Positions 1 to 64,000 of a stretch of 64,000 bases of DNA are shown one piece after another (the stretch's first letter is position 1; every line of letters starts with the position of its first letter). The translations under genes were made by a program, and so were the position numbers. Location of the stretch: NCBI GenBank assembly GCA_029289235.1, contig JARFTZ010000032.1, positions 62,001-126,000 of the forward strand, given 5' to 3'. The notes below the pieces were generated by a model. It had not been told where the DNA came from. It worked only from the letters and a program-made list of their open reading frames with translations, and made no database searches. The DNA is from Gammaproteobacteria bacterium. Lineage in GTDB: Bacteria > Pseudomonadota > Gammaproteobacteria > Burkholderiales > Rhodocyclaceae.

Positions 1-1
1 A

Positions 2-721
2 TGCTTCTCAAGCAGCGGACTTTCCCGGTTGATCCGCAGTCACCTCGTGCAGCTCGACAGCGGTACGCCACCGAGCGAATTGCAACTCGCTGATTTCGCT
101 GCCACCCCTACGGGGGAAAGCGCCCTGCGGCACGTAGCGGAATTCCTCGACAATCCCAGGACGCGTCGCTTTCCGCGGCGCAGGCAAAACTATCGAGGAG
201 AAATGTGCTTTGGAATAGAGCATGTCTTCCAGGTCCGCTCCGAGCCAACGAGGCGCACACCGTCATCGTACTGGATGATCATCAACGAAAGTCCGGACGG
301 TTACGCGGCCATGCACATCTCGGGCAAAGCAATTCCAAGTTCTGCCGGAGACATCGCCGCACTGCGAACCGAGAACTCTGATAACTGGCAACTATGCCTG
401 ATCCGCTGGATGCATTCGGCCAATCCGGAACACCACGAACTGGGTTTGCAGATAATCGCCACGCGCTTCATTCCGGCGAAAGTCACCGCGACGCCAGCAC
501 CTGGCCTCTCCCTCCTTCAACAATCTGCCCTGTACTTCCCGCCGACACCACCCGTGCATGGGCACGAAGCACTATTGCTCCCTGCCGAGGCACGACAGAG
601 CGCAAACAATGCGTTGATATTGATCATTGAACAGGGCAACGTGTCGGTACGCGAAATCCGCCTCGGCCCGCTCGAGGAACGAACCCCCAGAATCGATATA
701 TTCCGGATCGCCCCAGCGTAG
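2..721 (+). CDS. Conserved hypothetical protein with PilZ-like C-terminal region, 5' partial
   Basis: The reading frame is open to the left edge of the window, so only the last 239 codons are seen and the true start lies outside. The visible part contains a stretch beginning SSYWMIINESPDGYAA, followed by a GDIAALR...W.LCLIRWM....ELGLQII pattern. This resembles the beta-barrel C-terminus of PilZ-like (c-di-GMP receptor-type) proteins found in betaproteobacteria, but I see no clear RxxxR/DxSxxG ligand motif. I therefore treat the PilZ link as a fold-level inference and assign no function. No signal peptide or membrane segment is visible. It converges on the BrkB-family gene with a 34-bp gap. 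Confidence 0.6.
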   Translation, partial: CFSSSGLSRLIRSHLVQLDSGTPPSELQLADFAATPTGESALRHVAEFLDNPRTRRFPRRRQNYRGEMCFGIEHVFQVRSEPTRRTPSSYWMIINESPDGYAAMHISGKAIPSSAGDIAALRTENSDNWQLCLIRWMHSANPEHHELGLQIIATRFIPAKVTATPAPGLSLLQQSALYFPPTPPVHGHEALLLPAEARQSANNALILIIEQGNVSVREIRLGPLEERTPRIDIFRIAPA

Positions 722-755
722 GGGATGCTTCACACAACGCCAGTCAAGGCACGTC

Positions 756-1628
756 TTATCGACCACCCCGGAATTCTGCAAGCGTGGCCGCCAACAAGGC
801 GCCAACCAGAACCATCGCCCACGACAGATACAGCCAAAGGAGAAATATCGGCACGGTGGCGAAGGCGCCATATACCAGCGTAATCGAGGGGAAATGAGAC
901 AAATACAACTCAAACCCCTTCTGCATCAACAGGAATCCGAGCGCAGCAAACGAACCGCCGGCAACCGCATCGCACAGACGGACCCGTTTTGCAGGAACGA
1001 CACGATAGAGTCCGGCGAAGAAAATGGCGGCCACTAACACGCCGGTTGCTTTCGAAAGGAGCTTGTGCAGCCACTGCTGTTCCACGATCAGCCCGGACGA
1101 GAGCGTCACCGCGAAGGAAATGCCCGCAACGACGTAGGCGACGGCCAGTGGCCACAGAACGATCAGCCCGCCATACAAGCCGATACGACGCCACCAGGAT
1201 CGCTTTTGCGAAGTGCGCCAGACGTGGTTGAACGCGCGCTCGACCGTCTGCAGCAGCAGAAAGGCGGACAGGACCAGCACCAGAAGCCCGGCGACCGTGA
1301 CATTCAACGCCTTCTGCGAAAACACCAGAATGTGCTGGATGATCAGGCCGGCACTACGTTCCGGCAACATGTTGCGAACGATCCCTTCCAGTTCATCGAC
1401 CATCACCAGAAACGACGGCATCGCCGACATTGTCCCGAGCAAAACCGCCACCAGAGGAACGAGTGACAGGAGCGTCGTGAACGCCAGACTGCCGCAGACC
1501 TGATCAAAATCCTCGGCAACGAATCGACGCCAAATCCGTGCAACGAAACACCGGAAACGGGAAAGTCGACGTTTCATCCGGAAATCGAACCGGCTCGACC
1601 AGTTTGCGCCCTGACGCCGGGCCTTCAA
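756..1628 (-). CDS. YihY/virulence factor BrkB family inner-membrane protein
   Basis: This is a 290-residue polytopic membrane protein. It shows the family features: an N-terminal region with [20 protein letters not shown], a central run of hydrophobic segments (about six helices), and a C-terminal [19 protein letters not shown] segment. The family was once annotated as RNase BN; that activity belongs to another protein, and the real role of YihY/BrkB proteins is unsettled (transport or envelope integrity). The start codon overlaps the psd stop codon (ATGA), so translation is probably coupled to psd. A second possible start is Met18 (MKRRLSRF). The length is normal for the short proteobacterial form. 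Confidence 0.85.
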
Positions 1629-2260
1629 GCCAGTTCGGCGAGGATGCTGCTCGAAGCGTAAACCTTCTCGCCGATAACCACCTTGACCTGGGCATCCAGT
1701 GGAAGATAAAGATCCACACGCGAGCCGAAGCGGATGAATCCGAAACGCTCGCCGGCTTCCAGAGCTTTTCCCGGAGCGACGTAGTTGAGAATACGACGGG
1801 CAATCAGGCCGGCAATCTGCACACAGGTCACATCCTGTCCATCAGGCGTTTTCAGATGCAGCGCGCAACGTTCGTTCTCCAGCGACGCCTTGTCGAGATC
1901 CGCATTCAAGAAACGCCCGGGGTTATACCACTTGTTCTCGACAGAACTCCGGAGCGGCGCACGGTTGGAATGGACATTGAACACGTTCATGAACACACTG
2001 ACTTTCAGCGCACGACGGTTCAGGTAGGGATCCCGGGTTTCCTCGACGACCACGATCCGGCCATCGGCAGGCGCCAGGACGCTTTTCTCCCCGCCGGCAA
2101 TCACCCGCGCCGGATCACGGAAAAACTGCAGGCAGAAAATGAAAACCAACCAGAACGGCATCGACCAGAATCCGGCGGCGGACGCGATCAATGCAAGAAC
2201 CAACGAGCCGGCGATGAACGGCCAGCCCTCTCTAGCGATAAATGGATGCGGATAATTCAT
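1625..2260 (-). CDS. psd: Phosphatidylserine decarboxylase proenzyme, short form
   Basis: The enzyme decarboxylates phosphatidylserine to phosphatidylethanolamine at the inner membrane. The 211-residue protein is the short (type II-like) form. Two hydrophobic segments lie near residues 13-45, followed by the LAPADGR motif (62-68), [13 protein letters not shown] (90-102) and the self-cleavage motif FGS at 178-180. Cleavage between Gly179 and Ser180 would convert Ser180 into the pyruvoyl cofactor and give a small alpha chain of about 32 residues. The gene follows ilvC on the same strand after about 100 bp and overlaps the BrkB-family gene by 4 bp. Phosphatidylserine synthase (pssA), often next in related genomes, is not beside it here. 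Confidence 0.95.
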
Positions 2261-2308
2261 TTGAGGCAGCAGGAAGTTGCGGGGATTAGACTGAGCCGGA
2301 CGGGGCTC

Positions 2309-2332
2309 GGGCGGCGTTTGTCAACACCGCCC
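2309..2332 (-). other. GC-rich intergenic hairpin between ilvC and psd
   Basis: Read on the minus strand, GGGCGGTGTT pairs with AACGCCGCCC around a GACA loop, a 10-bp stem with one G-U pair. No U-run follows, so it is not a classical intrinsic terminator. It may stabilise the 3' end of the upstream ilvBNC mRNA or separate it from psd. Function is inferred only. Confidence 0.4.
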
Positions 2333-2362
2333 GCCCCCCGCAGACTCCTGACTTGACCTGGA

Positions 2363-3394
<1,032 letters not shown>

Positions 3395-3410
3395 TTAAGA
3401 ACTTGGTAAA

Positions 3411-3902
3411 TCAGACTTTCAGAACCCGGTCGCCACGGCCGATGCCGCTGACGCCCGTACGTACGGTTTCAAGGATCAGATCCCCGTCGATGGCCTGGAT
3501 GAAAGAATCCAGTTTCGAACCGCTCCCGGTCAATTCGATAACGTAGGTTGCATCGGTAACATCAATGATGCGCCCGCGGTAGATGTCGGCCATCCGTTTC
3601 ATTTCCTCGCGATCCTTGCCGGTGGCACGCACCTTGATCAACATCAACTCGCGCTCGATGTGCGCCGCCTCGGAGAGGTCCACCACCTTGATGACATCAA
3701 TCAATTTGTTGAGCTGCTTGGTAATCTGCTCGATGATCTCATCGCTGCCGGATGTCACGATGGTCAGCCGGGACAGCGAAGAATCCTCGGTCGGAGCCAC
3801 CGTCAACGTCTCGATATTATAACCTCGCGCCGAAAAAAGCCCGGCGACCCGCGAGAGCGCCCCCGCTTCGTTCTCAAGCAGGATGGAAATGATGTGTCGC
3901 AT
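3411..3902 (-). CDS. ilvN: Acetolactate synthase small (regulatory) subunit
   Basis: This is the regulatory subunit of acetohydroxyacid synthase; it binds valine and tunes the catalytic subunit. The 163-residue protein starts with the ACT domain signature MRHIISILLENEAGALSRVAGLFSARGYN and has the second conserved region with RELMLIKV. Length equals that of the IlvH (AHAS III) small subunit, so ilvH would be an equally valid name. A GAGGGAG ribosome-binding site precedes the ATG. It lies 14 bp after the large-subunit gene and 31 bp before ilvC, forming one operon. Confidence 0.96.
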   Translation of the reverse strand: MRHIISILLENEAGALSRVAGLFSARGYNIETLTVAPTEDSSLSRLTIVTSGSDEIIEQITKQLNKLIDVIKVVDLSEAAHIERELMLIKVRATGKDREEMKRMADIYRGRIIDVTDATYVIELTGSGSKLDSFIQAIDGDLILETVRTGVSGIGRGDRVLKV

Positions 3903-3916
3903 GTTGTCGCTCCCTC

Positions 3917-5620
3917 TTACAGATTCTCGTCAGCCAGGACCATCTCGGCCAAGCCCTTGCCCGCGGCCACCATCGGAAAGACATTCGCCTCCCGGGCCGT
4001 GCGGATATCGAGGAAAACCAGATCGTCCTTGTGGTCCACAAATGCCCGCTTCAGCGCCGGCTCCACATCTTCCGGCCTCTCGACGCGGATACCTACGTGA
4101 CCGTAGGCCTCGGCGAGCTTCACGAAATCGGGAATCGAATCCATGTAAGTCTGCGAATAGCGCCGGCTGTAGAACATCTCCTGCCACTGGCGGACCATTC
4201 CCAGATAGCGGTTGTTCAGGTTGATGATCTTGATCGGCAGACCGAACTGTTTGGCCGTCGACAGCTCCTGGATGCACATCTGGATCGAGCCGTCACCGGT
4301 CACGCACGCCACCTGCCTGTCAGGATTGGCAAAAGCCGCACCGATCGCGTAGGGCAGCCCCACCCCCATCGTTCCCAGACCACCCGAGTTCAGCCAGCGG
4401 CGCGGCTTGTCGAACTTGTAGTATTGCGCCGCCCACATCTGGTGCTGGCCGACGTCGGAGGTAATGATCGCATCCCCCCTGGTCACTTCCCAGAGTTTCT
4501 CGATCACGTACTGCGGCATGATCGCATCCTTCATTCCGTACTTCATGCACTGCCGCGCCCGCCAGTTCTCGATCTCCGCCCACCAATCGGAGATGTCCTT
4601 CCGTTCCTGCTCGGCTTCGAGCAGGCGAACCATCTCGCCGAGCACGTCTGACACGTTGCCGACGATCGGCACATCAACACGCACACGCTTCGAAATAGAC
4701 GACGGATCAATGTCAACGTGAATGATCTTGCGCGGAACCGTTGCAAAATCCTCGGGATTGCCGATCACGCGATCATCGAAGCGCGTTCCAACAGCCAGCA
4801 ACACATCACAGTGCTGCATTGCGAGGTTGGCTTCCAGCGTACCGTGCATGCCTGGCATGCCGAGGAATTGACGGTCGGTGCCGGGGTAACCACCGAGCCC
4901 CATCAGGGTATTGGTGATCGGGAATCCCAGCAGGCGGGTCAAGCGCGTCAGCTGCTCGGCTGCATTAGCCAGAATCACGCCGCCACCGGTGTAGATCATC
5001 GGCCGCTTTGCGCCGAGCAGCAACTGGACTGCCTTCTTGATCTGCCCCGAGTGTCCCTTGATCACCGGATTGTACGAGCGCAACTTGATTTCCGCGGGGT
5101 ACTCGAACTTGCATTTCGCGGCGGTAATGTCCTTCGGCACATCGACGACCACCGGCCCAGGGCGACCGGTATTGGCGATGTAGAACGCCTTCTTGATGGT
5201 GGCCGCCAGATCGCGTACATCCTTGACCAGAAAATTATGCTTTACGCACGGCCTCGTAATACCGACCGTGTCGCACTCCTGAAAGGCATCCTGGCCGATG
5301 TAGGTGGTCGGCACCTGGCCGGAGATAACCACCAGCGGAATCGAGTCCATGTAGGCGGTGGCGATTCCGGTGACCGCATTCGTCGCCCCGGGGCCGGACG
5401 TGACCATCGCCACCCCGACGCGCTGCGTCGAGCGTGAATAGGCGTCAGCCGCATGCACCGCAGCCTGTTCATGCCTGACAAGGATGTGCTTGACCTTGTC
5501 CTGCTTGAACAATTCATCGTAGATGTGCAGGACAGATCCGCCCGGATAGCCGAAAACGTAGTCGACCTTTTCTTCCTGCAGGCACCTGATTACAATCTCT
5601 GCACCGGTCATCATGGTCAT
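3917..5620 (-). CDS. ilvB: Acetolactate synthase large (catalytic) subunit
   Basis: This is the thiamine-diphosphate- and FAD-dependent enzyme that makes acetolactate or acetohydroxybutyrate, the first step of branched-chain amino acid synthesis. The 567-residue protein carries the N-terminal GYPGG and RHEQAAVHAADAYSR (catalytic Glu), the central FAD-binding domain, and the C-terminal GDGSIQMCIQEL...NLNNRYLGMVRQWQ ThDP motif. I chose the ATG at 5620 (MTMMTGAE), which has a GTAAGG ribosome-binding site and aligns with family N-termini. The frame stays open about 50 codons further upstream without a recognisable sequence. The ilvI name is also used for this form. Branched-chain control is probably transcriptional; I found no leader peptide. 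Confidence 0.96.
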   Translation of the reverse strand: MTMMTGAEIVIRCLQEEKVDYVFGYPGGSVLHIYDELFKQDKVKHILVRHEQAAVHAADAYSRSTQRVGVAMVTSGPGATNAVTGIATAYMDSIPLVVISGQVPTTYIGQDAFQECDTVGITRPCVKHNFLVKDVRDLAATIKKAFYIANTGRPGPVVVDVPKDITAAKCKFEYPAEIKLRSYNPVIKGHSGQIKKAVQLLLGAKRPMIYTGGGVILANAAEQLTRLTRLLGFPITNTLMGLGGYPGTDRQFLGMPGMHGTLEANLAMQHCDVLLAVGTRFDDRVIGNPEDFATVPRKIIHVDIDPSSISKRVRVDVPIVGNVSDVLGEMVRLLEAEQERKDISDWWAEIENWRARQCMKYGMKDAIMPQYVIEKLWEVTRGDAIITSDVGQHQMWAAQYYKFDKPRRWLNSGGLGTMGVGLPYAIGAAFANPDRQVACVTGDGSIQMCIQELSTAKQFGLPIKIINLNNRYLGMVRQWQEMFYSRRYSQTYMDSIPDFVKLAEAYGHVGIRVERPEDVEPALKRAFVDHKDDLVFLDIRTAREANVFPMVAAGKGLAEMVLADENL

Positions 5621-5773
5621 GGTTTTTGCCTTACAAAGAGAACTCTGGAAAAAGCTGGTAACGTTAAGGCCTAGACCTTTTTTGGTCAAGACTCGCGTCA
5701 TCGACGCCTGCGCTCCGGCGCAAACCTCATCTCGATTTCCCCTGGGACACTGATTCTGGCCAGCCAACGCGAA

Positions 5774-6319
5774 TTGTCGGACTTTCTCGCAGCTTCGGAG
5801 CGGCGCGCCTTCAAGCAGGCCATGTTCGCTGTCCGCAACGAAGAGACGGCGCTCGACCTCGTGCAGGATTCCATGTTGAAACTTGCCGAGAAATATGGCG
5901 ATCGCCCGGCGGAAGAGCTTCCGCTACTGTTCCAGCGCATCATGCAGAACACCATCCGGGACCACTACCGCCGCAGCAAGATCCGCTCGCTCTGGACAAC
6001 CCTGCTCTCCGCTTTCAGTTCGGACAACGAAGATGATCACGATCCGCTGGAAACGATCGAGGTCGAAGCAGAGTCGTTCACCCACGACACCCCGGATGGA
6101 AGGTTCCAACAAGCACAACTTCTTGATATAATTGAAAAAGAAATAAAACAATTGCCCACGCGTCAACGCGAAGCCTTTCTCATGCGTTATTGGGAAGACA
6201 TGGATGTCGCAGAGACTGCTGCTGCAATGGGCTGCTCGGAAGGCAGCGTCAAGACACACTGTTCGCGTGCCACGCACACGCTGGCAAGCGCACTGAAAGC
6301 AAAGGGAATCACGCTATGA
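5774..6319 (+). CDS. RNA polymerase sigma factor, ECF-like (sigma-70 family)
   Basis: This is a 181-residue sigma factor with region 2 (AFKQAMFAVRNEETALDLVQDSMLKLAEKYG...LFQRIMQNTIRDHYRR) and region 4 (LPTRQREAFLMRYWEDMDVAETAAAMGCSEGSVKTHCSRA). An acidic linker of about 40 residues separates them. The first conventional start in this frame is TTG at 5774, which has no ribosome-binding site. A CTG at 5756 would add LASQRE, lies 8 nt behind GGGA, and fits the start position I expect from relatives, so the true start may be non-canonical. It is the first gene of a coupled operon whose next product has one membrane helix. That arrangement recalls sigma/anti-sigma pairs, but the pairing is not shown. 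Confidence 0.88.
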   Translation: MSDFLAASERRAFKQAMFAVRNEETALDLVQDSMLKLAEKYGDRPAEELPLLFQRIMQNTIRDHYRRSKIRSLWTTLLSAFSSDNEDDHDPLETIEVEAESFTHDTPDGRFQQAQLLDIIEKEIKQLPTRQREAFLMRYWEDMDVAETAAAMGCSEGSVKTHCSRATHTLASALKAKGITL

Positions 6320-6693
6320 ACGAGCAACATTTCGCCTACAAGGTCAGGCAGCACCTGAATCGCGGTGTGCATGACCTTCGTCCGGAAACGCTGGACCGGC
6401 TTGCTGCTGCCCGTGCACTGGCACTCAACCACCAGAAACAACCCGCAAAGTCACCGGTCCTTGCTGCTGTTGGCGGCATTTTCTCGTTCGACTCAGTCGT
6501 TCCCCGTTTCACCCAGATCCTTGCAGGACTGGCCTTGTTGTTGTGCGCTGCCTATTCAACCTACTGGGTTGCCGACCAGCAAGTAAAGGAACTCGGGGAT
6601 ATCGACTCAGCAATCCTTGCTGATGAACTGCCCATTGGCGCATTCACCGACAAAGGCTTTGCCGCATGGCTAAGAAGCACCTCGTCGGAATAA
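6316..6693 (+). CDS. DUF3619 family single-pass membrane protein
   Basis: The 125-residue protein begins MNEQHFAYKVRQHLNRGVHDLRPETLDRLAAARALAL and has one membrane segment near residues 72-94 (FTQILAGLALLLCAAYSTYWVA). The C-terminal part (LADELPIGAFTDKGFAAWL) would be periplasmic if the N-terminus is cytosolic. This matches the DUF3619 family of betaproteobacteria, of unknown function. Its ATG overlaps the sigma factor stop (ATGA). By position and topology it could be a membrane partner or anti-sigma of that factor, but it lacks a recognisable anti-sigma domain such as ZAS. The inference is weak. Confidence 0.8.
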   Translation: MNEQHFAYKVRQHLNRGVHDLRPETLDRLAAARALALNHQKQPAKSPVLAAVGGIFSFDSVVPRFTQILAGLALLLCAAYSTYWVADQQVKELGDIDSAILADELPIGAFTDKGFAAWLRSTSSE

Positions 6694-7235
6694 TACTGGG
6701 CACCTTCATGTCGCTGAATGGCTGGTCGCAAACGACCGGCCCGTCTGTTATCGCCACACCGCCACAACCTACCTGGAGCGAATTGACGGTAGCCCAGAAA
6801 ATAGTTCTCGCACCGTTAAGCGACGAATGGGACTCCCTTGAGGCTTATCGCCAGAAAACGTGGATTGGTATCGCCGCCCGTTTTTCGTCCATGACCCCGG
6901 AAGAGCAGCGACGCGTTCAGAGCCAGATGCAAGAGTGGCGAAAAATGACGCCGGAGCAGCGACGCCGGGCCCGGGAAAATTTCAAGAGCACGAGCCAGCT
7001 GACAGCCGAACAACGGCAAAAACTCAAGCAAAAGTGGGAAGAGTACTTGAGCTTGCCGGTCGAAGAAAAAGAGAAACTCAAGCAACTAGCGGCCGGAAAA
7101 TCAGTTTCCAGACCCGCTCAGCCGCTGGTACCCATCAGCACCGTCCCGCCGGCCAAATCCAAACTGCCACCGCTCAATCTGTCGCCCCTCTCGCCGCTCC
7201 CGAAGCCCGTCGGAAAGCCGGACAGGAAGCAATGA
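6666..7235 (+). CDS. DUF3106 domain secreted protein
   Basis: The 189-residue protein has a signal-like hydrophobic N-terminus (KKHLVGIILGTFMSLNGWSQ), so it is probably periplasmic. The body is a charged helical domain built from repeats of the kind LTVAQKIVLAPL, MTPEEQRRVQSQMQEWRKMTPEQRRRARENF and LTAEQRQKLKQKWEEY, the hallmark of DUF3106. A proline-rich tail follows. The gene overlaps the DUF3619 gene by 28 bp in another frame and overlaps the RDD gene by an ATGA, so all four genes are likely co-translated. The family role is unknown; the helical layout resembles periplasmic stress-sensor proteins of the Spy/CpxP kind only superficially. Confidence 0.82.
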   Translation: MAKKHLVGIILGTFMSLNGWSQTTGPSVIATPPQPTWSELTVAQKIVLAPLSDEWDSLEAYRQKTWIGIAARFSSMTPEEQRRVQSQMQEWRKMTPEQRRRARENFKSTSQLTAEQRQKLKQKWEEYLSLPVEEKEKLKQLAAGKSVSRPAQPLVPISTVPPAKSKLPPLNLSPLSPLPKPVGKPDRKQ

Positions 7236-7663
7236 GAAGGGGACCAACGAATACGGATTCTCTTCCTGGCATCGTCCGGCGCCTTGCAAGCATGACCTAC
7301 GACGCCCTTCTATTGCTCGGAATCGTGGCTGTCACGCTGCTTCTTCCCCACACCCTGATCAGTCACTGGCTGCATCGCGTTGCAACCCCTCTGCTTCTCT
7401 GGGCTCACCTTTTTCTTGTATTGCTCGTCTATTTTTATTGGTTCTGGACCCACGGCGGACAGACGCTGGCAATGAAAACCTGGCGAACCCGCGTTGTCGA
7501 CTGCAAAGGACGTCCGCTCCGGCCGCTGCACGCGCTATTACGCTTTCTTCTCTGCTGGCCGAGCATCGGTCTCTTCGGCATTGGCCTGCTCTGGGCGTTT
7601 CTTGACCGAGACAGGCAATTTCTCCACGACCGTCTCGCGGGTACGCGTATTGTCTTTTCCTGA
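7232..7663 (+). CDS. RDD family membrane protein
   Basis: The 143-residue protein has an RDD-type layout: RRLASMTYDALLLLGIV, then helices at about residues 25-43 and 50-70, then GGQTLAMKTWRTRVVD.KGRPL and a final helix followed by FLDRDRQFLHDRLAGTRIV. RDD proteins are small integral membrane proteins with no agreed single function; some transport ions or solutes. The ATG overlaps the DUF3106 stop codon. It ends the sigma operon and converges on lptG with only 9 bp between stop codons and no clear terminator. Confidence 0.85.
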   Translation: MRRGPTNTDSLPGIVRRLASMTYDALLLLGIVAVTLLLPHTLISHWLHRVATPLLLWAHLFLVLLVYFYWFWTHGGQTLAMKTWRTRVVDCKGRPLRPLHALLRFLLCWPSIGLFGIGLLWAFLDRDRQFLHDRLAGTRIVFS

Positions 7664-7672
7664 CGGCCCGGA

Positions 7673-8746
7673 CTAGCGACGCTCGAACCACCAGATCATG
7701 CCGACAGCCGCGAGCATGAACAATGCCGAAGGCGCGATCGCACTGAGGAATGGAGACCAACTATTGATCGCCCCGAGGTTCGAGAACAACCCGTTGAGCA
7801 TGTGGAACAACACCCCGAGCATCACGCCGGTGAATATCTTCAGGCTTACCCCGCTAACGCGGTCGTGCGTATATCCGAACGGCAATGCCAGCGCCACCAT
7901 GACAAGTGCTGCCAAGGGATAAACCAGTTTCTTCCACATGGCGATGTCGTAACGCTGGGTCTTTTGCTTGTTCTCGGAGAGATGCCGCGTATACGCCGCG
8001 AGATGCAACAACGACATCCGCTCCGGCGAGACCATCAGCACTGACAGAATGTCCGGGTTGAGCGCCGAGCGCCACTCCAGATCCGGCAGTCGCACCAGTT
8101 CGGCCCGCTCGTCCATGATACTGGTCCTGACAACCTTGGACAGCCGCCAACTCGCTGGCGGGATATAGACACCCTCCTCCGCCTCGGTCACCGAGCGCAA
8201 CCTGGCGTCCTTGTCGAAATCGTAAATGCGAATACCCTGGAGGCGTGTATCCGGAAGAACCGTGCGTACGTTGATGAAACTGCGCTCGTCGCGCACCCAG
8301 AGACCGCTGCGCAGTTCCTGCCCAACCGCCTTGCCCCGCTCCTGAAGGCGCATTTGCTGCGCAGCGCGTTCCGACGGCGGAGCAACAGCCTCGCCAATAA
8401 CGAAGGTGAGCAGCGCGAACACGGCCGCCACCATTATCAGGCTGGAGAGGAGACTCCGCGTCGACATGCCCGACGCCCGCAGCACGGTGATTTCGGAATG
8501 CCGGGCCAGCGTCGACAGCGCGTACAGCGTTCCGATCAGCACCGCCACCGGCATCAGTTCATAAACTCGCCCAGGCATGCGCAACAGGACAAACGCGACG
8601 GCATGATGCAACTGGTAAGCGCCCTTCCCGACGCTTTTTACCTCGTTGATCATGTCGAAGAAACCAAACAGCGCCAGGAAGGCCACCAGGACCAGCAGGA
8701 TTGCCCCGGAAACTTCGCGCGCCAGATAACGGCGGTAGATCTTCAT
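7673..8746 (-). CDS. lptG: LPS export ABC transporter permease LptG
   Basis: This is one of the two transmembrane subunits of the LptB2FG complex that extracts lipopolysaccharide from the inner membrane and feeds the LptC-A-D bridge. The 357-residue protein starts MKIYRRYLAREVSGAILLVLVAFLALFGFFD and has three N-terminal helices. A periplasmic beta-jellyroll domain spans about residues 140-270, and three C-terminal helices end in WWFERR, the standard architecture. The start codon overlaps the lptF stop (4 bp), so the pair is translationally coupled. Length is typical for LptG. Confidence 0.96.
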   Translation of the reverse strand: MKIYRRYLAREVSGAILLVLVAFLALFGFFDMINEVKSVGKGAYQLHHAVAFVLLRMPGRVYELMPVAVLIGTLYALSTLARHSEITVLRASGMSTRSLLSSLIMVAAVFALLTFVIGEAVAPPSERAAQQMRLQERGKAVGQELRSGLWVRDERSFINVRTVLPDTRLQGIRIYDFDKDARLRSVTEAEEGVYIPPASWRLSKVVRTSIMDERAELVRLPDLEWRSALNPDILSVLMVSPERMSLLHLAAYTRHLSENKQKTQRYDIAMWKKLVYPLAALVMVALALPFGYTHDRVSGVSLKIFTGVMLGVLFHMLNGLFSNLGAINSWSPFLSAIAPSALFMLAAVGMIWWFERR

Positions 8747-9822
8747 CGGAAAAACCTGGCGAAAGAAAGTACGGCAATGCGCCGGAAGAACAGCAATGGC
8801 AGCAGGCAGAACATGAAGAGATGAATGCCGACGAGGCCGGCCTCGAACGAAACCCGGCCGCTTGCCACCCAGGCCTGGCCGACGGTCATCAGGTTGTTGT
8901 AAACGAGATAGGTGAAGAGCGCGAGCAGCATGTTCGCGGAGCGACCGGCGCGCGGATTGACAAAGGAGAGCGGAATCGCCAGCAATGCCAGGATGATCGC
9001 CGATACCGGCATCCCGATGCGCCACAGCAATTCGGCGCGATACCGTGGCTCATCGTTGTCCAGCAACTCCAGCGTGGGCGTGCTCTTTGGGGTTTTCTCG
9101 ATTCCACGCGCTTCCTTGGTCTCGACGCGCACGGCGTAACGTCCGTACTCCATGATCCGGAACTCCGCCGATCCCGGCTCCATCTCGTAGCGACGACCGT
9201 TCTCCAGCACGATGAACCGGTCGCCGTTCTCGGCGATTTCCTGATACCCCGTCGCGGCCATCGTCACGCCGAGGCGCTGGTTTTGCACCGAACTGACGAA
9301 CACGTTCTTGACATGGCTTTCATCATCGGCGACCCCTTCGACAAAAATCACACGATCCCCGGACGACGATTCCTGGAAGGCGCCCGGTGTCGCCTGGCTG
9401 GCATCGCGCCGCGTTTCGAGGTTGCCCCGATACTCGGCGCTTTTCGACAGCGCCCAGGGGGATGCGAAGAACGACAGGGCCGCGATCGCCACGACCAGAG
9501 GAAGGATGAACGCCATCACCGGCCGTACCCAGGCGGTGAGCGAAACACCGCAGGAAAACCACACCACCATTTCCGAATCGCGGTAGCTGCGGGATAGCGC
9601 AAGCAGGATGGCAATGAACGTCGACAACGAAAGCAGGGTCGGTATGTAGTTCAGAGCCGAAAAACCGAGCAAGGCCACTACTGCCTCCGGCGCAATCGAA
9701 CCCTCGGCGGCATCGCCGAGCAAACGGATCAGTTGCGTCGTAAGAAGTATGGCGAACAGCGCAATGAAGACGCCGGCCGCCGACTGGGTGAATTCGCGCC
9801 GGATCGCGCGCTGGAAGATCAT
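8743..9822 (-). CDS. lptF: LPS export ABC transporter permease LptF
   Basis: This is the partner permease of LptG in lipopolysaccharide export. The 359-residue protein opens MIFQRAIRREFTQSAAGVFIALFAILLTTQLIRLLG and has the YxPtLLSLSTFIAILLALSRSYRDSEM segment of the family. A periplasmic jellyroll domain is followed by three C-terminal helices. It is transcribed divergently from pepA across a 63-bp gap, the usual arrangement in betaproteobacteria, so both promoters must lie in that short region. No strong ribosome-binding site precedes the ATG. Confidence 0.96.
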   Translation of the reverse strand: MIFQRAIRREFTQSAAGVFIALFAILLTTQLIRLLGDAAEGSIAPEAVVALLGFSALNYIPTLLSLSTFIAILLALSRSYRDSEMVVWFSCGVSLTAWVRPVMAFILPLVVAIAALSFFASPWALSKSAEYRGNLETRRDASQATPGAFQESSSGDRVIFVEGVADDESHVKNVFVSSVQNQRLGVTMAATGYQEIAENGDRFIVLENGRRYEMEPGSAEFRIMEYGRYAVRVETKEARGIEKTPKSTPTLELLDNDEPRYRAELLWRIGMPVSAIILALLAIPLSFVNPRAGRSANMLLALFTYLVYNNLMTVGQAWVASGRVSFEAGLVGIHLFMFCLLPLLFFRRIAVLSFARFFR

Positions 9823-9885
9823 GTTTTGACTGGGAGAAATACTGCAGTGATAATCGGCGTCTTCGATCCCGAGCAGGAGAAGCCG

Positions 9886-11373
9886 GTGGAATTTAGCATA
9901 AAACGCCAGGGCCCGGCGGAACACAGCGGCTGTTTCGTCGTCGGCATCTTTGAATCCCGCAAACTCGCGGATGGCCATGGATTCGGCGAGGCCACCCGTC
10001 GCTTCCTTCAGGAGATTCTCGCCACCGGCGACATGGACGGCAAGGCGGGAACCACTCTGCTTCTTCGCAATGTTCCCTCGCTGCCCGGCGAACGCCTGCT
10101 CCTCGTCGGTCTCGGCAAGGAAAAGGAGTTCCGCGAAAAGGAATACGGCGCGGCAGTCCGCACCGCCATCAAGGCACTCCGGGACACCGGCGCATCCGAC
10201 GCCACCATTCACCTGACCCGGATCGCGGTGAAGAAGCGGAGCGCCGCCTGGCGCATCCGGCAGGCGGCCGCCGTCGCCAGCGAGACGCTCTACCGCTTCG
10301 ACCAGTTCAAGAGCAAGAAGGAAGACAAGCGGCGGCTCACCAGACTGGCTTTCAGCATCGACGACAAGATCAAGGACGCCCAGGCAGCACAGGCGCTTGC
10401 CCAAGGGCGCGCGATTGGCGAAGGAATCGCCCTGGCCCGCACGCTCGGCAACCTGCCGGGCAACGTCTGCACGCCGGCCTATCTGGCCGATTCGGCGCAG
10501 AAAATCGCCGAAGAACACCTGCTGGAGTGCCAGATCCTCGAACGGGGCGAAATGGAAGCCCTCGGCATGCATTCGCTGCTCTCGGTCGCCAAAGGCTCGC
10601 ACCTGCCGCCCAAACTGATCATCGTGCATTACCGCGGCGGCAAAGCTGACGAAAAACCTGTCGTCCTGGTCGGCAAGGGCATCACCTTCGACACCGGCGG
10701 CATTTCGCTGAAACCCGGCGAAGGCATGGACGAGATGAAATTCGACATGTGCGGCGCAGCGAGCGTACTCGGGACACTCAAGGCCGTAGCACTGCTGCAG
10801 TTGCCGATCAACCTGACCGTGATCGTTCCGAGCGTCGAGAACATGCCTGGCGGCGCGGCCAGCAAACCCGGCGACATCGTCACCTCGCTCTCCGGCCAGA
10901 CCATCGAGATTCTCAACACCGACGCCGAAGGCCGCCTCATCCTCTGTGACGCACTGACCTTCGCCGAACGCTTCCACCCGCAGACAGTCGTCGACGTCGC
11001 CACGCTGACCGGCGCCTGCGTCATTGCGCTCGGCAACGTCGCCACGGGGCTGTTCGCCAACGACGACGCACTGGCAGCGGAACTGCTGGAAGCCGGCGCC
11101 ACCGCCGGCGACCGCGCCTGGCAGTTGCCGTTGTGGGACGACTATCAGGAGCAACTCAAGAGCAACTTCGCCGACATGGCGAACATCGGCGGCCGCCCCG
11201 CCGGCAGCGTCACGGCAGCGTGTTTCCTGTCGCGCTTCGCCAAGAAGTTTTCCTGGGCCCACCTCGACATCGCCGGAACGGCATGGAAATCGGGAGCCGA
11301 AAAGGGGGCAACCGGCCGCCCGGTATCGCTGCTCGTTCATTTCCTGCTCGAACGTACCGGGAAACTGCATTGA
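9886..11373 (+). CDS. pepA: Leucyl aminopeptidase (M17), PepA
   Basis: This is a cytosolic, hexameric, two-metal aminopeptidase that removes N-terminal residues from peptides. The 495-residue protein has the M17 signature NTDAEGRL at 344-351. Metal and substrate residues lie in VGKGITFDTGGISLKP and in the MKFDMCGAA segment, and a GRP tripeptide near the C-terminus sits in IGGRPAGSVTAA. I chose GTG at 9886 because AGGAG lies 6 nt upstream and the product then starts VEFSIKRQG, as in relatives. Some PepA proteins also bind DNA; nothing here tests that. The stop codon overlaps the holC start. Confidence 0.96.
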   Translation: MEFSIKRQGPAEHSGCFVVGIFESRKLADGHGFGEATRRFLQEILATGDMDGKAGTTLLLRNVPSLPGERLLLVGLGKEKEFREKEYGAAVRTAIKALRDTGASDATIHLTRIAVKKRSAAWRIRQAAAVASETLYRFDQFKSKKEDKRRLTRLAFSIDDKIKDAQAAQALAQGRAIGEGIALARTLGNLPGNVCTPAYLADSAQKIAEEHLLECQILERGEMEALGMHSLLSVAKGSHLPPKLIIVHYRGGKADEKPVVLVGKGITFDTGGISLKPGEGMDEMKFDMCGAASVLGTLKAVALLQLPINLTVIVPSVENMPGGAASKPGDIVTSLSGQTIEILNTDAEGRLILCDALTFAERFHPQTVVDVATLTGACVIALGNVATGLFANDDALAAELLEAGATAGDRAWQLPLWDDYQEQLKSNFADMANIGGRPAGSVTAACFLSRFAKKFSWAHLDIAGTAWKSGAEKGATGRPVSLLVHFLLERTGKLH

Positions 11374-11798
11374 CACAGGTTTTCTTCTATCACAACGCCG
11401 CCGACCGTATTGCGGCCATTGCGGCGCTGATAGGCAAAGCCTACCGGCAACACAAACCGGTGCTCGTGTATGCCCCGGAAGCCCCCGTTGCCGGCGCGCT
11501 CGACCGCCAGTTGTGGCTGCAACCACCGACCGGGTTCATTCCGCACGTCAGCAGCTCTTCGCCGCTGGCCGACGAAACGCCGGTCATCATCACCGGCGAC
11601 CCGGAATCGGCCCGGCAGCATGAGCGGCTGATCAATCTGTCCGAAGAAGTACCTCCCGGATTCGCCCGATTCACCAGTCTCATCGAGGTCGTCGGGCAAG
11701 AAGCAAACGAGCGTCAGTCGGCGCGCGCACGGGTCAAGTTCTACAAGGACCGCGGCTACGCCATCCAGTATTTCGACCTCGCGGAGAAGCCCGCATGA
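11370..11798 (+). CDS. holC: DNA polymerase III subunit chi
   Basis: This is the chi subunit of the clamp-loader complex, which links the polymerase III holoenzyme to SSB. The 142-residue product (LTQVFFYHNAADRIAAIAALIGKAY...) has the family layout: an N-terminal F.ydLa.d...a...L..ka core, the ITGD/ET.P turn and the C-terminal FKDRGYAIQYF. It begins with TTG overlapping the pepA stop (TTGA), with GGGAA about 8 nt upstream. Non-ATG initiation within a coupled operon is plausible for a low-abundance subunit. The pepA-holC-valS order is common in proteobacteria. Confidence 0.9.
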   Translation: MTQVFFYHNAADRIAAIAALIGKAYRQHKPVLVYAPEAPVAGALDRQLWLQPPTGFIPHVSSSSPLADETPVIITGDPESARQHERLINLSEEVPPGFARFTSLIEVVGQEANERQSARARVKFYKDRGYAIQYFDLAEKPA

Positions 11799-12268
11799 GC
11801 GCTCAGGACGCCCCTTCCGAGAACCCGGTAATCCATGCATTGCAAGGCCGTCGCAGACGGAGCTTCCTGGCGATGAAGCGGGAGGCGCCGCTCGACATCG
11901 ATACCGTGCCGGCAGAAAGCGAAGAAGACGATATCCCCGTCCTCACCGAGGTAATCTCAGCAGACGCCCCGGTCGAAGCGGAAACGGTCGCGCAGGAAGA
12001 ACTTCCCGGCGTCGACCCGATGATCGCCTTGGAGTCACGCATCGAGGAACTGGCTGCCGACATGGCCCGCGCCATCGCCGAGCAGATGGCCTACGAACTG
12101 CCGACCCTGATCGAGGCAACCTTGCTCAATGCCGGAACCGAACTGCGCAACGGCATCACGGCAACGATGGAAACCGCACTGAGGGAGTACATCGCGCAGC
12201 GCAAACAGCTGAACCTCCCGCTCGACGGCGCCGAAGACATCAACACCCCCGCCAACAACTGGCGCTGA
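11795..12268 (+). CDS. Hypothetical acidic protein between holC and valS
   Basis: I do not recognise a characterised family. The 157-residue protein begins with a basic patch ([19 protein letters not shown]). A long acidic, probably disordered segment rich in Glu and Asp follows (about residues 30-75). Next comes an amphipathic helical region ([37 protein letters not shown]) that could form a coiled coil. The C-terminal tail ends in NTPANNWR. There is no signal peptide or membrane segment. The ATG overlaps the holC stop, so it is expressed with holC. Position suggests a helper of holC or simply co-transcription; that is inference. Confidence 0.75.
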
Positions 12269-12320
12269 GCTTGCCGAAAAGCAAGCGGCGCCAATCGCGG
12301 GAGCGGTGAACGCCATCCGG

Positions 12321-12326
12321 TATAAT
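12321..12326 (+). promoter_or_regulatory. Putative -10 element for valS
   Basis: A perfect TATAAT lies 51 bp upstream of the chosen valS ATG, in the gap after the upstream hypothetical gene. No good -35 hexamer is visible at 16-18 bp, so the promoter call rests on the -10 alone. It would give valS its own transcript besides read-through from the pepA operon. Confidence 0.45.
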
Positions 12327-12377
12327 CGCGCGTTTTCTCACAAACACTATCTCCGCCACAGTTGCGCACCCGATCCT

Positions 12378-15197
12378 ATGGAACTCGCCAAGAGCTTTGA
12401 GCCGGCCGACATCGAACGTCGCTGGTACCCCGACTGGGAGGCCAAGGGCTATTTCGCCGCCGGCCTCGACGCGAACAAATCCGACGCCTTCTGCATCCTG
12501 CTGCCGCCGCCGAACGTGACCGGCACGCTGCACATGGGGCACGGCTTCAATCAGGCGATCATGGATGCGCTGACGCGCTACCACCGCATGCGCGGCGACA
12601 ACACGCTGTGGCAACCCGGCACCGACCACGCGGGGATTGCGACGCAAATCGTCGTCGAACGCCAGCTCGATGGACAAGGCATTTCGCGTCACGACCTCGG
12701 CCGCGAGAAGTTCCTCGAAAAAGTCTGGGAGTGGAAGGAATACTCCGGCAACACCATCACCCGCCAGATGCGCCGCCTCGGCACCTCGCCGGACTGGACG
12801 CGCGAGCGCTTCACGATGGACGCGGGCCTGTCCAAGATCGTCACCGAGACCTTCGTGCGCCTGTACAACGAAGGGCTGATCTATCGCGGCAAGCGCCTCG
12901 TCAACTGGGACCCGGTGCTGCACACCGCGGTGTCCGACCTCGAAGTGGTGAGCGAGGAAGAAGACGGCTTCATGTGGCACATCCGTTACCCGCTGGCCGA
13001 TGGCTCTGGCGAACTGACGGTCGCCACCACCCGCCCTGAGACCATGCTCGGCGACACCGCCGTGATGGTGCACCCGGAGGACGAGCGCTACAAGCACCTG
13101 ATCGGCAAGATGGTGAAGCTGCCGCTCACCGACCGCGAGATCCCGATCATCGCCGACGCCTACGTCGACCTCGAGTTCGGCACGGGCTGCGTCAAGGTCA
13201 CGCCGGCGCACGATTTCAACGACTACGCGGTCGGCCAGCGCCACAAGCTGCCGATCATTTCGATCCTGACGCTCAACGCGAAGATCAACGACAACGCCCC
13301 GGAAAAATACCGCGGCATGGACCGTTTCGACGCGCGCAAGGCCGTCGTTGCCGACCTCGAAGCCGCCGGGGTACTGGTCAAGGTCGACAAGCACAAGCTG
13401 AAGGTGCCACGCGGCGACCGTACCGGCGTCGTCATCGAGCCGATGCTCACCGACCAGTGGTTCGTCGCCATGTCCAAGCCCGGCGCAGACGGTACCAGCA
13501 TCGTCGGCAAGGCCCTTGAATGCGTGGCTTCCGGCGAGATCAAGTTCGTCCCGGAGAACTGGGTCAACACCTACAACCAGTGGCTGAACAACATCCAGGA
13601 CTGGTGCATCTCGCGGCAACTCTGGTGGGGCCACCAGATTCCGGCTTGGTACGGCGAAAACGGCGAAGTCTTCGTCGCCCACAACGAGGACGAAGCGCGC
13701 GCCCAGGCCGACAAGATCGGCTATGCCGGCCCGTTGATGCGCGACCCGGACGTCCTCGACACCTGGTACTCCTCCGCGCTGTGGCCGTTCTCGACGCTGG
13801 ACTGGACGCCTGAGTGGCCGGAGAAATCGAACCAGGCACTTGATCTCTACCTGCCGTCGACGGTGCTCGTCACCGGCTTCGACATCATCTTCTTCTGGGT
13901 GGCGCGCATGGTCATGATGACCAAGCACATCACCGGCAAGATCCCGTTCAAGCACGTCTATGTGCATGGCCTGATCCGCGACGCGGAAGGCCAGAAGATG
14001 AGCAAGTCCAAGGGCAACGTGCTCGATCCGATCGACCTGATCGACGGCATCGGCATCGAGGGCCTGGTCAAGAAGCGCACCACCGGCCTGATGAACCCGA
14101 AACAGGCCGAGCAGATCGAGAAGCGCACGCGCAAGGAATTCCCGGAAGGCATCCCCTCCTTCGGCACCGATGCGCTCCGCTTCACCTTCCTCTCGCTGGC
14201 CAGTCCCGGCCGCGACATCAAGTTCGACCTGCACCGCTGCGAGGGCTACCGCAATTTCTGCAACAAGCTGTGGAACGCCACGCGCTTTGTGCTGATGAAC
14301 ACCGAAGGCCACGATTGCGGCATCGATCCGGACGCCGTGCCTGATATGAGCCCGGACGGACTGCGTTTCTCGTTCGCCGACCGCTGGATCGTCAGCCGTC
14401 TGCAGCGCACCGAGGCCGAAATCGAGCAGCATTTCGCTGATTACCGTTTCGATCTGCTGGCCCGCGCCATCTACGAATTCGTCTGGGACGAGTTCTGCGA
14501 CTGGTATCTGGAACTCGCCAAGGTGCAGATCCAGAACGGCACGCCGGAAGAAGCCCGCGCCACCCGCCGCACGCTGGTACGGGTGCTGGAAACCGTGCTG
14601 CGCCTCGCGCATCCGCTGATCCCGTTCATCACCGAGGAACTGTGGCAGGCCGTCGCTCCGCTTGCGCACTGCAAGACGCATGAGTCGATCATGCTCGCCG
14701 CGTATCCGAAGGCCGACCCGCTGAAATTCAACGAAGCCAGCGAAGCCAAGGTGCAGCAACTCAAGGACATCGCCTACGCCTGCCGCAACCTGCGCGGCGA
14801 GATGGGTATTTCGCCGGCGCAGAAGGTGCCGCTGATCGCCAGCGGCGATACCGAGGTCTTGCAGCGCTGCGCCCGCTATCTCAAGGCGCTGGCCAAGCTT
14901 TCCGAGGTGCAGATCGTCGAGCAGATGCCAGAGGACGCCAACGCGCCAATCGCCGTGGTCGGCGAGATTCGCCTGATGCTGAAGATCGAGATCGACGTCG
15001 CTGCCGAGACCGAGCGCCTCGCCAAGGAAATCGCCCGACTCGAAGGCGAGATCGTGAAAGCGACGGCGAAACTCGCCAACGAGAGCTTCGTCGCCCGCGC
15101 GCCAGCGCAAGTCGTCGAACAGGAGAAGAAGCGTCTTGCCGATTTCAGCGCAACAGTCGAGAAGCTCAAGCCGCAACTGGCGCGACTGAAGGGCTGA
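12378..15197 (+). CDS. valS: Valyl-tRNA synthetase
   Basis: This class I aminoacyl-tRNA synthetase charges tRNA-Val and edits misactivated threonine. The 939-residue protein has the HIGH-type motif HMGH (within [14 protein letters not shown]), the inserted CP1 editing domain, and the KMSKS motif at 540-544. The tRNA-binding helical domain follows ([11 protein letters not shown]...). The C-terminal coiled coil ([43 protein letters not shown] region) is characteristic of ValRS. I used the ATG giving [13 protein letters not shown], which matches family N-termini; an upstream in-frame ATG would add 24 poorly conserved residues. A strong terminator follows. Confidence 0.98.
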
Positions 15198-15218
15198 GCG
15201 CCGGAAACCGCTCGCGCC

Positions 15219-15255
15219 AACGCCCCGGACGCTTCCCGGGGCGTTTTTGTTTCTT
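15219..15255 (+). terminator. Intrinsic terminator after valS
   Basis: AACGCCCCGG (15219-15228) and CCGGGGCGTT (15236-15245) form a perfect 10-bp stem around a 7-nt loop, followed by TTTGTTTCTT. It lies 22 bp after the valS stop codon and ends the pepA-holC-orf-valS transcription unit. Confidence 0.9.
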
Positions 15256-15312
15256 CCGACCGGGCCAAGCGTCGACTATCCTGAAAATCGTTCCAATGAC
15301 GCGAGGTTCGCC

Positions 15313-15747
15313 ATGTCCGCCGACCCTTTCGATCTCGCACGTTTTGTCGAGGCCCAAGCCCCGGTCTACGAAAACGCGCTAGCGGAATTACGCGCCGGCA
15401 GAAAGCGATCACACTGGATGTGGTTCATTTTCCCGCAGATTCGCGGCCTGGGCATCAGTCCAACCGCGCAGTACTACGCCCTCAGCGGTTTGGAGGAAGC
15501 GCGCGCCTACCTCGCCCATCCGCTGCTCGGAGCACGACTGCTGGCCTGCACGGCGGCGGTTACTGCGCATCGGGGAAGCGGTGTCAGCGGTATTTTCGGT
15601 TCACCGGACGACCTGAAATTCCGCTCGTCGATGACCCTGTTCGAACTCGCCGCGGACGACCCGTCGGAATTCTCGCGCGCGCTCGATACGCTCTGCGCCG
15701 GCGAGCGCGACGAAATCACCCGTTCCATCGTTCTGGGCCATCGCTGA
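15313..15747 (+). CDS. DUF1810 family protein
   Basis: The 144-residue cytosolic protein shows the DUF1810 pattern: DPFDLARFVEAQAPVYENALAELRAGRKRSHWMWFIFPQIRGLG near the start, then SPTAQYYALSGLEEARAYLAHPLLGARL and a GIFGSPDDLKFRSSMTLFELA segment. The family is all-helical and of unknown biochemical role, though widely conserved in proteobacteria. It stands alone between the valS terminator and the methyltransferase gene 39 bp downstream, with which it may share a transcript. Confidence 0.88.
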   Translation: MSADPFDLARFVEAQAPVYENALAELRAGRKRSHWMWFIFPQIRGLGISPTAQYYALSGLEEARAYLAHPLLGARLLACTAAVTAHRGSGVSGIFGSPDDLKFRSSMTLFELAADDPSEFSRALDTLCAGERDEITRSIVLGHR

Positions 15748-15786
15748 TCTGGTAGATTGCCCGGTTTTCAACGACCGACCAACGTC

Positions 15787-16425
15787 ATGACGGCTTCCGC
15801 ACCCCGCGACGATTTCGACCGGCGCGCCGCCACCTGGGACGACGACCCGATGAAAACCGCGCGTGCACGCGCAGTCGCCGACGCCATCCAGACCCACCTT
15901 CCCGACCTCGCCTCGATGAGGGGCTTCGAATACGGCTGCGGCACCGGCCTGCTCAGTTTCGCGCTGCAGTCGTCGCTGCGCGAGATCGTGCTGGCCGACA
16001 ACTCGGACGGCATGCTCGACGTGCTGCGATGCAAGATCGACAGCGCACAAATCAACAACATGAAGCCGATCCGCCTCGACCTGTCGACCGACCCACTGCC
16101 GGGACAGCAATTCGATCTCGCCTGCTCGCTGATGACCCTGCACCACATCCCGGACACCGACGACATTCTGCGGAAGCTGCACGCGCTGCTGGCCGACTTT
16201 GGTCACTTGTGCATCGCCGACCTCGACCGCGAGGACGGCTCGTTTCACGGGGAGGGGTTCGACGGGCACAACGGCTTTGACCGGGCGGATCTTGCACGCC
16301 GGGCGGAACACGCCGGATTCACCAACGTCGCCTTCTCGACCGTATTCACCATCAACAAGGGGCTGCCGGAGAAGAGCTACCCGGTGTTTCTGATGTACGC
16401 GCAAAAACGCGCAGGAAAACCCTGA
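15787..16425 (+). CDS. Class I SAM-dependent methyltransferase
   Basis: The 212-residue protein has the SAM-binding motif I (GFEYGCGTGLLSFAL), the acidic motif II residue in IVLADNSDGMLDVL, and a motif resembling FDLACSLMTLHHIPD before the C-terminal sheet. The order fits a Rossmann-fold class I methyltransferase of the small-molecule type (UbiE/Methyltransf_11-like). The substrate cannot be read from sequence. I preferred the ATG at 15787 (MTASAPRDDFDRRAATWDDDP); an upstream start at 15757 would add ten residues. The gene converges on the chloride antiporter gene with 3 bp between stop codons. Confidence 0.85.
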   Translation: MTASAPRDDFDRRAATWDDDPMKTARARAVADAIQTHLPDLASMRGFEYGCGTGLLSFALQSSLREIVLADNSDGMLDVLRCKIDSAQINNMKPIRLDLSTDPLPGQQFDLACSLMTLHHIPDTDDILRKLHALLADFGHLCIADLDREDGSFHGEGFDGHNGFDRADLARRAEHAGFTNVAFSTVFTINKGLPEKSYPVFLMYAQKRAGKP

Positions 16426-16428
16426 CAT

Positions 16429-17787
16429 CTACGGCGCCGTATCTCCGTCGCGCCGCGCGCCGTTCCCCTCTTCGCCCGTCCCGCTTTTCGCCGCCAGGCC
16501 GAGACGCTGCATCTGAATATCCGCCAGCGCGCTGTAAAGCGGCGGGCTGAACAGGCGCGAGACCAGCGAGGCGAGCATGGCTACGGCCATCAGGCTGATA
16601 ACCATCTCGTGGCCATCGATCATTTCCATCACGATGATGAACGACGTCAGCGGCGCCTGTGTCACCGCCGCCAGGAATCCGGCCATGCACAGGGCGTAGA
16701 TCGACAGCGCACCGACCGATCCGAGCAGGAAATGCACATCCGCGCCGATCCCGACGCCGACGGCAAGGCTCGGCGCGAAGATGCCTCCGGGAATCCCGCT
16801 TAGGAAGGAAAACACCGTGGCGGCGAACTTCACCGGCGCGTAATACCACGGCAGGTTCATCGCGCCCTCAAGCGTGCTTTGGGTGTAAAGGTAGCCCGAC
16901 CCATGCGCCGCGCCGTTGCTGACCGCCCCCAGCAACGCCACCATCAGCCCACAAAAACCGGCCCAGTAATACGGATGCTGCTGGCGAAAAAGGCTCACCC
17001 TGCCCTTGCCCGGCTTCGCCGCGCGGACGAGAATGCGGCTGAACACCCCGCCTGCGATTCCACAGGCCAAGGCACAGACGAAGACCGGCCAGAGAATGTG
17101 GTAATCGATGCTGTCGACTGCCAGTCGCCCGAAGTAGATGTAGTTGCCCTGGATCGAGATCGAAATCAGGCCGGCCAGGACGATCGCCGAGATCAACACC
17201 CCGTTGGTTTTTTCCTCGAAACGCTTGCCGAGTTCCTCGATCGCGAAAACGATTCCGGCCAGCGGCGTGTTGAACGCCGCGGCGATTCCCGCGGCGCCGC
17301 CAGCCAGGATGAGATGCTTGGCGAAGCGCGGCGAGCGCTTGGGGAGAAAACGCCGGAAGGCGTACATCATGCTCGCCCCGACCTGCACCGACGGCCCCTC
17401 CCGTCCAATCGAAAAACCGGAAGCCAGCCCGAGCACGCCGAGAAGAACCTTCCCAAAGGCGATCCTGACTGACACGAAAAAGCTGATCTTCTCGCCTTCC
17501 GCCTCGTCCCTGAGCGCCGCGATGACCTGCGGGATGCCGCTGCCCTCTGCACCGCGAAACAGGGTGCGGGTCATCCAGGCAATCCCCATCCCGGCCAGAG
17601 GGCAGAGGAACAGCGTCATCCACCAGAACCGACGGACTCCTTGATTGAAATAGTCAATTGCGTGTTCGGTAAGACGGGAAAAAGCAACGACGACCAATCC
17701 GGTGACCACAGCCGCCAGCCAGATGACCGCCCGTTCTCTCCAGGCCTTGCGATCGGCGAGGCGGTGACGGGATAAAACAGTGAGCAT
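16429..17787 (-). CDS. ClC-type chloride/proton antiporter
   Basis: The 452-residue protein carries all three ClC selectivity motifs: GSGIP near the N-terminus, GREGPS with the gating glutamate, and GGIFAPSLAVG. The chloride-coordinating tyrosine appears in PPLYSALADI. The internal proton-gate glutamate is present in FAIEELGKRFEE, so exchange (2 Cl-/1 H+) rather than channel activity is expected. About ten hydrophobic helices follow a basic N-terminus. No CBS domains are attached. I chose the ATG at 17787 (MLTVLSRHRLADRK); the open frame extends 30 codons upstream without conserved sequence. Confidence 0.93.
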   Translation of the reverse strand: MLTVLSRHRLADRKAWRERAVIWLAAVVTGLVVVAFSRLTEHAIDYFNQGVRRFWWMTLFLCPLAGMGIAWMTRTLFRGAEGSGIPQVIAALRDEAEGEKISFFVSVRIAFGKVLLGVLGLASGFSIGREGPSVQVGASMMYAFRRFLPKRSPRFAKHLILAGGAAGIAAAFNTPLAGIVFAIEELGKRFEEKTNGVLISAIVLAGLISISIQGNYIYFGRLAVDSIDYHILWPVFVCALACGIAGGVFSRILVRAAKPGKGRVSLFRQQHPYYWAGFCGLMVALLGAVSNGAAHGSGYLYTQSTLEGAMNLPWYYAPVKFAATVFSFLSGIPGGIFAPSLAVGVGIGADVHFLLGSVGALSIYALCMAGFLAAVTQAPLTSFIIVMEMIDGHEMVISLMAVAMLASLVSRLFSPPLYSALADIQMQRLGLAAKSGTGEEGNGARRDGDTAP

Positions 17788-17893
17788 TTCGGAACAACCA
17801 GTGTTCAGGGGGAACGGCGAATTATACGCCCGAGATTCTGCGCCCAATGGGCGAGGACGAGTTCGAGCAGGAAGCACAAAAGAACGGTTGACC

Positions 17894-17933
17894 GACCGAA
17901 TATTATCGATAATAGTATCGATAATATTCGGTC
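17894..17933. promoter_or_regulatory. 40-bp perfect palindrome, probable operator of the sugar locus
   Basis: Two perfect 18-bp arms (GACCGAATATTATCGATA and its reverse complement) flank a 4-bp spacer at 17912-17915. Inside lie two overlapping ATCGAT-centred dyads, one of them the perfect 14-mer TATTATCGATAATA, 12 bp apart. This fits tandem operators for a dimeric GntR/FCD regulator, and such a regulator is encoded at 20199. A TTGACC that could serve as -35 abuts the left arm. The site lies 61 bp upstream of the transketolase gene and 107 bp upstream of the divergent clc gene. Confidence 0.75.
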
Positions 17934-17993
17934 ATTGCAGCGCAGCTTTTCGTTCCGGTTCATCACATATCGAACAACACGGAGAGGTCTGGC

Positions 17994-18794
17994 ATGAAAG
18001 ATGAAGAATTGCAGCAACTGTGCCGGGAAATCCGCGCCGACATCGTCAGGATGATCGGCCGGGTAAAGTCCGGCCATCCCGGCGGATCGCTTTCCTGCGC
18101 CGAAATACTGGCGACGCTCTATTTCCGCGAAATGAGCGCGAATCCGGCCACTCCGCCCGGGCAGCGAGACAAATGCGTCCTGTGCAAGGGGCACGCCGCC
18201 CCCGCGCTTTACGCCGTTCTGGCCCGCCGCGGCTATTTCCCGCGCGAGGAACTGGAAACGCTGCGCCGGCTGGGATCCCGCCTGCAGGGCCACCCCGACA
18301 TGAAGAAGACCCCCGGCGTCGACGCCTCGACCGGCTCGCTCGGACAAGGATGCTCGATCGCGGTCGGCATGGCGCTCGGCGCACGCCTCAAGGGCTCCGC
18401 GCAACGAATCTTCGCCGTGGTCGGTGACGGCGAGATGCAGGAAGGACAGTTCTGGGAAGCAATGATGTCGGCAGCGCACTTCGGGCTGACCAACCTCACC
18501 GTCATCCTCGACCACAACGGCCTGCAGATCGACGGTGCCAACGACGACGTGATGAACCTGGGCGACATCAGGGCCAAGCTGCTGGCCTTCGGCTTCGACG
18601 TCATCGAGGTCGACGGTCACGACACCATTCAATTGCTCGATGCCTACGCCAGGAAAACGGACAAGCCGAAGTTCATTCTGGCGGAAACCGTCAAGGGCAA
18701 AGGCGTCTCCTTCATGGAGAACCAGGCGGGCTGGCACGGCAAGGCGCCCAGCGCGGACGAGACCGAGCAGGCACTGGCGGAACTGGAGGCCTGA
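17994..18794 (+). CDS. Transketolase, N-terminal (ThDP-binding) subunit
   Basis: The 266-residue protein is the first half of a split transketolase. It has the substrate-side motif GHPGGSLSCAEILATLYF, CKGHAAPALYAVLA, STGSLGQGCSIAVGMALG and the ThDP/Mg motif GDGEMQEGQ followed by DHN about 30 residues later. Transketolases move two-carbon ketol units between sugar phosphates; split forms are common in anaerobes and in catabolic operons. A GGAGAGG ribosome-binding site precedes the ATG. It lies one base before the C-terminal half and heads the sugar operon, directly below the palindrome. Confidence 0.93.
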   Translation: MKDEELQQLCREIRADIVRMIGRVKSGHPGGSLSCAEILATLYFREMSANPATPPGQRDKCVLCKGHAAPALYAVLARRGYFPREELETLRRLGSRLQGHPDMKKTPGVDASTGSLGQGCSIAVGMALGARLKGSAQRIFAVVGDGEMQEGQFWEAMMSAAHFGLTNLTVILDHNGLQIDGANDDVMNLGDIRAKLLAFGFDVIEVDGHDTIQLLDAYARKTDKPKFILAETVKGKGVSFMENQAGWHGKAPSADETEQALAELEA

Positions 18795-18795
18795 G

Positions 18796-19752
18796 ATGAG
18801 CGCACTCAAAATCAGGGGAACGAAAGCAATCCGGGTCGCCTACGGCGAGGCACTGGCCGAACTCGGCGGCGAACGCCCCGACCTTGTCGTGCTCGATGCC
18901 GACCTGGCGCACGCGACCACCACCTGCGTCTTTGGCGAAAAATATCCGCAGCGCTTTTTCAATCTCGGCATTGCCGAGCAGAACATGATGGGCGTCGCCG
19001 CCGGACTGGCCATCAGCGGCCTGACGCCGGTCGCCAGCACCTTTTCCATCTTCGGTGCCGGGCGCGCCTTCGAGCAGGTACGCAACAGCATCTGTTACCC
19101 GCATCTCAACGTCACGCTGGCGCTCACGCACAACGGCCTGACCGTCGGCGAGGATGGCGGCAGCCACCAGAGCATCGAGGATATTTCTCTGATGCGCAGC
19201 ATTCCCGGGATGACCGTGCTCGTTCCCTGCGACGCCATCGAGATGCGCAAGGCGCTGCGCGCAGCCATCGACCACCCCGGGCCGGTTTACATCCGCGTCA
19301 CCCGCCCGCCGGCGCCCTACTTCACCGAGGACGACGCGCCCTTCACCATCGGCAAGGCCAACACCCTGCGCGAAGGGAGCGACATCACCCTCATCGCCAC
19401 CGGGTTGATGGTGTGTCAGGCGTTGCTCGCCGCGGAGCAGCTGGAGAAGGACGGGATCAGCGCTGCGGTGATCAACATGCACACGATCAAGCCGATCGAC
19501 GGCGAAGCGATCATCGCTGCGGCGAAAAAGACCGGCCACCTGATCACCGTGGAGGACCATTCCATCATCGGCGGACTCGGCTCCGCGGTGGCGGAGGTTC
19601 TCGCCGAAAGTTGCCCGGCACGTCTGCGCCGCATCGGCCTTCAGGACTGCTTCGGCCAATCCGGGACGCCCGATGCACTGCTCGAACACTACGGCCTGAC
19701 CGCCCCGCACATCGCCGAAAACGCACGCAAATTCCTGGGAGAGAAAGCATGA
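18796..19752 (+). CDS. Transketolase, C-terminal (pyrimidine-binding) subunit
   Basis: This is the second half of the split transketolase, 318 residues. It has the catalytic glutamate region (NLGIAEQNMMGVAAGLA), the pyrimidine-binding fold with AGRAFEQVRNSICYPHLNVTLALTHNGLTVGEDGGSHQ, and the C-terminal transketolase domain (VEDHSIIGGLGSAVAEVL). GGAGG stands 7 nt before the ATG. Together with the upstream gene it should make an alpha2beta2 enzyme. Its substrates here may be sugar phosphates from the imported carbohydrate rather than the housekeeping pentose phosphates; I infer this from the neighbouring ABC genes. Confidence 0.93.
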   Translation: MSALKIRGTKAIRVAYGEALAELGGERPDLVVLDADLAHATTTCVFGEKYPQRFFNLGIAEQNMMGVAAGLAISGLTPVASTFSIFGAGRAFEQVRNSICYPHLNVTLALTHNGLTVGEDGGSHQSIEDISLMRSIPGMTVLVPCDAIEMRKALRAAIDHPGPVYIRVTRPPAPYFTEDDAPFTIGKANTLREGSDITLIATGLMVCQALLAAEQLEKDGISAAVINMHTIKPIDGEAIIAAAKKTGHLITVEDHSIIGGLGSAVAEVLAESCPARLRRIGLQDCFGQSGTPDALLEHYGLTAPHIAENARKFLGEKA

Positions 19753-20156
19753 ACACAAACAAGGTGAGTGTCGCCGGCTTCGAGGGGGAAGGATTGAAAC
19801 GTGTCGTCGAAAGCGGCGACTGGTTCGTCGGCATCAAGAACTGGAAGCCGGCCAACGACGCAGCCCATTTCGACAACATGGAACGCCACATGCAGACCGA
19901 TGAGGTCTTCGTCCTGCTCGAAGGCGGCTGCACGCTCCTCGTCGACCACTCGCCCGACAACAACTGCTCGGACATCCGCTGCGTCCCGATGGAAAAAAAC
20001 AAGGTATATTGCATCCACCCATCGGTCTGGCATAACACCATTACCACCAAGGACGCCAAACTGATCCTTATGGAAAACAGGAACACCTCCATGGACAACA
20101 GCGAGGTCCGGACACTGTCATCGGGAGAGATCACCGCTCTGCGCAAGCAACTCTGA
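19749..20156 (+). CDS. Cupin-like protein of the sugar operon
   Basis: The 135-residue protein looks like a single-domain cupin. It has a central HMQTDEVFVLLEGGCTLLVD segment and a second motif near KVYCIHPSVWHNTITTKDAKLILMENR, with His residues that could hold a metal. The first motif departs from the standard G(X)5HXH(X)3,4E(X)6G form, reading DEVFVLLEGG after HM. It could be a sugar isomerase/epimerase, a lyase or a sensor; the sequence does not decide. Its ATG overlaps the transketolase stop, so it is tightly coupled to that enzyme and is likely part of the same pathway. Confidence 0.75.
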   Translation: MNTNKVSVAGFEGEGLKRVVESGDWFVGIKNWKPANDAAHFDNMERHMQTDEVFVLLEGGCTLLVDHSPDNNCSDIRCVPMEKNKVYCIHPSVWHNTITTKDAKLILMENRNTSMDNSEVRTLSSGEITALRKQL

Positions 20157-20198
20157 GCCGGGCCGGCGGAAAAAAAAAGAGAACGGGACGGAAAAGGG

Positions 20199-21815
20199 AT
20201 GTCCACACGCAAGGAAACCTCGAGCAAGGTCGACGAGCTATACAAGCGGCTGAAAAAGCAGATCGTCATGTCCGAACTGCAACCCGGCCAGCAACTGGTG
20301 GAGCTTGAACTCGCCGGCACCCTCGGCTGCAGCCAGAGCACCGTGCGCGAAGCCTTGCTGCGCCTTCAGGAAGACGGACTGATTCAGCGCCAGGGCTATC
20401 GCGGCACCACCGTAGCGCCGATCAGCCCGGTCGAGTCCGAGATCTTTCTCGAACTGCGCCGGATGCTTGAAATGCGCGCCGCACGGCTCTCGCTGGAGCA
20501 CCTGACGGACGCCAAGCTCGCCATCCTGCGCGGCATTGTCGACGCCATGGAACAGGCCGCACAGGCGGACGACGGATACGCGCTGTTCGAGAAAGACCTC
20601 GAATTCCACATGCAGCTGTTCGAGATCGCCAACCTGCCGGCGCTGACACCGGTACTGATGCGCTGCTCGGTCGTCAATCACCGCAACAAGATCGCCCAGT
20701 CGGGGAACCGCCGCGCCCTGCTCGAAACCGCGCAGCGGCATCGCAACATCATCGCGGCACTGCAGGCCGGCGACGCGGACATTGCGGCGGAAATCGTCGG
20801 CCACCACGTCTCGAGCATCTTCGGCACCAAAGACAACGGCCCCGCTGCCGACCTCGCGCCGGAAAACCGGATGTCCGGGCCGATGCGCGACCTGTTCGTT
20901 CGCATGTCGATCGACGAGGCGAAATTCCCGGACGTCACCACCCTGCCGGCAGAGGAAGGCCGAAAGATCTTCGAGATACGTCATGCGCGCTGGAACCGGA
21001 TCGACACCTCCCGCTACGATATCGAGCACTTCGAGATTCCGCGGAATCCGTTTTCCCGGCACCCGTCGCAGCCCATTCCTGCCGTGCGCATCCAGACGGC
21101 AAAAACGGAAGCGAGGGGAAGGCTGCTATATCTGCACGGTGGCGGCTGGACATTCGGCAGTATTGCGTCGTTCATGGGCATCATGGCGCGCCTTGCCGAG
21201 CGCACCGGCTTCGCCGTCTACGGCATCGAGTACGCCCTGGCGCCGGAACGCCCGTTTCCCTACGGCCTCAACGATTGCACCTGGGCCTGGCGCTGGCTGC
21301 GCGGACAGGACACTTCCGGACTCCACTGGCTTGTTGCGGGCGACTCCTCAGGGGCAAACCTCGCCCTGGCGATGATGCTCGACCTGCGCAGCCTCGACGA
21401 ATTACTCCCGGACGGCGCAGCCTTGATTTACGGCGCATACAGCGACGCAAGGGAGACCGAATCGCAACGCCTTTTCGGTCAGGGAGCCTTTGGGCTGACG
21501 ACAGCCCGGATGACCTGGTTTCGCAACAACTACCAGGCGGGAGGGATTCCCGATTTCGCACGGCAACGCATGTTTCCGGTCGAAGCGGACCTGCACAACC
21601 TCCCCCCGCTGCTCATCGTCGCCGCGGAACTGGACCCGTTGCGCGACGACAGCATCCTGCTGGCGCGAAAGCTTGCGCAGACCAACACCCCATTCGAGTT
21701 CAGACAAGTCCCGGGCGTGATCCACAACTTCCTGCACTGGAGCGAAGCGCTCCCGGAAGCCGTCGCTACCCTGGACGCCATCGCTGCTTTCATGCAGGCG
21801 CGCAACAGCAAATAG
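20199..21815 (+). CDS. GntR/FCD transcriptional regulator fused to alpha/beta hydrolase
   Basis: This single 538-codon frame joins two complete modules. Residues about 10-75 form a GntR winged helix (VDELYKRLKKQIVMSELQPGQ, then the helix GCSQSTVREALLRLQEDGLI). Residues about 80-210 are an FCD ligand/metal domain with the expected Asp133, His137, His181 and His202/203. After a linker, residues about 225-538 form a hormone-sensitive-lipase-type hydrolase. It has oxyanion motif HGGGW (313-317), nucleophile motif GDSSG (Ser383), Asp479 in ELDPLRDD and His509 in GVIHNF, a full catalytic triad. It sits between enzyme and transporter genes of the sugar locus and probably controls the palindrome upstream. 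The hydrolase may process or sense an esterified ligand; that is inference. Confidence 0.88.
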   Translation: MSTRKETSSKVDELYKRLKKQIVMSELQPGQQLVELELAGTLGCSQSTVREALLRLQEDGLIQRQGYRGTTVAPISPVESEIFLELRRMLEMRAARLSLEHLTDAKLAILRGIVDAMEQAAQADDGYALFEKDLEFHMQLFEIANLPALTPVLMRCSVVNHRNKIAQSGNRRALLETAQRHRNIIAALQAGDADIAAEIVGHHVSSIFGTKDNGPAADLAPENRMSGPMRDLFVRMSIDEAKFPDVTTLPAEEGRKIFEIRHARWNRIDTSRYDIEHFEIPRNPFSRHPSQPIPAVRIQTAKTEARGRLLYLHGGGWTFGSIASFMGIMARLAERTGFAVYGIEYALAPERPFPYGLNDCTWAWRWLRGQDTSGLHWLVAGDSSGANLALAMMLDLRSLDELLPDGAALIYGAYSDARETESQRLFGQGAFGLTTARMTWFRNNYQAGGIPDFARQRMFPVEADLHNLPPLLIVAAELDPLRDDSILLARKLAQTNTPFEFRQVPGVIHNFLHWSEALPEAVATLDAIAAFMQARNSK

Positions 21816-21896
21816 TCATTGTTTCAACCCAAAGCAACCAAGGAGCAGGAAAACAGCATGCGGTAAATCTCAAACCAACCAGAATGGGGGTCCAAC

Positions 21897-23123
21897 ATGT
21901 TCAAGAAATCCACACTCGGCATCGTCCTCGCCACCGCGCTTTCAGGATTCGCCGCCAGCCACGCCTGGGCGCAATCCACCGTAAACTTCTGGTACCACTT
22001 CGACAATCCGGAAAGCATCAAGCTGATGGACGAACTGGTCGCCAGCTTCGAGGGCAAGAACCCGGGCATCAAGGTCAAGGCGGAGAACATCCCCTGGAAC
22101 AACTACTACGACAAGCTGTTCACCTCGATCGTCGGCGGCAAGGCCCCTGACGTGGCGATGGTCAAGCTGGCGCAGCAGCCGCAGCTGATCGAAATGGACG
22201 CCCTCGAACCGATCGACAAGCGGGTCGCATCATGGCCCGGAAAGGACGATCTCGGCGACAACCTGCTGAACATCAACAAGGGCCCGGACGGCAAGCAATA
22301 TTATCTGCCGCTGCAGTATGTCGTAGTTTATCTGTACTACCGCGCCGACCTCTTCGCCAATGCCGGGCTGCAACCACCGGCCACCTGCGAGGATTTCCTC
22401 GATGCGGCGAAGAAGCTCACGCTTCCGGCCAGCGCCAATAACGGCGTCGAACTCTTCGGTTTCGGGATGCGCGGCGGCAAGGGCGGCTACGACAACTGGG
22501 GACCGTTCGTGCTCTCGCAATCCGAGCTGACCCCGGGCGGAATGACCACGCCGAAAGCGATTGCCGCCAACAACTGGTACGTCGACCTGTTCCGCAAGGA
22601 AAAAGTCGCGCCACCTTCGGCCCCGAACGACGGTTTCAATGAAATCATCAGCACCTTCAAGTCGGGACGCACGGCGATGATCTTCCATCACATCGGCTCC
22701 TCGAAGACGATGGTTGCCGCGCTCGGCGACAAGGTCTCGGCCGTGCCGGCGCCGTCCTGCAACGGTGGCCGCTGGACCTCATTCGGCGACGAATCGACGG
22801 CGCTGTTCAAGGCTTCGAAGAACAAGGATGCCGCCTGGAAATGGATGTCCTTCCTCAGCGAAGGCGAGAACAACGTGAAGTTCAACAAGGCCACCGGACA
22901 GATGACCGTGACCCGCAGCGGATCGGAAAAAGCGGCCTTCGAACCGCGCTTCGTCAAGGCCACCGTCGACTCACTGCCGTTCGCCAAGACGCTGCCCGCC
23001 GTGCCGCAGACCGCCGATTTCGTGAATACGGTGTGGCCGGTCAACATGCAGCGCGCACTCACCGGCGAAATCACGCCCGAGCAGATGATGACGACGATCG
23101 AGAAGCACTACACAACCAAGTAA
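21897..23123 (+). CDS. Carbohydrate ABC transporter, periplasmic binding protein (family 1)
   Basis: The 408-residue protein has a signal peptide (KKSTLGIVLATALSGFAASHAWA, cleavage after AWA). The body is typical of family 1 solute-binding proteins of the UgpB/MalE class: VNFWYHFDNPESIKLMDELVASFEGKNPGIKVKAENIPWNNYYDKLFTSIVGGKAPDVAMV. It would deliver a sugar or sugar ester to the two permeases encoded next. The substrate cannot be read from sequence; UgpB-like proteins bind glycerol-phosphate esters, others oligosaccharides. A GGGGG ribosome-binding site precedes the ATG. A REP-like repeat follows the stop codon. Confidence 0.92.
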   Translation: MFKKSTLGIVLATALSGFAASHAWAQSTVNFWYHFDNPESIKLMDELVASFEGKNPGIKVKAENIPWNNYYDKLFTSIVGGKAPDVAMVKLAQQPQLIEMDALEPIDKRVASWPGKDDLGDNLLNINKGPDGKQYYLPLQYVVVYLYYRADLFANAGLQPPATCEDFLDAAKKLTLPASANNGVELFGFGMRGGKGGYDNWGPFVLSQSELTPGGMTTPKAIAANNWYVDLFRKEKVAPPSAPNDGFNEIISTFKSGRTAMIFHHIGSSKTMVAALGDKVSAVPAPSCNGGRWTSFGDESTALFKASKNKDAAWKWMSFLSEGENNVKFNKATGQMTVTRSGSEKAAFEPRFVKATVDSLPFAKTLPAVPQTADFVNTVWPVNMQRALTGEITPEQMMTTIEKHYTTK

Positions 23124-23138
23124 ACAACCGCTGAGCTC

Positions 23139-23213
23139 CGTCACCCCGGCGCAGGCCGGGGTCCAGTTCGTTCTCCGAAAACCTGGATTCCGGCCTGCGC
23201 CGGAATGACGGAT
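23139..23213. repeat. REP/BIME-like repeat pair inside the ABC operon
   Basis: Two inverted REP units, CGTCACCCCGGCGCAGGCCG... and its counterpart ...CCGGCCTGCGCCGGAATGACGG, stand head to head about 17 bp apart. Each is itself a hairpin. Related copies occur at 30282-30352 and 61351-61422. Here the element separates the binding-protein gene from the permease genes, the same position as the known REP of the E. coli malE-malF gap. Confidence 0.8.
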
Positions 23214-23249
23214 TCATCTGCCCGGATTGAAACCGACAGAAGGGAGACC

Positions 23250-24131
23250 ATGAGCCACCGTTCCAGCCTCCGCCGCATGCCCTACTGGCTCCTGTCTCCC
23301 GCCGTGCTGGCCACGCTGATCGTCGTCTTCTACCCGATGCTGCAGGCGGGCATCACCAGCCTCTATTACGAAATCCTGTGGAAACCGAAAGCCACCCGCT
23401 TCATCGGTCTCGACAACTTCATCGCCATCGCCCGCGACCCGGTTTTCTGGGCCTCGCTCGGGCGTACCGCGCTGTGGATCGGTATCACCGTTCCTCTGCA
23501 ACTGGCGCTCGGCTTTGTCACCGCGCTGCTGCTCAACCAGCAATTCCGCTGGCGGACGCTGGCGCGCAGTCTGATCCTGATCCCCTGGGCACTGCCGAGC
23601 GTGGTCATCGGCCTGATGTGGTCGTGGATCTACCACCCGCAGGTCGGCCTGCTCAACGACTTGCTGCTGCGCGTGGGGATGCTCAACAGCGCCATTCCCT
23701 GGCTGGCCGACCCGGCCACGGCGCTGTACTCGATCATCGCCGCGCTGGTCTGGCAGGGCTTTCCTTTCTTCGCGATCATGATCCTGGCCGGACTACAGAC
23801 CATCCCGGCCAACCTCTACGAGGCCGCGGCAATCGACGGAGCAACGACGTGGCAACAGTTCGTCGAAATCACCCTGCCGGGACTCAAGAGCGTGCTGGTC
23901 ACGGCGGTGATGCTGCGGATCATCTGGGTCGCCAATTCAATGGACGTCATCTACGTGATGACCGGCGGCGGCCCCGGCTACGCCACGCACACGCTGCCGC
24001 TCTACGCCTTCAAGCGCACCTACAGCAGCATGGACTTCGGCTACGGCTCGGCGCTGGCGGTCACCTTCGCGCTGCTCCTGCTCGGTTTCATCGTGCTCTA
24101 CCTGCGCCGCATGGGGAGGGAAATGGAATGA
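23250..24131 (+). CDS. Carbohydrate ABC transporter permease (UgpA/MalF type)
   Basis: The 293-residue protein has six membrane segments and the binding-protein-dependent permease EAA loop (LYEAAAIDGATTWQQFVEITLPGLKSVL), which contacts the ATPase. The short N-terminus without the extra MalF helices fits the UgpA/LacF type. The chosen ATG has AGGGAG just upstream; an in-frame start at 23205 lies in the repeat tail and is less likely. The stop codon overlaps the next permease start by 4 bp. Confidence 0.93.
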   Translation: MSHRSSLRRMPYWLLSPAVLATLIVVFYPMLQAGITSLYYEILWKPKATRFIGLDNFIAIARDPVFWASLGRTALWIGITVPLQLALGFVTALLLNQQFRWRTLARSLILIPWALPSVVIGLMWSWIYHPQVGLLNDLLLRVGMLNSAIPWLADPATALYSIIAALVWQGFPFFAIMILAGLQTIPANLYEAAAIDGATTWQQFVEITLPGLKSVLVTAVMLRIIWVANSMDVIYVMTGGGPGYATHTLPLYAFKRTYSSMDFGYGSALAVTFALLLLGFIVLYLRRMGREME

Positions 24132-24967
24132 GAACCGCGAAGACCTCCTTCAGCCGCCGCCTGTTGCTGCTGCATCTGCCGATGGCCTTGATCGTCCTCT
24201 TCGCCATCGGCCCCTACCTGTGGATGCTGATCACCTCGCTAAAACAGGAGTCGACGCTCTTCTCGGCCCATCGCAGCCTGCTGCCCGAGGTCGTGACCAT
24301 CGAGAACTATGTCCGCCTGTTCGCCAAAACCGACTTCCTCAAGAACCTCGGCCACAGCTTCATCGTCGCCAGTGGCGCCGTCGTCCTCGGCCTCTCCGTC
24401 AGCATCACCGCGGCCTACTCGTTCTCGCGCTACCGTTTCGCCGGGCGTCACCTGCTGATGCTGACCTTCCTGCTGATCAACATGTTTCCCGTGGTGCTCC
24501 TGATCATCCCGCTGTTCATCATCATGCGCCACCTGCAACTGCTCGACACGCACCTCGGGCTGATCCTGGCCCATTCGACCTTCGCCATCCCGTTCGCCAC
24601 CTGGATGATGATCAGCTACTTCAACGCCGTGCCGCGCAGCCTCGACGAAGCCGCGCAGGTCGACGGTTGCCGCCCCTTCGGCGCCATGCTGCGCGTGGTG
24701 CTGCCAGTCACGCTGCCGGGCATCATCGCCACCGGCATCTACATCTTCATCACCTCGTGGAACGAATACCTCTACGCCTCGGTATTGGCCGGGCAGGACG
24801 TACGCGTGCTCACCGTCGCCATCCAGACGCTGATCGGGGAATATGAAATTGCCTGGGGACTGCTCACCGGCGGCGGGGTCGTCGGCGCGCTGCCGGTCAC
24901 CGTGCTGTTCATGTTCATCCAGCGACGCCTGATCGCCGGGATGACTCAAGGCGCGGTCAAAGGATAA
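24128..24967 (+). CDS. Carbohydrate ABC transporter permease (UgpE/MalG type)
   Basis: The 279-residue protein is the second transmembrane subunit. It has six helices and the EAA loop PRSLDEAAQVDGCRPFGAMLRVVLPVTLPGI, followed by TSWNEYLYASVLAG, a segment typical of MalG-type subunits. It ends with QRRLIAGMTQGAVKG, the conserved C-terminus of the UgpE/MalG class. The ATG overlaps the stop of the first permease gene, as is usual for these heterodimer partners, which assures equal synthesis. Confidence 0.93.
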   Translation: MRTAKTSFSRRLLLLHLPMALIVLFAIGPYLWMLITSLKQESTLFSAHRSLLPEVVTIENYVRLFAKTDFLKNLGHSFIVASGAVVLGLSVSITAAYSFSRYRFAGRHLLMLTFLLINMFPVVLLIIPLFIIMRHLQLLDTHLGLILAHSTFAIPFATWMMISYFNAVPRSLDEAAQVDGCRPFGAMLRVVLPVTLPGIIATGIYIFITSWNEYLYASVLAGQDVRVLTVAIQTLIGEYEIAWGLLTGGGVVGALPVTVLFMFIQRRLIAGMTQGAVKG

Positions 24968-24997
24968 AAGGGATAAACAAGAACGAAAGGTTGGTCA

Positions 24998-26104
<1,107 letters not shown>

Positions 26105-26167
26105 CACTCGCACGTTCCGCCCGTCATTTTCGACCCACGGCAGGACGACCGGGAAGCCTCGCCCGCG

Positions 26168-26173
26168 TATAAT
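26168..26173 (+). promoter_or_regulatory. Putative -10 element for the AbrB-family gene
   Basis: A perfect TATAAT in an otherwise GC-rich 147-bp gap, 78 bp upstream of the ATG at 26252. No convincing -35 hexamer stands 16-18 bp before it. It is the best promoter candidate for the gene, which is otherwise separate from the sugar operon. Confidence 0.4.
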
Positions 26174-26251
26174 TCCGCTCGCTCTTCCCTGTTACTCGCC
26201 CTGCCCTGCCGCAAAAGGCCGGCCGCAGGCGTTCTTTTCCCGAACACCGAC

Positions 26252-27346
26252 ATGCACGCTCAAGGCAGCCGTTTCCCGTCCCTGAACGGACGACCGCGTT
26301 TCGTCCACTGGGGGCTCCTGCTCGCCCTGACAATCCTGTTCGCCGCACTCTTCGATGCCGCCAGGCTACCCGCCGCGCTCCTCCTCGGCGCCATGCTTGG
26401 GGCGATCCTGATTGCCATCGCCGACGGCACGCCACGAATTCCGCGCCGCGCTTTCGTCATCGCACAGGGCGTGATCGGTTGCCTGGTCGCCCGCAGCATC
26501 ACGCCGGAGATTCTCGTCTCCCTGCGTCACGACTGGCTGCTCTTTCTCTCGGTGACCATCACGGTCATCCTCGTGTGCGCCGGGATGGGCTGGATTCTGG
26601 CGCGTAAGCAACTCCTGCCGGGAACGACGGCCATCTGGGCCTGCTCGCCGGGAGGCGCCGCCGTCATGACACTGATGTCCGACGCCTACGGCGGCGACAT
26701 GCGCCTCGTCGCGGTCATGCAGTATCTTCGCGTAGCCATGGTGACCGTGCTGGCGACCGTCGTCGCGCATTTCTGGATGGGCGGCACGCAGGACTGCCAG
26801 AGCATCTTCGCCGACTGGCTGCAGCCGGTTGCCTGGCACGACCTGGGGGGCACGCTGCTGCTCGCCACAGCGGGCGCATTCGTTGCACAGCGCCTCAAAA
26901 TCCCCGGCGGCGCCATTCTGGCCCCGCTGCTCATCGGCGCCACGCTGCAGGCCAACGGCATCATGAGCATCGTCCTGCCGCCGTGGATACTTGCGCCGAC
27001 CTACATCGCGCTGGGCTGGGCCATCGGCCTGCGCTTCTCACGGCAGACAATCGGCCAGGCGGCGCGGGCGCTCCCGTCGATGATCGTTTCGATTGTTTTC
27101 CTGATCGCCGCCTGCGCCGGCATCGCCGTAATCGTCGCCCACCTGACCCATCTTGATCCGCTGACGGCCTATCTCGCGACAAGTCCCGGCGGACTCGACT
27201 CGGTCGCCGTCATCGCGGCTTCATCGAGCGTCAATGTTCCGTTCGTGATGGCCTTTCAGACAGCGCGTTTTCTGATGGTGGTACTGACCGGTCCGGCGCT
27301 GGCGAAATACATGGCCCGCCGCTTGCAGGAAAGCGAGAAAGCCTGA
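26252..27346 (+). CDS. AbrB family membrane protein (putative transporter)
   Basis: The 364-residue polytopic membrane protein shows the internal duplication of the AbrB family: GALLGAILIA... with PRIPRRAFVIAQGVIGCLVARSITPEIL in the first half and IPGGAILAPLLIGATLQANG...LGWAIGLRFSRQTI in the second. Each half has the ACSPGGAAVMTLMSDAYGGD or LATSPGGLDSVAVIA motif. The family is often misnamed ammonia monooxygenase; it is a predicted transporter of unknown substrate, and E. coli AbrB has a loose link to aidB expression. It is a single gene, followed by a hairpin. Confidence 0.85.
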   Translation: MHAQGSRFPSLNGRPRFVHWGLLLALTILFAALFDAARLPAALLLGAMLGAILIAIADGTPRIPRRAFVIAQGVIGCLVARSITPEILVSLRHDWLLFLSVTITVILVCAGMGWILARKQLLPGTTAIWACSPGGAAVMTLMSDAYGGDMRLVAVMQYLRVAMVTVLATVVAHFWMGGTQDCQSIFADWLQPVAWHDLGGTLLLATAGAFVAQRLKIPGGAILAPLLIGATLQANGIMSIVLPPWILAPTYIALGWAIGLRFSRQTIGQAARALPSMIVSIVFLIAACAGIAVIVAHLTHLDPLTAYLATSPGGLDSVAVIAASSSVNVPFVMAFQTARFLMVVLTGPALAKYMARRLQESEKA

Positions 27347-27349
27347 AGC

Positions 27350-27369
27350 CCCCCGGCATTCGCCGGGGG
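27350..27369. terminator. Hairpin between convergent abrB-like and thiF genes
   Basis: CCCCCGGC pairs with GCCGGGGG around ATTC, a perfect 8-bp stem starting 3 bp after the upstream stop codon. Neither strand shows a U-run, so it is a terminator only in the weak sense; it may protect both 3' ends. Intergenic space to the thiF stop is 12 bp. Confidence 0.5.
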
Positions 27370-27381
27370 TGTCAGCAAGCC

Positions 27382-27921
27382 TCAGAACGCCCCCATTTCC
27401 TTGAGGATGAAGGCGCTCATGTGGTTCGCCACGGTGACGACCTTGTGCGAGAAAAGCGGCCAGTCGGCGCAGTCGCTGACGAAATCGCCAACGATGTGCG
27501 CACGCCCGAACCGCCGCCAGTGGATACCGTCGAGCGAGCCGCCCGCGACGCCGGACGCGGAGACGACGAGCTGATCGCCGGCCAGGCCTTCCATCAGCAT
27601 CTTCTTCGCCGCTGCCTTGTCGAACGCTTCGACGACAAGCTCGCAATCGCCGAACAGCGACTTGCAGTTGGACTCATCGACGCGCACGACGATTGCCTCG
27701 ACCTCGATTTCCGGTCGGATGCGCTGCAGGTTCTCACGCAGCGCCTCGACCTTGGGGCGGCCGATCTGGTCCTGAAAAAAAAACTGCCTGTTGAGGTTCG
27801 ACGGCTCGACGCAGTCAAAATCGACGATACGCAACGCCTTGACGCCACTGCGCACGAGATTCAGGGCAACGTTGGAACCGATGCCGCCCGCGCCGGCAAT
27901 TCCAATTTTCATCGCCTTCAC
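27382..27921 (-). CDS. thiF: Sulfur carrier protein ThiS adenylyltransferase ThiF (short form)
   Basis: This E1-like enzyme adenylates the C-terminus of ThiS for sulfur transfer in thiazole synthesis. It has the nucleotide-binding GAGGIGSNVALNLVRSG, the DFDCVEPSNLNRQFFF motif with catalytic Arg, and a second motif DLIVVEAFDK-like (ELVVEAFDKAAAK). At 179 residues it is the short ThiF of anaerobe-type operons and lacks the zinc-cysteine tail of MoeB/ThiF. I chose GTG at 27921 because GGAGG lies 7 nt upstream and GTGA overlaps the thiH stop. The TTG at 27936 has no such site. Confidence 0.9.
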   Translation of the reverse strand: MKAMKIGIAGAGGIGSNVALNLVRSGVKALRIVDFDCVEPSNLNRQFFFQDQIGRPKVEALRENLQRIRPEIEVEAIVVRVDESNCKSLFGDCELVVEAFDKAAAKKMLMEGLAGDQLVVSASGVAGGSLDGIHWRRFGRAHIVGDFVSDCADWPLFSHKVVTVANHMSAFILKEMGAF

Positions 27922-29036
27922 AGTGCTGCCTCCCAATCCTTGAACACGGGTTGATAACGCCGGGCGACGATGGCCGCGGCGACTTCATCAACGCTGCGCG
28001 CGTCGGTGATCTCGAACTGCAATGCCGAATCGGTCTGCTGCTTGATCGGAATCGCATAGCCGCCGACGCCGGTGCTCGAACCGGCCGAGAAGCGCGTGGC
28101 ACCGAGCGTGAGCAAGCGGTCGCGGAATGCCGCCCGCTCGCGCGTCGACAAGGTGATGCCGGCACGCGGCAGAAAGACGCGCAGCGCCGTCATCAACTGC
28201 ACGAAGAGACGGTCGCCGACATTCTGTGTCGCCGAGAAGCCGCCCTCCGCCTCGTTGATGCGCGGCAGAGATACCGCCACTTCCGTCTGCAGATAGCTGG
28301 TTTCGAGATAACGCGCGTGCAGGCCGGTAAAGAACATCTCGCGGCGCGGTTCGGCCAGCCCGAGCAGCGGGCCGATATTGACCGTGCGCAAGCCGGCCTC
28401 GGCGGCGCGTGCCGGCGCATCCAGCCGCCACGCGAAGTCGCGCTTCTTGCCGCCAAGATGGACGGCCTTGTAGACGACCGGATCGTAGGTCTCCTGGAAG
28501 ACCGTCATCCCGTCCACGCCGGCCGCCTTGAGTTGCGCGTATTCCTCGGTATGCAGCGGGTAAATCTCGATCGATACCGAGGCGAAGTACTTCTTGAGTA
28601 CGGCCACCGCGTCGCAAAGATACTCGGGCGGCGTCGTGCGCCGGTCTTCGCCGGTGAGGATCAGTACGTGCTGCATGCCGGTGCGCGCAATCGCCTCGGC
28701 CTCGCGTTCGATCTCGGCGAGCGAGAGCACGAGACGCGGGATCTCGTTGGAGACGTTGAAGCCGCAGTAGGCGCAGCGGTTCTTGCAGTGGTTCGACAGA
28801 TAGAGCGGGATGAACATCTGGATCGTCCGCCCGAAATGCTGCACGGTGAGCTGCTGCGCCCGCTGCGCGATGGCTTCGAGATGGTCACCGGCACACGGGC
28901 TCAGGAGCGTCAGAAAATCCATCGCGCCAAACGACGGTTTGGCGAGGCTGCGCGTGACATCGGCGTCGCTCACGCCGGCGAAGAAGCGCTCGAAATCGAA
29001 GCCTTGATAGTCGGAAAGCGTTTCCTGAAACGACAT
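27918..29036 (-). CDS. thiH: 2-iminoacetate synthase (tyrosine lyase) ThiH
   Basis: This radical-SAM enzyme cleaves tyrosine to 2-iminoacetate (dehydroglycine) and p-cresol, supplying the C2-N unit of the thiazole ring. The 372-residue protein has the CxxxCxxC cluster motif in NHCKNRCAYCGF, the GGE-like segment ILTGEDRRTTP, and a C-terminal biotin/thiamin-associated region (SAGSSTGVGGY). Use of ThiH rather than the oxygen-dependent glycine oxidase ThiO indicates thiazole synthesis that works without oxygen. It overlaps thiF by 4 bp and follows thiG after 8 bp. Confidence 0.95.
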   Translation of the reverse strand: MSFQETLSDYQGFDFERFFAGVSDADVTRSLAKPSFGAMDFLTLLSPCAGDHLEAIAQRAQQLTVQHFGRTIQMFIPLYLSNHCKNRCAYCGFNVSNEIPRLVLSLAEIEREAEAIARTGMQHVLILTGEDRRTTPPEYLCDAVAVLKKYFASVSIEIYPLHTEEYAQLKAAGVDGMTVFQETYDPVVYKAVHLGGKKRDFAWRLDAPARAAEAGLRTVNIGPLLGLAEPRREMFFTGLHARYLETSYLQTEVAVSLPRINEAEGGFSATQNVGDRLFVQLMTALRVFLPRAGITLSTRERAAFRDRLLTLGATRFSAGSSTGVGGYAIPIKQQTDSALQFEITDARSVDEVAAAIVARRYQPVFKDWEAAL

Positions 29037-29044
29037 GTCGCCTC

Positions 29045-29818
29045 CTAATCGTCAAGAAAGCCGGTGAGCGGTGAGGATGCCTGCGCAGTCGCCGACTCGG
29101 CGGCCATGTCGGCCAGGAAGGCCATCCGCCCGGCTTCGACGGCGAGCGAAAACGCGCGTCCGGTCGATGCCGGATCGGCCGCCGTGGCAATCGCGGTATT
29201 GACCAGCACCGCCGCCGCGCCCATCTCCATCGCTGCCGCCGCATGTGACGGCCGGCCGATACCGGCATCGACGATGATCGGCAAACGGCAATGCGCGATC
29301 AGCAGCTCGATGAGCATCTTCGTTTCCAGCCCGCGATTGGTGCCGATCGGCGCGCCGAGCGGCATGATGGCCGCCGCGCCAACGTCTTCCAGCCGCTTGG
29401 CTAGCGTGAGATCGGGCAGGACATACGGCAACACGACGAAGCCCTCGCGCGCGAGGATCTCGGTCGCCTTGAGCGTCTCCCAGTTGTCCGGCATCAGCAT
29501 CTGCATGTCGGTGATGACTTCGATCTTGATGAAGTCGCCGCAGCCGGCCGCCCGCGCGATCCGGGCGATACGCACCGCCTGCTCGGCGTCACGCGCACCC
29601 GAGGTGTTCGGCAAGAGCGTCACGTTCTTGGGAATGAAGTCGAGGATATTCTCGGCGCGCCCCGACTGATCGACACGGCGCAGCGCGACGGTGATCATCT
29701 GCGAGCCGCTCGCCGCCAGCATGGCCGGAATCTGGTCGTTGCTGGCGAACTTGCCTGTGCCGGTAAACAGGCGGTTGGTGAAGCGCACGCCGCCCAGGAT
29801 CAATGCATCGTCAGCCAT
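29045..29818 (-). CDS. thiG: Thiazole synthase ThiG
   Basis: ThiG builds the thiazole phosphate from deoxyxylulose 5-phosphate, iminoacetate and ThiS thiocarboxylate. The 257-residue TIM-barrel protein has [16 protein letters not shown] near the start, the region with the Schiff-base lysine ([18 protein letters not shown]), and the phosphate-binding [13 protein letters not shown] and [27 protein letters not shown]. The start codon lies 3 bp after the thiS stop. Length and motifs are normal. Confidence 0.96.
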
Positions 29819-29821
29819 CGC

Positions 29822-30019
29822 TCAACCTCCCCCGACGAAGGACAGCAGTTCAAGTCGGTCGCCGGCGACGAGCGAGGTGGTTGCCCATTCGCCCTGCGGC
29901 ACGATGCTCCGGTTGAGTTCGACGACCAGCGAAGCCGCCGGAAGTCCTTTCTGTTGCACGAAGTCGGCGAGCGACGCGGAGGACAGATTCTCCGGCGCGC
30001 CATTGACGATCAGTTCCAT
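29822..30019 (-). CDS. thiS: Sulfur carrier protein ThiS
   Basis: This 65-residue ubiquitin-like protein carries sulfur as a C-terminal thiocarboxylate. It starts MELIVNGAPENL and ends FVGGG, with the terminal di-glycine required for adenylation by ThiF. The central ELNRSIVPQGEW segment is conserved. GGGAG lies 6 nt before the ATG; an alternative ATG two codons upstream would overlap that site. It is the first gene of thiSGHF and stands just behind the riboswitch-controlled terminator. Confidence 0.93.
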   Translation of the reverse strand: MELIVNGAPENLSSASLADFVQQKGLPAASLVVELNRSIVPQGEWATTSLVAGDRLELLSFVGGG

Positions 30020-30042
30020 AGACATCTCCCAAAGGACCAATG

Positions 30043-30081
30043 AAAAAGCCGCTTGCCCCTGGGGAAGGGCAAGCGGCTTTT
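30043..30081 (-). terminator. Riboswitch-controlled intrinsic terminator before thiS
   Basis: On the minus strand AAAAGCCGCTTGCCC pairs with GGGCAAGCGGCTTTT, a perfect 15-bp stem with an 8-nt loop, ending in a five-U run. It stands between the TPP aptamer and the thiS ribosome-binding site, so it is the likely expression platform: thiamin diphosphate binding favours termination. Confidence 0.88.
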
Positions 30082-30135
30082 CGGAAGCCTGGAACCGGGA
30101 ACCTGACTGGCGAAACCGGATCGTCTTGACTTGTC

Positions 30136-30214
30136 CACTTCCCTTCGCCGGCATTACCCGGATCAGGTTCATAGGGTTGGACAAAGTCCTCTCAGCAACA
30201 GCGCACCCCTAGCG
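30136..30214 (-). promoter_or_regulatory. TPP (THI-box) riboswitch aptamer
   Basis: The minus-strand RNA shows the THI-box landmarks in order: GGGGTGC, CTGAGAGG, ACCCT, GAACCTGATCCGGGTAATGCCGG and CGAAGGGA. P1 can close by pairing CGCT (30211-30214) with AGTG (30136-30139). A small extra hairpin GGACTTTGTCC sits between CTGAGA and AACCCT. The aptamer binds thiamin diphosphate and controls the thiSGHF operon through the terminator downstream. Confidence 0.96.
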
Positions 30215-30222
30215 ACCGGGGC

Positions 30223-30252
30223 TTTATAGACGGTAAGGCCTTTGGGTGTCAA
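30223..30252 (-). promoter_or_regulatory. Sigma-70 promoter of the thiSGHF operon
   Basis: On the minus strand a perfect -35 TTGACA (30247-30252) and -10 TATAAA (30223-30228) are 18 bp apart. The start of transcription would fall near 30215, exactly where helix P1 of the riboswitch begins, which supports the call. Confidence 0.85.
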
Positions 30253-30254
30253 GC

Positions 30255-30284
30255 AACTACAGGACTCGTAACTACAGGACTCGT
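30255..30284. repeat. 15-bp tandem duplication upstream of the thi promoter
   Basis: AACTACAGGACTCGT occurs twice in direct, gapless succession, at 30255-30269 and 30270-30284. It lies between the -35 of the thi promoter and the REP-like element and looks like a recent slippage duplication at the edge of that repeat. Confidence 0.85.
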
Positions 30285-30352
30285 CATTCCGGCGAAGGCC
30301 GGAATCCAGAAAATCCAACGAACTGGACCCCGGCCTTCGCCGGGATGACGGA
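30282..30352. repeat. REP/BIME-like repeat pair between thi and suc operons
   Basis: CGTCATTCCGGCGAAGGCCG... (30282-30309) and ...CGGCCTTCGCCGGGATGACG (30323-30352) face each other. Each folds into a hairpin and the two together can form a larger one. The same family is seen at 23139-23213 and 61351-61422. Confidence 0.85.
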
Positions 30353-30380
30353 TTGTTCTACGGTTCTTTGGCTGAACGTC

Positions 30381-30409
30381 TGCCGCCAGTCCTGTGCAGG
30401 CCGGCGGCA
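30381..30409 (-). terminator. Hairpin downstream of sucD
   Basis: TGCCGCC (30381-30387) and GGCGGCA (30403-30409) form a 7-bp stem that encloses a second stem CCTG/CAGG. It starts 8 bp after the sucD stop codon on the minus strand. There is no U-run, so termination would be weak or depend on Rho; 3'-end protection is equally possible. Confidence 0.45.
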
Positions 30410-30417
30410 CGAAACAA

Positions 30418-31311
30418 TCAGAGCAGGCTCTTCAACAGCCTTCCCATTTCCGACGGATTGCGGGTGACCTTGAAGCCGCACTCCTCCATGATCGCCAGCT
30501 TGGCCTCGGCCGTATCGGCGCCGCCGGAGATCAGCGCCCCAGCGTGGCCCATGCGCTTGCCCGCCGGTGCCGTCACGCCGGCGATGAAGCCGACCACCGG
30601 TTTCTTCATGTGCTTCTTGCACCAGTAAGCGGCTTCGGCCTCGTCCGGCCCGCCGATCTCGCCGATCATGATCACCGCGTCGGTGTCCGGGTCGTCGTTG
30701 AACATCTTCATCACGTCGATGTGCTTGAGCCCGTTGATCGGGTCGCCGCCGATGCCGACGGCCGACGACTGGCCGATACCCAGCTCCGTGAGCTGGGCCA
30801 CCGATTCATAGGTCAGCGTGCCGGAGCGCGAAACGATGCCGATCCGCCCTTTCTTGTGGATGTGCCCGGGCATGATGCCGATCTTGATTTCGTCGGGGGT
30901 GATGAGGCCGGGGCAGTTCGGGCCGAGCAGCAGGGTTTCTTTGCCGCCCCTGGCGACCTTTTCCTTCATCTTGTTGCGCACGAGCAGCATGTCGCGCACC
31001 GGGATGCCTTCGGTGATGCAGATGACCAGGTCGAGTTCCGCTTCGACGGCTTCCCAGATGGCGTCCGCCGCGCCGGCGGGCGGGACGTAGATCACCGAGA
31101 CGGTGGCGCCGGTTTCTTGTTTCGCTTCCTTCACCGAGGCGTAGATGGGGATGTCGAAGATCGATTCGCCCGCTTTCTTCGGATTGACGCCGGCGACGAA
31201 GCAGGCCTTGCCGTTGGCGTATTCCTGGCACTTTTCGGTATGAAACTGGCCGGTCTTGCCGGTGATGCCCTGGGTGATGACCCGGGTGTCCTTGTTGATG
31301 AGTATCGACAT
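30418..31311 (-). CDS. sucD: Succinyl-CoA synthetase, alpha subunit
   Basis: This subunit of the TCA-cycle enzyme that interconverts succinyl-CoA and succinate with ATP or GTP formation binds CoA and carries the phosphohistidine. The 297-residue protein has the CoA-binding [18 protein letters not shown]-like region near residues 16-35, the [10 protein letters not shown] motif and the active histidine in [11 protein letters not shown]. It follows sucC with a 15-bp gap on the same strand. Length and motifs are normal. Confidence 0.97.
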
Positions 31312-31326
31312 GTTGTGTTCTCTCCC

Positions 31327-32483
<1,157 letters not shown>

Positions 32484-32487
<4 letters not shown>

Positions 32488-33095
32488 GCGGCACCCTCTT
32501 TTGAACTTGGATTACATGCCTTGGGCAGGGGCCCCTGCCCGGGGGTTGGGTCGCGGTACCAGCGCGGATAAAAACGCCTGACCACGTCCGAATCTGTAGC
32601 AAGTGCATGACAACGATCAAGGTGAAAAGGTTTCTTTTCCGACTCGCCGTGCTTCATTTCGCCGGCGAAAGTCTGGAAAGCGGCCGTCGGAACGGCCATC
32701 AGCAACTCGCTCAGGTGCGCACAGCCGCGCGTATCGCCGAACAGGTTCTTGACGGCCTTGAGGAAGCCCTTGAACAGGTTCAAGCCGATGATCTGCCGGT
32801 AATCGGGGAGGATTTGCTCGCAAACGCCCGTGAACGGCGTGTAGTCGGCACAGGCCACCACGTCGACGACGTTCATTGCGTTGTCGATCGTCACGCGCAC
32901 ACTGATGTCGTGGACCGGAACGCCGGCCTTGCGCACGCCGCTGCGCAGGTTCAGATCCTGATCCTTGACGTCGACGAGATGCGCCTCGATGTCCCACAGG
33001 CCATCGTCGCGGCGGAAACCTTCAAAGGTGATCGAACGGGTGTGTTTGCGTGCACGTTGAGCGGTGGGTGGAGGCAAAGGCATTGTCAGTTCCAT
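32484..33095 (-). CDS. DUF2889 domain protein, coupled to sucCD
   Basis: The 203-residue protein has the DUF2889 pattern: [28 protein letters not shown] near the start, [59 protein letters not shown] in the middle, and a tail with a Cys and several His/Arg residues. The GCxHLxEL segment is the conserved core. No function is established. The gene overlaps sucC by 4 bp, so it is translated ahead of the succinyl-CoA synthetase genes, a link I would not have predicted. A second in-frame ATG four codons on is also possible. Confidence 0.8.
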
Positions 33096-33223
33096 CGGTT
33101 ACGGTTCATCGGTTCCAGCATAAGCGTTTTTCGCCGCCAATGCCGGTCCTGGCCATTACAGCAGCCGTCCGCGCGCGCCTCTCTTGGCGGCCTCTCTTGC
33201 GCAGGAAAGGCCGGAAGTATGCC

Positions 33224-33229
33224 TATAAT
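33224..33229 (+). promoter_or_regulatory. Putative -10 element for the AEC transporter gene
   Basis: TATAAT stands 40 bp before the ATG at 33270 in the 174-bp divergent gap between the DUF2889 and transporter genes. A matching -35 is not evident. The assignment rests on the hexamer and its position. Confidence 0.4.
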
Positions 33230-33269
33230 CCGGCCTCGCCCTCGTACCGCACATCCGCGCTCCCGATCC

Positions 33270-34217
33270 ATGCTCGACATCCTGTCCACCACCGCGCCCA
33301 TTTACCTGGCCATCGCCGTCGGCTATTTCGCCGCACGATTCGGCCTGTTCGACAAGGCAGGGCTGCGCGTGATGGGCAAGTTCGTCATCTACATCGCGCT
33401 GCCCGCGATGCTGCTCAACGCCCTGATGCAGCGCCGTGTCGACGAGATGCTCAACGTGACCTACGTGCTGGTCTATGCGGCGGGATCGCTGATCAACATG
33501 GCCGTCGCCCTCTGGTGGGCGCGCCGGCTCGCGCCCGGCGAACCCACCGCCCGCCCGTATATCGCCCTGGGCATGTCCTGCTCGAACAGCGGCTTCGTCG
33601 GCTTCCCGATCATGCTGCTCGCCCTGCCCGCCGTCGCCGACATCGCGCTCGCGCTGAACATGCTGGTCGAGAACATCCTGCTGCTGCCACTGTTGCTGTC
33701 ATTGGCCGAACAGGGCGAGTCGTCCGGCGGCAGCCGGCTGGGGAACATCGGGCAGACGATCTGGCGCCTGCGCAAGAACCCGCTGATCGTCGCGATCTTC
33801 GTCGCCTTCGGCCTCTCGCTGCTGGAGGTGAAGCTGCCGGCGGCGCTCGGCCGCACCGTCTCGCTGTTCGCGCAGGCCAGCATCGCTGTCGCGCTGTTCG
33901 TCATCGGCGGCACGCTTTACGGGATGCCGTTCAAGGGCGTCAAGGCGCGGGTTTTTTCGATTACCGCCGGCAAGCTCCTGCTTCACCCGCTACTCATCTG
34001 GCTCGCGCTATCGGCCGCCGTGGCGCTCGGCCTGCCTGCCCTGCCGACCGAACTGCGCAGCGCATTGATCCTCACCGGAGCACTGCCGATCATGAGCATT
34101 TACCCCATCCTGGCCATGCGTCACGGCCACGAGGGTTTTGCCGCGGCGGCTCTGCTGGCGACGACAACGCTCTCGTTCTTCACGCTCAGCGCACTGATCG
34201 GTCTGTTGCAGCCCTGA
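33270..34217 (+). CDS. AEC family (auxin efflux carrier-like) transporter
   Basis: The 315-residue polytopic protein has ten predicted hydrophobic segments in two halves. It begins MLDILSTTAPIYLAIAVGYFAARFGLFDKAGLRVMGKFVIYIALPAMLLNAL and carries ALGMSCSNSGFVGFPIMLLAL, a hallmark of the AEC (PIN-like) family. The second half repeats the pattern with GKLLLHPLLIWLAL and ALPIMSIYPILAMRHG. Bacterial AEC proteins such as MleP or MdcF move dicarboxylates or malonate; the substrate here is unknown, although sucCD lies divergently. The gene converges on pstB with 5 bp between stops. Confidence 0.88.
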   Translation: MLDILSTTAPIYLAIAVGYFAARFGLFDKAGLRVMGKFVIYIALPAMLLNALMQRRVDEMLNVTYVLVYAAGSLINMAVALWWARRLAPGEPTARPYIALGMSCSNSGFVGFPIMLLALPAVADIALALNMLVENILLLPLLLSLAEQGESSGGSRLGNIGQTIWRLRKNPLIVAIFVAFGLSLLEVKLPAALGRTVSLFAQASIAVALFVIGGTLYGMPFKGVKARVFSITAGKLLLHPLLIWLALSAAVALGLPALPTELRSALILTGALPIMSIYPILAMRHGHEGFAAAALLATTTLSFFTLSALIGLLQP

Positions 34218-34222
34218 CCCGC

Positions 34223-34981
34223 TCAGACGAGTTCGTCCATCACGGCCAGCAGCGCTTCCTTGTCGCGAAAGACTTCTTCCTCCAGACGCTCGACCCGCCC
34301 GCCATCGCGCAACACGAACACCTGCTCGGCCAGCCGGTGCGCCTGACTCAGGCTGTGCGAGACGACAACCAGCGTATAGCGCGTCTTCAGCTCGACGAGC
34401 AGTTCCTCGATCTGCCGCGCGGCCTTGAAATCGAGCGATGCGGTCGGCTCGTCGAGGAGCAGGACTTCCGGGCGCAGCGCCAGCGCTCGCGCCAGGCACA
34501 GGCGCTGCTGCTGCCCGCCGGAAAGACTCGCCGCCGGCGCGGCGAGGCGGTCGCCGACCTCGTTCCACAAATGCACATCGCGCAAGGCCTGCTCCATGCG
34601 CGCCTCGCACTCGTCGGCAGGCAGGTTCAGCACCGTCCGCAGCGGCAGTATGACGTTGCGCGCCACGGACAACGGCAGCACGTTCGGCGACTGGAACACC
34701 ATGCCCGCCTGGCGCCGCAGGGTCTCGACGACGGTTCCCGGCGCATAGGCATCCACCCAGTCACCGCCGAGTTGCAATGACACTTGCCCGCGTGTCACGC
34801 AGCCGGGAAAGCATTCGTTGAGCCGGTTGATCGCCCGCAGCAAGGTGGTCTTTCCCGAGCCGGAGCGGCCAAGCAGGAAGGTCGGACCGCCCTGGCCGAT
34901 CTCAAGGTTCAGATTATCGATGACCGTCCGCCCGCCGAAGGCGACCGAAAGATCCTCGATGCGGATCGCGCACGAATTCAT
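34223..34981 (-). CDS. pstB: Phosphate-type ABC transporter ATP-binding protein (PstB-like)
   Basis: The 252-residue ATPase has Walker A GRSGSGKTT, Q-loop MVFQSPNVLP, signature LSGGQQQRLCLARAL, Walker B VLLLDEPTASLD and the switch histidine in VVVSHSLSQAHR. Residues INRLNECFPG and the family order match PstB, although VVVSHSLSQA differs slightly from the usual VTHNMQQA. The ATG at 34981 overlaps the PstA-like stop codon. It is the last gene of a pstSCAB-ordered operon; no phoU follows. Confidence 0.85.
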   Translation of the reverse strand: MNSCAIRIEDLSVAFGGRTVIDNLNLEIGQGGPTFLLGRSGSGKTTLLRAINRLNECFPGCVTRGQVSLQLGGDWVDAYAPGTVVETLRRQAGMVFQSPNVLPLSVARNVILPLRTVLNLPADECEARMEQALRDVHLWNEVGDRLAAPAASLSGGQQQRLCLARALALRPEVLLLDEPTASLDFKAARQIEELLVELKTRYTLVVVSHSLSQAHRLAEQVFVLRDGGRVERLEEEVFRDKEALLAVMDELV

Positions 34982-35853
34982 TGAGAACGTCCCGTTTTCC
35001 ATCGCGTTTCCAGATGAGCGCGCAACAGGCGCGCAACAGCGAACAGGCCGCCGGTGATGCACAAAAGAACCAGCGCCGCGGCGAACGCCTGCGCCAGCTG
35101 GGCCGGCGTCTGATACTCGGCGGCCAGATAGTAGATGTGGAACGGCAAGGCTTCGTACTTGCCGAACAGCGACGACGGCGCCCCGGCGTTGGCCACCACG
35201 CCGGTGAGCAGGATCACCGCAGTGTCCTCGGCGGCCCGCCCGACGGCCAGGATCACCCCGCCGAAGATGCCGTGCAGGGCAGCCGGCAGCAGAATCCGAC
35301 CGACGACCTGACCGTGCGACAGCCCGAGGCAGGCGCCGGCCAGCCGCAGTTCATGCGGCACGCTCTCCAGCGCCAGACGCGTGGTGCTGATCAGATACGG
35401 CAGCACCAGCAGGGCAAGACACCCTGCCGAGAGCAGCAGGCCGGTGTTGGCCGCCGGCGCGACGGTCTTGCGCAGCAGGAGAATCAGCGCGAAGCCGAAC
35501 AATCCCATCAGGATCGACGGAATCCCGGCCAGCAGATCGACGCAGAAGGACAATGCGGCACGCTGACGCGGGCTGGCGAATTCCGCCTGATAGACGCCGC
35601 TGGCGATTCCGAGCGGCACGGCAATCGCCGTCGCCAGCAGCACCAGCGCGACCGTGCCGAGACACGCCGGCCACAGGCCGTCGAAAACCGGCGCACCCCG
35701 CAGCACGGCGTCGAGCGGCGGTGTGTCGCCGAAGAACAAGGCCAGCGACCAGCCCGGCACGCCGCGCCACAGAAGAAACGCCAGCAGCGTCAGCAACACT
35801 GCCGGGACGAGCACGCTCGCCCCCCAGGCGAACAGGCGCAACATGCGCTCCAT
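34978..35853 (-). CDS. pstA: Phosphate-type ABC transporter permease (PstA-like)
   Basis: The 291-residue protein has six membrane helices and the PstA EAA-type loop (ESVPHELRLAGACLGLSHGQVVGRILLPAALHGIFGG). It also has the long first periplasmic loop with PGWSLALFFGDTPP. The GRAAEDTAVILLTGV segment is conserved in PstA. I chose the ATG at 35853, 4 bp after the PstC-like stop codon; another ATG three codons on is possible. Its order and length are normal, but the family can also carry related oxyanions. Confidence 0.85.
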   Translation of the reverse strand: MERMLRLFAWGASVLVPAVLLTLLAFLLWRGVPGWSLALFFGDTPPLDAVLRGAPVFDGLWPACLGTVALVLLATAIAVPLGIASGVYQAEFASPRQRAALSFCVDLLAGIPSILMGLFGFALILLLRKTVAPAANTGLLLSAGCLALLVLPYLISTTRLALESVPHELRLAGACLGLSHGQVVGRILLPAALHGIFGGVILAVGRAAEDTAVILLTGVVANAGAPSSLFGKYEALPFHIYYLAAEYQTPAQLAQAFAAALVLLCITGGLFAVARLLRAHLETRWKTGRSQ

Positions 35854-35857
35854 GGCG

Positions 35858-36727
35858 CTACGCCGCCTGGCCGCGCCAGCGGCGCAACAGCAAATGCACA
35901 AACGCCGTCACGACGAAGAGGATCAGCCCGCTGGCGAACAGCGACGCGTAGGCCAGGTCCTGGCTGTCGGTGGCCACTACCAGCGCGATGTGCGAGGTCA
36001 ACGTCCGCAGCGGATCGAGCAATGAGTGCGGCACCCGTGCCGCATTGCCGGCAAGCATCAGCGGAATCAGCGTATCGCCGACGGCCCGCCCGAAGCCGAG
36101 CGCCAGCGCTGCCGCCAGACCGCGCCGGGAAAGCGGCAGGGTCAGGCGCAGCAACTGCTGCACCGGTGAAAATCCCAGCGCCGCTGCACTCGGGCCGATC
36201 TCCGCCTGCACCTGCCGGAACTGCGCATCAACGAGCAGGACGATCGTCGGCAGGACCAGAACGCTCAACGTCAGCGCCGCAGCCAGCCAGGAAAACCCGG
36301 AGCCGTAAAAGGCGTCGCGGATCAGCGGCACCAGCAGGAATACCGACACCAGGCCATACACCACGGTGGGCACGCTGGTCATGAAACGAACGGCCGCCAA
36401 TAACGGCCTGGCCGCACGGACCGGCCCCGCGCCGTGGGCGAAACAGCAGACGCCCAGCGCCAGCGGGAAGGCCAGCAGCAATGCCGAGGACGCCAGACAG
36501 AACGAGCCGAGCAGCATCGGCAGGATGCCGAACTGGCCGCGCAACGGCTGCCAGCGCCAGGACAGCAGCGAAGCCAGCGCGTCGCCGCGGAACACCGGCA
36601 AGGAAAACCAGAGCAGGAAAGCGAACACCGCGACGACGGCCAGCGCCGACACGGCAGCGGCAGCGAACAGCAACGACCGCGGAAGGGCGCCGTCCCGTGT
36701 CGGAACAGCCCCGCCAGCCGGCGTCAC
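35858..36727 (-). CDS. pstC: Phosphate-type ABC transporter permease (PstC-like)
   Basis: The 289-residue protein has six hydrophobic helices and the motif SVPTVVYGLVSVFLLVPLIR together with an EAA-like loop (SAAALGFSPVQQLLRLTLPLSRRGLAAALALGFGRAVGDTL). Both are typical of PstC. A proline/alanine-rich N-terminus precedes the first helix near residue 20. The start codon overlaps the PstS-like stop (4 bp), so production of the subunits is coupled. It should heterodimerise with the PstA-like protein. Confidence 0.87.
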   Translation of the reverse strand: MTPAGGAVPTRDGALPRSLLFAAAAVSALAVVAVFAFLLWFSLPVFRGDALASLLSWRWQPLRGQFGILPMLLGSFCLASSALLLAFPLALGVCCFAHGAGPVRAARPLLAAVRFMTSVPTVVYGLVSVFLLVPLIRDAFYGSGFSWLAAALTLSVLVLPTIVLLVDAQFRQVQAEIGPSAAALGFSPVQQLLRLTLPLSRRGLAAALALGFGRAVGDTLIPLMLAGNAARVPHSLLDPLRTLTSHIALVVATDSQDLAYASLFASGLILFVVTAFVHLLLRRWRGQAA

Positions 36728-37566
36728 AGCGGCAGATACCCCGCCGCCGCGGTCATCCGCTTGCCCTCGTCCCCGAGGATGTAGTTGATGAACGCCGCCG
36801 TCAGCCCCTGCGGCTCGCCCTTGGTGTTCATGTACAGCTTGCGCACGACGGGATACGTGCCGGAACGCGCGTTGTCCTGCGTCGGCAAGACGCCGTCGAG
36901 GGCGGGCGCCTTGAGCGTGTCATCGATGTGACCGATCGAAACGTAGCCGATGGCGTCGGCGTCGCCGGCGAGGGCCGACTTCATCGCCCCGTTGGAGGCC
37001 ACGACGTTGGCGCTGTCGGCGATAACGCCCTTCTTCAGCAGTTTCTCCCAGAAGACCTCGCGCGTGCCGCTCGCTTCGTCACGGGTGAAGACGTGGATGG
37101 CCGCATCGCGCCCGCCGACAGCCTTCCAGTTGGTAATCTTGCCGGCGAAAATCTCCTGAACCTGCACGGCGGTCAGTCCGGCCACCGGGTTCTTTGGATT
37201 GACCACTGCCGCCACGCCGTCGATGGCGAAGGCAAACGACTTGAGCCCGTACTTGGCAACTTCCGCGTCGGTCAATGCCCGCCCGGTGTTGCCGATATCG
37301 ACGAGACCCTCGCCGACCTTCTGCACGCCGACACCCGAGCCACCGGCCGCGACGGTGATGCGAATCGAAGGGTTCGACTGCATGATGCGCTTGGCCGCAG
37401 CGTTCATCACCGGAATGTGCGCCGTGCCGCCGGCAATGTCGATCTTGCCATTCTGGCCGGCGAATGACGCCAGGTCAGCCGCCCCGGCAAGGGGTGAAAA
37501 CGCATACAAACCGGCAGACAGCACCAGGGTCAGGCAACGCGACATTACTGAATTGCGCATGATCAT
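36724..37566 (-). CDS. pstS: Phosphate-type periplasmic binding protein (PstS-like)
   Basis: The 280-residue protein has a signal peptide (residues about 1-30, ending PLAGA). It has the PBP-like phosphate fold: GGTAHIPVMNAAAKRIMQ near the N-terminus, AAGGSGVGVQKVGEGLVDIGNTGRALTDAE and the anion-binding FTRDEASGTREVFWEKLL. Asp-Glu-Ala-Ser-Gly-Thr is the usual phosphate loop. The protein is shorter than E. coli PstS and of the PstS-like type common in gram-negative anaerobes. Start could be Met1 or Met3. It lies 18 bp behind a terminator hairpin that probably closes the pfk unit. Confidence 0.88.
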   Translation of the reverse strand: MIMRNSVMSRCLTLVLSAGLYAFSPLAGAADLASFAGQNGKIDIAGGTAHIPVMNAAAKRIMQSNPSIRITVAAGGSGVGVQKVGEGLVDIGNTGRALTDAEVAKYGLKSFAFAIDGVAAVVNPKNPVAGLTAVQVQEIFAGKITNWKAVGGRDAAIHVFTRDEASGTREVFWEKLLKKGVIADSANVVASNGAMKSALAGDADAIGYVSIGHIDDTLKAPALDGVLPTQDNARSGTYPVVRKLYMNTKGEPQGLTAAFINYILGDEGKRMTAAAGYLPL

Positions 37567-37584
37567 CTCTTTCTCGAACGAGGG

Positions 37585-37608
37585 AAAAAACGGCCGATAT
37601 TATCGGCC
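37585..37608 (-). terminator. Intrinsic terminator just upstream of pstS
   Basis: On the minus strand GGCCGATA-a-TATCGGCC forms a stem (7 bp, AT-rich loop) followed at once by G and six U. The last U lies 18 bp before the pstS start codon. It may end pfk transcripts; because it stands within the pstS leader it could also act as an attenuator. The same 17-bp palindrome could bind a regulator. Confidence 0.7.
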
Positions 37609-37659
37609 AAACGCGCGATGTCCTCCACGCTTTGGATCACCTGCGCCCCGCCTGGGGTA

Positions 37660-37693
37660 CACAAAACAAAAGCGACAGCCGGTCTCCCGGCTG
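37660..37693 (-). terminator. Terminator after the phosphofructokinase gene
   Basis: CAGCCGG (37676-37682) and CCGGCTG (37687-37693) make a 7-bp stem with a 4-nt loop; on the minus strand it is followed by TCGCTTTTGTTTTGT. It begins 28 bp after the pfk stop codon. The second hairpin at 37585-37608 is a backup or an element of the pst leader. Confidence 0.7.
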
Positions 37694-37720
37694 CCGCCCA
37701 TGCGTCCGAGGCCTGCCCGC

Positions 37721-38989
37721 TCAGGCCGGGAACTGCGCGAAGTTCTGTCCGGTCGAGGCGAGCACCCCGAGCCAGGCCGGGCTGTTGAGGTCGAGCTGCT
37801 TCTTCTGGCTCGCCAGCAGGCCGATCGGCACGTGGGTGAAGACGCCGTGATGCTGGCCGATCACCAGACCGGTCTTGCCCGCCATTGCGGCATGGACGGC
37901 ATTGCGCGCATAGAAGTCGCAGAGCACCGCGTCGTCGGCGCAGGCCGGGACGCTGCGGATCATGTAGCTCGGATCGAAGTAACGCAGGGCGAAGGGGATG
38001 CCCTCGGCCTTGAAATAGGATTCGATGCGGTCACGCAGGAAGATGCCGATATCCTTCGACTTGAGGTTGCCGGAAGCGTCGTACTTGTCTTCGCCACCGG
38101 CCATCAGGTGCTGTCCCGCCCCCTCCGCCACCAGGATGACGGCGTGCGCACGCCGGAGCATGCGCTCCTTCAACGCCACGAGGAAACCGTCTTCGCCGTC
38201 GAGAACGAAAGGCACCTCGGGAACCAGCGTGAAGTTGACGTCCTGACTGGCTACCGTCGCGCCGGCTGCTATGAAGCCGGCATGGCGCCCCATGATCTTC
38301 ACCACGGAGATGCCATTGAACACGCTGTGCGCCTCGGTATGCGCGCAAGCGATCGCCTTGGCCGCCTCTTCCACCGCCGTGACATAACCGAACGTCCGGG
38401 TGACGAAAGCCACGTCGTTGTCGATGGTCTTCGGCACGCCGACTACTGCCAGGGCATGGCCGCGCGAGCGGGCTTCCTCGAACAGTTCCGCGCCGCCGCG
38501 CTGGGTACCGTCGCCGCCGACGACGAACAGGATGTCCACCTTGCGCCGGATCAGGTTGTCGACCGCCACGCTGACGTCAACCGGCCCGCGCGAGGTGTTG
38601 AGCACCGTGCCGCCTTCCTTGTGGATGTCCTCGACGAATTCCGGCGTCAGCGGGATCGGCTCCGAGCCGCGCCACGGATCAAGCCCCTGGTAGCCGTTGG
38701 TGAAACCGAGAATCTCGCGCACGCCGTAGCCGTGGTAGAGCTGCAGGACCAGCGAGCGGATGACGTTGTTCAGGCCGGGACACAGGCCGCCACACGTCAC
38801 GACACCGGCGCGGGTTTTCTTCGGATCGAAAAACAGCTTTTCGCGCGGCCCGGCCACTTCGAAGAAAAGCTCCTCCGCCGGCGGCGCATCGGGATCGACG
38901 ATGACGCTGCAAGGCACGCGCGCCTTATCGCTGACGTGGTAATCGAGCGGTGACGGGTAACGGGCTTCGCCCAGTACGGTGATGTCCAT
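37721..38989 (-). CDS. 6-phosphofructokinase, ATP type with PPi-like active-site lysine
   Basis: This enzyme phosphorylates fructose 6-phosphate in glycolysis. The 422-residue protein has GVVTCGGLCPGLNNVIR, the nucleotide motif GGDGTQRG and the catalytic PKTIDND, then IMGRHAGFIA. The glycine after GGD favours ATP as donor, whereas the lysine in PKTIDND replaces the glycine of bacterial PfkA. This combination is known from plant- and trypanosome-type ATP-PFKs. I infer ATP use, but PPi cannot be excluded by sequence. The ATG at 38989 fits family N-termini (MDITVLGEARYPSP). It is divergent from the trehalose operon, with a palindrome upstream. Confidence 0.9.
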   Translation of the reverse strand: MDITVLGEARYPSPLDYHVSDKARVPCSVIVDPDAPPAEELFFEVAGPREKLFFDPKKTRAGVVTCGGLCPGLNNVIRSLVLQLYHGYGVREILGFTNGYQGLDPWRGSEPIPLTPEFVEDIHKEGGTVLNTSRGPVDVSVAVDNLIRRKVDILFVVGGDGTQRGGAELFEEARSRGHALAVVGVPKTIDNDVAFVTRTFGYVTAVEEAAKAIACAHTEAHSVFNGISVVKIMGRHAGFIAAGATVASQDVNFTLVPEVPFVLDGEDGFLVALKERMLRRAHAVILVAEGAGQHLMAGGEDKYDASGNLKSKDIGIFLRDRIESYFKAEGIPFALRYFDPSYMIRSVPACADDAVLCDFYARNAVHAAMAGKTGLVIGQHHGVFTHVPIGLLASQKKQLDLNSPAWLGVLASTGQNFAQFPA

Positions 38990-39026
38990 GGTTCTTATCC
39001 AGAAAGACGGGTTAAAGCAAACCGCA

Positions 39027-39056
39027 AGTATCACTGACAGCCCGGGCTTCGGTCAA
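39027..39056 (-). promoter_or_regulatory. Probable promoter of the phosphofructokinase gene
   Basis: On the minus strand TTGACC (39051-39056) and GATACT (39027-39032) are 18 bp apart. They would start transcription about 30 bp before the pfk ATG. The -35 directly abuts the palindrome at 39057-39073. Confidence 0.55.
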
Positions 39057-39073
39057 TTGAAACGGCGTTTCAA
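39057..39073. promoter_or_regulatory. 17-bp palindrome TTGAAACG-G-CGTTTCAA, candidate sugar operator
   Basis: Perfect 8-bp arms surround one base. The half-site TGAAACG resembles operators of LacI/Cra-type regulators, which often sit at glycolytic genes, but the one-base centre differs from the Cra core. It lies directly upstream of the pfk -35 and 178 bp before the treS start, so it could control either unit. Confidence 0.6.
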
Positions 39074-39251
39074 AAAAGCCCACCGCCGAACCATTTCCAT
39101 CACTTGCTGTCGCTTTTAAGAGCGCAAGGCGCCGTTGCGCGGGCCAAAGCCGTTTGCCCTTAGGCGCCCCATATGCAAGACTGAAAAATCACGCACCGCC
39201 TCCGCCCACCGCGCAACCTCGATCAACCGCCGAGGAGAAGGGAGATGCCAC

Positions 39252-42644
<3,393 letters not shown>

Positions 42645-42658
42645 CAACGGAGACCCCC

Positions 42659-44791
42659 ATGCCCCAACCCATCACCACCGTCTGGCCCGGTTCGCCCGCC
42701 CCGCGCGGGGCCGCCTGGGACGGCGAAGGCGTCAACTTCTCGCTGTTCTCGGAACACGCCGAGGCTGTCGACCTGTGCCTGTTCGACCCGGCCGGGCGCC
42801 AGGAGGTGCAACGCATCCGCATGCCGGAGCGCACCGACCAGATCTGGCATTGCTACCTGCCGGAAGCCCGTCCCGGCCTGCTCTACGGCTACCGCGTGCA
42901 CGGCCCCTACGATCCGGCGCGCGGCCATCGTTTCAACCCGAACAAGCTGCTCATCGAGCCCTACGCCAAGGACATCATCGGGCGCACCGCCTGGCACGAT
43001 TCGCACTTCGGCTACCGGGTCGGCCATCGCCACGCCGACCTCTCCTTCGACCGGCGCGACAACGCCGCGCTGATGCCGAAATGCCGTGTCATCGACCCGG
43101 CCTTCACCTGGGGCGACGACCGCTCGCCGAAGATCCCGTGGGCCGACATGGTGGTCTACGAACTGCACGTGCGCGGCTTCACGAAAAACCATCCCAACGT
43201 GCCGCCGGCGCTGCGCGGCACCTACGCCGGACTGGCCACCGCGCCGGTCATCGAGCACCTGCGCTCGCTGGGCGTCACCTCGGTCGAACTGATGCCGGTA
43301 CATTCCTTCGTCGACGACCGCCACCTGGTCGAACGCGGCCTGCGCAACTACTGGGGCTACAACTCGATCGGCTTTTTCGCCCCCGACCAGCGCTACAGCG
43401 CCAGCGGCGTGGTCAGCGAATTCAAGACAATGGTCAAGACGCTGCACTCGGCCGGCATCGAGGTCATCCTCGACGTGGTCTACAACCACACCGCCGAAGG
43501 CAACCACCTCGGCCCGACGCTGTCGTTTCGCGGCATCGACAACGCCTCCTACTACCGTCTGGTGGCCGACGACCCGCGCTACTACATGGACTTCACCGGC
43601 TGCGGCAACACACTCAACCTGCAGCAGCCGCGCGTACTCCAGCTGATCATGGATTCGCTGCGCTACTGGGTGCTGGAGATGCACGTCGACGGCTTCCGCT
43701 TCGACCTCGCCTCGGCGCTTGCGCGGGAGCTGCACGCGGTCGACCGCCTCGGCTCCTTCTTTGACATCCTGATGCAGGACCCGGTGCTGTCGCAGGTCAA
43801 GCTGATCGCCGAGCCGTGGGACCTCGGCGAAGGCGGCTACCAGGTCGGCAACTTCCCGGTCGGCTGGGCCGAGTGGAACGACCGCTACCGCGACACCATG
43901 CGCGCCTACTGGAAGGGCGACGGCGGCCTGATCGGCGACTTCGCCCGCCGGCTGACCGGCTCCAGCGACCTGTATGAACACAGCGGCCGCAAGCCCTACG
44001 CCAGTGTCAACTTCATCACCGCCCACGACGGTTTCACCCTGCACGACCTGGTCAGCTACAACGGCAAGCACAACGAGGCCAACGGCGAAGAGAACCGCGA
44101 CGGCACCGACAACAACAACGCCTGGAACTGCGGCGAGGAAGGACCGACGCAGAAGGCCTCGATCAACACCCTGCGCGCCCGGCAGAAGCGTAACATGATC
44201 GCCACGCTGCTGTTTTCGCAGGGCGTGCCGATGCTCCTCGCCGGCGACGAACTGGGCCGCACGCAGCGGGGCAACAACAACGCCTATTGCCAGGACAACG
44301 AGCTAAGCTGGCTCAACTGGGAGCTTTCGGCCGAAGACCGGCAGTTCCTCGCCTTCGTCCGCCGCGCCATCGCGTTGCGCAAGGCTCACCCGGTGTTCCG
44401 CCGACGCAGCTTCTTCCAGGGGCGTTCGATTCGCGGCACCGGGGTCAAGGACCTGTTCTGGGTCACCCCCGAGGGCACGGAAATGACCGACGAGGAATGG
44501 ACTCAGCATTTCGCCCGCTGCCTCGGGGTGCTGCTCTCCGGCCAGGAAATCAACGAGCGCGGCCCGCGCGGCGAGATCATCCGCGACGACAACTGCCTGC
44601 TGCTGATCAACGCCCACCACGAAGCCATCCCCTTCCGCCTGCCGGAAACGACTCCGGGGACAATCTGGCACACCGAGCTCGACACGCACCACAAGGGCGG
44701 CCTGCAGAGCAATGGCAAATTCAATGGCGGCGACAGCTACCGTCTCGCCGGCCGCACCCTGGCCCTGCTGATCCAGCGAGGCAAGGCATGA
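42659..44791 (+). CDS. glgX: Glycogen debranching enzyme GlgX
   Basis: This GH13 isoamylase-type enzyme removes short branches from limit dextrin or glycogen. The 710-residue protein starts with a CBM48-like region ([34 protein letters not shown]). The catalytic triad is Asp349 (DGFRFDLAS), Glu385 (LIAEPWDLG) and Asp457 ([15 protein letters not shown]). The NDAEN-type NAWNCG segment common to GlgX/TreX is present ([12 protein letters not shown]). GGAG precedes the ATG. In trehalose operons it supplies linear maltooligosaccharides for TreY. Its stop overlaps the treZ start. Confidence 0.95.
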
Positions 44792-46632
44792 AGCACCGCC
44801 ATGACATGCCGTTCGGCAGCGAACTCCTGCCCGGAGGGGGCGTGCGCTTCCGCCTCTGGGCGCCCCGCATCGCCGAAGTTCGCCTGTCCCTGGCGGACAA
44901 CGCATTTCCTCTGCCAATGGAGAAGGACCACGCCGGCTGGCACTTGCTGACGGTTCCCGACGCCGTCGCCGGCACCCGCTACGCCTTCGTCCTGCCCGAC
45001 GGTCTGCATGTCCCCGACCCCGCCTCGCGCAGCAACCCCGACGACGTGCACGCCCCCTCCGAAGTCGTCGACCCGCAGGCCTTCGACTGGCCCGACGACG
45101 GCTGGCGCGGCCGCCCGTGGGAAGAGGCGGTGATCTACGAACTGCACGTCGGCACGTTCTCCCCTTCGGGCGACTTCGCCGGCGTCATCGACCGGCTCGA
45201 TTACCTCGTCGACCTCGGCGTCACCGCCATCGAGCTGATGCCGCTCGCCGACTTCCCCGGCCATCGCGGCTGGGGCTACGACGGGGTGCTGCCCTTCGCC
45301 CCCGAATCCGCCTACGGCCGCCCGGACGACCTCAAGCGCCTGATCGCCGCCGCGCACACCCGCGGCCTGATGGTCCTGCTCGACGTCGTCTACAACCACT
45401 TCGGGCCGGAAGGCAACTACCTGCACGCCTACGCCCGCGAGTTCTTCAACCCGCGCCACCACACCCCGTGGGGCGCGGCGATCAACTTCGACGGTCCGCA
45501 TAACCGCACGGTGCGCGATTTCTTCATCCACAACGCGCTGTTCTGGCTGGAGGAATACCGCTTCGACGGGCTGCGCCTCGACGCCGTGCACGCCATCTGC
45601 GACGACAGCGCGACGCACCTCGTCAGCGAAATCGCCGCCGCCATTCGCCGTGGCCCCGGCCGTGACCGGCATGTCTACCTGATCCTGGAGAACGAGGACA
45701 ACACGGCGCACCACCTCGAACGCCAAGCCGGGCAAACCCGAAACACGGCCACGGCCCAGTGGAACGACGACATCCACCACGCCTTCCACGTGCTCGCCAC
45801 CGGCGAAACCGACGGCTACTACGTCGATTACGCGACCGATCCGGCCGGCCAGCTGGCCCGCTGCCTGAGCGAAGGCTTCGCCTTCCAGGGCGACCCGTCG
45901 CCGTTCCGCGACGGCGCCCGGCGCGGCGAACCGAGCGCGCACCTGCCGCCCGGCGCCTTCATCGACTTCCTGCAGAACCACGACCAGATCGGCAACCGCG
46001 CCTTCGGCGAGCGGCTGTGCCACCTCGCCCCCGCCGCCGCGCTCGACGCGCTGACGGCCGTCCTGCTGCTCGCACCGCAGCCGCCGATGCTGTTCATGGG
46101 CGAGGAATTCGCCGCGGCGCAGCCCTTCCTCTTCTTCTGCAATTTCGGCCCGGAACTGGCGCAGGCGGTGACCGACGGCCGTCGTCGCGAATTCGCCCGT
46201 TTCGCGAAGTTCGCCGACCCGGCCGTCCGCGAACGCATCCCCGACCCGAACGCCGAGAGCACCTTCGCCGCCTGCATGCTCGACTGGAACGCCCGGGAGC
46301 TGCCGGGCCACCGCGAACGGCTGGCGCTGCATCGGCAACTGCTCATCCTCCGCCATCGCCACCTCGTCCCGCGCCTGGCCGGCATGGCGGGTGGTCAGGG
46401 CGAGGTTACCCGCCTGGGCGAACGAGGCCTCTCGATTGCCTGGACGCTAGGCGACAAAAGCCGTTGGACCTTGCTCGCCAACCCCGCCAACCTACCCGTC
46501 GCCCATGCGCCGGTTCCCCAAGGGCAGTGTGTTTTCGCGGTGCCCTGGTGGAATCCTGCGCCGCACGGCGGCTATGTCACGCTGCCGCCCTGGTCGGCAG
46601 CGTGGTTCCTGACGGAGCCTGAAAAACGATGA
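44788..46632 (+). CDS. treZ: Malto-oligosyltrehalose trehalohydrolase TreZ
   Basis: TreZ releases trehalose from malto-oligosyltrehalose. The 614-residue GH13 protein has an N-terminal CBM48-like beta domain ([18 protein letters not shown]) and the TreZ signature [27 protein letters not shown]. Its catalytic residues are Asp265 ([10 protein letters not shown]), Glu301 (LILENEDN) and Asp399 ([12 protein letters not shown]). The region [17 protein letters not shown] and the following segment agree with TreZ. ATG overlaps the glgX stop and the stop overlaps the malQ-treY start, so the product is made next to its partner enzyme. Confidence 0.95.
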
Positions 46633-49600
46633 ACACATCCCACGCCAGCGACCCGTTGCGCCTGTTGTCCAAGCATTGCGGCCTGACCGAGTTCTACGCC
46701 GACATCTACGGCACACGCCATGCAACCTCGGAAGAAACCCGGCGCACTCTGCTCGCCGCCATGGGCATCGATATCGAAACGACGCCGCCCGAGGAATGGC
46801 TACAGCGTCTCGAAGACGACGAGTGGCGCAATCCCCTGCCGCCGGTTTGCGTGATCCGGTGCGGCGAGGCGCCGACGATCCGCGTCAGCCTGCCCGGCGC
46901 CGGGGCCTCGCACCCCGTGCCGTGGTCGCTCGAACTGGAGGACGGTCAGCGGCTCGACGGCCAGTTCGTCCCGGCGGAACTGCCCGCGCACGGACGCCGG
47001 CGCGTGGACGACGTCTCCCGCGTGCGCCGGCAGGCCGAGTTCCCGCCCATCGACCGCCCCGGCTATCACCGGTTGAAGTTGCACCTGCCCGACCAGCTGG
47101 CTGAGATGTCGCTGATCGTCGCGCCTGACGGTTGTTACCGGCCTGACGCGCTCGCCGGAGAAGGCCCGGACGCGGGCCGCGTCTGGGGACCGGCAGTGCA
47201 GCTCTACAGCCTGCGCTCGCGCCGCAACTGGGGCATCGGCGACTTCACCGACCTGCACACGCTCGTCGACATGACGGCCGAAGCCGGCGGCGGCATCGTC
47301 GGACTCAACCCGCTGCATGCGCTGTTTCCGCACGACCCGGCGCGCATCAGCCCGTACAGCCCGTCGAGCCGCAGTTTCTTCAACGCGCTGTACATCGACG
47401 TCGAAGCCATCCCCGAACTGCATGAATGCCTGCCCGCCCGGGCGCTGGTCGATTCGCCGCGCTTCCAGGCGCGGCTGCGCAGCCTGCGCGCCGAGGAACG
47501 GGTCAACTACCCGGCCGTCGCGGCAGCCAAGCGCGAAGTGCTCGACCTCGTCTTCCGGCACTTCTGGGACGAGCACATCACCCGGAACAGCGGGCGCGCC
47601 GGCGAGTTCAACGCTTTCCGCGCCGCCGGCGGCGACCTGCTCGAATCGCTGGCGCGCTTTGAAGCGCTGCAGGCACATTTCAGCGCCGAAAACCCGGCCG
47701 TGTGGGGCTGGCCGGTGTGGCCGCCGGCGTTCCGCGACCCGCACTCGCCGGAGGTTGCGGAGTTCGCCGCCGCGCATGCCGAGGCCGTCGCCTTCCACGC
47801 CTGGCTGCAGTGGCTCGCGGCCTCGCAACTCGACGCCGTGGGGCATCGCTCCTGGCAACGCGGGCTGGGCGTCGGCCTTTATGGCGACCTCGCCGTCGGC
47901 GTCAATCCCGGCGGCGCCGAAGCCTGGCGCTGGCAGGACGTGTTCGCCCGCGGCGCCTACGCCGGCGCGCCGCCCGACCTGCTCGCGCAAAACGGGCAGG
48001 ACTGGGGCCTGCCGCCGTTCATCCCGCACCGGCTGCGCCAGGCGGCCTACGCGCCGCTGATCGAGATCCTGCGCGCCAACATGCGCTACAACGGCGCCCT
48101 GCGCATCGACCACGTGATGGGGCTCTATCGCGTCTTCTGGGTGCCCGCCGGCCAATCGGCGGCGCATGGCGCGTACGTGCACTACCCGGTCAACGAACTG
48201 CTCGGCATCGTCGCGCTGGAAAGCCAACGCAACCGCTGCCTGGTCATCGGCGAGGATCTCGGCACCGTGCCGGAGGAACTGCGCCCGCAGCTGGCCGAAC
48301 GCGCGATCCTCTCCTACCGTCCGCTGATCTTCGAGCGCCAGGCCGACGGCGTCTTCACCCCTCCCGCCGACTACCCGCGACAGGCACTGGCCTGCGTCAG
48401 CACGCACGACCTGCCGACACTCGCCGGCCTGTGGCTGGGCCTCGACATCGATCTGCGGGCGAAACACGGCCTCTACGCCACCGACGCGCTGCGCGCCGAC
48501 GAGGTCGTGGCCCGCGCCCAGGACCGCGCCCGCCTGCTGATGGCGCTGGAACACGAACAGCTGCTGCCCGACGGCGCCAGCGTGCACCCGGTCGCCCAGC
48601 CGGAGATGACCCTGCCGCTCGCCGCCGCCGTCCACGCCTACCTCGCGCGGACGCCGAGCATGGTGCTGATGGTGCAGCCGGAAGACATCCTCGGCCTCGT
48701 CGACCAGGCCAACCTGCCGAGCACCCGCGACGACCAGCATCCCAACTGGCAGCGCCGCCTGCCGCTGGACCTGGAGGAATGGAGCGGCGACGCGCGCTTT
48801 CGCTGCATCGTCGAAACGCTCCGCCACGAGCGCGGCACCGCCGTCACGCCGCACCCGGAACCTGCCGCGCCACTCAAGGCGGCAACGATTCCGCGCGCGA
48901 CGTACCGCCTGCAGTTCAACCGCGACTTCACCTTCGCCCAGGCCACCGAACTGGTCCCCTACCTCGCCGAGCTCGGCATCAGCCACTGCTACGCCTCGTC
49001 CTACCTGAAGGCGCGCCCGGGCAGCGGCCACGGCTACGACATCGTCGACCACGCCACGCTCAACCCGGAGATCGGCACGCCGGAGGATTACGAACGTTTC
49101 GTGGAAACCCTGCACGCGCACGGCATGGGCCAGATCCTCGACATCGTGCCCAACCACATGGGCATCATGGGCGCGGACAACGCCTGGTGGCTGGACGTGC
49201 TCGAGAACGGTCCGGCCTCGGCCAGGGGCCGCTTCTTCGACATTGACTGGGATCCGCTCAACCCGGCGCTCAAGGGCAAGATCCTGCTGCCCCTGCTCGG
49301 CGACCACTACGGCAACGTGCTCAACCGCGGCGAACTGCGCCTCGCCTTCGATGCGGCGCGCGGCGAATTCAGCCTGTTCTACTACCAGCACCGGCTGCCG
49401 ATCGACCCGGCCACTTACCCGCAGATCATCAACCGTCGCCTCGACCATCTCGCGACCGTACTCGGCGAAAACGATCAGCGTTATATCGAGCTGCTCAGCC
49501 TGCTGACCGCGTTCAGCCGCCTGCCGGGACGACTGGAGACCGATCCGGCGCTCCAGACCGAGCGCCAGCGCGACAAGGAAGTGCACAAGCGACACCTGGC

Positions 49601-51767
49601 GACGATCTATGCCGACTGCGCCGACATCGCCACGCACATCGACGCCGCCCTTGCCGAGCTCAACGGCACCGCCGGCGAACCGGCGAGCTTCGATCCGCTG
49701 CACGACCTGATCCAGGTGCAGGGCTATCGTCTGGCGTTCTGGCGCGTTGCCTCCGACGAGATCAACTACCGCCGTTTCTTCGACATCAACGACCTCGCCG
49801 CCCTGCGCATGGAGGAACCGGCGGTCTTCGAAGCGACGCACCGCTTCGTCCTCGACCTCGTTGCCCAGGGCAAGGTGGACGGCCTGCGCGTCGACCACCC
49901 GGACGGGCTCTACGACCCGGGCCAGTATTTCCGCCGCCTGCAGGAGCACATCGCCGGCCGGCCGCTGCAAGCGGACGACCCGCTGCCCGCCTACCTGGTC
50001 ATCGAGAAGATCCTCGCCGACCACGAGCGCCTGCCCGACGACTGGACGATTCACGGTGGCACCGGCTACCGCTTCTCCAGCATGGCCAACTCGCTGTTCG
50101 TCGACACCGCCGGCGAGCGGCGCATCACGCGCATCTACCGCGACTTCATCGGCCGCCACGAAGCGATCGAGGCGATGGTTCACGACGCCAAGAAGCTGAT
50201 CATGGACACCGCGCTGGCCAGCGAACTGGCCGTGCTGGCCAATCGCCTGACGCAGATCGCCGCTGCCAGCCGCGACACCTGCGACTTCACGCTCAACAGC
50301 CTGCGCGAGGCGCTGGCCGAAGTCGTCGCCTGCTTCCCGGTCTACCGCACCTATGTCAGCAGCGACGGCGTTTCTGCGGACGACCGGCGACACATCGACT
50401 GGGCCATCGGCATGGCGCGCAAGCGCAGCCTGGCGACCGACCTGTCCATCTTCGACTTCATCGCCGGCGTGCTGACCACCGACATCGCCCAGGGGCGCAA
50501 CGACGACTACCGCGCCGACGTCATCGGCTTCGCCATGAAATTCCAGCAGTTCTCGTCGCCGGTAAAAGCCAAGGGACTCGAAGACACCACGTTCTACCGC
50601 TACCACCGCCTCGCCTCGCTCAACGAGGTGGGCAGCGATCCACGCCGCTTCGGCATGAGCATCAACGCCTTTCATGCCAGCCTCAAGGCCCGCGCCACGC
50701 GCTGGCCGCACAATATGCTCACCTCGTCGACGCACGACAGCAAACGCTCGGAAGATGTCCGCGCCCGCATCAACGTGCTCTCCGAAATCCCCGCGGCATG
50801 GAAGCTGATGCTGCGCCGCTGGTCGCGCCTCAATCGCCTGCGCAAGCGCCGCGTCGACGGTGCCACCGTGCCCTCGGCGAACGACGAATACCTGCTCTAC
50901 CAGACGCTGATCGGCACCTGGCCGCCCGGCGATCCGGCCGCCATCGACCTTGACGCCTATCGCCAGCGGATCGTCGACTACATGATCAAGGCCGTGCGCG
51001 AGGCCAAGGAACACAGCAGCTGGGTCAACGTGAATGCCAGCTACGAACGCGGGCTGGATGAATTCATCACCGCCCTCCTCGCGCCGATCGAGAAAAACCC
51101 TTTCCTCGCCGACTTCATTCCCGTCGCCACCCACCTCTCCCGGCACGGCTACTACAACGGGCTGGCGATGACGCTGCTAAAACTCACCTCACCCGGCGTT
51201 CCCGACATCTACCAGGGGTGCGAACTGTGGCAGTTCAACCTCGTCGACCCGGACAACCGGCGCCCCGTCGATTTCAACCGTCGCCGCGACCTGCTCCGGC
51301 AACTTCGCGAGGAGTTCGCGACGCCCGAGGAAACCTGGCCGGCCCGGCTCGCCGCGCTGATGGAAACCCTCGACGATTCGCGCATGAAGCTCTACATCAC
51401 CTGGCGCACGCTGCAGCTGCGCGCCGCCAGCCCCGAGCTGTTCACCCTTGGCGACTACCTCCCGCTCGACGTCAGCGGGACGTACGCCGAGCACGTTTGC
51501 GCCTACGCCCGCACGCTGGAGGAGGGAAAGCGCGATGCCATCATCACCGTCGTGCCGCGCCTGACCCGCAAGCGGCTCGGCGAACAGGACGCGCCGCCGA
51601 CCGGGCCGGCGGTGTGGGACGACACCCTCATCCACCTGCCGGATTCCCTCGCCGGAAACCCCTGGCGCGACATTCTCTCCGGTACGTGCATCGCCGGAGC
51701 CGCCACGCTCGCGGTCAGCGACGTTCTGGCGACGCTTCCGGTCGGCTTGCTGAAAGCGCAGACGTAG
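46629..51767 (+). CDS. 4-alpha-glucanotransferase fused to malto-oligosyltrehalose synthase (MalQ-TreY)
   Basis: This 1712-residue protein combines two GH enzymes. Residues about 1-745 form a GH77 amylomaltase (MalQ) with catalytic Asp494 (LRIDHVMGLYR), Glu542 (VIGEDLGTVPEEL) and Asp594 (STHDLPTLAG). Residues about 754-1712 form TreY (GH13) with IPRATYRLQFNRDFTFAQATELVPYLAELG, Asp1089 (DGLRVDHPDGLYDP), Glu1126 (IEKIL) and Asp1370 (SSTHDSKRSED). TreY converts the reducing end of maltooligosaccharide into an alpha,alpha-1,1 link; MalQ would keep a supply of suitable chain lengths. The frame is unbroken. The arrangement is rare but reported in proteobacteria. Confidence 0.93.
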   Translation: MNTSHASDPLRLLSKHCGLTEFYADIYGTRHATSEETRRTLLAAMGIDIETTPPEEWLQRLEDDEWRNPLPPVCVIRCGEAPTIRVSLPGAGASHPVPWSLELEDGQRLDGQFVPAELPAHGRRRVDDVSRVRRQAEFPPIDRPGYHRLKLHLPDQLAEMSLIVAPDGCYRPDALAGEGPDAGRVWGPAVQLYSLRSRRNWGIGDFTDLHTLVDMTAEAGGGIVGLNPLHALFPHDPARISPYSPSSRSFFNALYIDVEAIPELHECLPARALVDSPRFQARLRSLRAEERVNYPAVAAAKREVLDLVFRHFWDEHITRNSGRAGEFNAFRAAGGDLLESLARFEALQAHFSAENPAVWGWPVWPPAFRDPHSPEVAEFAAAHAEAVAFHAWLQWLAASQLDAVGHRSWQRGLGVGLYGDLAVGVNPGGAEAWRWQDVFARGAYAGAPPDLLAQNGQDWGLPPFIPHRLRQAAYAPLIEILRANMRYNGALRIDHVMGLYRVFWVPAGQSAAHGAYVHYPVNELLGIVALESQRNRCLVIGEDLGTVPEELRPQLAERAILSYRPLIFERQADGVFTPPADYPRQALACVSTHDLPTLAGLWLGLDIDLRAKHGLYATDALRADEVVARAQDRARLLMALEHEQLLPDGASVHPVAQPEMTLPLAAAVHAYLARTPSMVLMVQPEDILGLVDQANLPSTRDDQHPNWQRRLPLDLEEWSGDARFRCIVETLRHERGTAVTPHPEPAAPLKAATIPRATYRLQFNRDFTFAQATELVPYLAELGISHCYASSYLKARPGSGHGYDIVDHATLNPEIGTPEDYERFVETLHAHGMGQILDIVPNHMGIMGADNAWWLDVLENGPASARGRFFDIDWDPLNPALKGKILLPLLGDHYGNVLNRGELRLAFDAARGEFSLFYYQHRLPIDPATYPQIINRRLDHLATVLGENDQRYIELLSLLTAFSRLPGRLETDPALQTERQRDKEVHKRHLATIYADCADIATHIDAALAELNGTAGEPASFDPLHDLIQVQGYRLAFWRVASDEINYRRFFDINDLAALRMEEPAVFEATHRFVLDLVAQGKVDGLRVDHPDGLYDPGQYFRRLQEHIAGRPLQADDPLPAYLVIEKILADHERLPDDWTIHGGTGYRFSSMANSLFVDTAGERRITRIYRDFIGRHEAIEAMVHDAKKLIMDTALASELAVLANRLTQIAAASRDTCDFTLNSLREALAEVVACFPVYRTYVSSDGVSADDRRHIDWAIGMARKRSLATDLSIFDFIAGVLTTDIAQGRNDDYRADVIGFAMKFQQFSSPVKAKGLEDTTFYRYHRLASLNEVGSDPRRFGMSINAFHASLKARATRWPHNMLTSSTHDSKRSEDVRARINVLSEIPAAWKLMLRRWSRLNRLRKRRVDGATVPSANDEYLLYQTLIGTWPPGDPAAIDLDAYRQRIVDYMIKAVREAKEHSSWVNVNASYERGLDEFITALLAPIEKNPFLADFIPVATHLSRHGYYNGLAMTLLKLTSPGVPDIYQGCELWQFNLVDPDNRRPVDFNRRRDLLRQLREEFATPEETWPARLAALMETLDDSRMKLYITWRTLQLRAASPELFTLGDYLPLDVSGTYAEHVCAYARTLEEGKRDAIITVVPRLTRKRLGEQDAPPTGPAVWDDTLIHLPDSLAGNPWRDILSGTCIAGAATLAVSDVLATLPVGLLKAQT

Positions 51768-51806
51768 TCTGGCAGCCGCCATGACCGCGCGGTAGAATCG
51801 CCGCCC

Positions 51807-52208
51807 ATGAAAAAGCTGCGACAGAGCATCGTGCTGGCGCTGGTTCTTGGCTGCGCCAGCGCCCTCGCCGAATGGACCGAGATCGACCGTTTCGAGGACG
51901 GCACCCGGATCTACGCCGACCGCGGCAACACGCAACGGAATGGCGACATCAGCCAGGTGCTGCACCTCGTCCGCTGGGGCGAAGCGCAGGCCGACCCCGG
52001 CCAGGCGCCGTATCTGTCCACGCTCGTCCGCACCGCGTACGACTGCGCCAACAAGCACGAGAAATACCTCGCCTCGACCTCCTTCGCCGGCCCGATGGGC
52101 GACGGCGAGCGCATCGTCGCCGACGAGGACGCAGCGCCGAACTGGGCCTCGATCTCCGAGGGCTCGATGGAGGAAAAGCTCTGGAAGATCGCCTGCGGGG
52201 TCGACTGA
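51807..52208 (+). CDS. Surface-adhesin protein E-like secreted protein
   Basis: The 133-residue protein has a clean signal peptide (MKKLRQSIVLALVLGCASALA). The mature domain starts EWTEIDRFEDGTRIYADRGN, contains AYDCANKHEKYLASTSFAGPMGDGERIV with a conserved YDC motif, and ends SMEEKLWKIACGVD, leaving two cysteines that could pair. This matches the surface-adhesin E-like family of periplasmic/outer-surface proteins, whose role in most betaproteobacteria is unknown. It stands alone, 39 bp after the trehalose operon; TAGAAT at about 51793 may be a -10 element. Confidence 0.75.
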   Translation: MKKLRQSIVLALVLGCASALAEWTEIDRFEDGTRIYADRGNTQRNGDISQVLHLVRWGEAQADPGQAPYLSTLVRTAYDCANKHEKYLASTSFAGPMGDGERIVADEDAAPNWASISEGSMEEKLWKIACGVD

Positions 52209-53202
52209 GCCGCCGCAGCCAACGCTTCGCTGTCCCCGGATAGCGTCGGGGTGCGTTTCTTGCTAGGTTCCTCCCCCGGAGGAAAACCATGCAGACAAAA
52301 TGGCTTGAGGACTTCATCGCTTTCGCCCGTTTTCGCAGCTTCACGCGGGCGGCGGAGGAAAGGCAGGTCACCCTGCCCGCTTTCGGCCGGCGCATCAAGT
52401 CGCTGGAGACCTGGCTCGGCGTGCCGCTGGTCAATCGCGGCGAATACCCGGCAACCCTGACCGGCGAGGGCGAACTGTTCCTGCAGACCGCGCAGGACAT
52501 CGTCTCCAAGCTCTACGAAGGTCGCGCCTGCCTGCGCGCCCGCTCGCTGGCCGGCAACGACACGCTGAGCGTCGCCACCGGGCGCACCCTCGCGCACACC
52601 TTTTTCCCCGAACTGCTCGAACGCACGCGCAAGCACGTCGGCACCTTTCCGGTGCGCGTCAGCACCGGTTCGGTCCACGACATGGCGCTGCAACTCGAAG
52701 AGGGCGTCAGCGACGTCCTGCTCAGCTACTACCACCCGCTCGTCGGCCTGCGCCTCGATGAGCGACAGTTCCACCACCTCGCCATCGCCCGGGAAACGCT
52801 GGTGCCCGTCTGCCGGCCGGAGATCGGCGGCAAGCCCCGCTTCGCCCTGCCCGGCAGCCCAACCGCCCCGGTTCCCCTGCTTTCCTACCTGCCGACGCTG
52901 ATGATGGGCAACGTGCTCGACATGCACCTGCTCGAACGCGGCGACACCTACCATCTTCAGCGTACCCTGACCGCCGATTTCGCCGAGGCGCTGCTCGAAC
53001 ACGTCCATCGGGGACTGGGTGTCGCCTGGCTGCCCCGCCGCCTGATCGCTGCCGACCTTGCGCAGGGCCGGCTCGTCCATGCCGGCGGCACGGCCGACGA
53101 GGTCCCGCTGGAAATCCGCCTGTACAAACGACAGGCACGCAACAAGCCTCTGGCCGAATCCTGCTGGCGGATCCTGGCGGAAAGCCGGACAAGTCCGGTC
53201 AG

Positions 53203-54251
<1,049 letters not shown>

Positions 54252-54255
<4 letters not shown>

Positions 54256-57200
54256 GACGCAGCCCCTGTCTCGTCGAGGAATCCGGGCTGAAAGCGTCGC
54301 AGCACATCCAGCGCGAGGGCGAAGTCGTAGCGCTTGACCGCCTGCCGAATGTCCGCGATCACCGCCCCGTCAACGCCCGAAGCCAGCAGCGTGCCACTGA
54401 ACTCTTCCAGCGCCTGGACGGCCGCCGTATCGCGCGCTTCGAGCAATTGCACGAAGCGCCGGAACGACGCCACGGGGTCCGCGGCAAGCTTCGCGGCCCG
54501 CCCGCTCTCCGCCTCTCCGAGCCGGTCAAGGCCGCCCGCAATACGCGCGAGCTCGCCTTCAAGAACATCTTCCTGACGACGGGCCGCGGGGTGATCGGAA
54601 CCCGCCACGGCTTGCTCCAGTTGTTCGGCCATGTCGCCGAGGGCGGCGGCGCCGATCGAGCGGGCTACGCTTTTGAGCGTATGCGCCATGCGCAGGACGG
54701 TCGACCAGTCGTTGTCCTCGCGCAGGCGGCGGAACTCGGCGATGAATTCCGGACCGTATTGCGCCCGGAATTTGCGCAGGATTTCGCGATAGCGCACCTT
54801 GTTGCCCGCGATATAGCGCAGGCCCACGGTCGTATCGATGCCGGGAAGATCGGCGAGGTCGTTCGCCGCAGCGGCGGGCGCCGGCGTGGCGGCGGAGGGG
54901 GCGGACCCAGCCGTCGCGAGTGGCGGCGCGACTGCCTTCCCGGCTTCGAGCCACTGGAGGAGAGTGTCGAACAAATGCCCGGTATCGACGGGCTTGACGA
55001 TGAAATCGTTCATTCCGGCGTCTTCGCAGAGGCGACGGTCGTCGGCGAAGGCGTTGGCGGTCATCGCGATGATCGGCCGTTTTTCCCATCCCGGCAGGAG
55101 GCGAATCGCGCGCGTGGCTTCCAGGCCGTCCATCTCAGGCATCTGCACGTCCATCAGGATCAGCGCGTAGTCGTTCCGCATCACCTTCGCCACGGCGTCG
55201 GTGCCGTTTTCGGCGGTATCGACATCGAGGCCGACCGAATGCAGCAACTCCAGCGCCACTTCCCGGTTGATTTCGTTGTCCTCCGCCAGCAGCAGCCGTA
55301 CGCCGCGATAGCGCTGCCGCAGCAGCGATTCGGCGTTCTCGCGTGGCGCGACAGCCGTACAGGGCATGACGCCGCGCCCCCGTCCGAGCCGGGCGGTCAG
55401 CCAGAACAGGCTGCCTTTCCCCGGCGTGCTTTCGGCCCCGCTCTCGCCCCCCATCAACGCGGCAAGCCGCCGGGTGATCGCCAGACCCAGGCCGGTGCCT
55501 CCGTATTTCCGGGTGGTCGACGCGTCCGCCTGCTCGAACGCCTGGAACAGCCCCGGCAGCACCTTGGCGGGAATGCCGATGCCGGTATCCTGCACCTCGA
55601 AGCGCACCAGCAACTCGTCGCCCAGGTCTTCCAGCAGGATGGCGCGCAGGGTGATGCTTCCCTGTTCCGTAAACTTGACGGCGTTGCCGGCGTAATTGAG
55701 CAGCGCCTGGCGCAGTCGGGTCGCGTCACCGCGCAACCAGACCGGGACCGAGTCGGGGTCGATCTCGATCCGCAGCCCCTTGCTGCGGGCCTGCTCGCCG
55801 ATCAGCGACTGGATGTTGTCGAGGATCGCCGAGAGATGGAAGTCCTCGTGTTCCAGCTCGACCCGGCCGGCCTCGATCTTCGAAATGTCGAGGATGTCGT
55901 TGATGATCGAGAGCAGATGATGCCCCGCGCTTTCGATCTTCTTCAACCGCTCGGCCTGTTCCGGCGGCTGCCCGGCCCCGAGGACCAGATGCGTCAGCCC
56001 GATGATCGCGTTCAAGGGCGTCCGTATCTCGTGGCTCATGTTGGCGAGGAAGGCGCTCTTCGAACGCGTGGCGGCTTCCGCCTCGACAGCCCGGCGGGCC
56101 AGTTCGTCCTGCATCGCGCGCAGTTGCTCCTCGCGCGCCTTGCGCTCGCTGTTGTCGACCAGGATGCTGCGGGTACGCAGGAATTTCCCCTGTGCGTCAC
56201 GGACCATGTCGCCGCCGACCAGCACCGGCTGGATCGACCCGTCCTTTTTCACGAAGTCCATTTCCAGGTCGCGCAAGTACCCGTACCTCGCAAAATCGGA
56301 AAAATTCCGGCGGAATCGCTGCAAGCTCTCTGGCGTCATGAACTCGCCGATGCTGTGTCCGACGAATTCGTCGCGCGCGTAACCGAGCAGGTTCAGCTCC
56401 GTATCATTCACGGCGAGTACCGTGCCGTCCGGCGCCAGCGAATGGTAGCCACAGGGCGCATTGTTGTAGAGATCGCTGATTTCGTCGGCACGCGCCGCCA
56501 GCGCCCGGTTGGCTTCGGCCAGCGCCGCTGTCCGGTTGTCCACGAGCTGCTGCAGGTGGTGGCGGTGCTGTTCAAGTTCGAGTTCCGAGCGTTTGCGTTC
56601 GCTGATGTCCATCACGATGCCGACGTACCTGACGACCCTTCCGTCGGCGTCCTTCTCCGGCCGCCCGCGGGAAAGCAGCCAGCGCACGGGGCCGGCCGGC
56701 AGGTTCACCCGCCACTCCAGGTTCAGCTCGCCCCCTTGAGACCAGGCCACGTTCGCCGCCTTTTCCGCCCTTTCGCGGCAATCGGGATGAACCGCATCCA
56801 GCCAGGTCTGATAGGAGGGTTCGCAACTGCCGGGATCCAGGCCGTAAAGGCGGAAGACTTCGTCGGACCAGGTGTTCTTCTGCGTGCGCAGGTCCCATTG
56901 CCACGTGCCGGCCGTGGCCGCCTCCAGCGCCAGTCGAAGCTGCCCCTCGCTCTCGCGCACCGCCGTTTCGGCGACCTGCCTGGCCTGCAAATGTTCCTGA
57001 ACACTGGCGGCCGCCGCATCGAACGTGCGCGCCAGACGACCGATTTCATCGTTGCCGTGGCGAAGCCCGCTACGCACCTGGTAATCGCCGGACCTCAAGC
57101 GGTCGGCCGCCTGCGACAGCGCGGTCAACGGACGCAACAACAACCGGTTGCTTCCCCACAACGCCAGTGCGAGGATGCTGCCAACCAGGAAAAGACCAAG

Positions 57201-58067
57201 CCCCAGGTCGGCGGCGAGCTCGTTCCACGAGGCGGCAATGACCGCGGCCTTCGGCTGCGAAACAACGAGGCGCAGCTGGCCCGACAGGGTCTTGATGAGA
57301 GGCGCGTAGGCGAACAGCTTGTGCTGCCCGTCCAGGCCCGGCGCCTCGAACATTCCCTCGCTTTCACCGGCGAAAACGCCCTTCACCGCGGGCTGCTCGG
57401 CCGCATCGCGGCCCGCCCAGCCCTCTTCGTCCGGATGTCGCGCCACGATCGTGCCCTTGGCGTCGACCACCCAGATCCGGACGCCATCCGACAGGTCGGC
57501 AATGGCAAGCTGCTCCTTGATCCACGCCTGATCCAGCGAAACGAACAGGACGGCAGTCGGACGTCCCTGCTCATCATGGACGGCCCGCGCCAGCGTAATC
57601 ACCGGTTTCTTCAGAATGCGGCCGAACACCACGTCGCCGACGATCATCTGCGGCGTGCGCAAGGCGAGCTGGAACCACGCGCGATCTGCAAAGCTGACGC
57701 GCCCCTCCGGCATCTGTGCTGCACAAGCCACTTCGCCATCGGGCCGGACCATGCCGAGCTGCACGAATTCCGATTCCGACCTGAGCCTGGCCGCCAGCCA
57801 GGCCGAGCATTTTCGGCTTGATTCAATATCCGGAACGCCCCGGGACTGCACGAGTCCGGCGAGAAGCATCTCCGCCCGGGCGGAAAGAAAATGCTGGCGC
57901 GCGGCAATCACCCGCGCCTGCTGGAGAAGATGCTCGGTCGTATGCTGCAGCCGCTCGTCGCGACGATCGAGGTTCTGACGAACGATCAGCGCGCCAAGCA
58001 CGAGAAATACCGATGACACGACCAACAGCAGCCGGCCGCGCAGTCCAAGATCAAGCACAATATTCAT
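54252..58067 (-). CDS. Hybrid sensor histidine kinase with periplasmic sensor, PAS, receiver and Hpt domains
   Basis: The 1271-residue protein has a first helix at 11-29 and a periplasmic double-Cache-like sensor (about 30-280). A second helix (287-305) and a HAMP region (about 306-360) follow, then two PAS domains (about 372-495 and 525-645). HisKA has phospho-His679 ([12 protein letters not shown]). The catalytic core has N-box N795, DTGIGI 827-832 and GTGLGL 857-862. REC has Asp973, and the C-terminal Hpt has His1129 ([11 protein letters not shown]). It is RpfC-like in its phosphorelay but has a different sensor. ATG at 58067 has GGGA 8 nt upstream. The stop overlaps the regulator gene. 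Confidence 0.95.
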
Positions 58068-58229
58068 GACGTTTTTCCCGTCCCGTGACATCACGGAAGA
58101 GCAAACCCTTCGACCAGAGGAACTCAACCTGTGATGATGCGCAGTCCGCCGGCACCAACGGTAGCGGTCCGAAAATCTGCCCCAGCCCGGTATCGACAAT
58201 CAATCCTGCTACAGATTCACGCTATCCCG

Positions 58230-58245
58230 CGCGCGTTTCCGCGCG
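58230..58245 (-). other. GC hairpin downstream of the diguanylate cyclase gene
   Basis: On the minus strand CGCGCG pairs with CGCGCG around a GAAA tetraloop, 27 bp after the diguanylate cyclase stop. No U-run is present. It lies in the 205-bp gap before the hybrid kinase gene, where I saw no other clear element, and may mark the 3' end of the cyclase transcript. Confidence 0.35.
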
Positions 58246-58272
58246 TGCTGACTTTAAGGCATCGTGGTGCGC

Positions 58273-60147
58273 TCAAGCGACGCCCGATTCGACCCGGTTC
58301 CGCCCGTTGGCCTTTGCCTGATAGAGCGCCTTGTCGGCCATTGAGATCAACTGCGCCGCGCCGTTGCGCTCATCCGGAACGAGCACGGCGACGCCGAAAC
58401 TCGCAGTCACCACGCCCGTCGCTGACGTCGCGTGGGTTATCGCCAGTTGTTCGATTTTCTGGCGCAGGATTTCGGCCAGCGCCAGCGCCTCCCCGGGGTC
58501 GCTGTGCGCGGCGATGATGGCGAACTCCTCGCCGCCATAGCGCGCCACCAGATCGCTCGGGCGGCGCGTTGCGCCTTTCAGCTCGTTGGCGAGCAGGATC
58601 AGGCAATGATCTCCGGCCAGGTGGCCGTAGTGATCGTTGTAGTTCTTGAAGTGATCCACGTCGAGCATGATCAGTGCAAGCGGTTGCTTGAGCCGTCGTG
58701 CGCGGGCAACTTCCCGGGCCAGGAGTTCATCGAAGTGGCGCCGGTTGGCCACCCTGGTCAGCCCGTCGGTGTTGGAGCGTTTCGCCAGTTCGGCATTGGC
58801 GAGTTCGAGTTCGGCCGTGCGGGCGGCAACCTCTTTTTCCAGGTTGTCGGTGTGATACTTGACGCTGTCCGCCATGAAGCGCAGGGCGGCGGACAGAGAC
58901 TCCACTTCAGTGATCGGACTGGTGGGCTGACGAGCGTGTTCCCACTCGCGATGCCCCAGCCGGGTGGCCCATTCACCCAGTTCCACCAGCGGTCTGGCCA
59001 CCCACTTGCTCACGAAGAGGGAAAGGATCACGCCCGCCACGAAGATTGCCGCGCTGAAGAGGAGAACGTTGACGAGCAAGCCGCGTGACGGCGCATCGAA
59101 ACGGCTTTGCGGCAGCGCGTTGGCGATCGTGATCGTCGGCCCGTTGGGCAGCGGGAATTGCCACCAATCGAGCAGATACCTTTCACCCTCGACCGTCCTG
59201 AGCGTCCGCCCCCGCGGCTCGTCGCCCTCCGCGATGATCCTGCTGGCGGAGCGGATGACCGGATTCTGGCTCTCGCTCGCCCTGACGCGAACCGTCTCGT
59301 TGCCTTTTCGCTCGTACATCTTCTCCAGCATCGAGGTCGCAAGCAGATAACCGCCTTCGTCGAAGAGGAACGCTTCCCCGCCGAGTTCCCTGGTGATGCT
59401 CGCCAGCAGCGTGCTGAGCTGCACCAGCGCCACGTCTGCCGTCAGCACGCCGGCGAACGTTCCCGCGCGGTCGTGGAGCGGCGCTGCCATCCCGATCCCC
59501 ATGGCATCGTAGTAGCCTGCCGCATCGTCGATCCGGTACTGATACACCGGATACCAGCCCACCGCGTTCCGCTCCATTGCAGCCTTGAACCAGGGGCGCT
59601 CCCGGGCATCGAAATTCGCGTTCCCCCGCGAGATGAGCGAACCTCGCCGGTTTCCTTCCTCGACCCTGTACATGGTCATGATGCGACCATCCGTTTCGGT
59701 GGCCTGAAGCAGGCGAAGTTTTTCCCGCTCTTCACCCACGGGCGGCCTGCTGGCAGCGAAATACTCGCCCTTGGCGGTACCGACCGAAACGAAGGTCAGC
59801 ATCGGCTGCTGTCCCAGTTGCAGGAGGAAATTGTCCTGCATTTCCAGGGGCTTGGAAACATCCATCACCCCGGCCCGGAACTGATCGACGTTGTAGCGGA
59901 CGACCCGGCGAGGAACTTCGAAGAACTGCACTACCTTGTCGAAGACCCGTGCGCTGACTTCGCTGGCCAGTTGTTCCTGGAACCTGACGGCGGACTCCCG
60001 GGCCGTGCGATAGGAGAACCACGCTTGCAGCGCAACGGCTGGCAACAACACGAGCAGGAGCGCGGCGACCAGGAGCCTTTGCAGCTTGATGTGACGTTTG
60101 TTGGCGGACACGATCAGTGGCAGGGTTCTTTTTTTCGGGAATTGCAA
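58273..60147 (-). CDS. Diguanylate cyclase with periplasmic sensor (GGDEF)
   Basis: The 624-residue protein makes c-di-GMP. It has a membrane helix (about 24-43), a periplasmic double-Cache-like domain (about 50-350) and a second helix (358-379). A HAMP-like linker and coiled coil follow, then a GGDEF domain (about 450-620) with GGEEF at 538-542 and an RxxD inhibitory site at 529-532, so product feedback is expected. Start is uncertain: TTG at 60147 follows an in-frame stop directly, and GTG at 60111 is the next candidate; neither has a good ribosome-binding site. It lies 205 bp upstream of the kinase, same strand. Confidence 0.92.
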   Translation of the reverse strand: MQFPKKRTLPLIVSANKRHIKLQRLLVAALLLVLLPAVALQAWFSYRTARESAVRFQEQLASEVSARVFDKVVQFFEVPRRVVRYNVDQFRAGVMDVSKPLEMQDNFLLQLGQQPMLTFVSVGTAKGEYFAASRPPVGEEREKLRLLQATETDGRIMTMYRVEEGNRRGSLISRGNANFDARERPWFKAAMERNAVGWYPVYQYRIDDAAGYYDAMGIGMAAPLHDRAGTFAGVLTADVALVQLSTLLASITRELGGEAFLFDEGGYLLATSMLEKMYERKGNETVRVRASESQNPVIRSASRIIAEGDEPRGRTLRTVEGERYLLDWWQFPLPNGPTITIANALPQSRFDAPSRGLLVNVLLFSAAIFVAGVILSLFVSKWVARPLVELGEWATRLGHREWEHARQPTSPITEVESLSAALRFMADSVKYHTDNLEKEVAARTAELELANAELAKRSNTDGLTRVANRRHFDELLAREVARARRLKQPLALIMLDVDHFKNYNDHYGHLAGDHCLILLANELKGATRRPSDLVARYGGEEFAIIAAHSDPGEALALAEILRQKIEQLAITHATSATGVVTASFGVAVLVPDERNGAAQLISMADKALYQAKANGRNRVESGVA

Positions 60148-60353
60148 CTATATGCGCATCCCACACAATGAAGCGAGGCATTCGTCACAGCGACGGCAAT
60201 TTCTGCGGTTGCCATTTCGGCAAGTCAACTAAGCAACCCGGCAGGCACGCCGGCCATCCGCGCCCCTATACTGCAGCCGCTCGCAGGGATCCGGTGCGTT
60301 CTCCGATCTGGCCGCGCGATTGCTTTTTCATCCACTTCCAGCGAAAGAACGTC

Positions 60354-61331
60354 ATGCCTCGATTCCTCACCCGCACCCTCGCGTCGCTGATCGCCGCGAC
60401 CTGCCTTACCGGAACGGCCATCGCCGACACCTACCCGAGCAAGCCGATCACCCTCCTCGTCGGCTACACCCCCGGCGGCAGCGTCGACCTCGTCGCGCGG
60501 ACAGTCGCCGAAGAACTCGGCAAGCGGCTCGGCCAGCCGGTGGTCGTCGAGAACGCGGCGGGCGCCGCCGGCACCATCGGTGCGGCCAAGGCGGTGCGCG
60601 CGGCGCCGGACGGCTATACGCTGCTGCTCGGCTCCGGCAGCGAGATTTCCATCGCCCGGCTGACCTCGCCGTCGGTCAAGTACGACGGCCAGAAGGACCT
60701 GCAGCCGATCACGCTGGTCGGCACGCAGTCGATGGTGCTTGTCGGCGCCAACAACGTCGCAGCCAGGAACACCGACGAACTGCTCGCCTACGCCCGCGCC
60801 AACCCGGACAAGCTGAGCTTCGCCTCATCGGGCGTCGGCACGCCGCTGCACCTGAGCGGCGAGCTGATCAAGCAGCAGGCGAAGATCAACATGGAACACG
60901 TGCCGTACAAGGGCGCCGGCCCAATGCTCACCGACCTGCTCGGCGGCCAGATTCCGCTGGCGGTGCTGGTACTTTCTTCAGCCCTGCCGCACATCAAGAC
61001 CGGCAAGATCAAGGTCTTCGGCGTCACCGAAGCCCACCGCGCCGCGGCCCTGCCGGACGTACCGACGCTCGCCGAGAGCAAGGGGCTGGACGGCGTCGAC
61101 ATGGGCGTCTGGTTCGGCCTGTTCGCCCCGGCGAAGACGCCGGAAGCGATCACCGCCCGCCTCGACAAGGAGATGGCCGAAGTGCTCAAGCAGCCGGCGG
61201 TGCGCGACAAGCTGACCGAATCCGGGCTGGCGCTCGCCGGGCTCGGGCCGAAGGACTTCGCCGCCTTCATCGGCAAGGAAACGGCCAAGTACCAGAAGAT
61301 CATCCAGACGGCCAACATCCGCACCGACTGA
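60354..61331 (+). CDS. Tripartite tricarboxylate transporter binding protein (Bug/TctC)
   Basis: The 325-residue protein has a signal peptide (MPRFLTRTLASLIAATCLTGTAIA) and the Bug signature: YPSKPITLLVGYTPGGSVDLVARTVAEELGKRLGQPVVVENAAGAAGTIGA and PDGYTLLLGS. Bug proteins bind small carboxylates and related compounds in the periplasm and hand them to TctAB. Here the specific ligand is unknown. The gene precedes a REP-like repeat, a deacylase-like gene and tctB/tctA, and is probably co-transcribed with them. The ribosome-binding site is weak (AAAGAA). Confidence 0.93.
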   Translation: MPRFLTRTLASLIAATCLTGTAIADTYPSKPITLLVGYTPGGSVDLVARTVAEELGKRLGQPVVVENAAGAAGTIGAAKAVRAAPDGYTLLLGSGSEISIARLTSPSVKYDGQKDLQPITLVGTQSMVLVGANNVAARNTDELLAYARANPDKLSFASSGVGTPLHLSGELIKQQAKINMEHVPYKGAGPMLTDLLGGQIPLAVLVLSSALPHIKTGKIKVFGVTEAHRAAALPDVPTLAESKGLDGVDMGVWFGLFAPAKTPEAITARLDKEMAEVLKQPAVRDKLTESGLALAGLGPKDFAAFIGKETAKYQKIIQTANIRTD

Positions 61332-61350
61332 AATCGGCGCACCCGCGGAA

Positions 61351-61422
61351 CCCGTCACTGCGGGGATGACCCGGAATCCAGCGGCACACCGATGGATTCC
61401 GGCTTTCGCCGGAATGACGCGG
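61351..61422. repeat. REP/BIME-like repeat between tctC and the deacylase gene
   Basis: A degenerate unit (CGTCACTGCGGGGATGAC..., 61351 onward) faces an intact unit TGGATTCCGGCTTTCGCCGG...ATGACGCGG at 61393-61422. It is the same family as 23139-23213 and 30282-30352, with a shortened left half. It again follows a gene for a periplasmic binding protein. Confidence 0.75.
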
Positions 61423-61483
61423 TTGTTCCGGCGGCGGGCTTCCGTCCTCCTCCACTCGCTTCCACGCTTTCTTCCATACTTCC

Positions 61484-62425
61484 ATGTTCCTCGACACTCC
61501 CGACATCACGCCCTATCGCGCCGGCACGGACGGCCTCGCCTACGTTCACACCTTCCACAGCGGCCGCCCCGGCCCGCACGTATGCATCAACGCCCTGACG
61601 CACGGCAACGAGATCTGCGGCGCCTGGGCCGTCGCAGCGCTGCTGGACGAAGGCGTGCGCCCGACGGCCGGCACGCTCAGCCTGAGCTTCGCCAACGTCG
61701 AGGCCTTCTCGCGCTTCGACCGCAACAACCCCGAAGCAACGCGCTGGGTCGACGAGGACATGAACCGCGTCTGGGATGAAGCGACGCTCGACGGCCCGCG
61801 CCAGTCGCAGGAACTTGCGCGCGCCCGGGAAATGCGCGCCTTCTTCGACACGGTGGACTTCCTGCTCGACCTGCACTCGATGCACACCCCAGGCCCGGCG
61901 CTCGGCCTGTGCGGCGCGACGGCAGGCGGCCTCGACTTCGCCCGCCGCCTCGGCGTGCCGGAGTACCTGGTGATCGACGCCGGCCACAGCGCCGGCAAGC
62001 GCCTGCGCGACTACGCCGGTTTTGGGGACGAGGGCAACCCGCGCCAGGCCCTGCTCGTCGAATGTGGTTTTCACTTCGAGCACGCCGCGGTAGTCATGGC
62101 CCACCGCGCCAGCCGCCGTTTTCTTGACGCCACCGGCGCCTGCCCCGGCCTGTGTGCCGACGCGCCCTTCCCCGACGTCAAGGCCGTACGCATCGTCGAC
62201 GCGGTGACGATCCGCCACCCGGAATTCCTCTTCACCCGCGACTGGGAGTCGATGGACTCCGTGCCGCACGCAGGGACTGTCATCGCCTACGACGGCGACA
62301 CGCCGGTGACAACCCCCTGCGACGACTGCGTGCTGGTCATGCCCGCCCCGGAACGCTACCGGTTGCCCGGCATGACGGCGGTGCGTCTGGGCCGCCGGGA
62401 ACACGGCGACGGAGCCAGCGCATGA
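61484..62425 (+). CDS. Succinylglutamate desuccinylase/aspartoacylase family protein
   Basis: The 313-residue protein is a zinc-dependent amidohydrolase of the M14-like AstE/ASPA family. It has HGNE (LTHGNEICGAWAV) and DLHSMHTPG, supplying the Zn-binding His/Glu/His, plus a later VECGFHFE segment with the acidic residue expected in catalysis. It should remove an acyl group from an N-acyl amino acid or similar amide. Placement between tctC and tctB suggests the importer brings in its substrate, an idea from context only. The stop overlaps the tctB start (ATGA). Confidence 0.85.
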   Translation: MFLDTPDITPYRAGTDGLAYVHTFHSGRPGPHVCINALTHGNEICGAWAVAALLDEGVRPTAGTLSLSFANVEAFSRFDRNNPEATRWVDEDMNRVWDEATLDGPRQSQELARAREMRAFFDTVDFLLDLHSMHTPGPALGLCGATAGGLDFARRLGVPEYLVIDAGHSAGKRLRDYAGFGDEGNPRQALLVECGFHFEHAAVVMAHRASRRFLDATGACPGLCADAPFPDVKAVRIVDAVTIRHPEFLFTRDWESMDSVPHAGTVIAYDGDTPVTTPCDDCVLVMPAPERYRLPGMTAVRLGRREHGDGASA

Positions 62426-62874
62426 ACGCGCGGGCGAAGGATTTCTGGGCCGGGCTGCTGTTCCTGGCCTTCGGCCTCGGGGTGATGGGTATCGCCCGAA
62501 GCTACCCGCTCGGGACGGCCACGCGCATGGGGCCGGGTTTCTTCCCGATGGTGCTCGCCGCGCTGCTGGCCGTCCTCGGCCTGATCATCGCCGTGCGCGG
62601 CGTGCTCGCCGGCCGGCAGGACGCCATCGGCCCGCTGGCCTGGGAACCGCTGCTGTTGGTGATCGGCGCCACGGTGTTCTACGGCGCGCTGGTCAGGGAC
62701 GCCGGCTTCATCGCCGTCACCTTCGTCGCCGTTCTGCTGGCGGCGCGCGCCAGCCGGCACGGACGGATCGTCCCGCGCCTGATCCTCGCCTCCGGCACCA
62801 CTACCTGCGCCCTGCTGATCTTCATCAAGGGACTCGGCCTGCCGCTGTCGCTGTCCGGCGCCTGGTTCAACTAG
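62422..62874 (+). CDS. Tripartite tricarboxylate transporter small membrane subunit TctB
   Basis: The 150-residue protein has four predicted helices, a normal TctB size, with the conserved GLLFLAFGLGVMGIARSYPLGTATRMGPGFFPMVLA start and a C-terminal IFIKGLGLPLSL. TctB is the small membrane component of the TTT transporter and pairs with the large TctA. The ATG overlaps the deacylase stop codon, and tctA starts 9 bp after its stop, with a GGAGG-type site in between. Confidence 0.9.
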   Translation: MNARAKDFWAGLLFLAFGLGVMGIARSYPLGTATRMGPGFFPMVLAALLAVLGLIIAVRGVLAGRQDAIGPLAWEPLLLVIGATVFYGALVRDAGFIAVTFVAVLLAARASRHGRIVPRLILASGTTTCALLIFIKGLGLPLSLSGAWFN

Positions 62875-62883
62875 GAGGCGAGA

Positions 62884-64000
62884 ATGGAACTGCTGAACAA
62901 TCTCGGCATCGGCTTCGCCACCGCGCTGTCGCTGACCAACATCCTTTACTGCTTCTTCGGCGTTTTGCTCGGCACGCTGATCGGCGTTCTGCCCGGCCTC
63001 GGCGCGGTGGCCACGATCGCCATGCTGCTGCCGGCGACCTTCGCCCTGCCACCCGTCTCGGCGCTGATCATGCTCGCCGGCATCTACTACGGCGCGCAGT
63101 ACGGCGGCTCGACGACGGCGATCCTGGTCAACCTGCCAGGCGAATCGTCGTCCGTGGTAACCGCCCTGGACGGTTACCAGATGGCCCGCAAAGGCCGCGC
63201 CGGGGCGGCGCTGACCACCGCGGCGATCGGCTCGTTCGTCGCCGGCTCGCTAGCCACCCTGCTGATCGCCATGTTCGCCGCGCCGCTGGCCGAGATGGCG
63301 CTGGCCTTCGGCCCGCCGGAGTACTTCTCGCTGATGGTCCTCGGCCTCGTCGCTTCGGTCGTGCTCGCACACGGCTCGTTGCTCAAGGCCATCGCCATGA
63401 TCCTCGTGGGCTTGCTGATCGGCCTGGTCGGCACCGACGTCAGCTCCGGCTTCCAGCGCTTCACCTTCGAGGTGCCCGAGTTCGAAGAGGGGCTGAGCTT
63501 CGTCGCCGTGGCCATGGGCCTCTTCGGCCTCGGCGAGATCGTCCGCAACCTCGAACACGAGCGTCATGCCACAGGGGTGCCGCAAATTCACCGGATCGGC
63601 CGGCTGATGCCGACCTGCGAGGAAATTCGCCGGATGATCGCGCCGATTTTCCGCGGCACCACGCTCGGTTCGCTGCTCGGCATCCTGCCCGGTGGCGGCG
63701 CGATGCTCGCCTCGTTCGCCGCCTACTCGCTGGAAAAGAAGCTCTCGCGCACGCCCGGCGAATTCGGCTGCGGCGCCATCGAAGGCGTCGCCGGCCCGGA
63801 ATCGGCCAACAACGCCGGCGCGCAAACCTCGTTCATCCCGATGCTGACCCTCGGCATTCCCTCCAACGCGGTCATGGCGCTGATGGCCGGGGCGATGATC
63901 CTGCACGGCATCCAGCCCGGCCCGACGGTGATGACCGAGCAGCCGGCGCTGTTCTGGGGAATGATCACCTCGATGTGGATCGGCAACGTGATGCTGGTGA
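62884..64000 (+). CDS. Tripartite tricarboxylate transporter large membrane subunit TctA, 3' partial
   Basis: The frame opens at ATG 62884 (MELLNNLGIGFATALSLTN) and is open to the window edge, giving 372 of about 500 expected residues. It has the TctA features GTLIGVLPGLGAVATIAMLLP, the GIYYGAQYGGSTTAILVNLPGE segment and GILPGGGAMLASFAAYSLEKKLS followed by GVAGPESANNAGAQTSFIPMLTLGIPSN. TctA is the large channel subunit. The stop codon lies outside the window. Confidence 0.93.
   Translation, partial: MELLNNLGIGFATALSLTNILYCFFGVLLGTLIGVLPGLGAVATIAMLLPATFALPPVSALIMLAGIYYGAQYGGSTTAILVNLPGESSSVVTALDGYQMARKGRAGAALTTAAIGSFVAGSLATLLIAMFAAPLAEMALAFGPPEYFSLMVLGLVASVVLAHGSLLKAIAMILVGLLIGLVGTDVSSGFQRFTFEVPEFEEGLSFVAVAMGLFGLGEIVRNLEHERHATGVPQIHRIGRLMPTCEEIRRMIAPIFRGTTLGSLLGILPGGGAMLASFAAYSLEKKLSRTPGEFGCGAIEGVAGPESANNAGAQTSFIPMLTLGIPSNAVMALMAGAMILHGIQPGPTVMTEQPALFWGMITSMWIGNVMLV

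Follow-up and report, generated by a model that had tools for sequence, protein, structure and literature searches.

A GntR/FCD regulator and an HSL-type alpha/beta hydrolase were found joined in one uninterrupted reading frame, opened by an ATG, in the window (the whole 64,000-nucleotide stretch of DNA analysed here). When the recurrence of the GntR-FCD-hydrolase order was tabulated, as the original prediction had proposed, nine intact one-frame fusions were obtained in nine genomes (the window and eight further), and both proteins were found as neighbouring genes at 29 loci, followed by the same ABC sugar importer wherever the sequence was read that far. The fused protein is probably a local repressor of its sugar/polyol operon that would be released by a metabolite and metal at the FCD domain, with a presumably competent hydrolase whose target would be either the imported compound or the inducer.

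Architecture of the fused protein

The prediction of a regulator and a complete hydrolase in one frame, with every residue that had been named, was confirmed by the open reading frame, the Pfam scores (Table 1) and the residue positions. The hydrolase motifs are in place (HGGGW at residues 313-317, Ser383 within GDSSG, Asp479 and His509), and the FCD ligand positions D133, H137, H181, H202 and H203 are all present; positions of this kind bind metal in the family, where either H202 or H203 may serve. From the residues and the codon constraint described below, we infer that the hydrolase is catalytically competent.

By sequence search, the nearest solved relatives of the C-terminal half were esterases/lipases (8oim, E 1.1e-34) and those of the N-terminal half were GntR-type regulators (7xp0, E 1.5e-18). 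The best 50 Foldseek matches to the hydrolase were mostly named esterases/lipases sharing its fold, Aes structures included. The NCBIfam HSL models LipP1 (167.2 bits against 350), PRK10162 acetyl esterase (148.1 against 389) and GESAG (140.6 against 430) scored below their cut-offs. The predicted structure was modest (mean pLDDT 65.4 and pTM 0.50, from a 5-row alignment), and viral scans for deepening the alignment yielded 2 and 0 loci. A methionine lies at the fusion junction in 5/5 betaproteobacterial fusions checked, with no 4-base Shine-Dalgarno match ahead of it, although this is a weak test, as 2/6 operon genes also have no such match, and a separate hydrolase may be made from an internal start.

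With the FadR/FCD subfamily of GntR regulators (e.g., NanR, LldR, and McbR) the protein shares the winged helix, the FCD domain with Asp/His ligand positions, and adjacent transport and catabolic genes; it differs by its C-terminal hydrolase. The earlier remark that no enzyme is attached to GntR regulators proved too strong, as members of the MocR subfamily couple a GntR DNA-binding domain with a sensory domain that is aminotransferase-like (PMC5320631). In MocR proteins and in the fused protein alike, a single chain combines DNA binding of the GntR type with an enzyme-type domain. The enzyme-like domain of MocR serves as the sensor, whereas the fused protein keeps its FCD domain and adds an HSL hydrolase with an intact triad. 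An aminotransferase-like domain was not found after the winged helix (Pfam, E ≤ 0.001), and the NCBIfam MocR models match the N-terminal part only. No description of a GntR-FCD-hydrolase protein was found in the open-access literature searched, which is a weak sign of absence. To that extent the earlier remark that no described family with this layout is known still holds, with the correction that the layout itself recurs.

Table 1 Features of the fused gene, its operon and the candidate operator in the window (positions are those of the window)
Feature	Position	Strand	Evidence or remark
Promoter-like match TTGACC-17-AATAGT	17888..17916	+	Overlapped by candidate operator
Perfect inverted repeat, candidate operator	17894..17933	.	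18-bp arms, 4-bp spacer; 22-bp core 17903-17924
Transketolase N-terminal chain, split-chain type	17994..18794	+	Pfam/NCBIfam; structure-sequence match
Transketolase C-terminal chain	18796..19752	+	Pfam/NCBIfam
Small cupin, weak GPI/WbuC-like matches	19749..20156	+	4-bp overlap with preceding gene
Fused GntR-FCD-HSL hydrolase gene	20199..21815	+	538 aa
GntR winged helix-turn-helix, residues 12-72	20232..20414	+	PF00392, 57.1 bits (gathering 27), E 1.4e-15
FCD effector domain, residues 84-205	20448..20813	+	PF07729, 75.5 bits (gathering 24.3), E 6.3e-21
Linker, residues 206-225, fast evolving	20814..20873	+	Codon comparison
HSL-type alpha/beta hydrolase half, residues 226-538	20874..21812	+	Abhydrolase_3 (PF07859) at 309-512, 158.7 bits (gathering 25), E 2.2e-46
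ABC sugar substrate-binding protein	21897..23123	+
ABC permease 1	23205..24131	+
ABC permease 2	24128..24967	+
UgpC-type ABC ATPase	24998..26104	+	NF008653 above cut-off; searched frame started one codon earlier

Operon context

Two transketolase chains and a cupin precede the fused gene at all four host-genus loci. At the Polaromonas jejuensis fusion and the two fusions of family f49, the operon instead holds TIM-barrel isomerase and Gfo/Idh/MocA genes, with UgpC after them. Since the catabolic genes vary while the regulator, the hydrolase and the importer stay together, these three form a unit with differing catabolic genes. Solved relatives of the binding protein bind diverse sugars, going by their names. 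No literature on such an operon was found in the open-access papers searched.

Several further features were recorded as observations in their own right. Within 17994-20156, the split-chain transketolase has 6yak as its best solved relative, and the only solved match of the cupin is the uncharacterised 3d0j. A one-chain transketolase was seen near the fused gene at locus L137. In Propionivibrio soli (locus L051, 4103-5425), a eukaryotic-type carbonic anhydrase domain lies behind a surface-adhesin E domain.

Candidate operator

The inverted repeat is flanked on one side by the first gene of the operon and on the other by a chloride-channel gene (PF00654) that runs divergently. The overlapping promoter-like match is weak evidence, because one match was found in 17700-27500 where 1.5 were expected in shuffles, which is no more than chance. 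The shared motif surfaced in a palindrome scan of 19 upstream or intergenic stretches, none of which held a match to the FadR-subfamily consensus TKGT-N3-ACMA (spacers 0-5). The candidate operator is TTATCGATA-N4-TATCGATAA-like, in contrast to the TKGT-N3-ACMA of the FadR/FCD subfamily. The missing consensus does not bar membership in that subfamily, because operators departing from it are on record for NanR and BioR (PMC4494728).

At 0 mismatches, the 22-mer core was found once each in 4/28 host-genus genomes, exactly those with the fusion, and in 0/24 without it. Four genomes drawn at random would be exactly these with a chance of 1 in 20,475, with the reservation that the genomes share ancestry. 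The reversed 22-mer, used as a control, was found in 0/28, and the 22-mer itself was absent from 100 shuffles of the window with up to 3 mismatches allowed.

Elsewhere, sites were sought in 280 bases around and upstream of the regulator start. The best match at the two-gene loci had ≤ 3 mismatches in 18/28 (each equalled in 0/300 mononucleotide shuffles) and 4-6 mismatches in the other 10 (0-6 of 300 shuffles as good). Loci L064 and L102, taken separately from this site table, have 1 and 2 mismatches. The two fusions in the order of genome G895 have 4 and 3 mismatches, the five regulator-only genomes 4-5, and the f49 fusions 4 and 5 (in the fetched stretch). The best match in Polaromonas jejuensis has 6 mismatches, and 45/300 shuffles were equally good.

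A lone GntR/FCD sister at locus L107 (genome G688, 8964-13325) is closely preceded by a site with 2 mismatches and has no hydrolase match. Downstream of it are a gamma-glutamyltranspeptidase, an acetamidase/formamidase-family protein and a Gfo/Idh protein. A site that stands before a regulator with no hydrolase and with other genes downstream suggests that it is the regulator, and not the sugar genes, to which the site is tied. From sequence we infer, with good confidence, that the inverted repeat is the DNA target of the fused protein.

Recurrence of the fusion

The host genus belongs to the Betaproteobacteria, Rhodocyclaceae (NCBI), and the full-length fusion was found in 4/28 of its genomes, window included. 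In wider samples it was found in 1/199 genomes of the family, 1/399 of the order and 1/398 of the phylum, each time as the window's own gene. Profile searches gave two fusions in the order of G895 (297 genomes), which is probably alphaproteobacterial judging from its nearest named relatives, and two in family f49 (that of G311; 299 genomes). The fusion was not found in 200 genomes of family f31 (profile search run without a positive control).

A pattern scan was made across contigs of 84,980 species with patterns that pick up close relatives only. It returned seven loci, comprising three Propionivibrio/Accumulibacter fusions (61-77% identical to the window protein, and the same three as the other host-genus loci), Polaromonas jejuensis (Comamonadaceae, 48% identical), Polaromonas sp. 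P2-4 (46% identical, spread over several frames) and two Clostridium regulators. In Polaromonas sp. P2-4 (L053, 8950-15699), not only the fused gene but also those for the binding protein and Gfo/Idh are spread over several frames, through sequencing errors or decay. Propionivibrio soli SG131 and Polaromonas jejuensis NBRC 106434 are named strains among the intact fusions. Several HSL hydrolase matches from the phylum sample were also noted in stop-free frames of 633-916 codons in genomes G477, G387, G560, and G897, which may be hidden fusions or merely open frames.

The original prediction had allowed that homologues might always be two genes, the joined form being an assembly error; the eight further one-frame fusions contradict this. 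The fusion is taken as real because it recurs intact and because the two-gene loci have both proteins in the same order and operon.

Two-gene, regulator-only and hydrolase-only forms

Where the two-gene loci were read far enough, the order was regulator, hydrolase, binding protein, two permeases, TIM-barrel isomerase and Gfo/Idh/MocA, with UgpC mostly divergent. Compared with the window's proteins, the binding protein was 55-64% identical and permease 1 60-65%, against 37-45% for the regulator half and 31-37% for the hydrolase half.

A search of plasmids matched 1215 records, in 22 of which a single place covers ≥ 80% of the query. Thirteen of these 22 loci were examined, all from Alphaproteobacteria by their taxonomy line, and the one-frame fusion was present in 0/13. 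Both genes were annotated at 9/13, overlapping by 4 bp in eight and by 1 bp in one. At three plasmid loci the regulator and hydrolase halves are in different frames, and at L102 the regulator half is in two frames, with stops between regulator and hydrolase. These alphaproteobacterial pairs resemble the window in gene order, in the importer where it was read, in the conserved residues (13/13 rows) and, in many, in a similar site; they differ in being two genes, with the 4-bp overlap in 8/9 annotated cases, rather than one chain. No description of such pairs, which are annotated on plasmids, was found in the open-access literature searched.

At the strong-match threshold, 30/297 genomes in the order of G895 had a match; read by eye, these were 2 fused, 17 with adjacent genes, 1 with the genes on different contigs, 5 with the hydrolase only and 5 with the regulator only. 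In the last five, no hydrolase match was found within about 1.5 kb either side of the regulator. The one read more widely (L138) keeps the importer and catabolic genes though its regulator stands without a hydrolase; this regulator-only operon (G1164, 6506-17531) is adjoined by a one-chain transketolase and an aldose 1-epimerase. A stand-alone hydrolase with the same Pfam domain occurs in another context at L148 (G1333, 5214-6200), where frames resembling acyl-CoA dehydrogenase and CoA transferase (by eye) are its neighbours. The regulators lacking a hydrolase in five relatives and the stand-alone sister hydrolases indicate that the hydrolase is dispensable and that the partnership is frequent but not obligatory.

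Phylogeny and fusion history

Loci L053 and L102, where several frames hold the gene or its regulator half, were kept out of the trees and of the residue tables. A hydrolase tree used 22/56 background hydrolases, and one regulator tree used 3/14 background regulators; two background rows, L008 and L047, were removed by a filter on length, stops or hits.

The seven betaproteobacterial-side fusions, two of them from family f49, formed one clade with support of 100/100. The two fusions from the order of G895 were placed among split forms in the best trees (support 89/85 and 93/84), though a single group of all fusions gave p-AU values of 0.192 and 0.191 and is hence allowed by the test. These two fusions have a longer linker than the other group, and by reading it appears to continue the C-terminal residues of the split regulators. 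Linker length together with tree position favours a second, separate fusion in the order of G895.

Among the regulator halves, grouping the 43 rows that are fused, split or regulator-only to the exclusion of 14 background rows was not rejected (p-AU 0.44), but the best regulator trees do not show this clade, and background row L073 joins the set. The L148 hydrolase was sister to the betaproteobacterial fused hydrolases, and hydrolase sisters without an adjacent regulator occur on both sides (L148, and L065/L066). Strict co-descent of the paired hydrolases was rejected with p-AU 4.6e-18 when L148 and L065/L066 were kept out and 6.7e-5 when L148 alone was kept out. A further co-descent value of 9.4e-31 is partly trivial, with two split-type hydrolases that have no regulator match in the fetched stretch nesting inside. 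Given the L148 sister and the value of 6.7e-5, the regulator-hydrolase pairing is, as judged from these trees, not exclusive.

Conservation and codon constraint

All 12 metal and catalytic positions were unchanged in 9/9 intact fusions and 13/13 two-gene rows examined; a further 16 two-gene rows lay outside the residue table. The window gene was compared codon by codon with four fused relatives, giving dN/dS figures that are rough because dS was near or above 1. They were about 0.12-0.48 for GntR-FCD, about 0.12-0.32 for the hydrolase core, 0.10-0.74 for the hydrolase N-terminal cap, which is under weaker constraint than the main domains, and 0.22-1.24 for the linker (206-225), which shows little constraint in 3/4 comparisons. 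Neither main domain looks decayed.

Proposed function and alternatives

The fused protein would regulate its own operon, comprising the transketolase chains, the cupin, itself and the sugar ABC importer. As a dimer, as family relationships suggest, it would bind the inverted repeat ahead of the operon's first gene and presumably repress transcription, until a small metabolite, together with metal on the FCD ligands, releases it, as in the family at large. The tethered hydrolase would process either the imported compound or the inducer, a role favoured because the hydrolase goes with the regulator and the importer and not with the catabolic genes; its substrate would most likely be an ester or lactone of a sugar/polyol, which is a guess. 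Fusion would fix a one-to-one ratio and place the enzyme beside the sensor, where the alphaproteobacterial relatives mostly use touching genes in the same operon. Against this reading stand the five genomes in which the regulator lacks an adjacent hydrolase, one of which (L138) keeps the rest of the operon, as well as the stand-alone L148 hydrolase, the poorer site matches in Polaromonas jejuensis and the f49 fusions, the chance-level promoter match and the departure of the site from the FadR-subfamily consensus. Of the idea that a regulator carries its own esterase, what stood was that the fusion is real and recurrent, its triad constrained, and its setting a sugar/polyol ABC operon; the regulator's occurrence without a hydrolase match in those five genomes speaks against a strict coupling. 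More speculatively, and rather unlikely, the protein may be a self-resetting repressor in which an ester or lactone induces through the FCD domain and is destroyed by the protein's own hydrolase, setting the length or threshold of the response, with the fusion having arisen at least twice from an overlapping pair.

The strongest competitor, to which we give slightly less than an even chance and which is compatible with the preferred repressor model, is that a run-of-the-mill pair of FCD repressor and pathway esterase was joined without regulatory meaning when a stop codon was lost between overlapping genes. The 4-bp overlaps at 8/9 annotated two-gene junctions make fusing easy, the linker is poorly conserved, split and fused versions have the operon in common, and the fused form is rare (1/199 in the family, 1/399 in the order, 2/297 in an order of another class, 2/299 in f49, and 0/200 in f31). 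Yet the betaproteobacterial fusion has been kept through deep divergence (47% identity between the window and Polaromonas) with both main domains conserved, and the linker lengths differ between the two fusion groups, a difference that, taken together with the tree, agrees with more than one fusion event.

It is unlikely, though conceivable, that the hydrolase is a regulatory partner and not a pathway enzyme, holding the regulator in one state as Aes does MalT until a ligand at the hydrolase changes that state, the fusion making the partnership permanent. Aes, the acetyl esterase of Escherichia coli, is related to it in structure (Foldseek rank 11) and in sequence (NF007547 E 2.7e-43, below cut-off), and the hydrolase is retained alongside the regulator where the catabolic genes differ. 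According to PMC10427625, Aes inhibits MalT by direct interaction; a related esterase partnered with a sugar-system regulator, it is the closest working analogue. Aes and MalT, however, are separate proteins, the regulator belongs to another family and an activator is inhibited, whereas here there is one chain. The triad, needless for a pure binding role, is kept in 22/22 rows checked, and the regulator is found without an adjacent hydrolase.

An assignment of the inverted repeat to another regulator, for example a BioR-type protein, appears very improbable. BioR controls biotin genes. The half-site TTATCGATAA fits the BioR box TTATMKATAA (PMC4494728), but here the half-sites build a longer inverted repeat ahead of sugar genes, the repeat and the fused gene co-occur exactly in the genus (4/4 with, 0/24 without), and a site with 2 mismatches precedes the lone sister GntR gene. 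A sequencing or assembly artefact joining two genes has a negligible probability and was rejected on the recurrence of intact fusions, eight beyond the window including P. soli SG131 and P. jejuensis NBRC 106434, even though the draft host genome is in 63 contigs and the gene of Polaromonas sp. P2-4 lies in several frames.

Biological significance

Both families brought together in this protein were known before, and their genes often lie side by side in an operon. If the coupling is true, a ligand-sensing repressor equipped with an enzyme that acts on that ligand would be an unusual way of controlling genes. The operon comes in fused, two-gene and regulator-only versions that share a type of DNA site, so that swapping them would test what the tethered enzyme does to gene control, and the system offers a route to the ligand of the importer.
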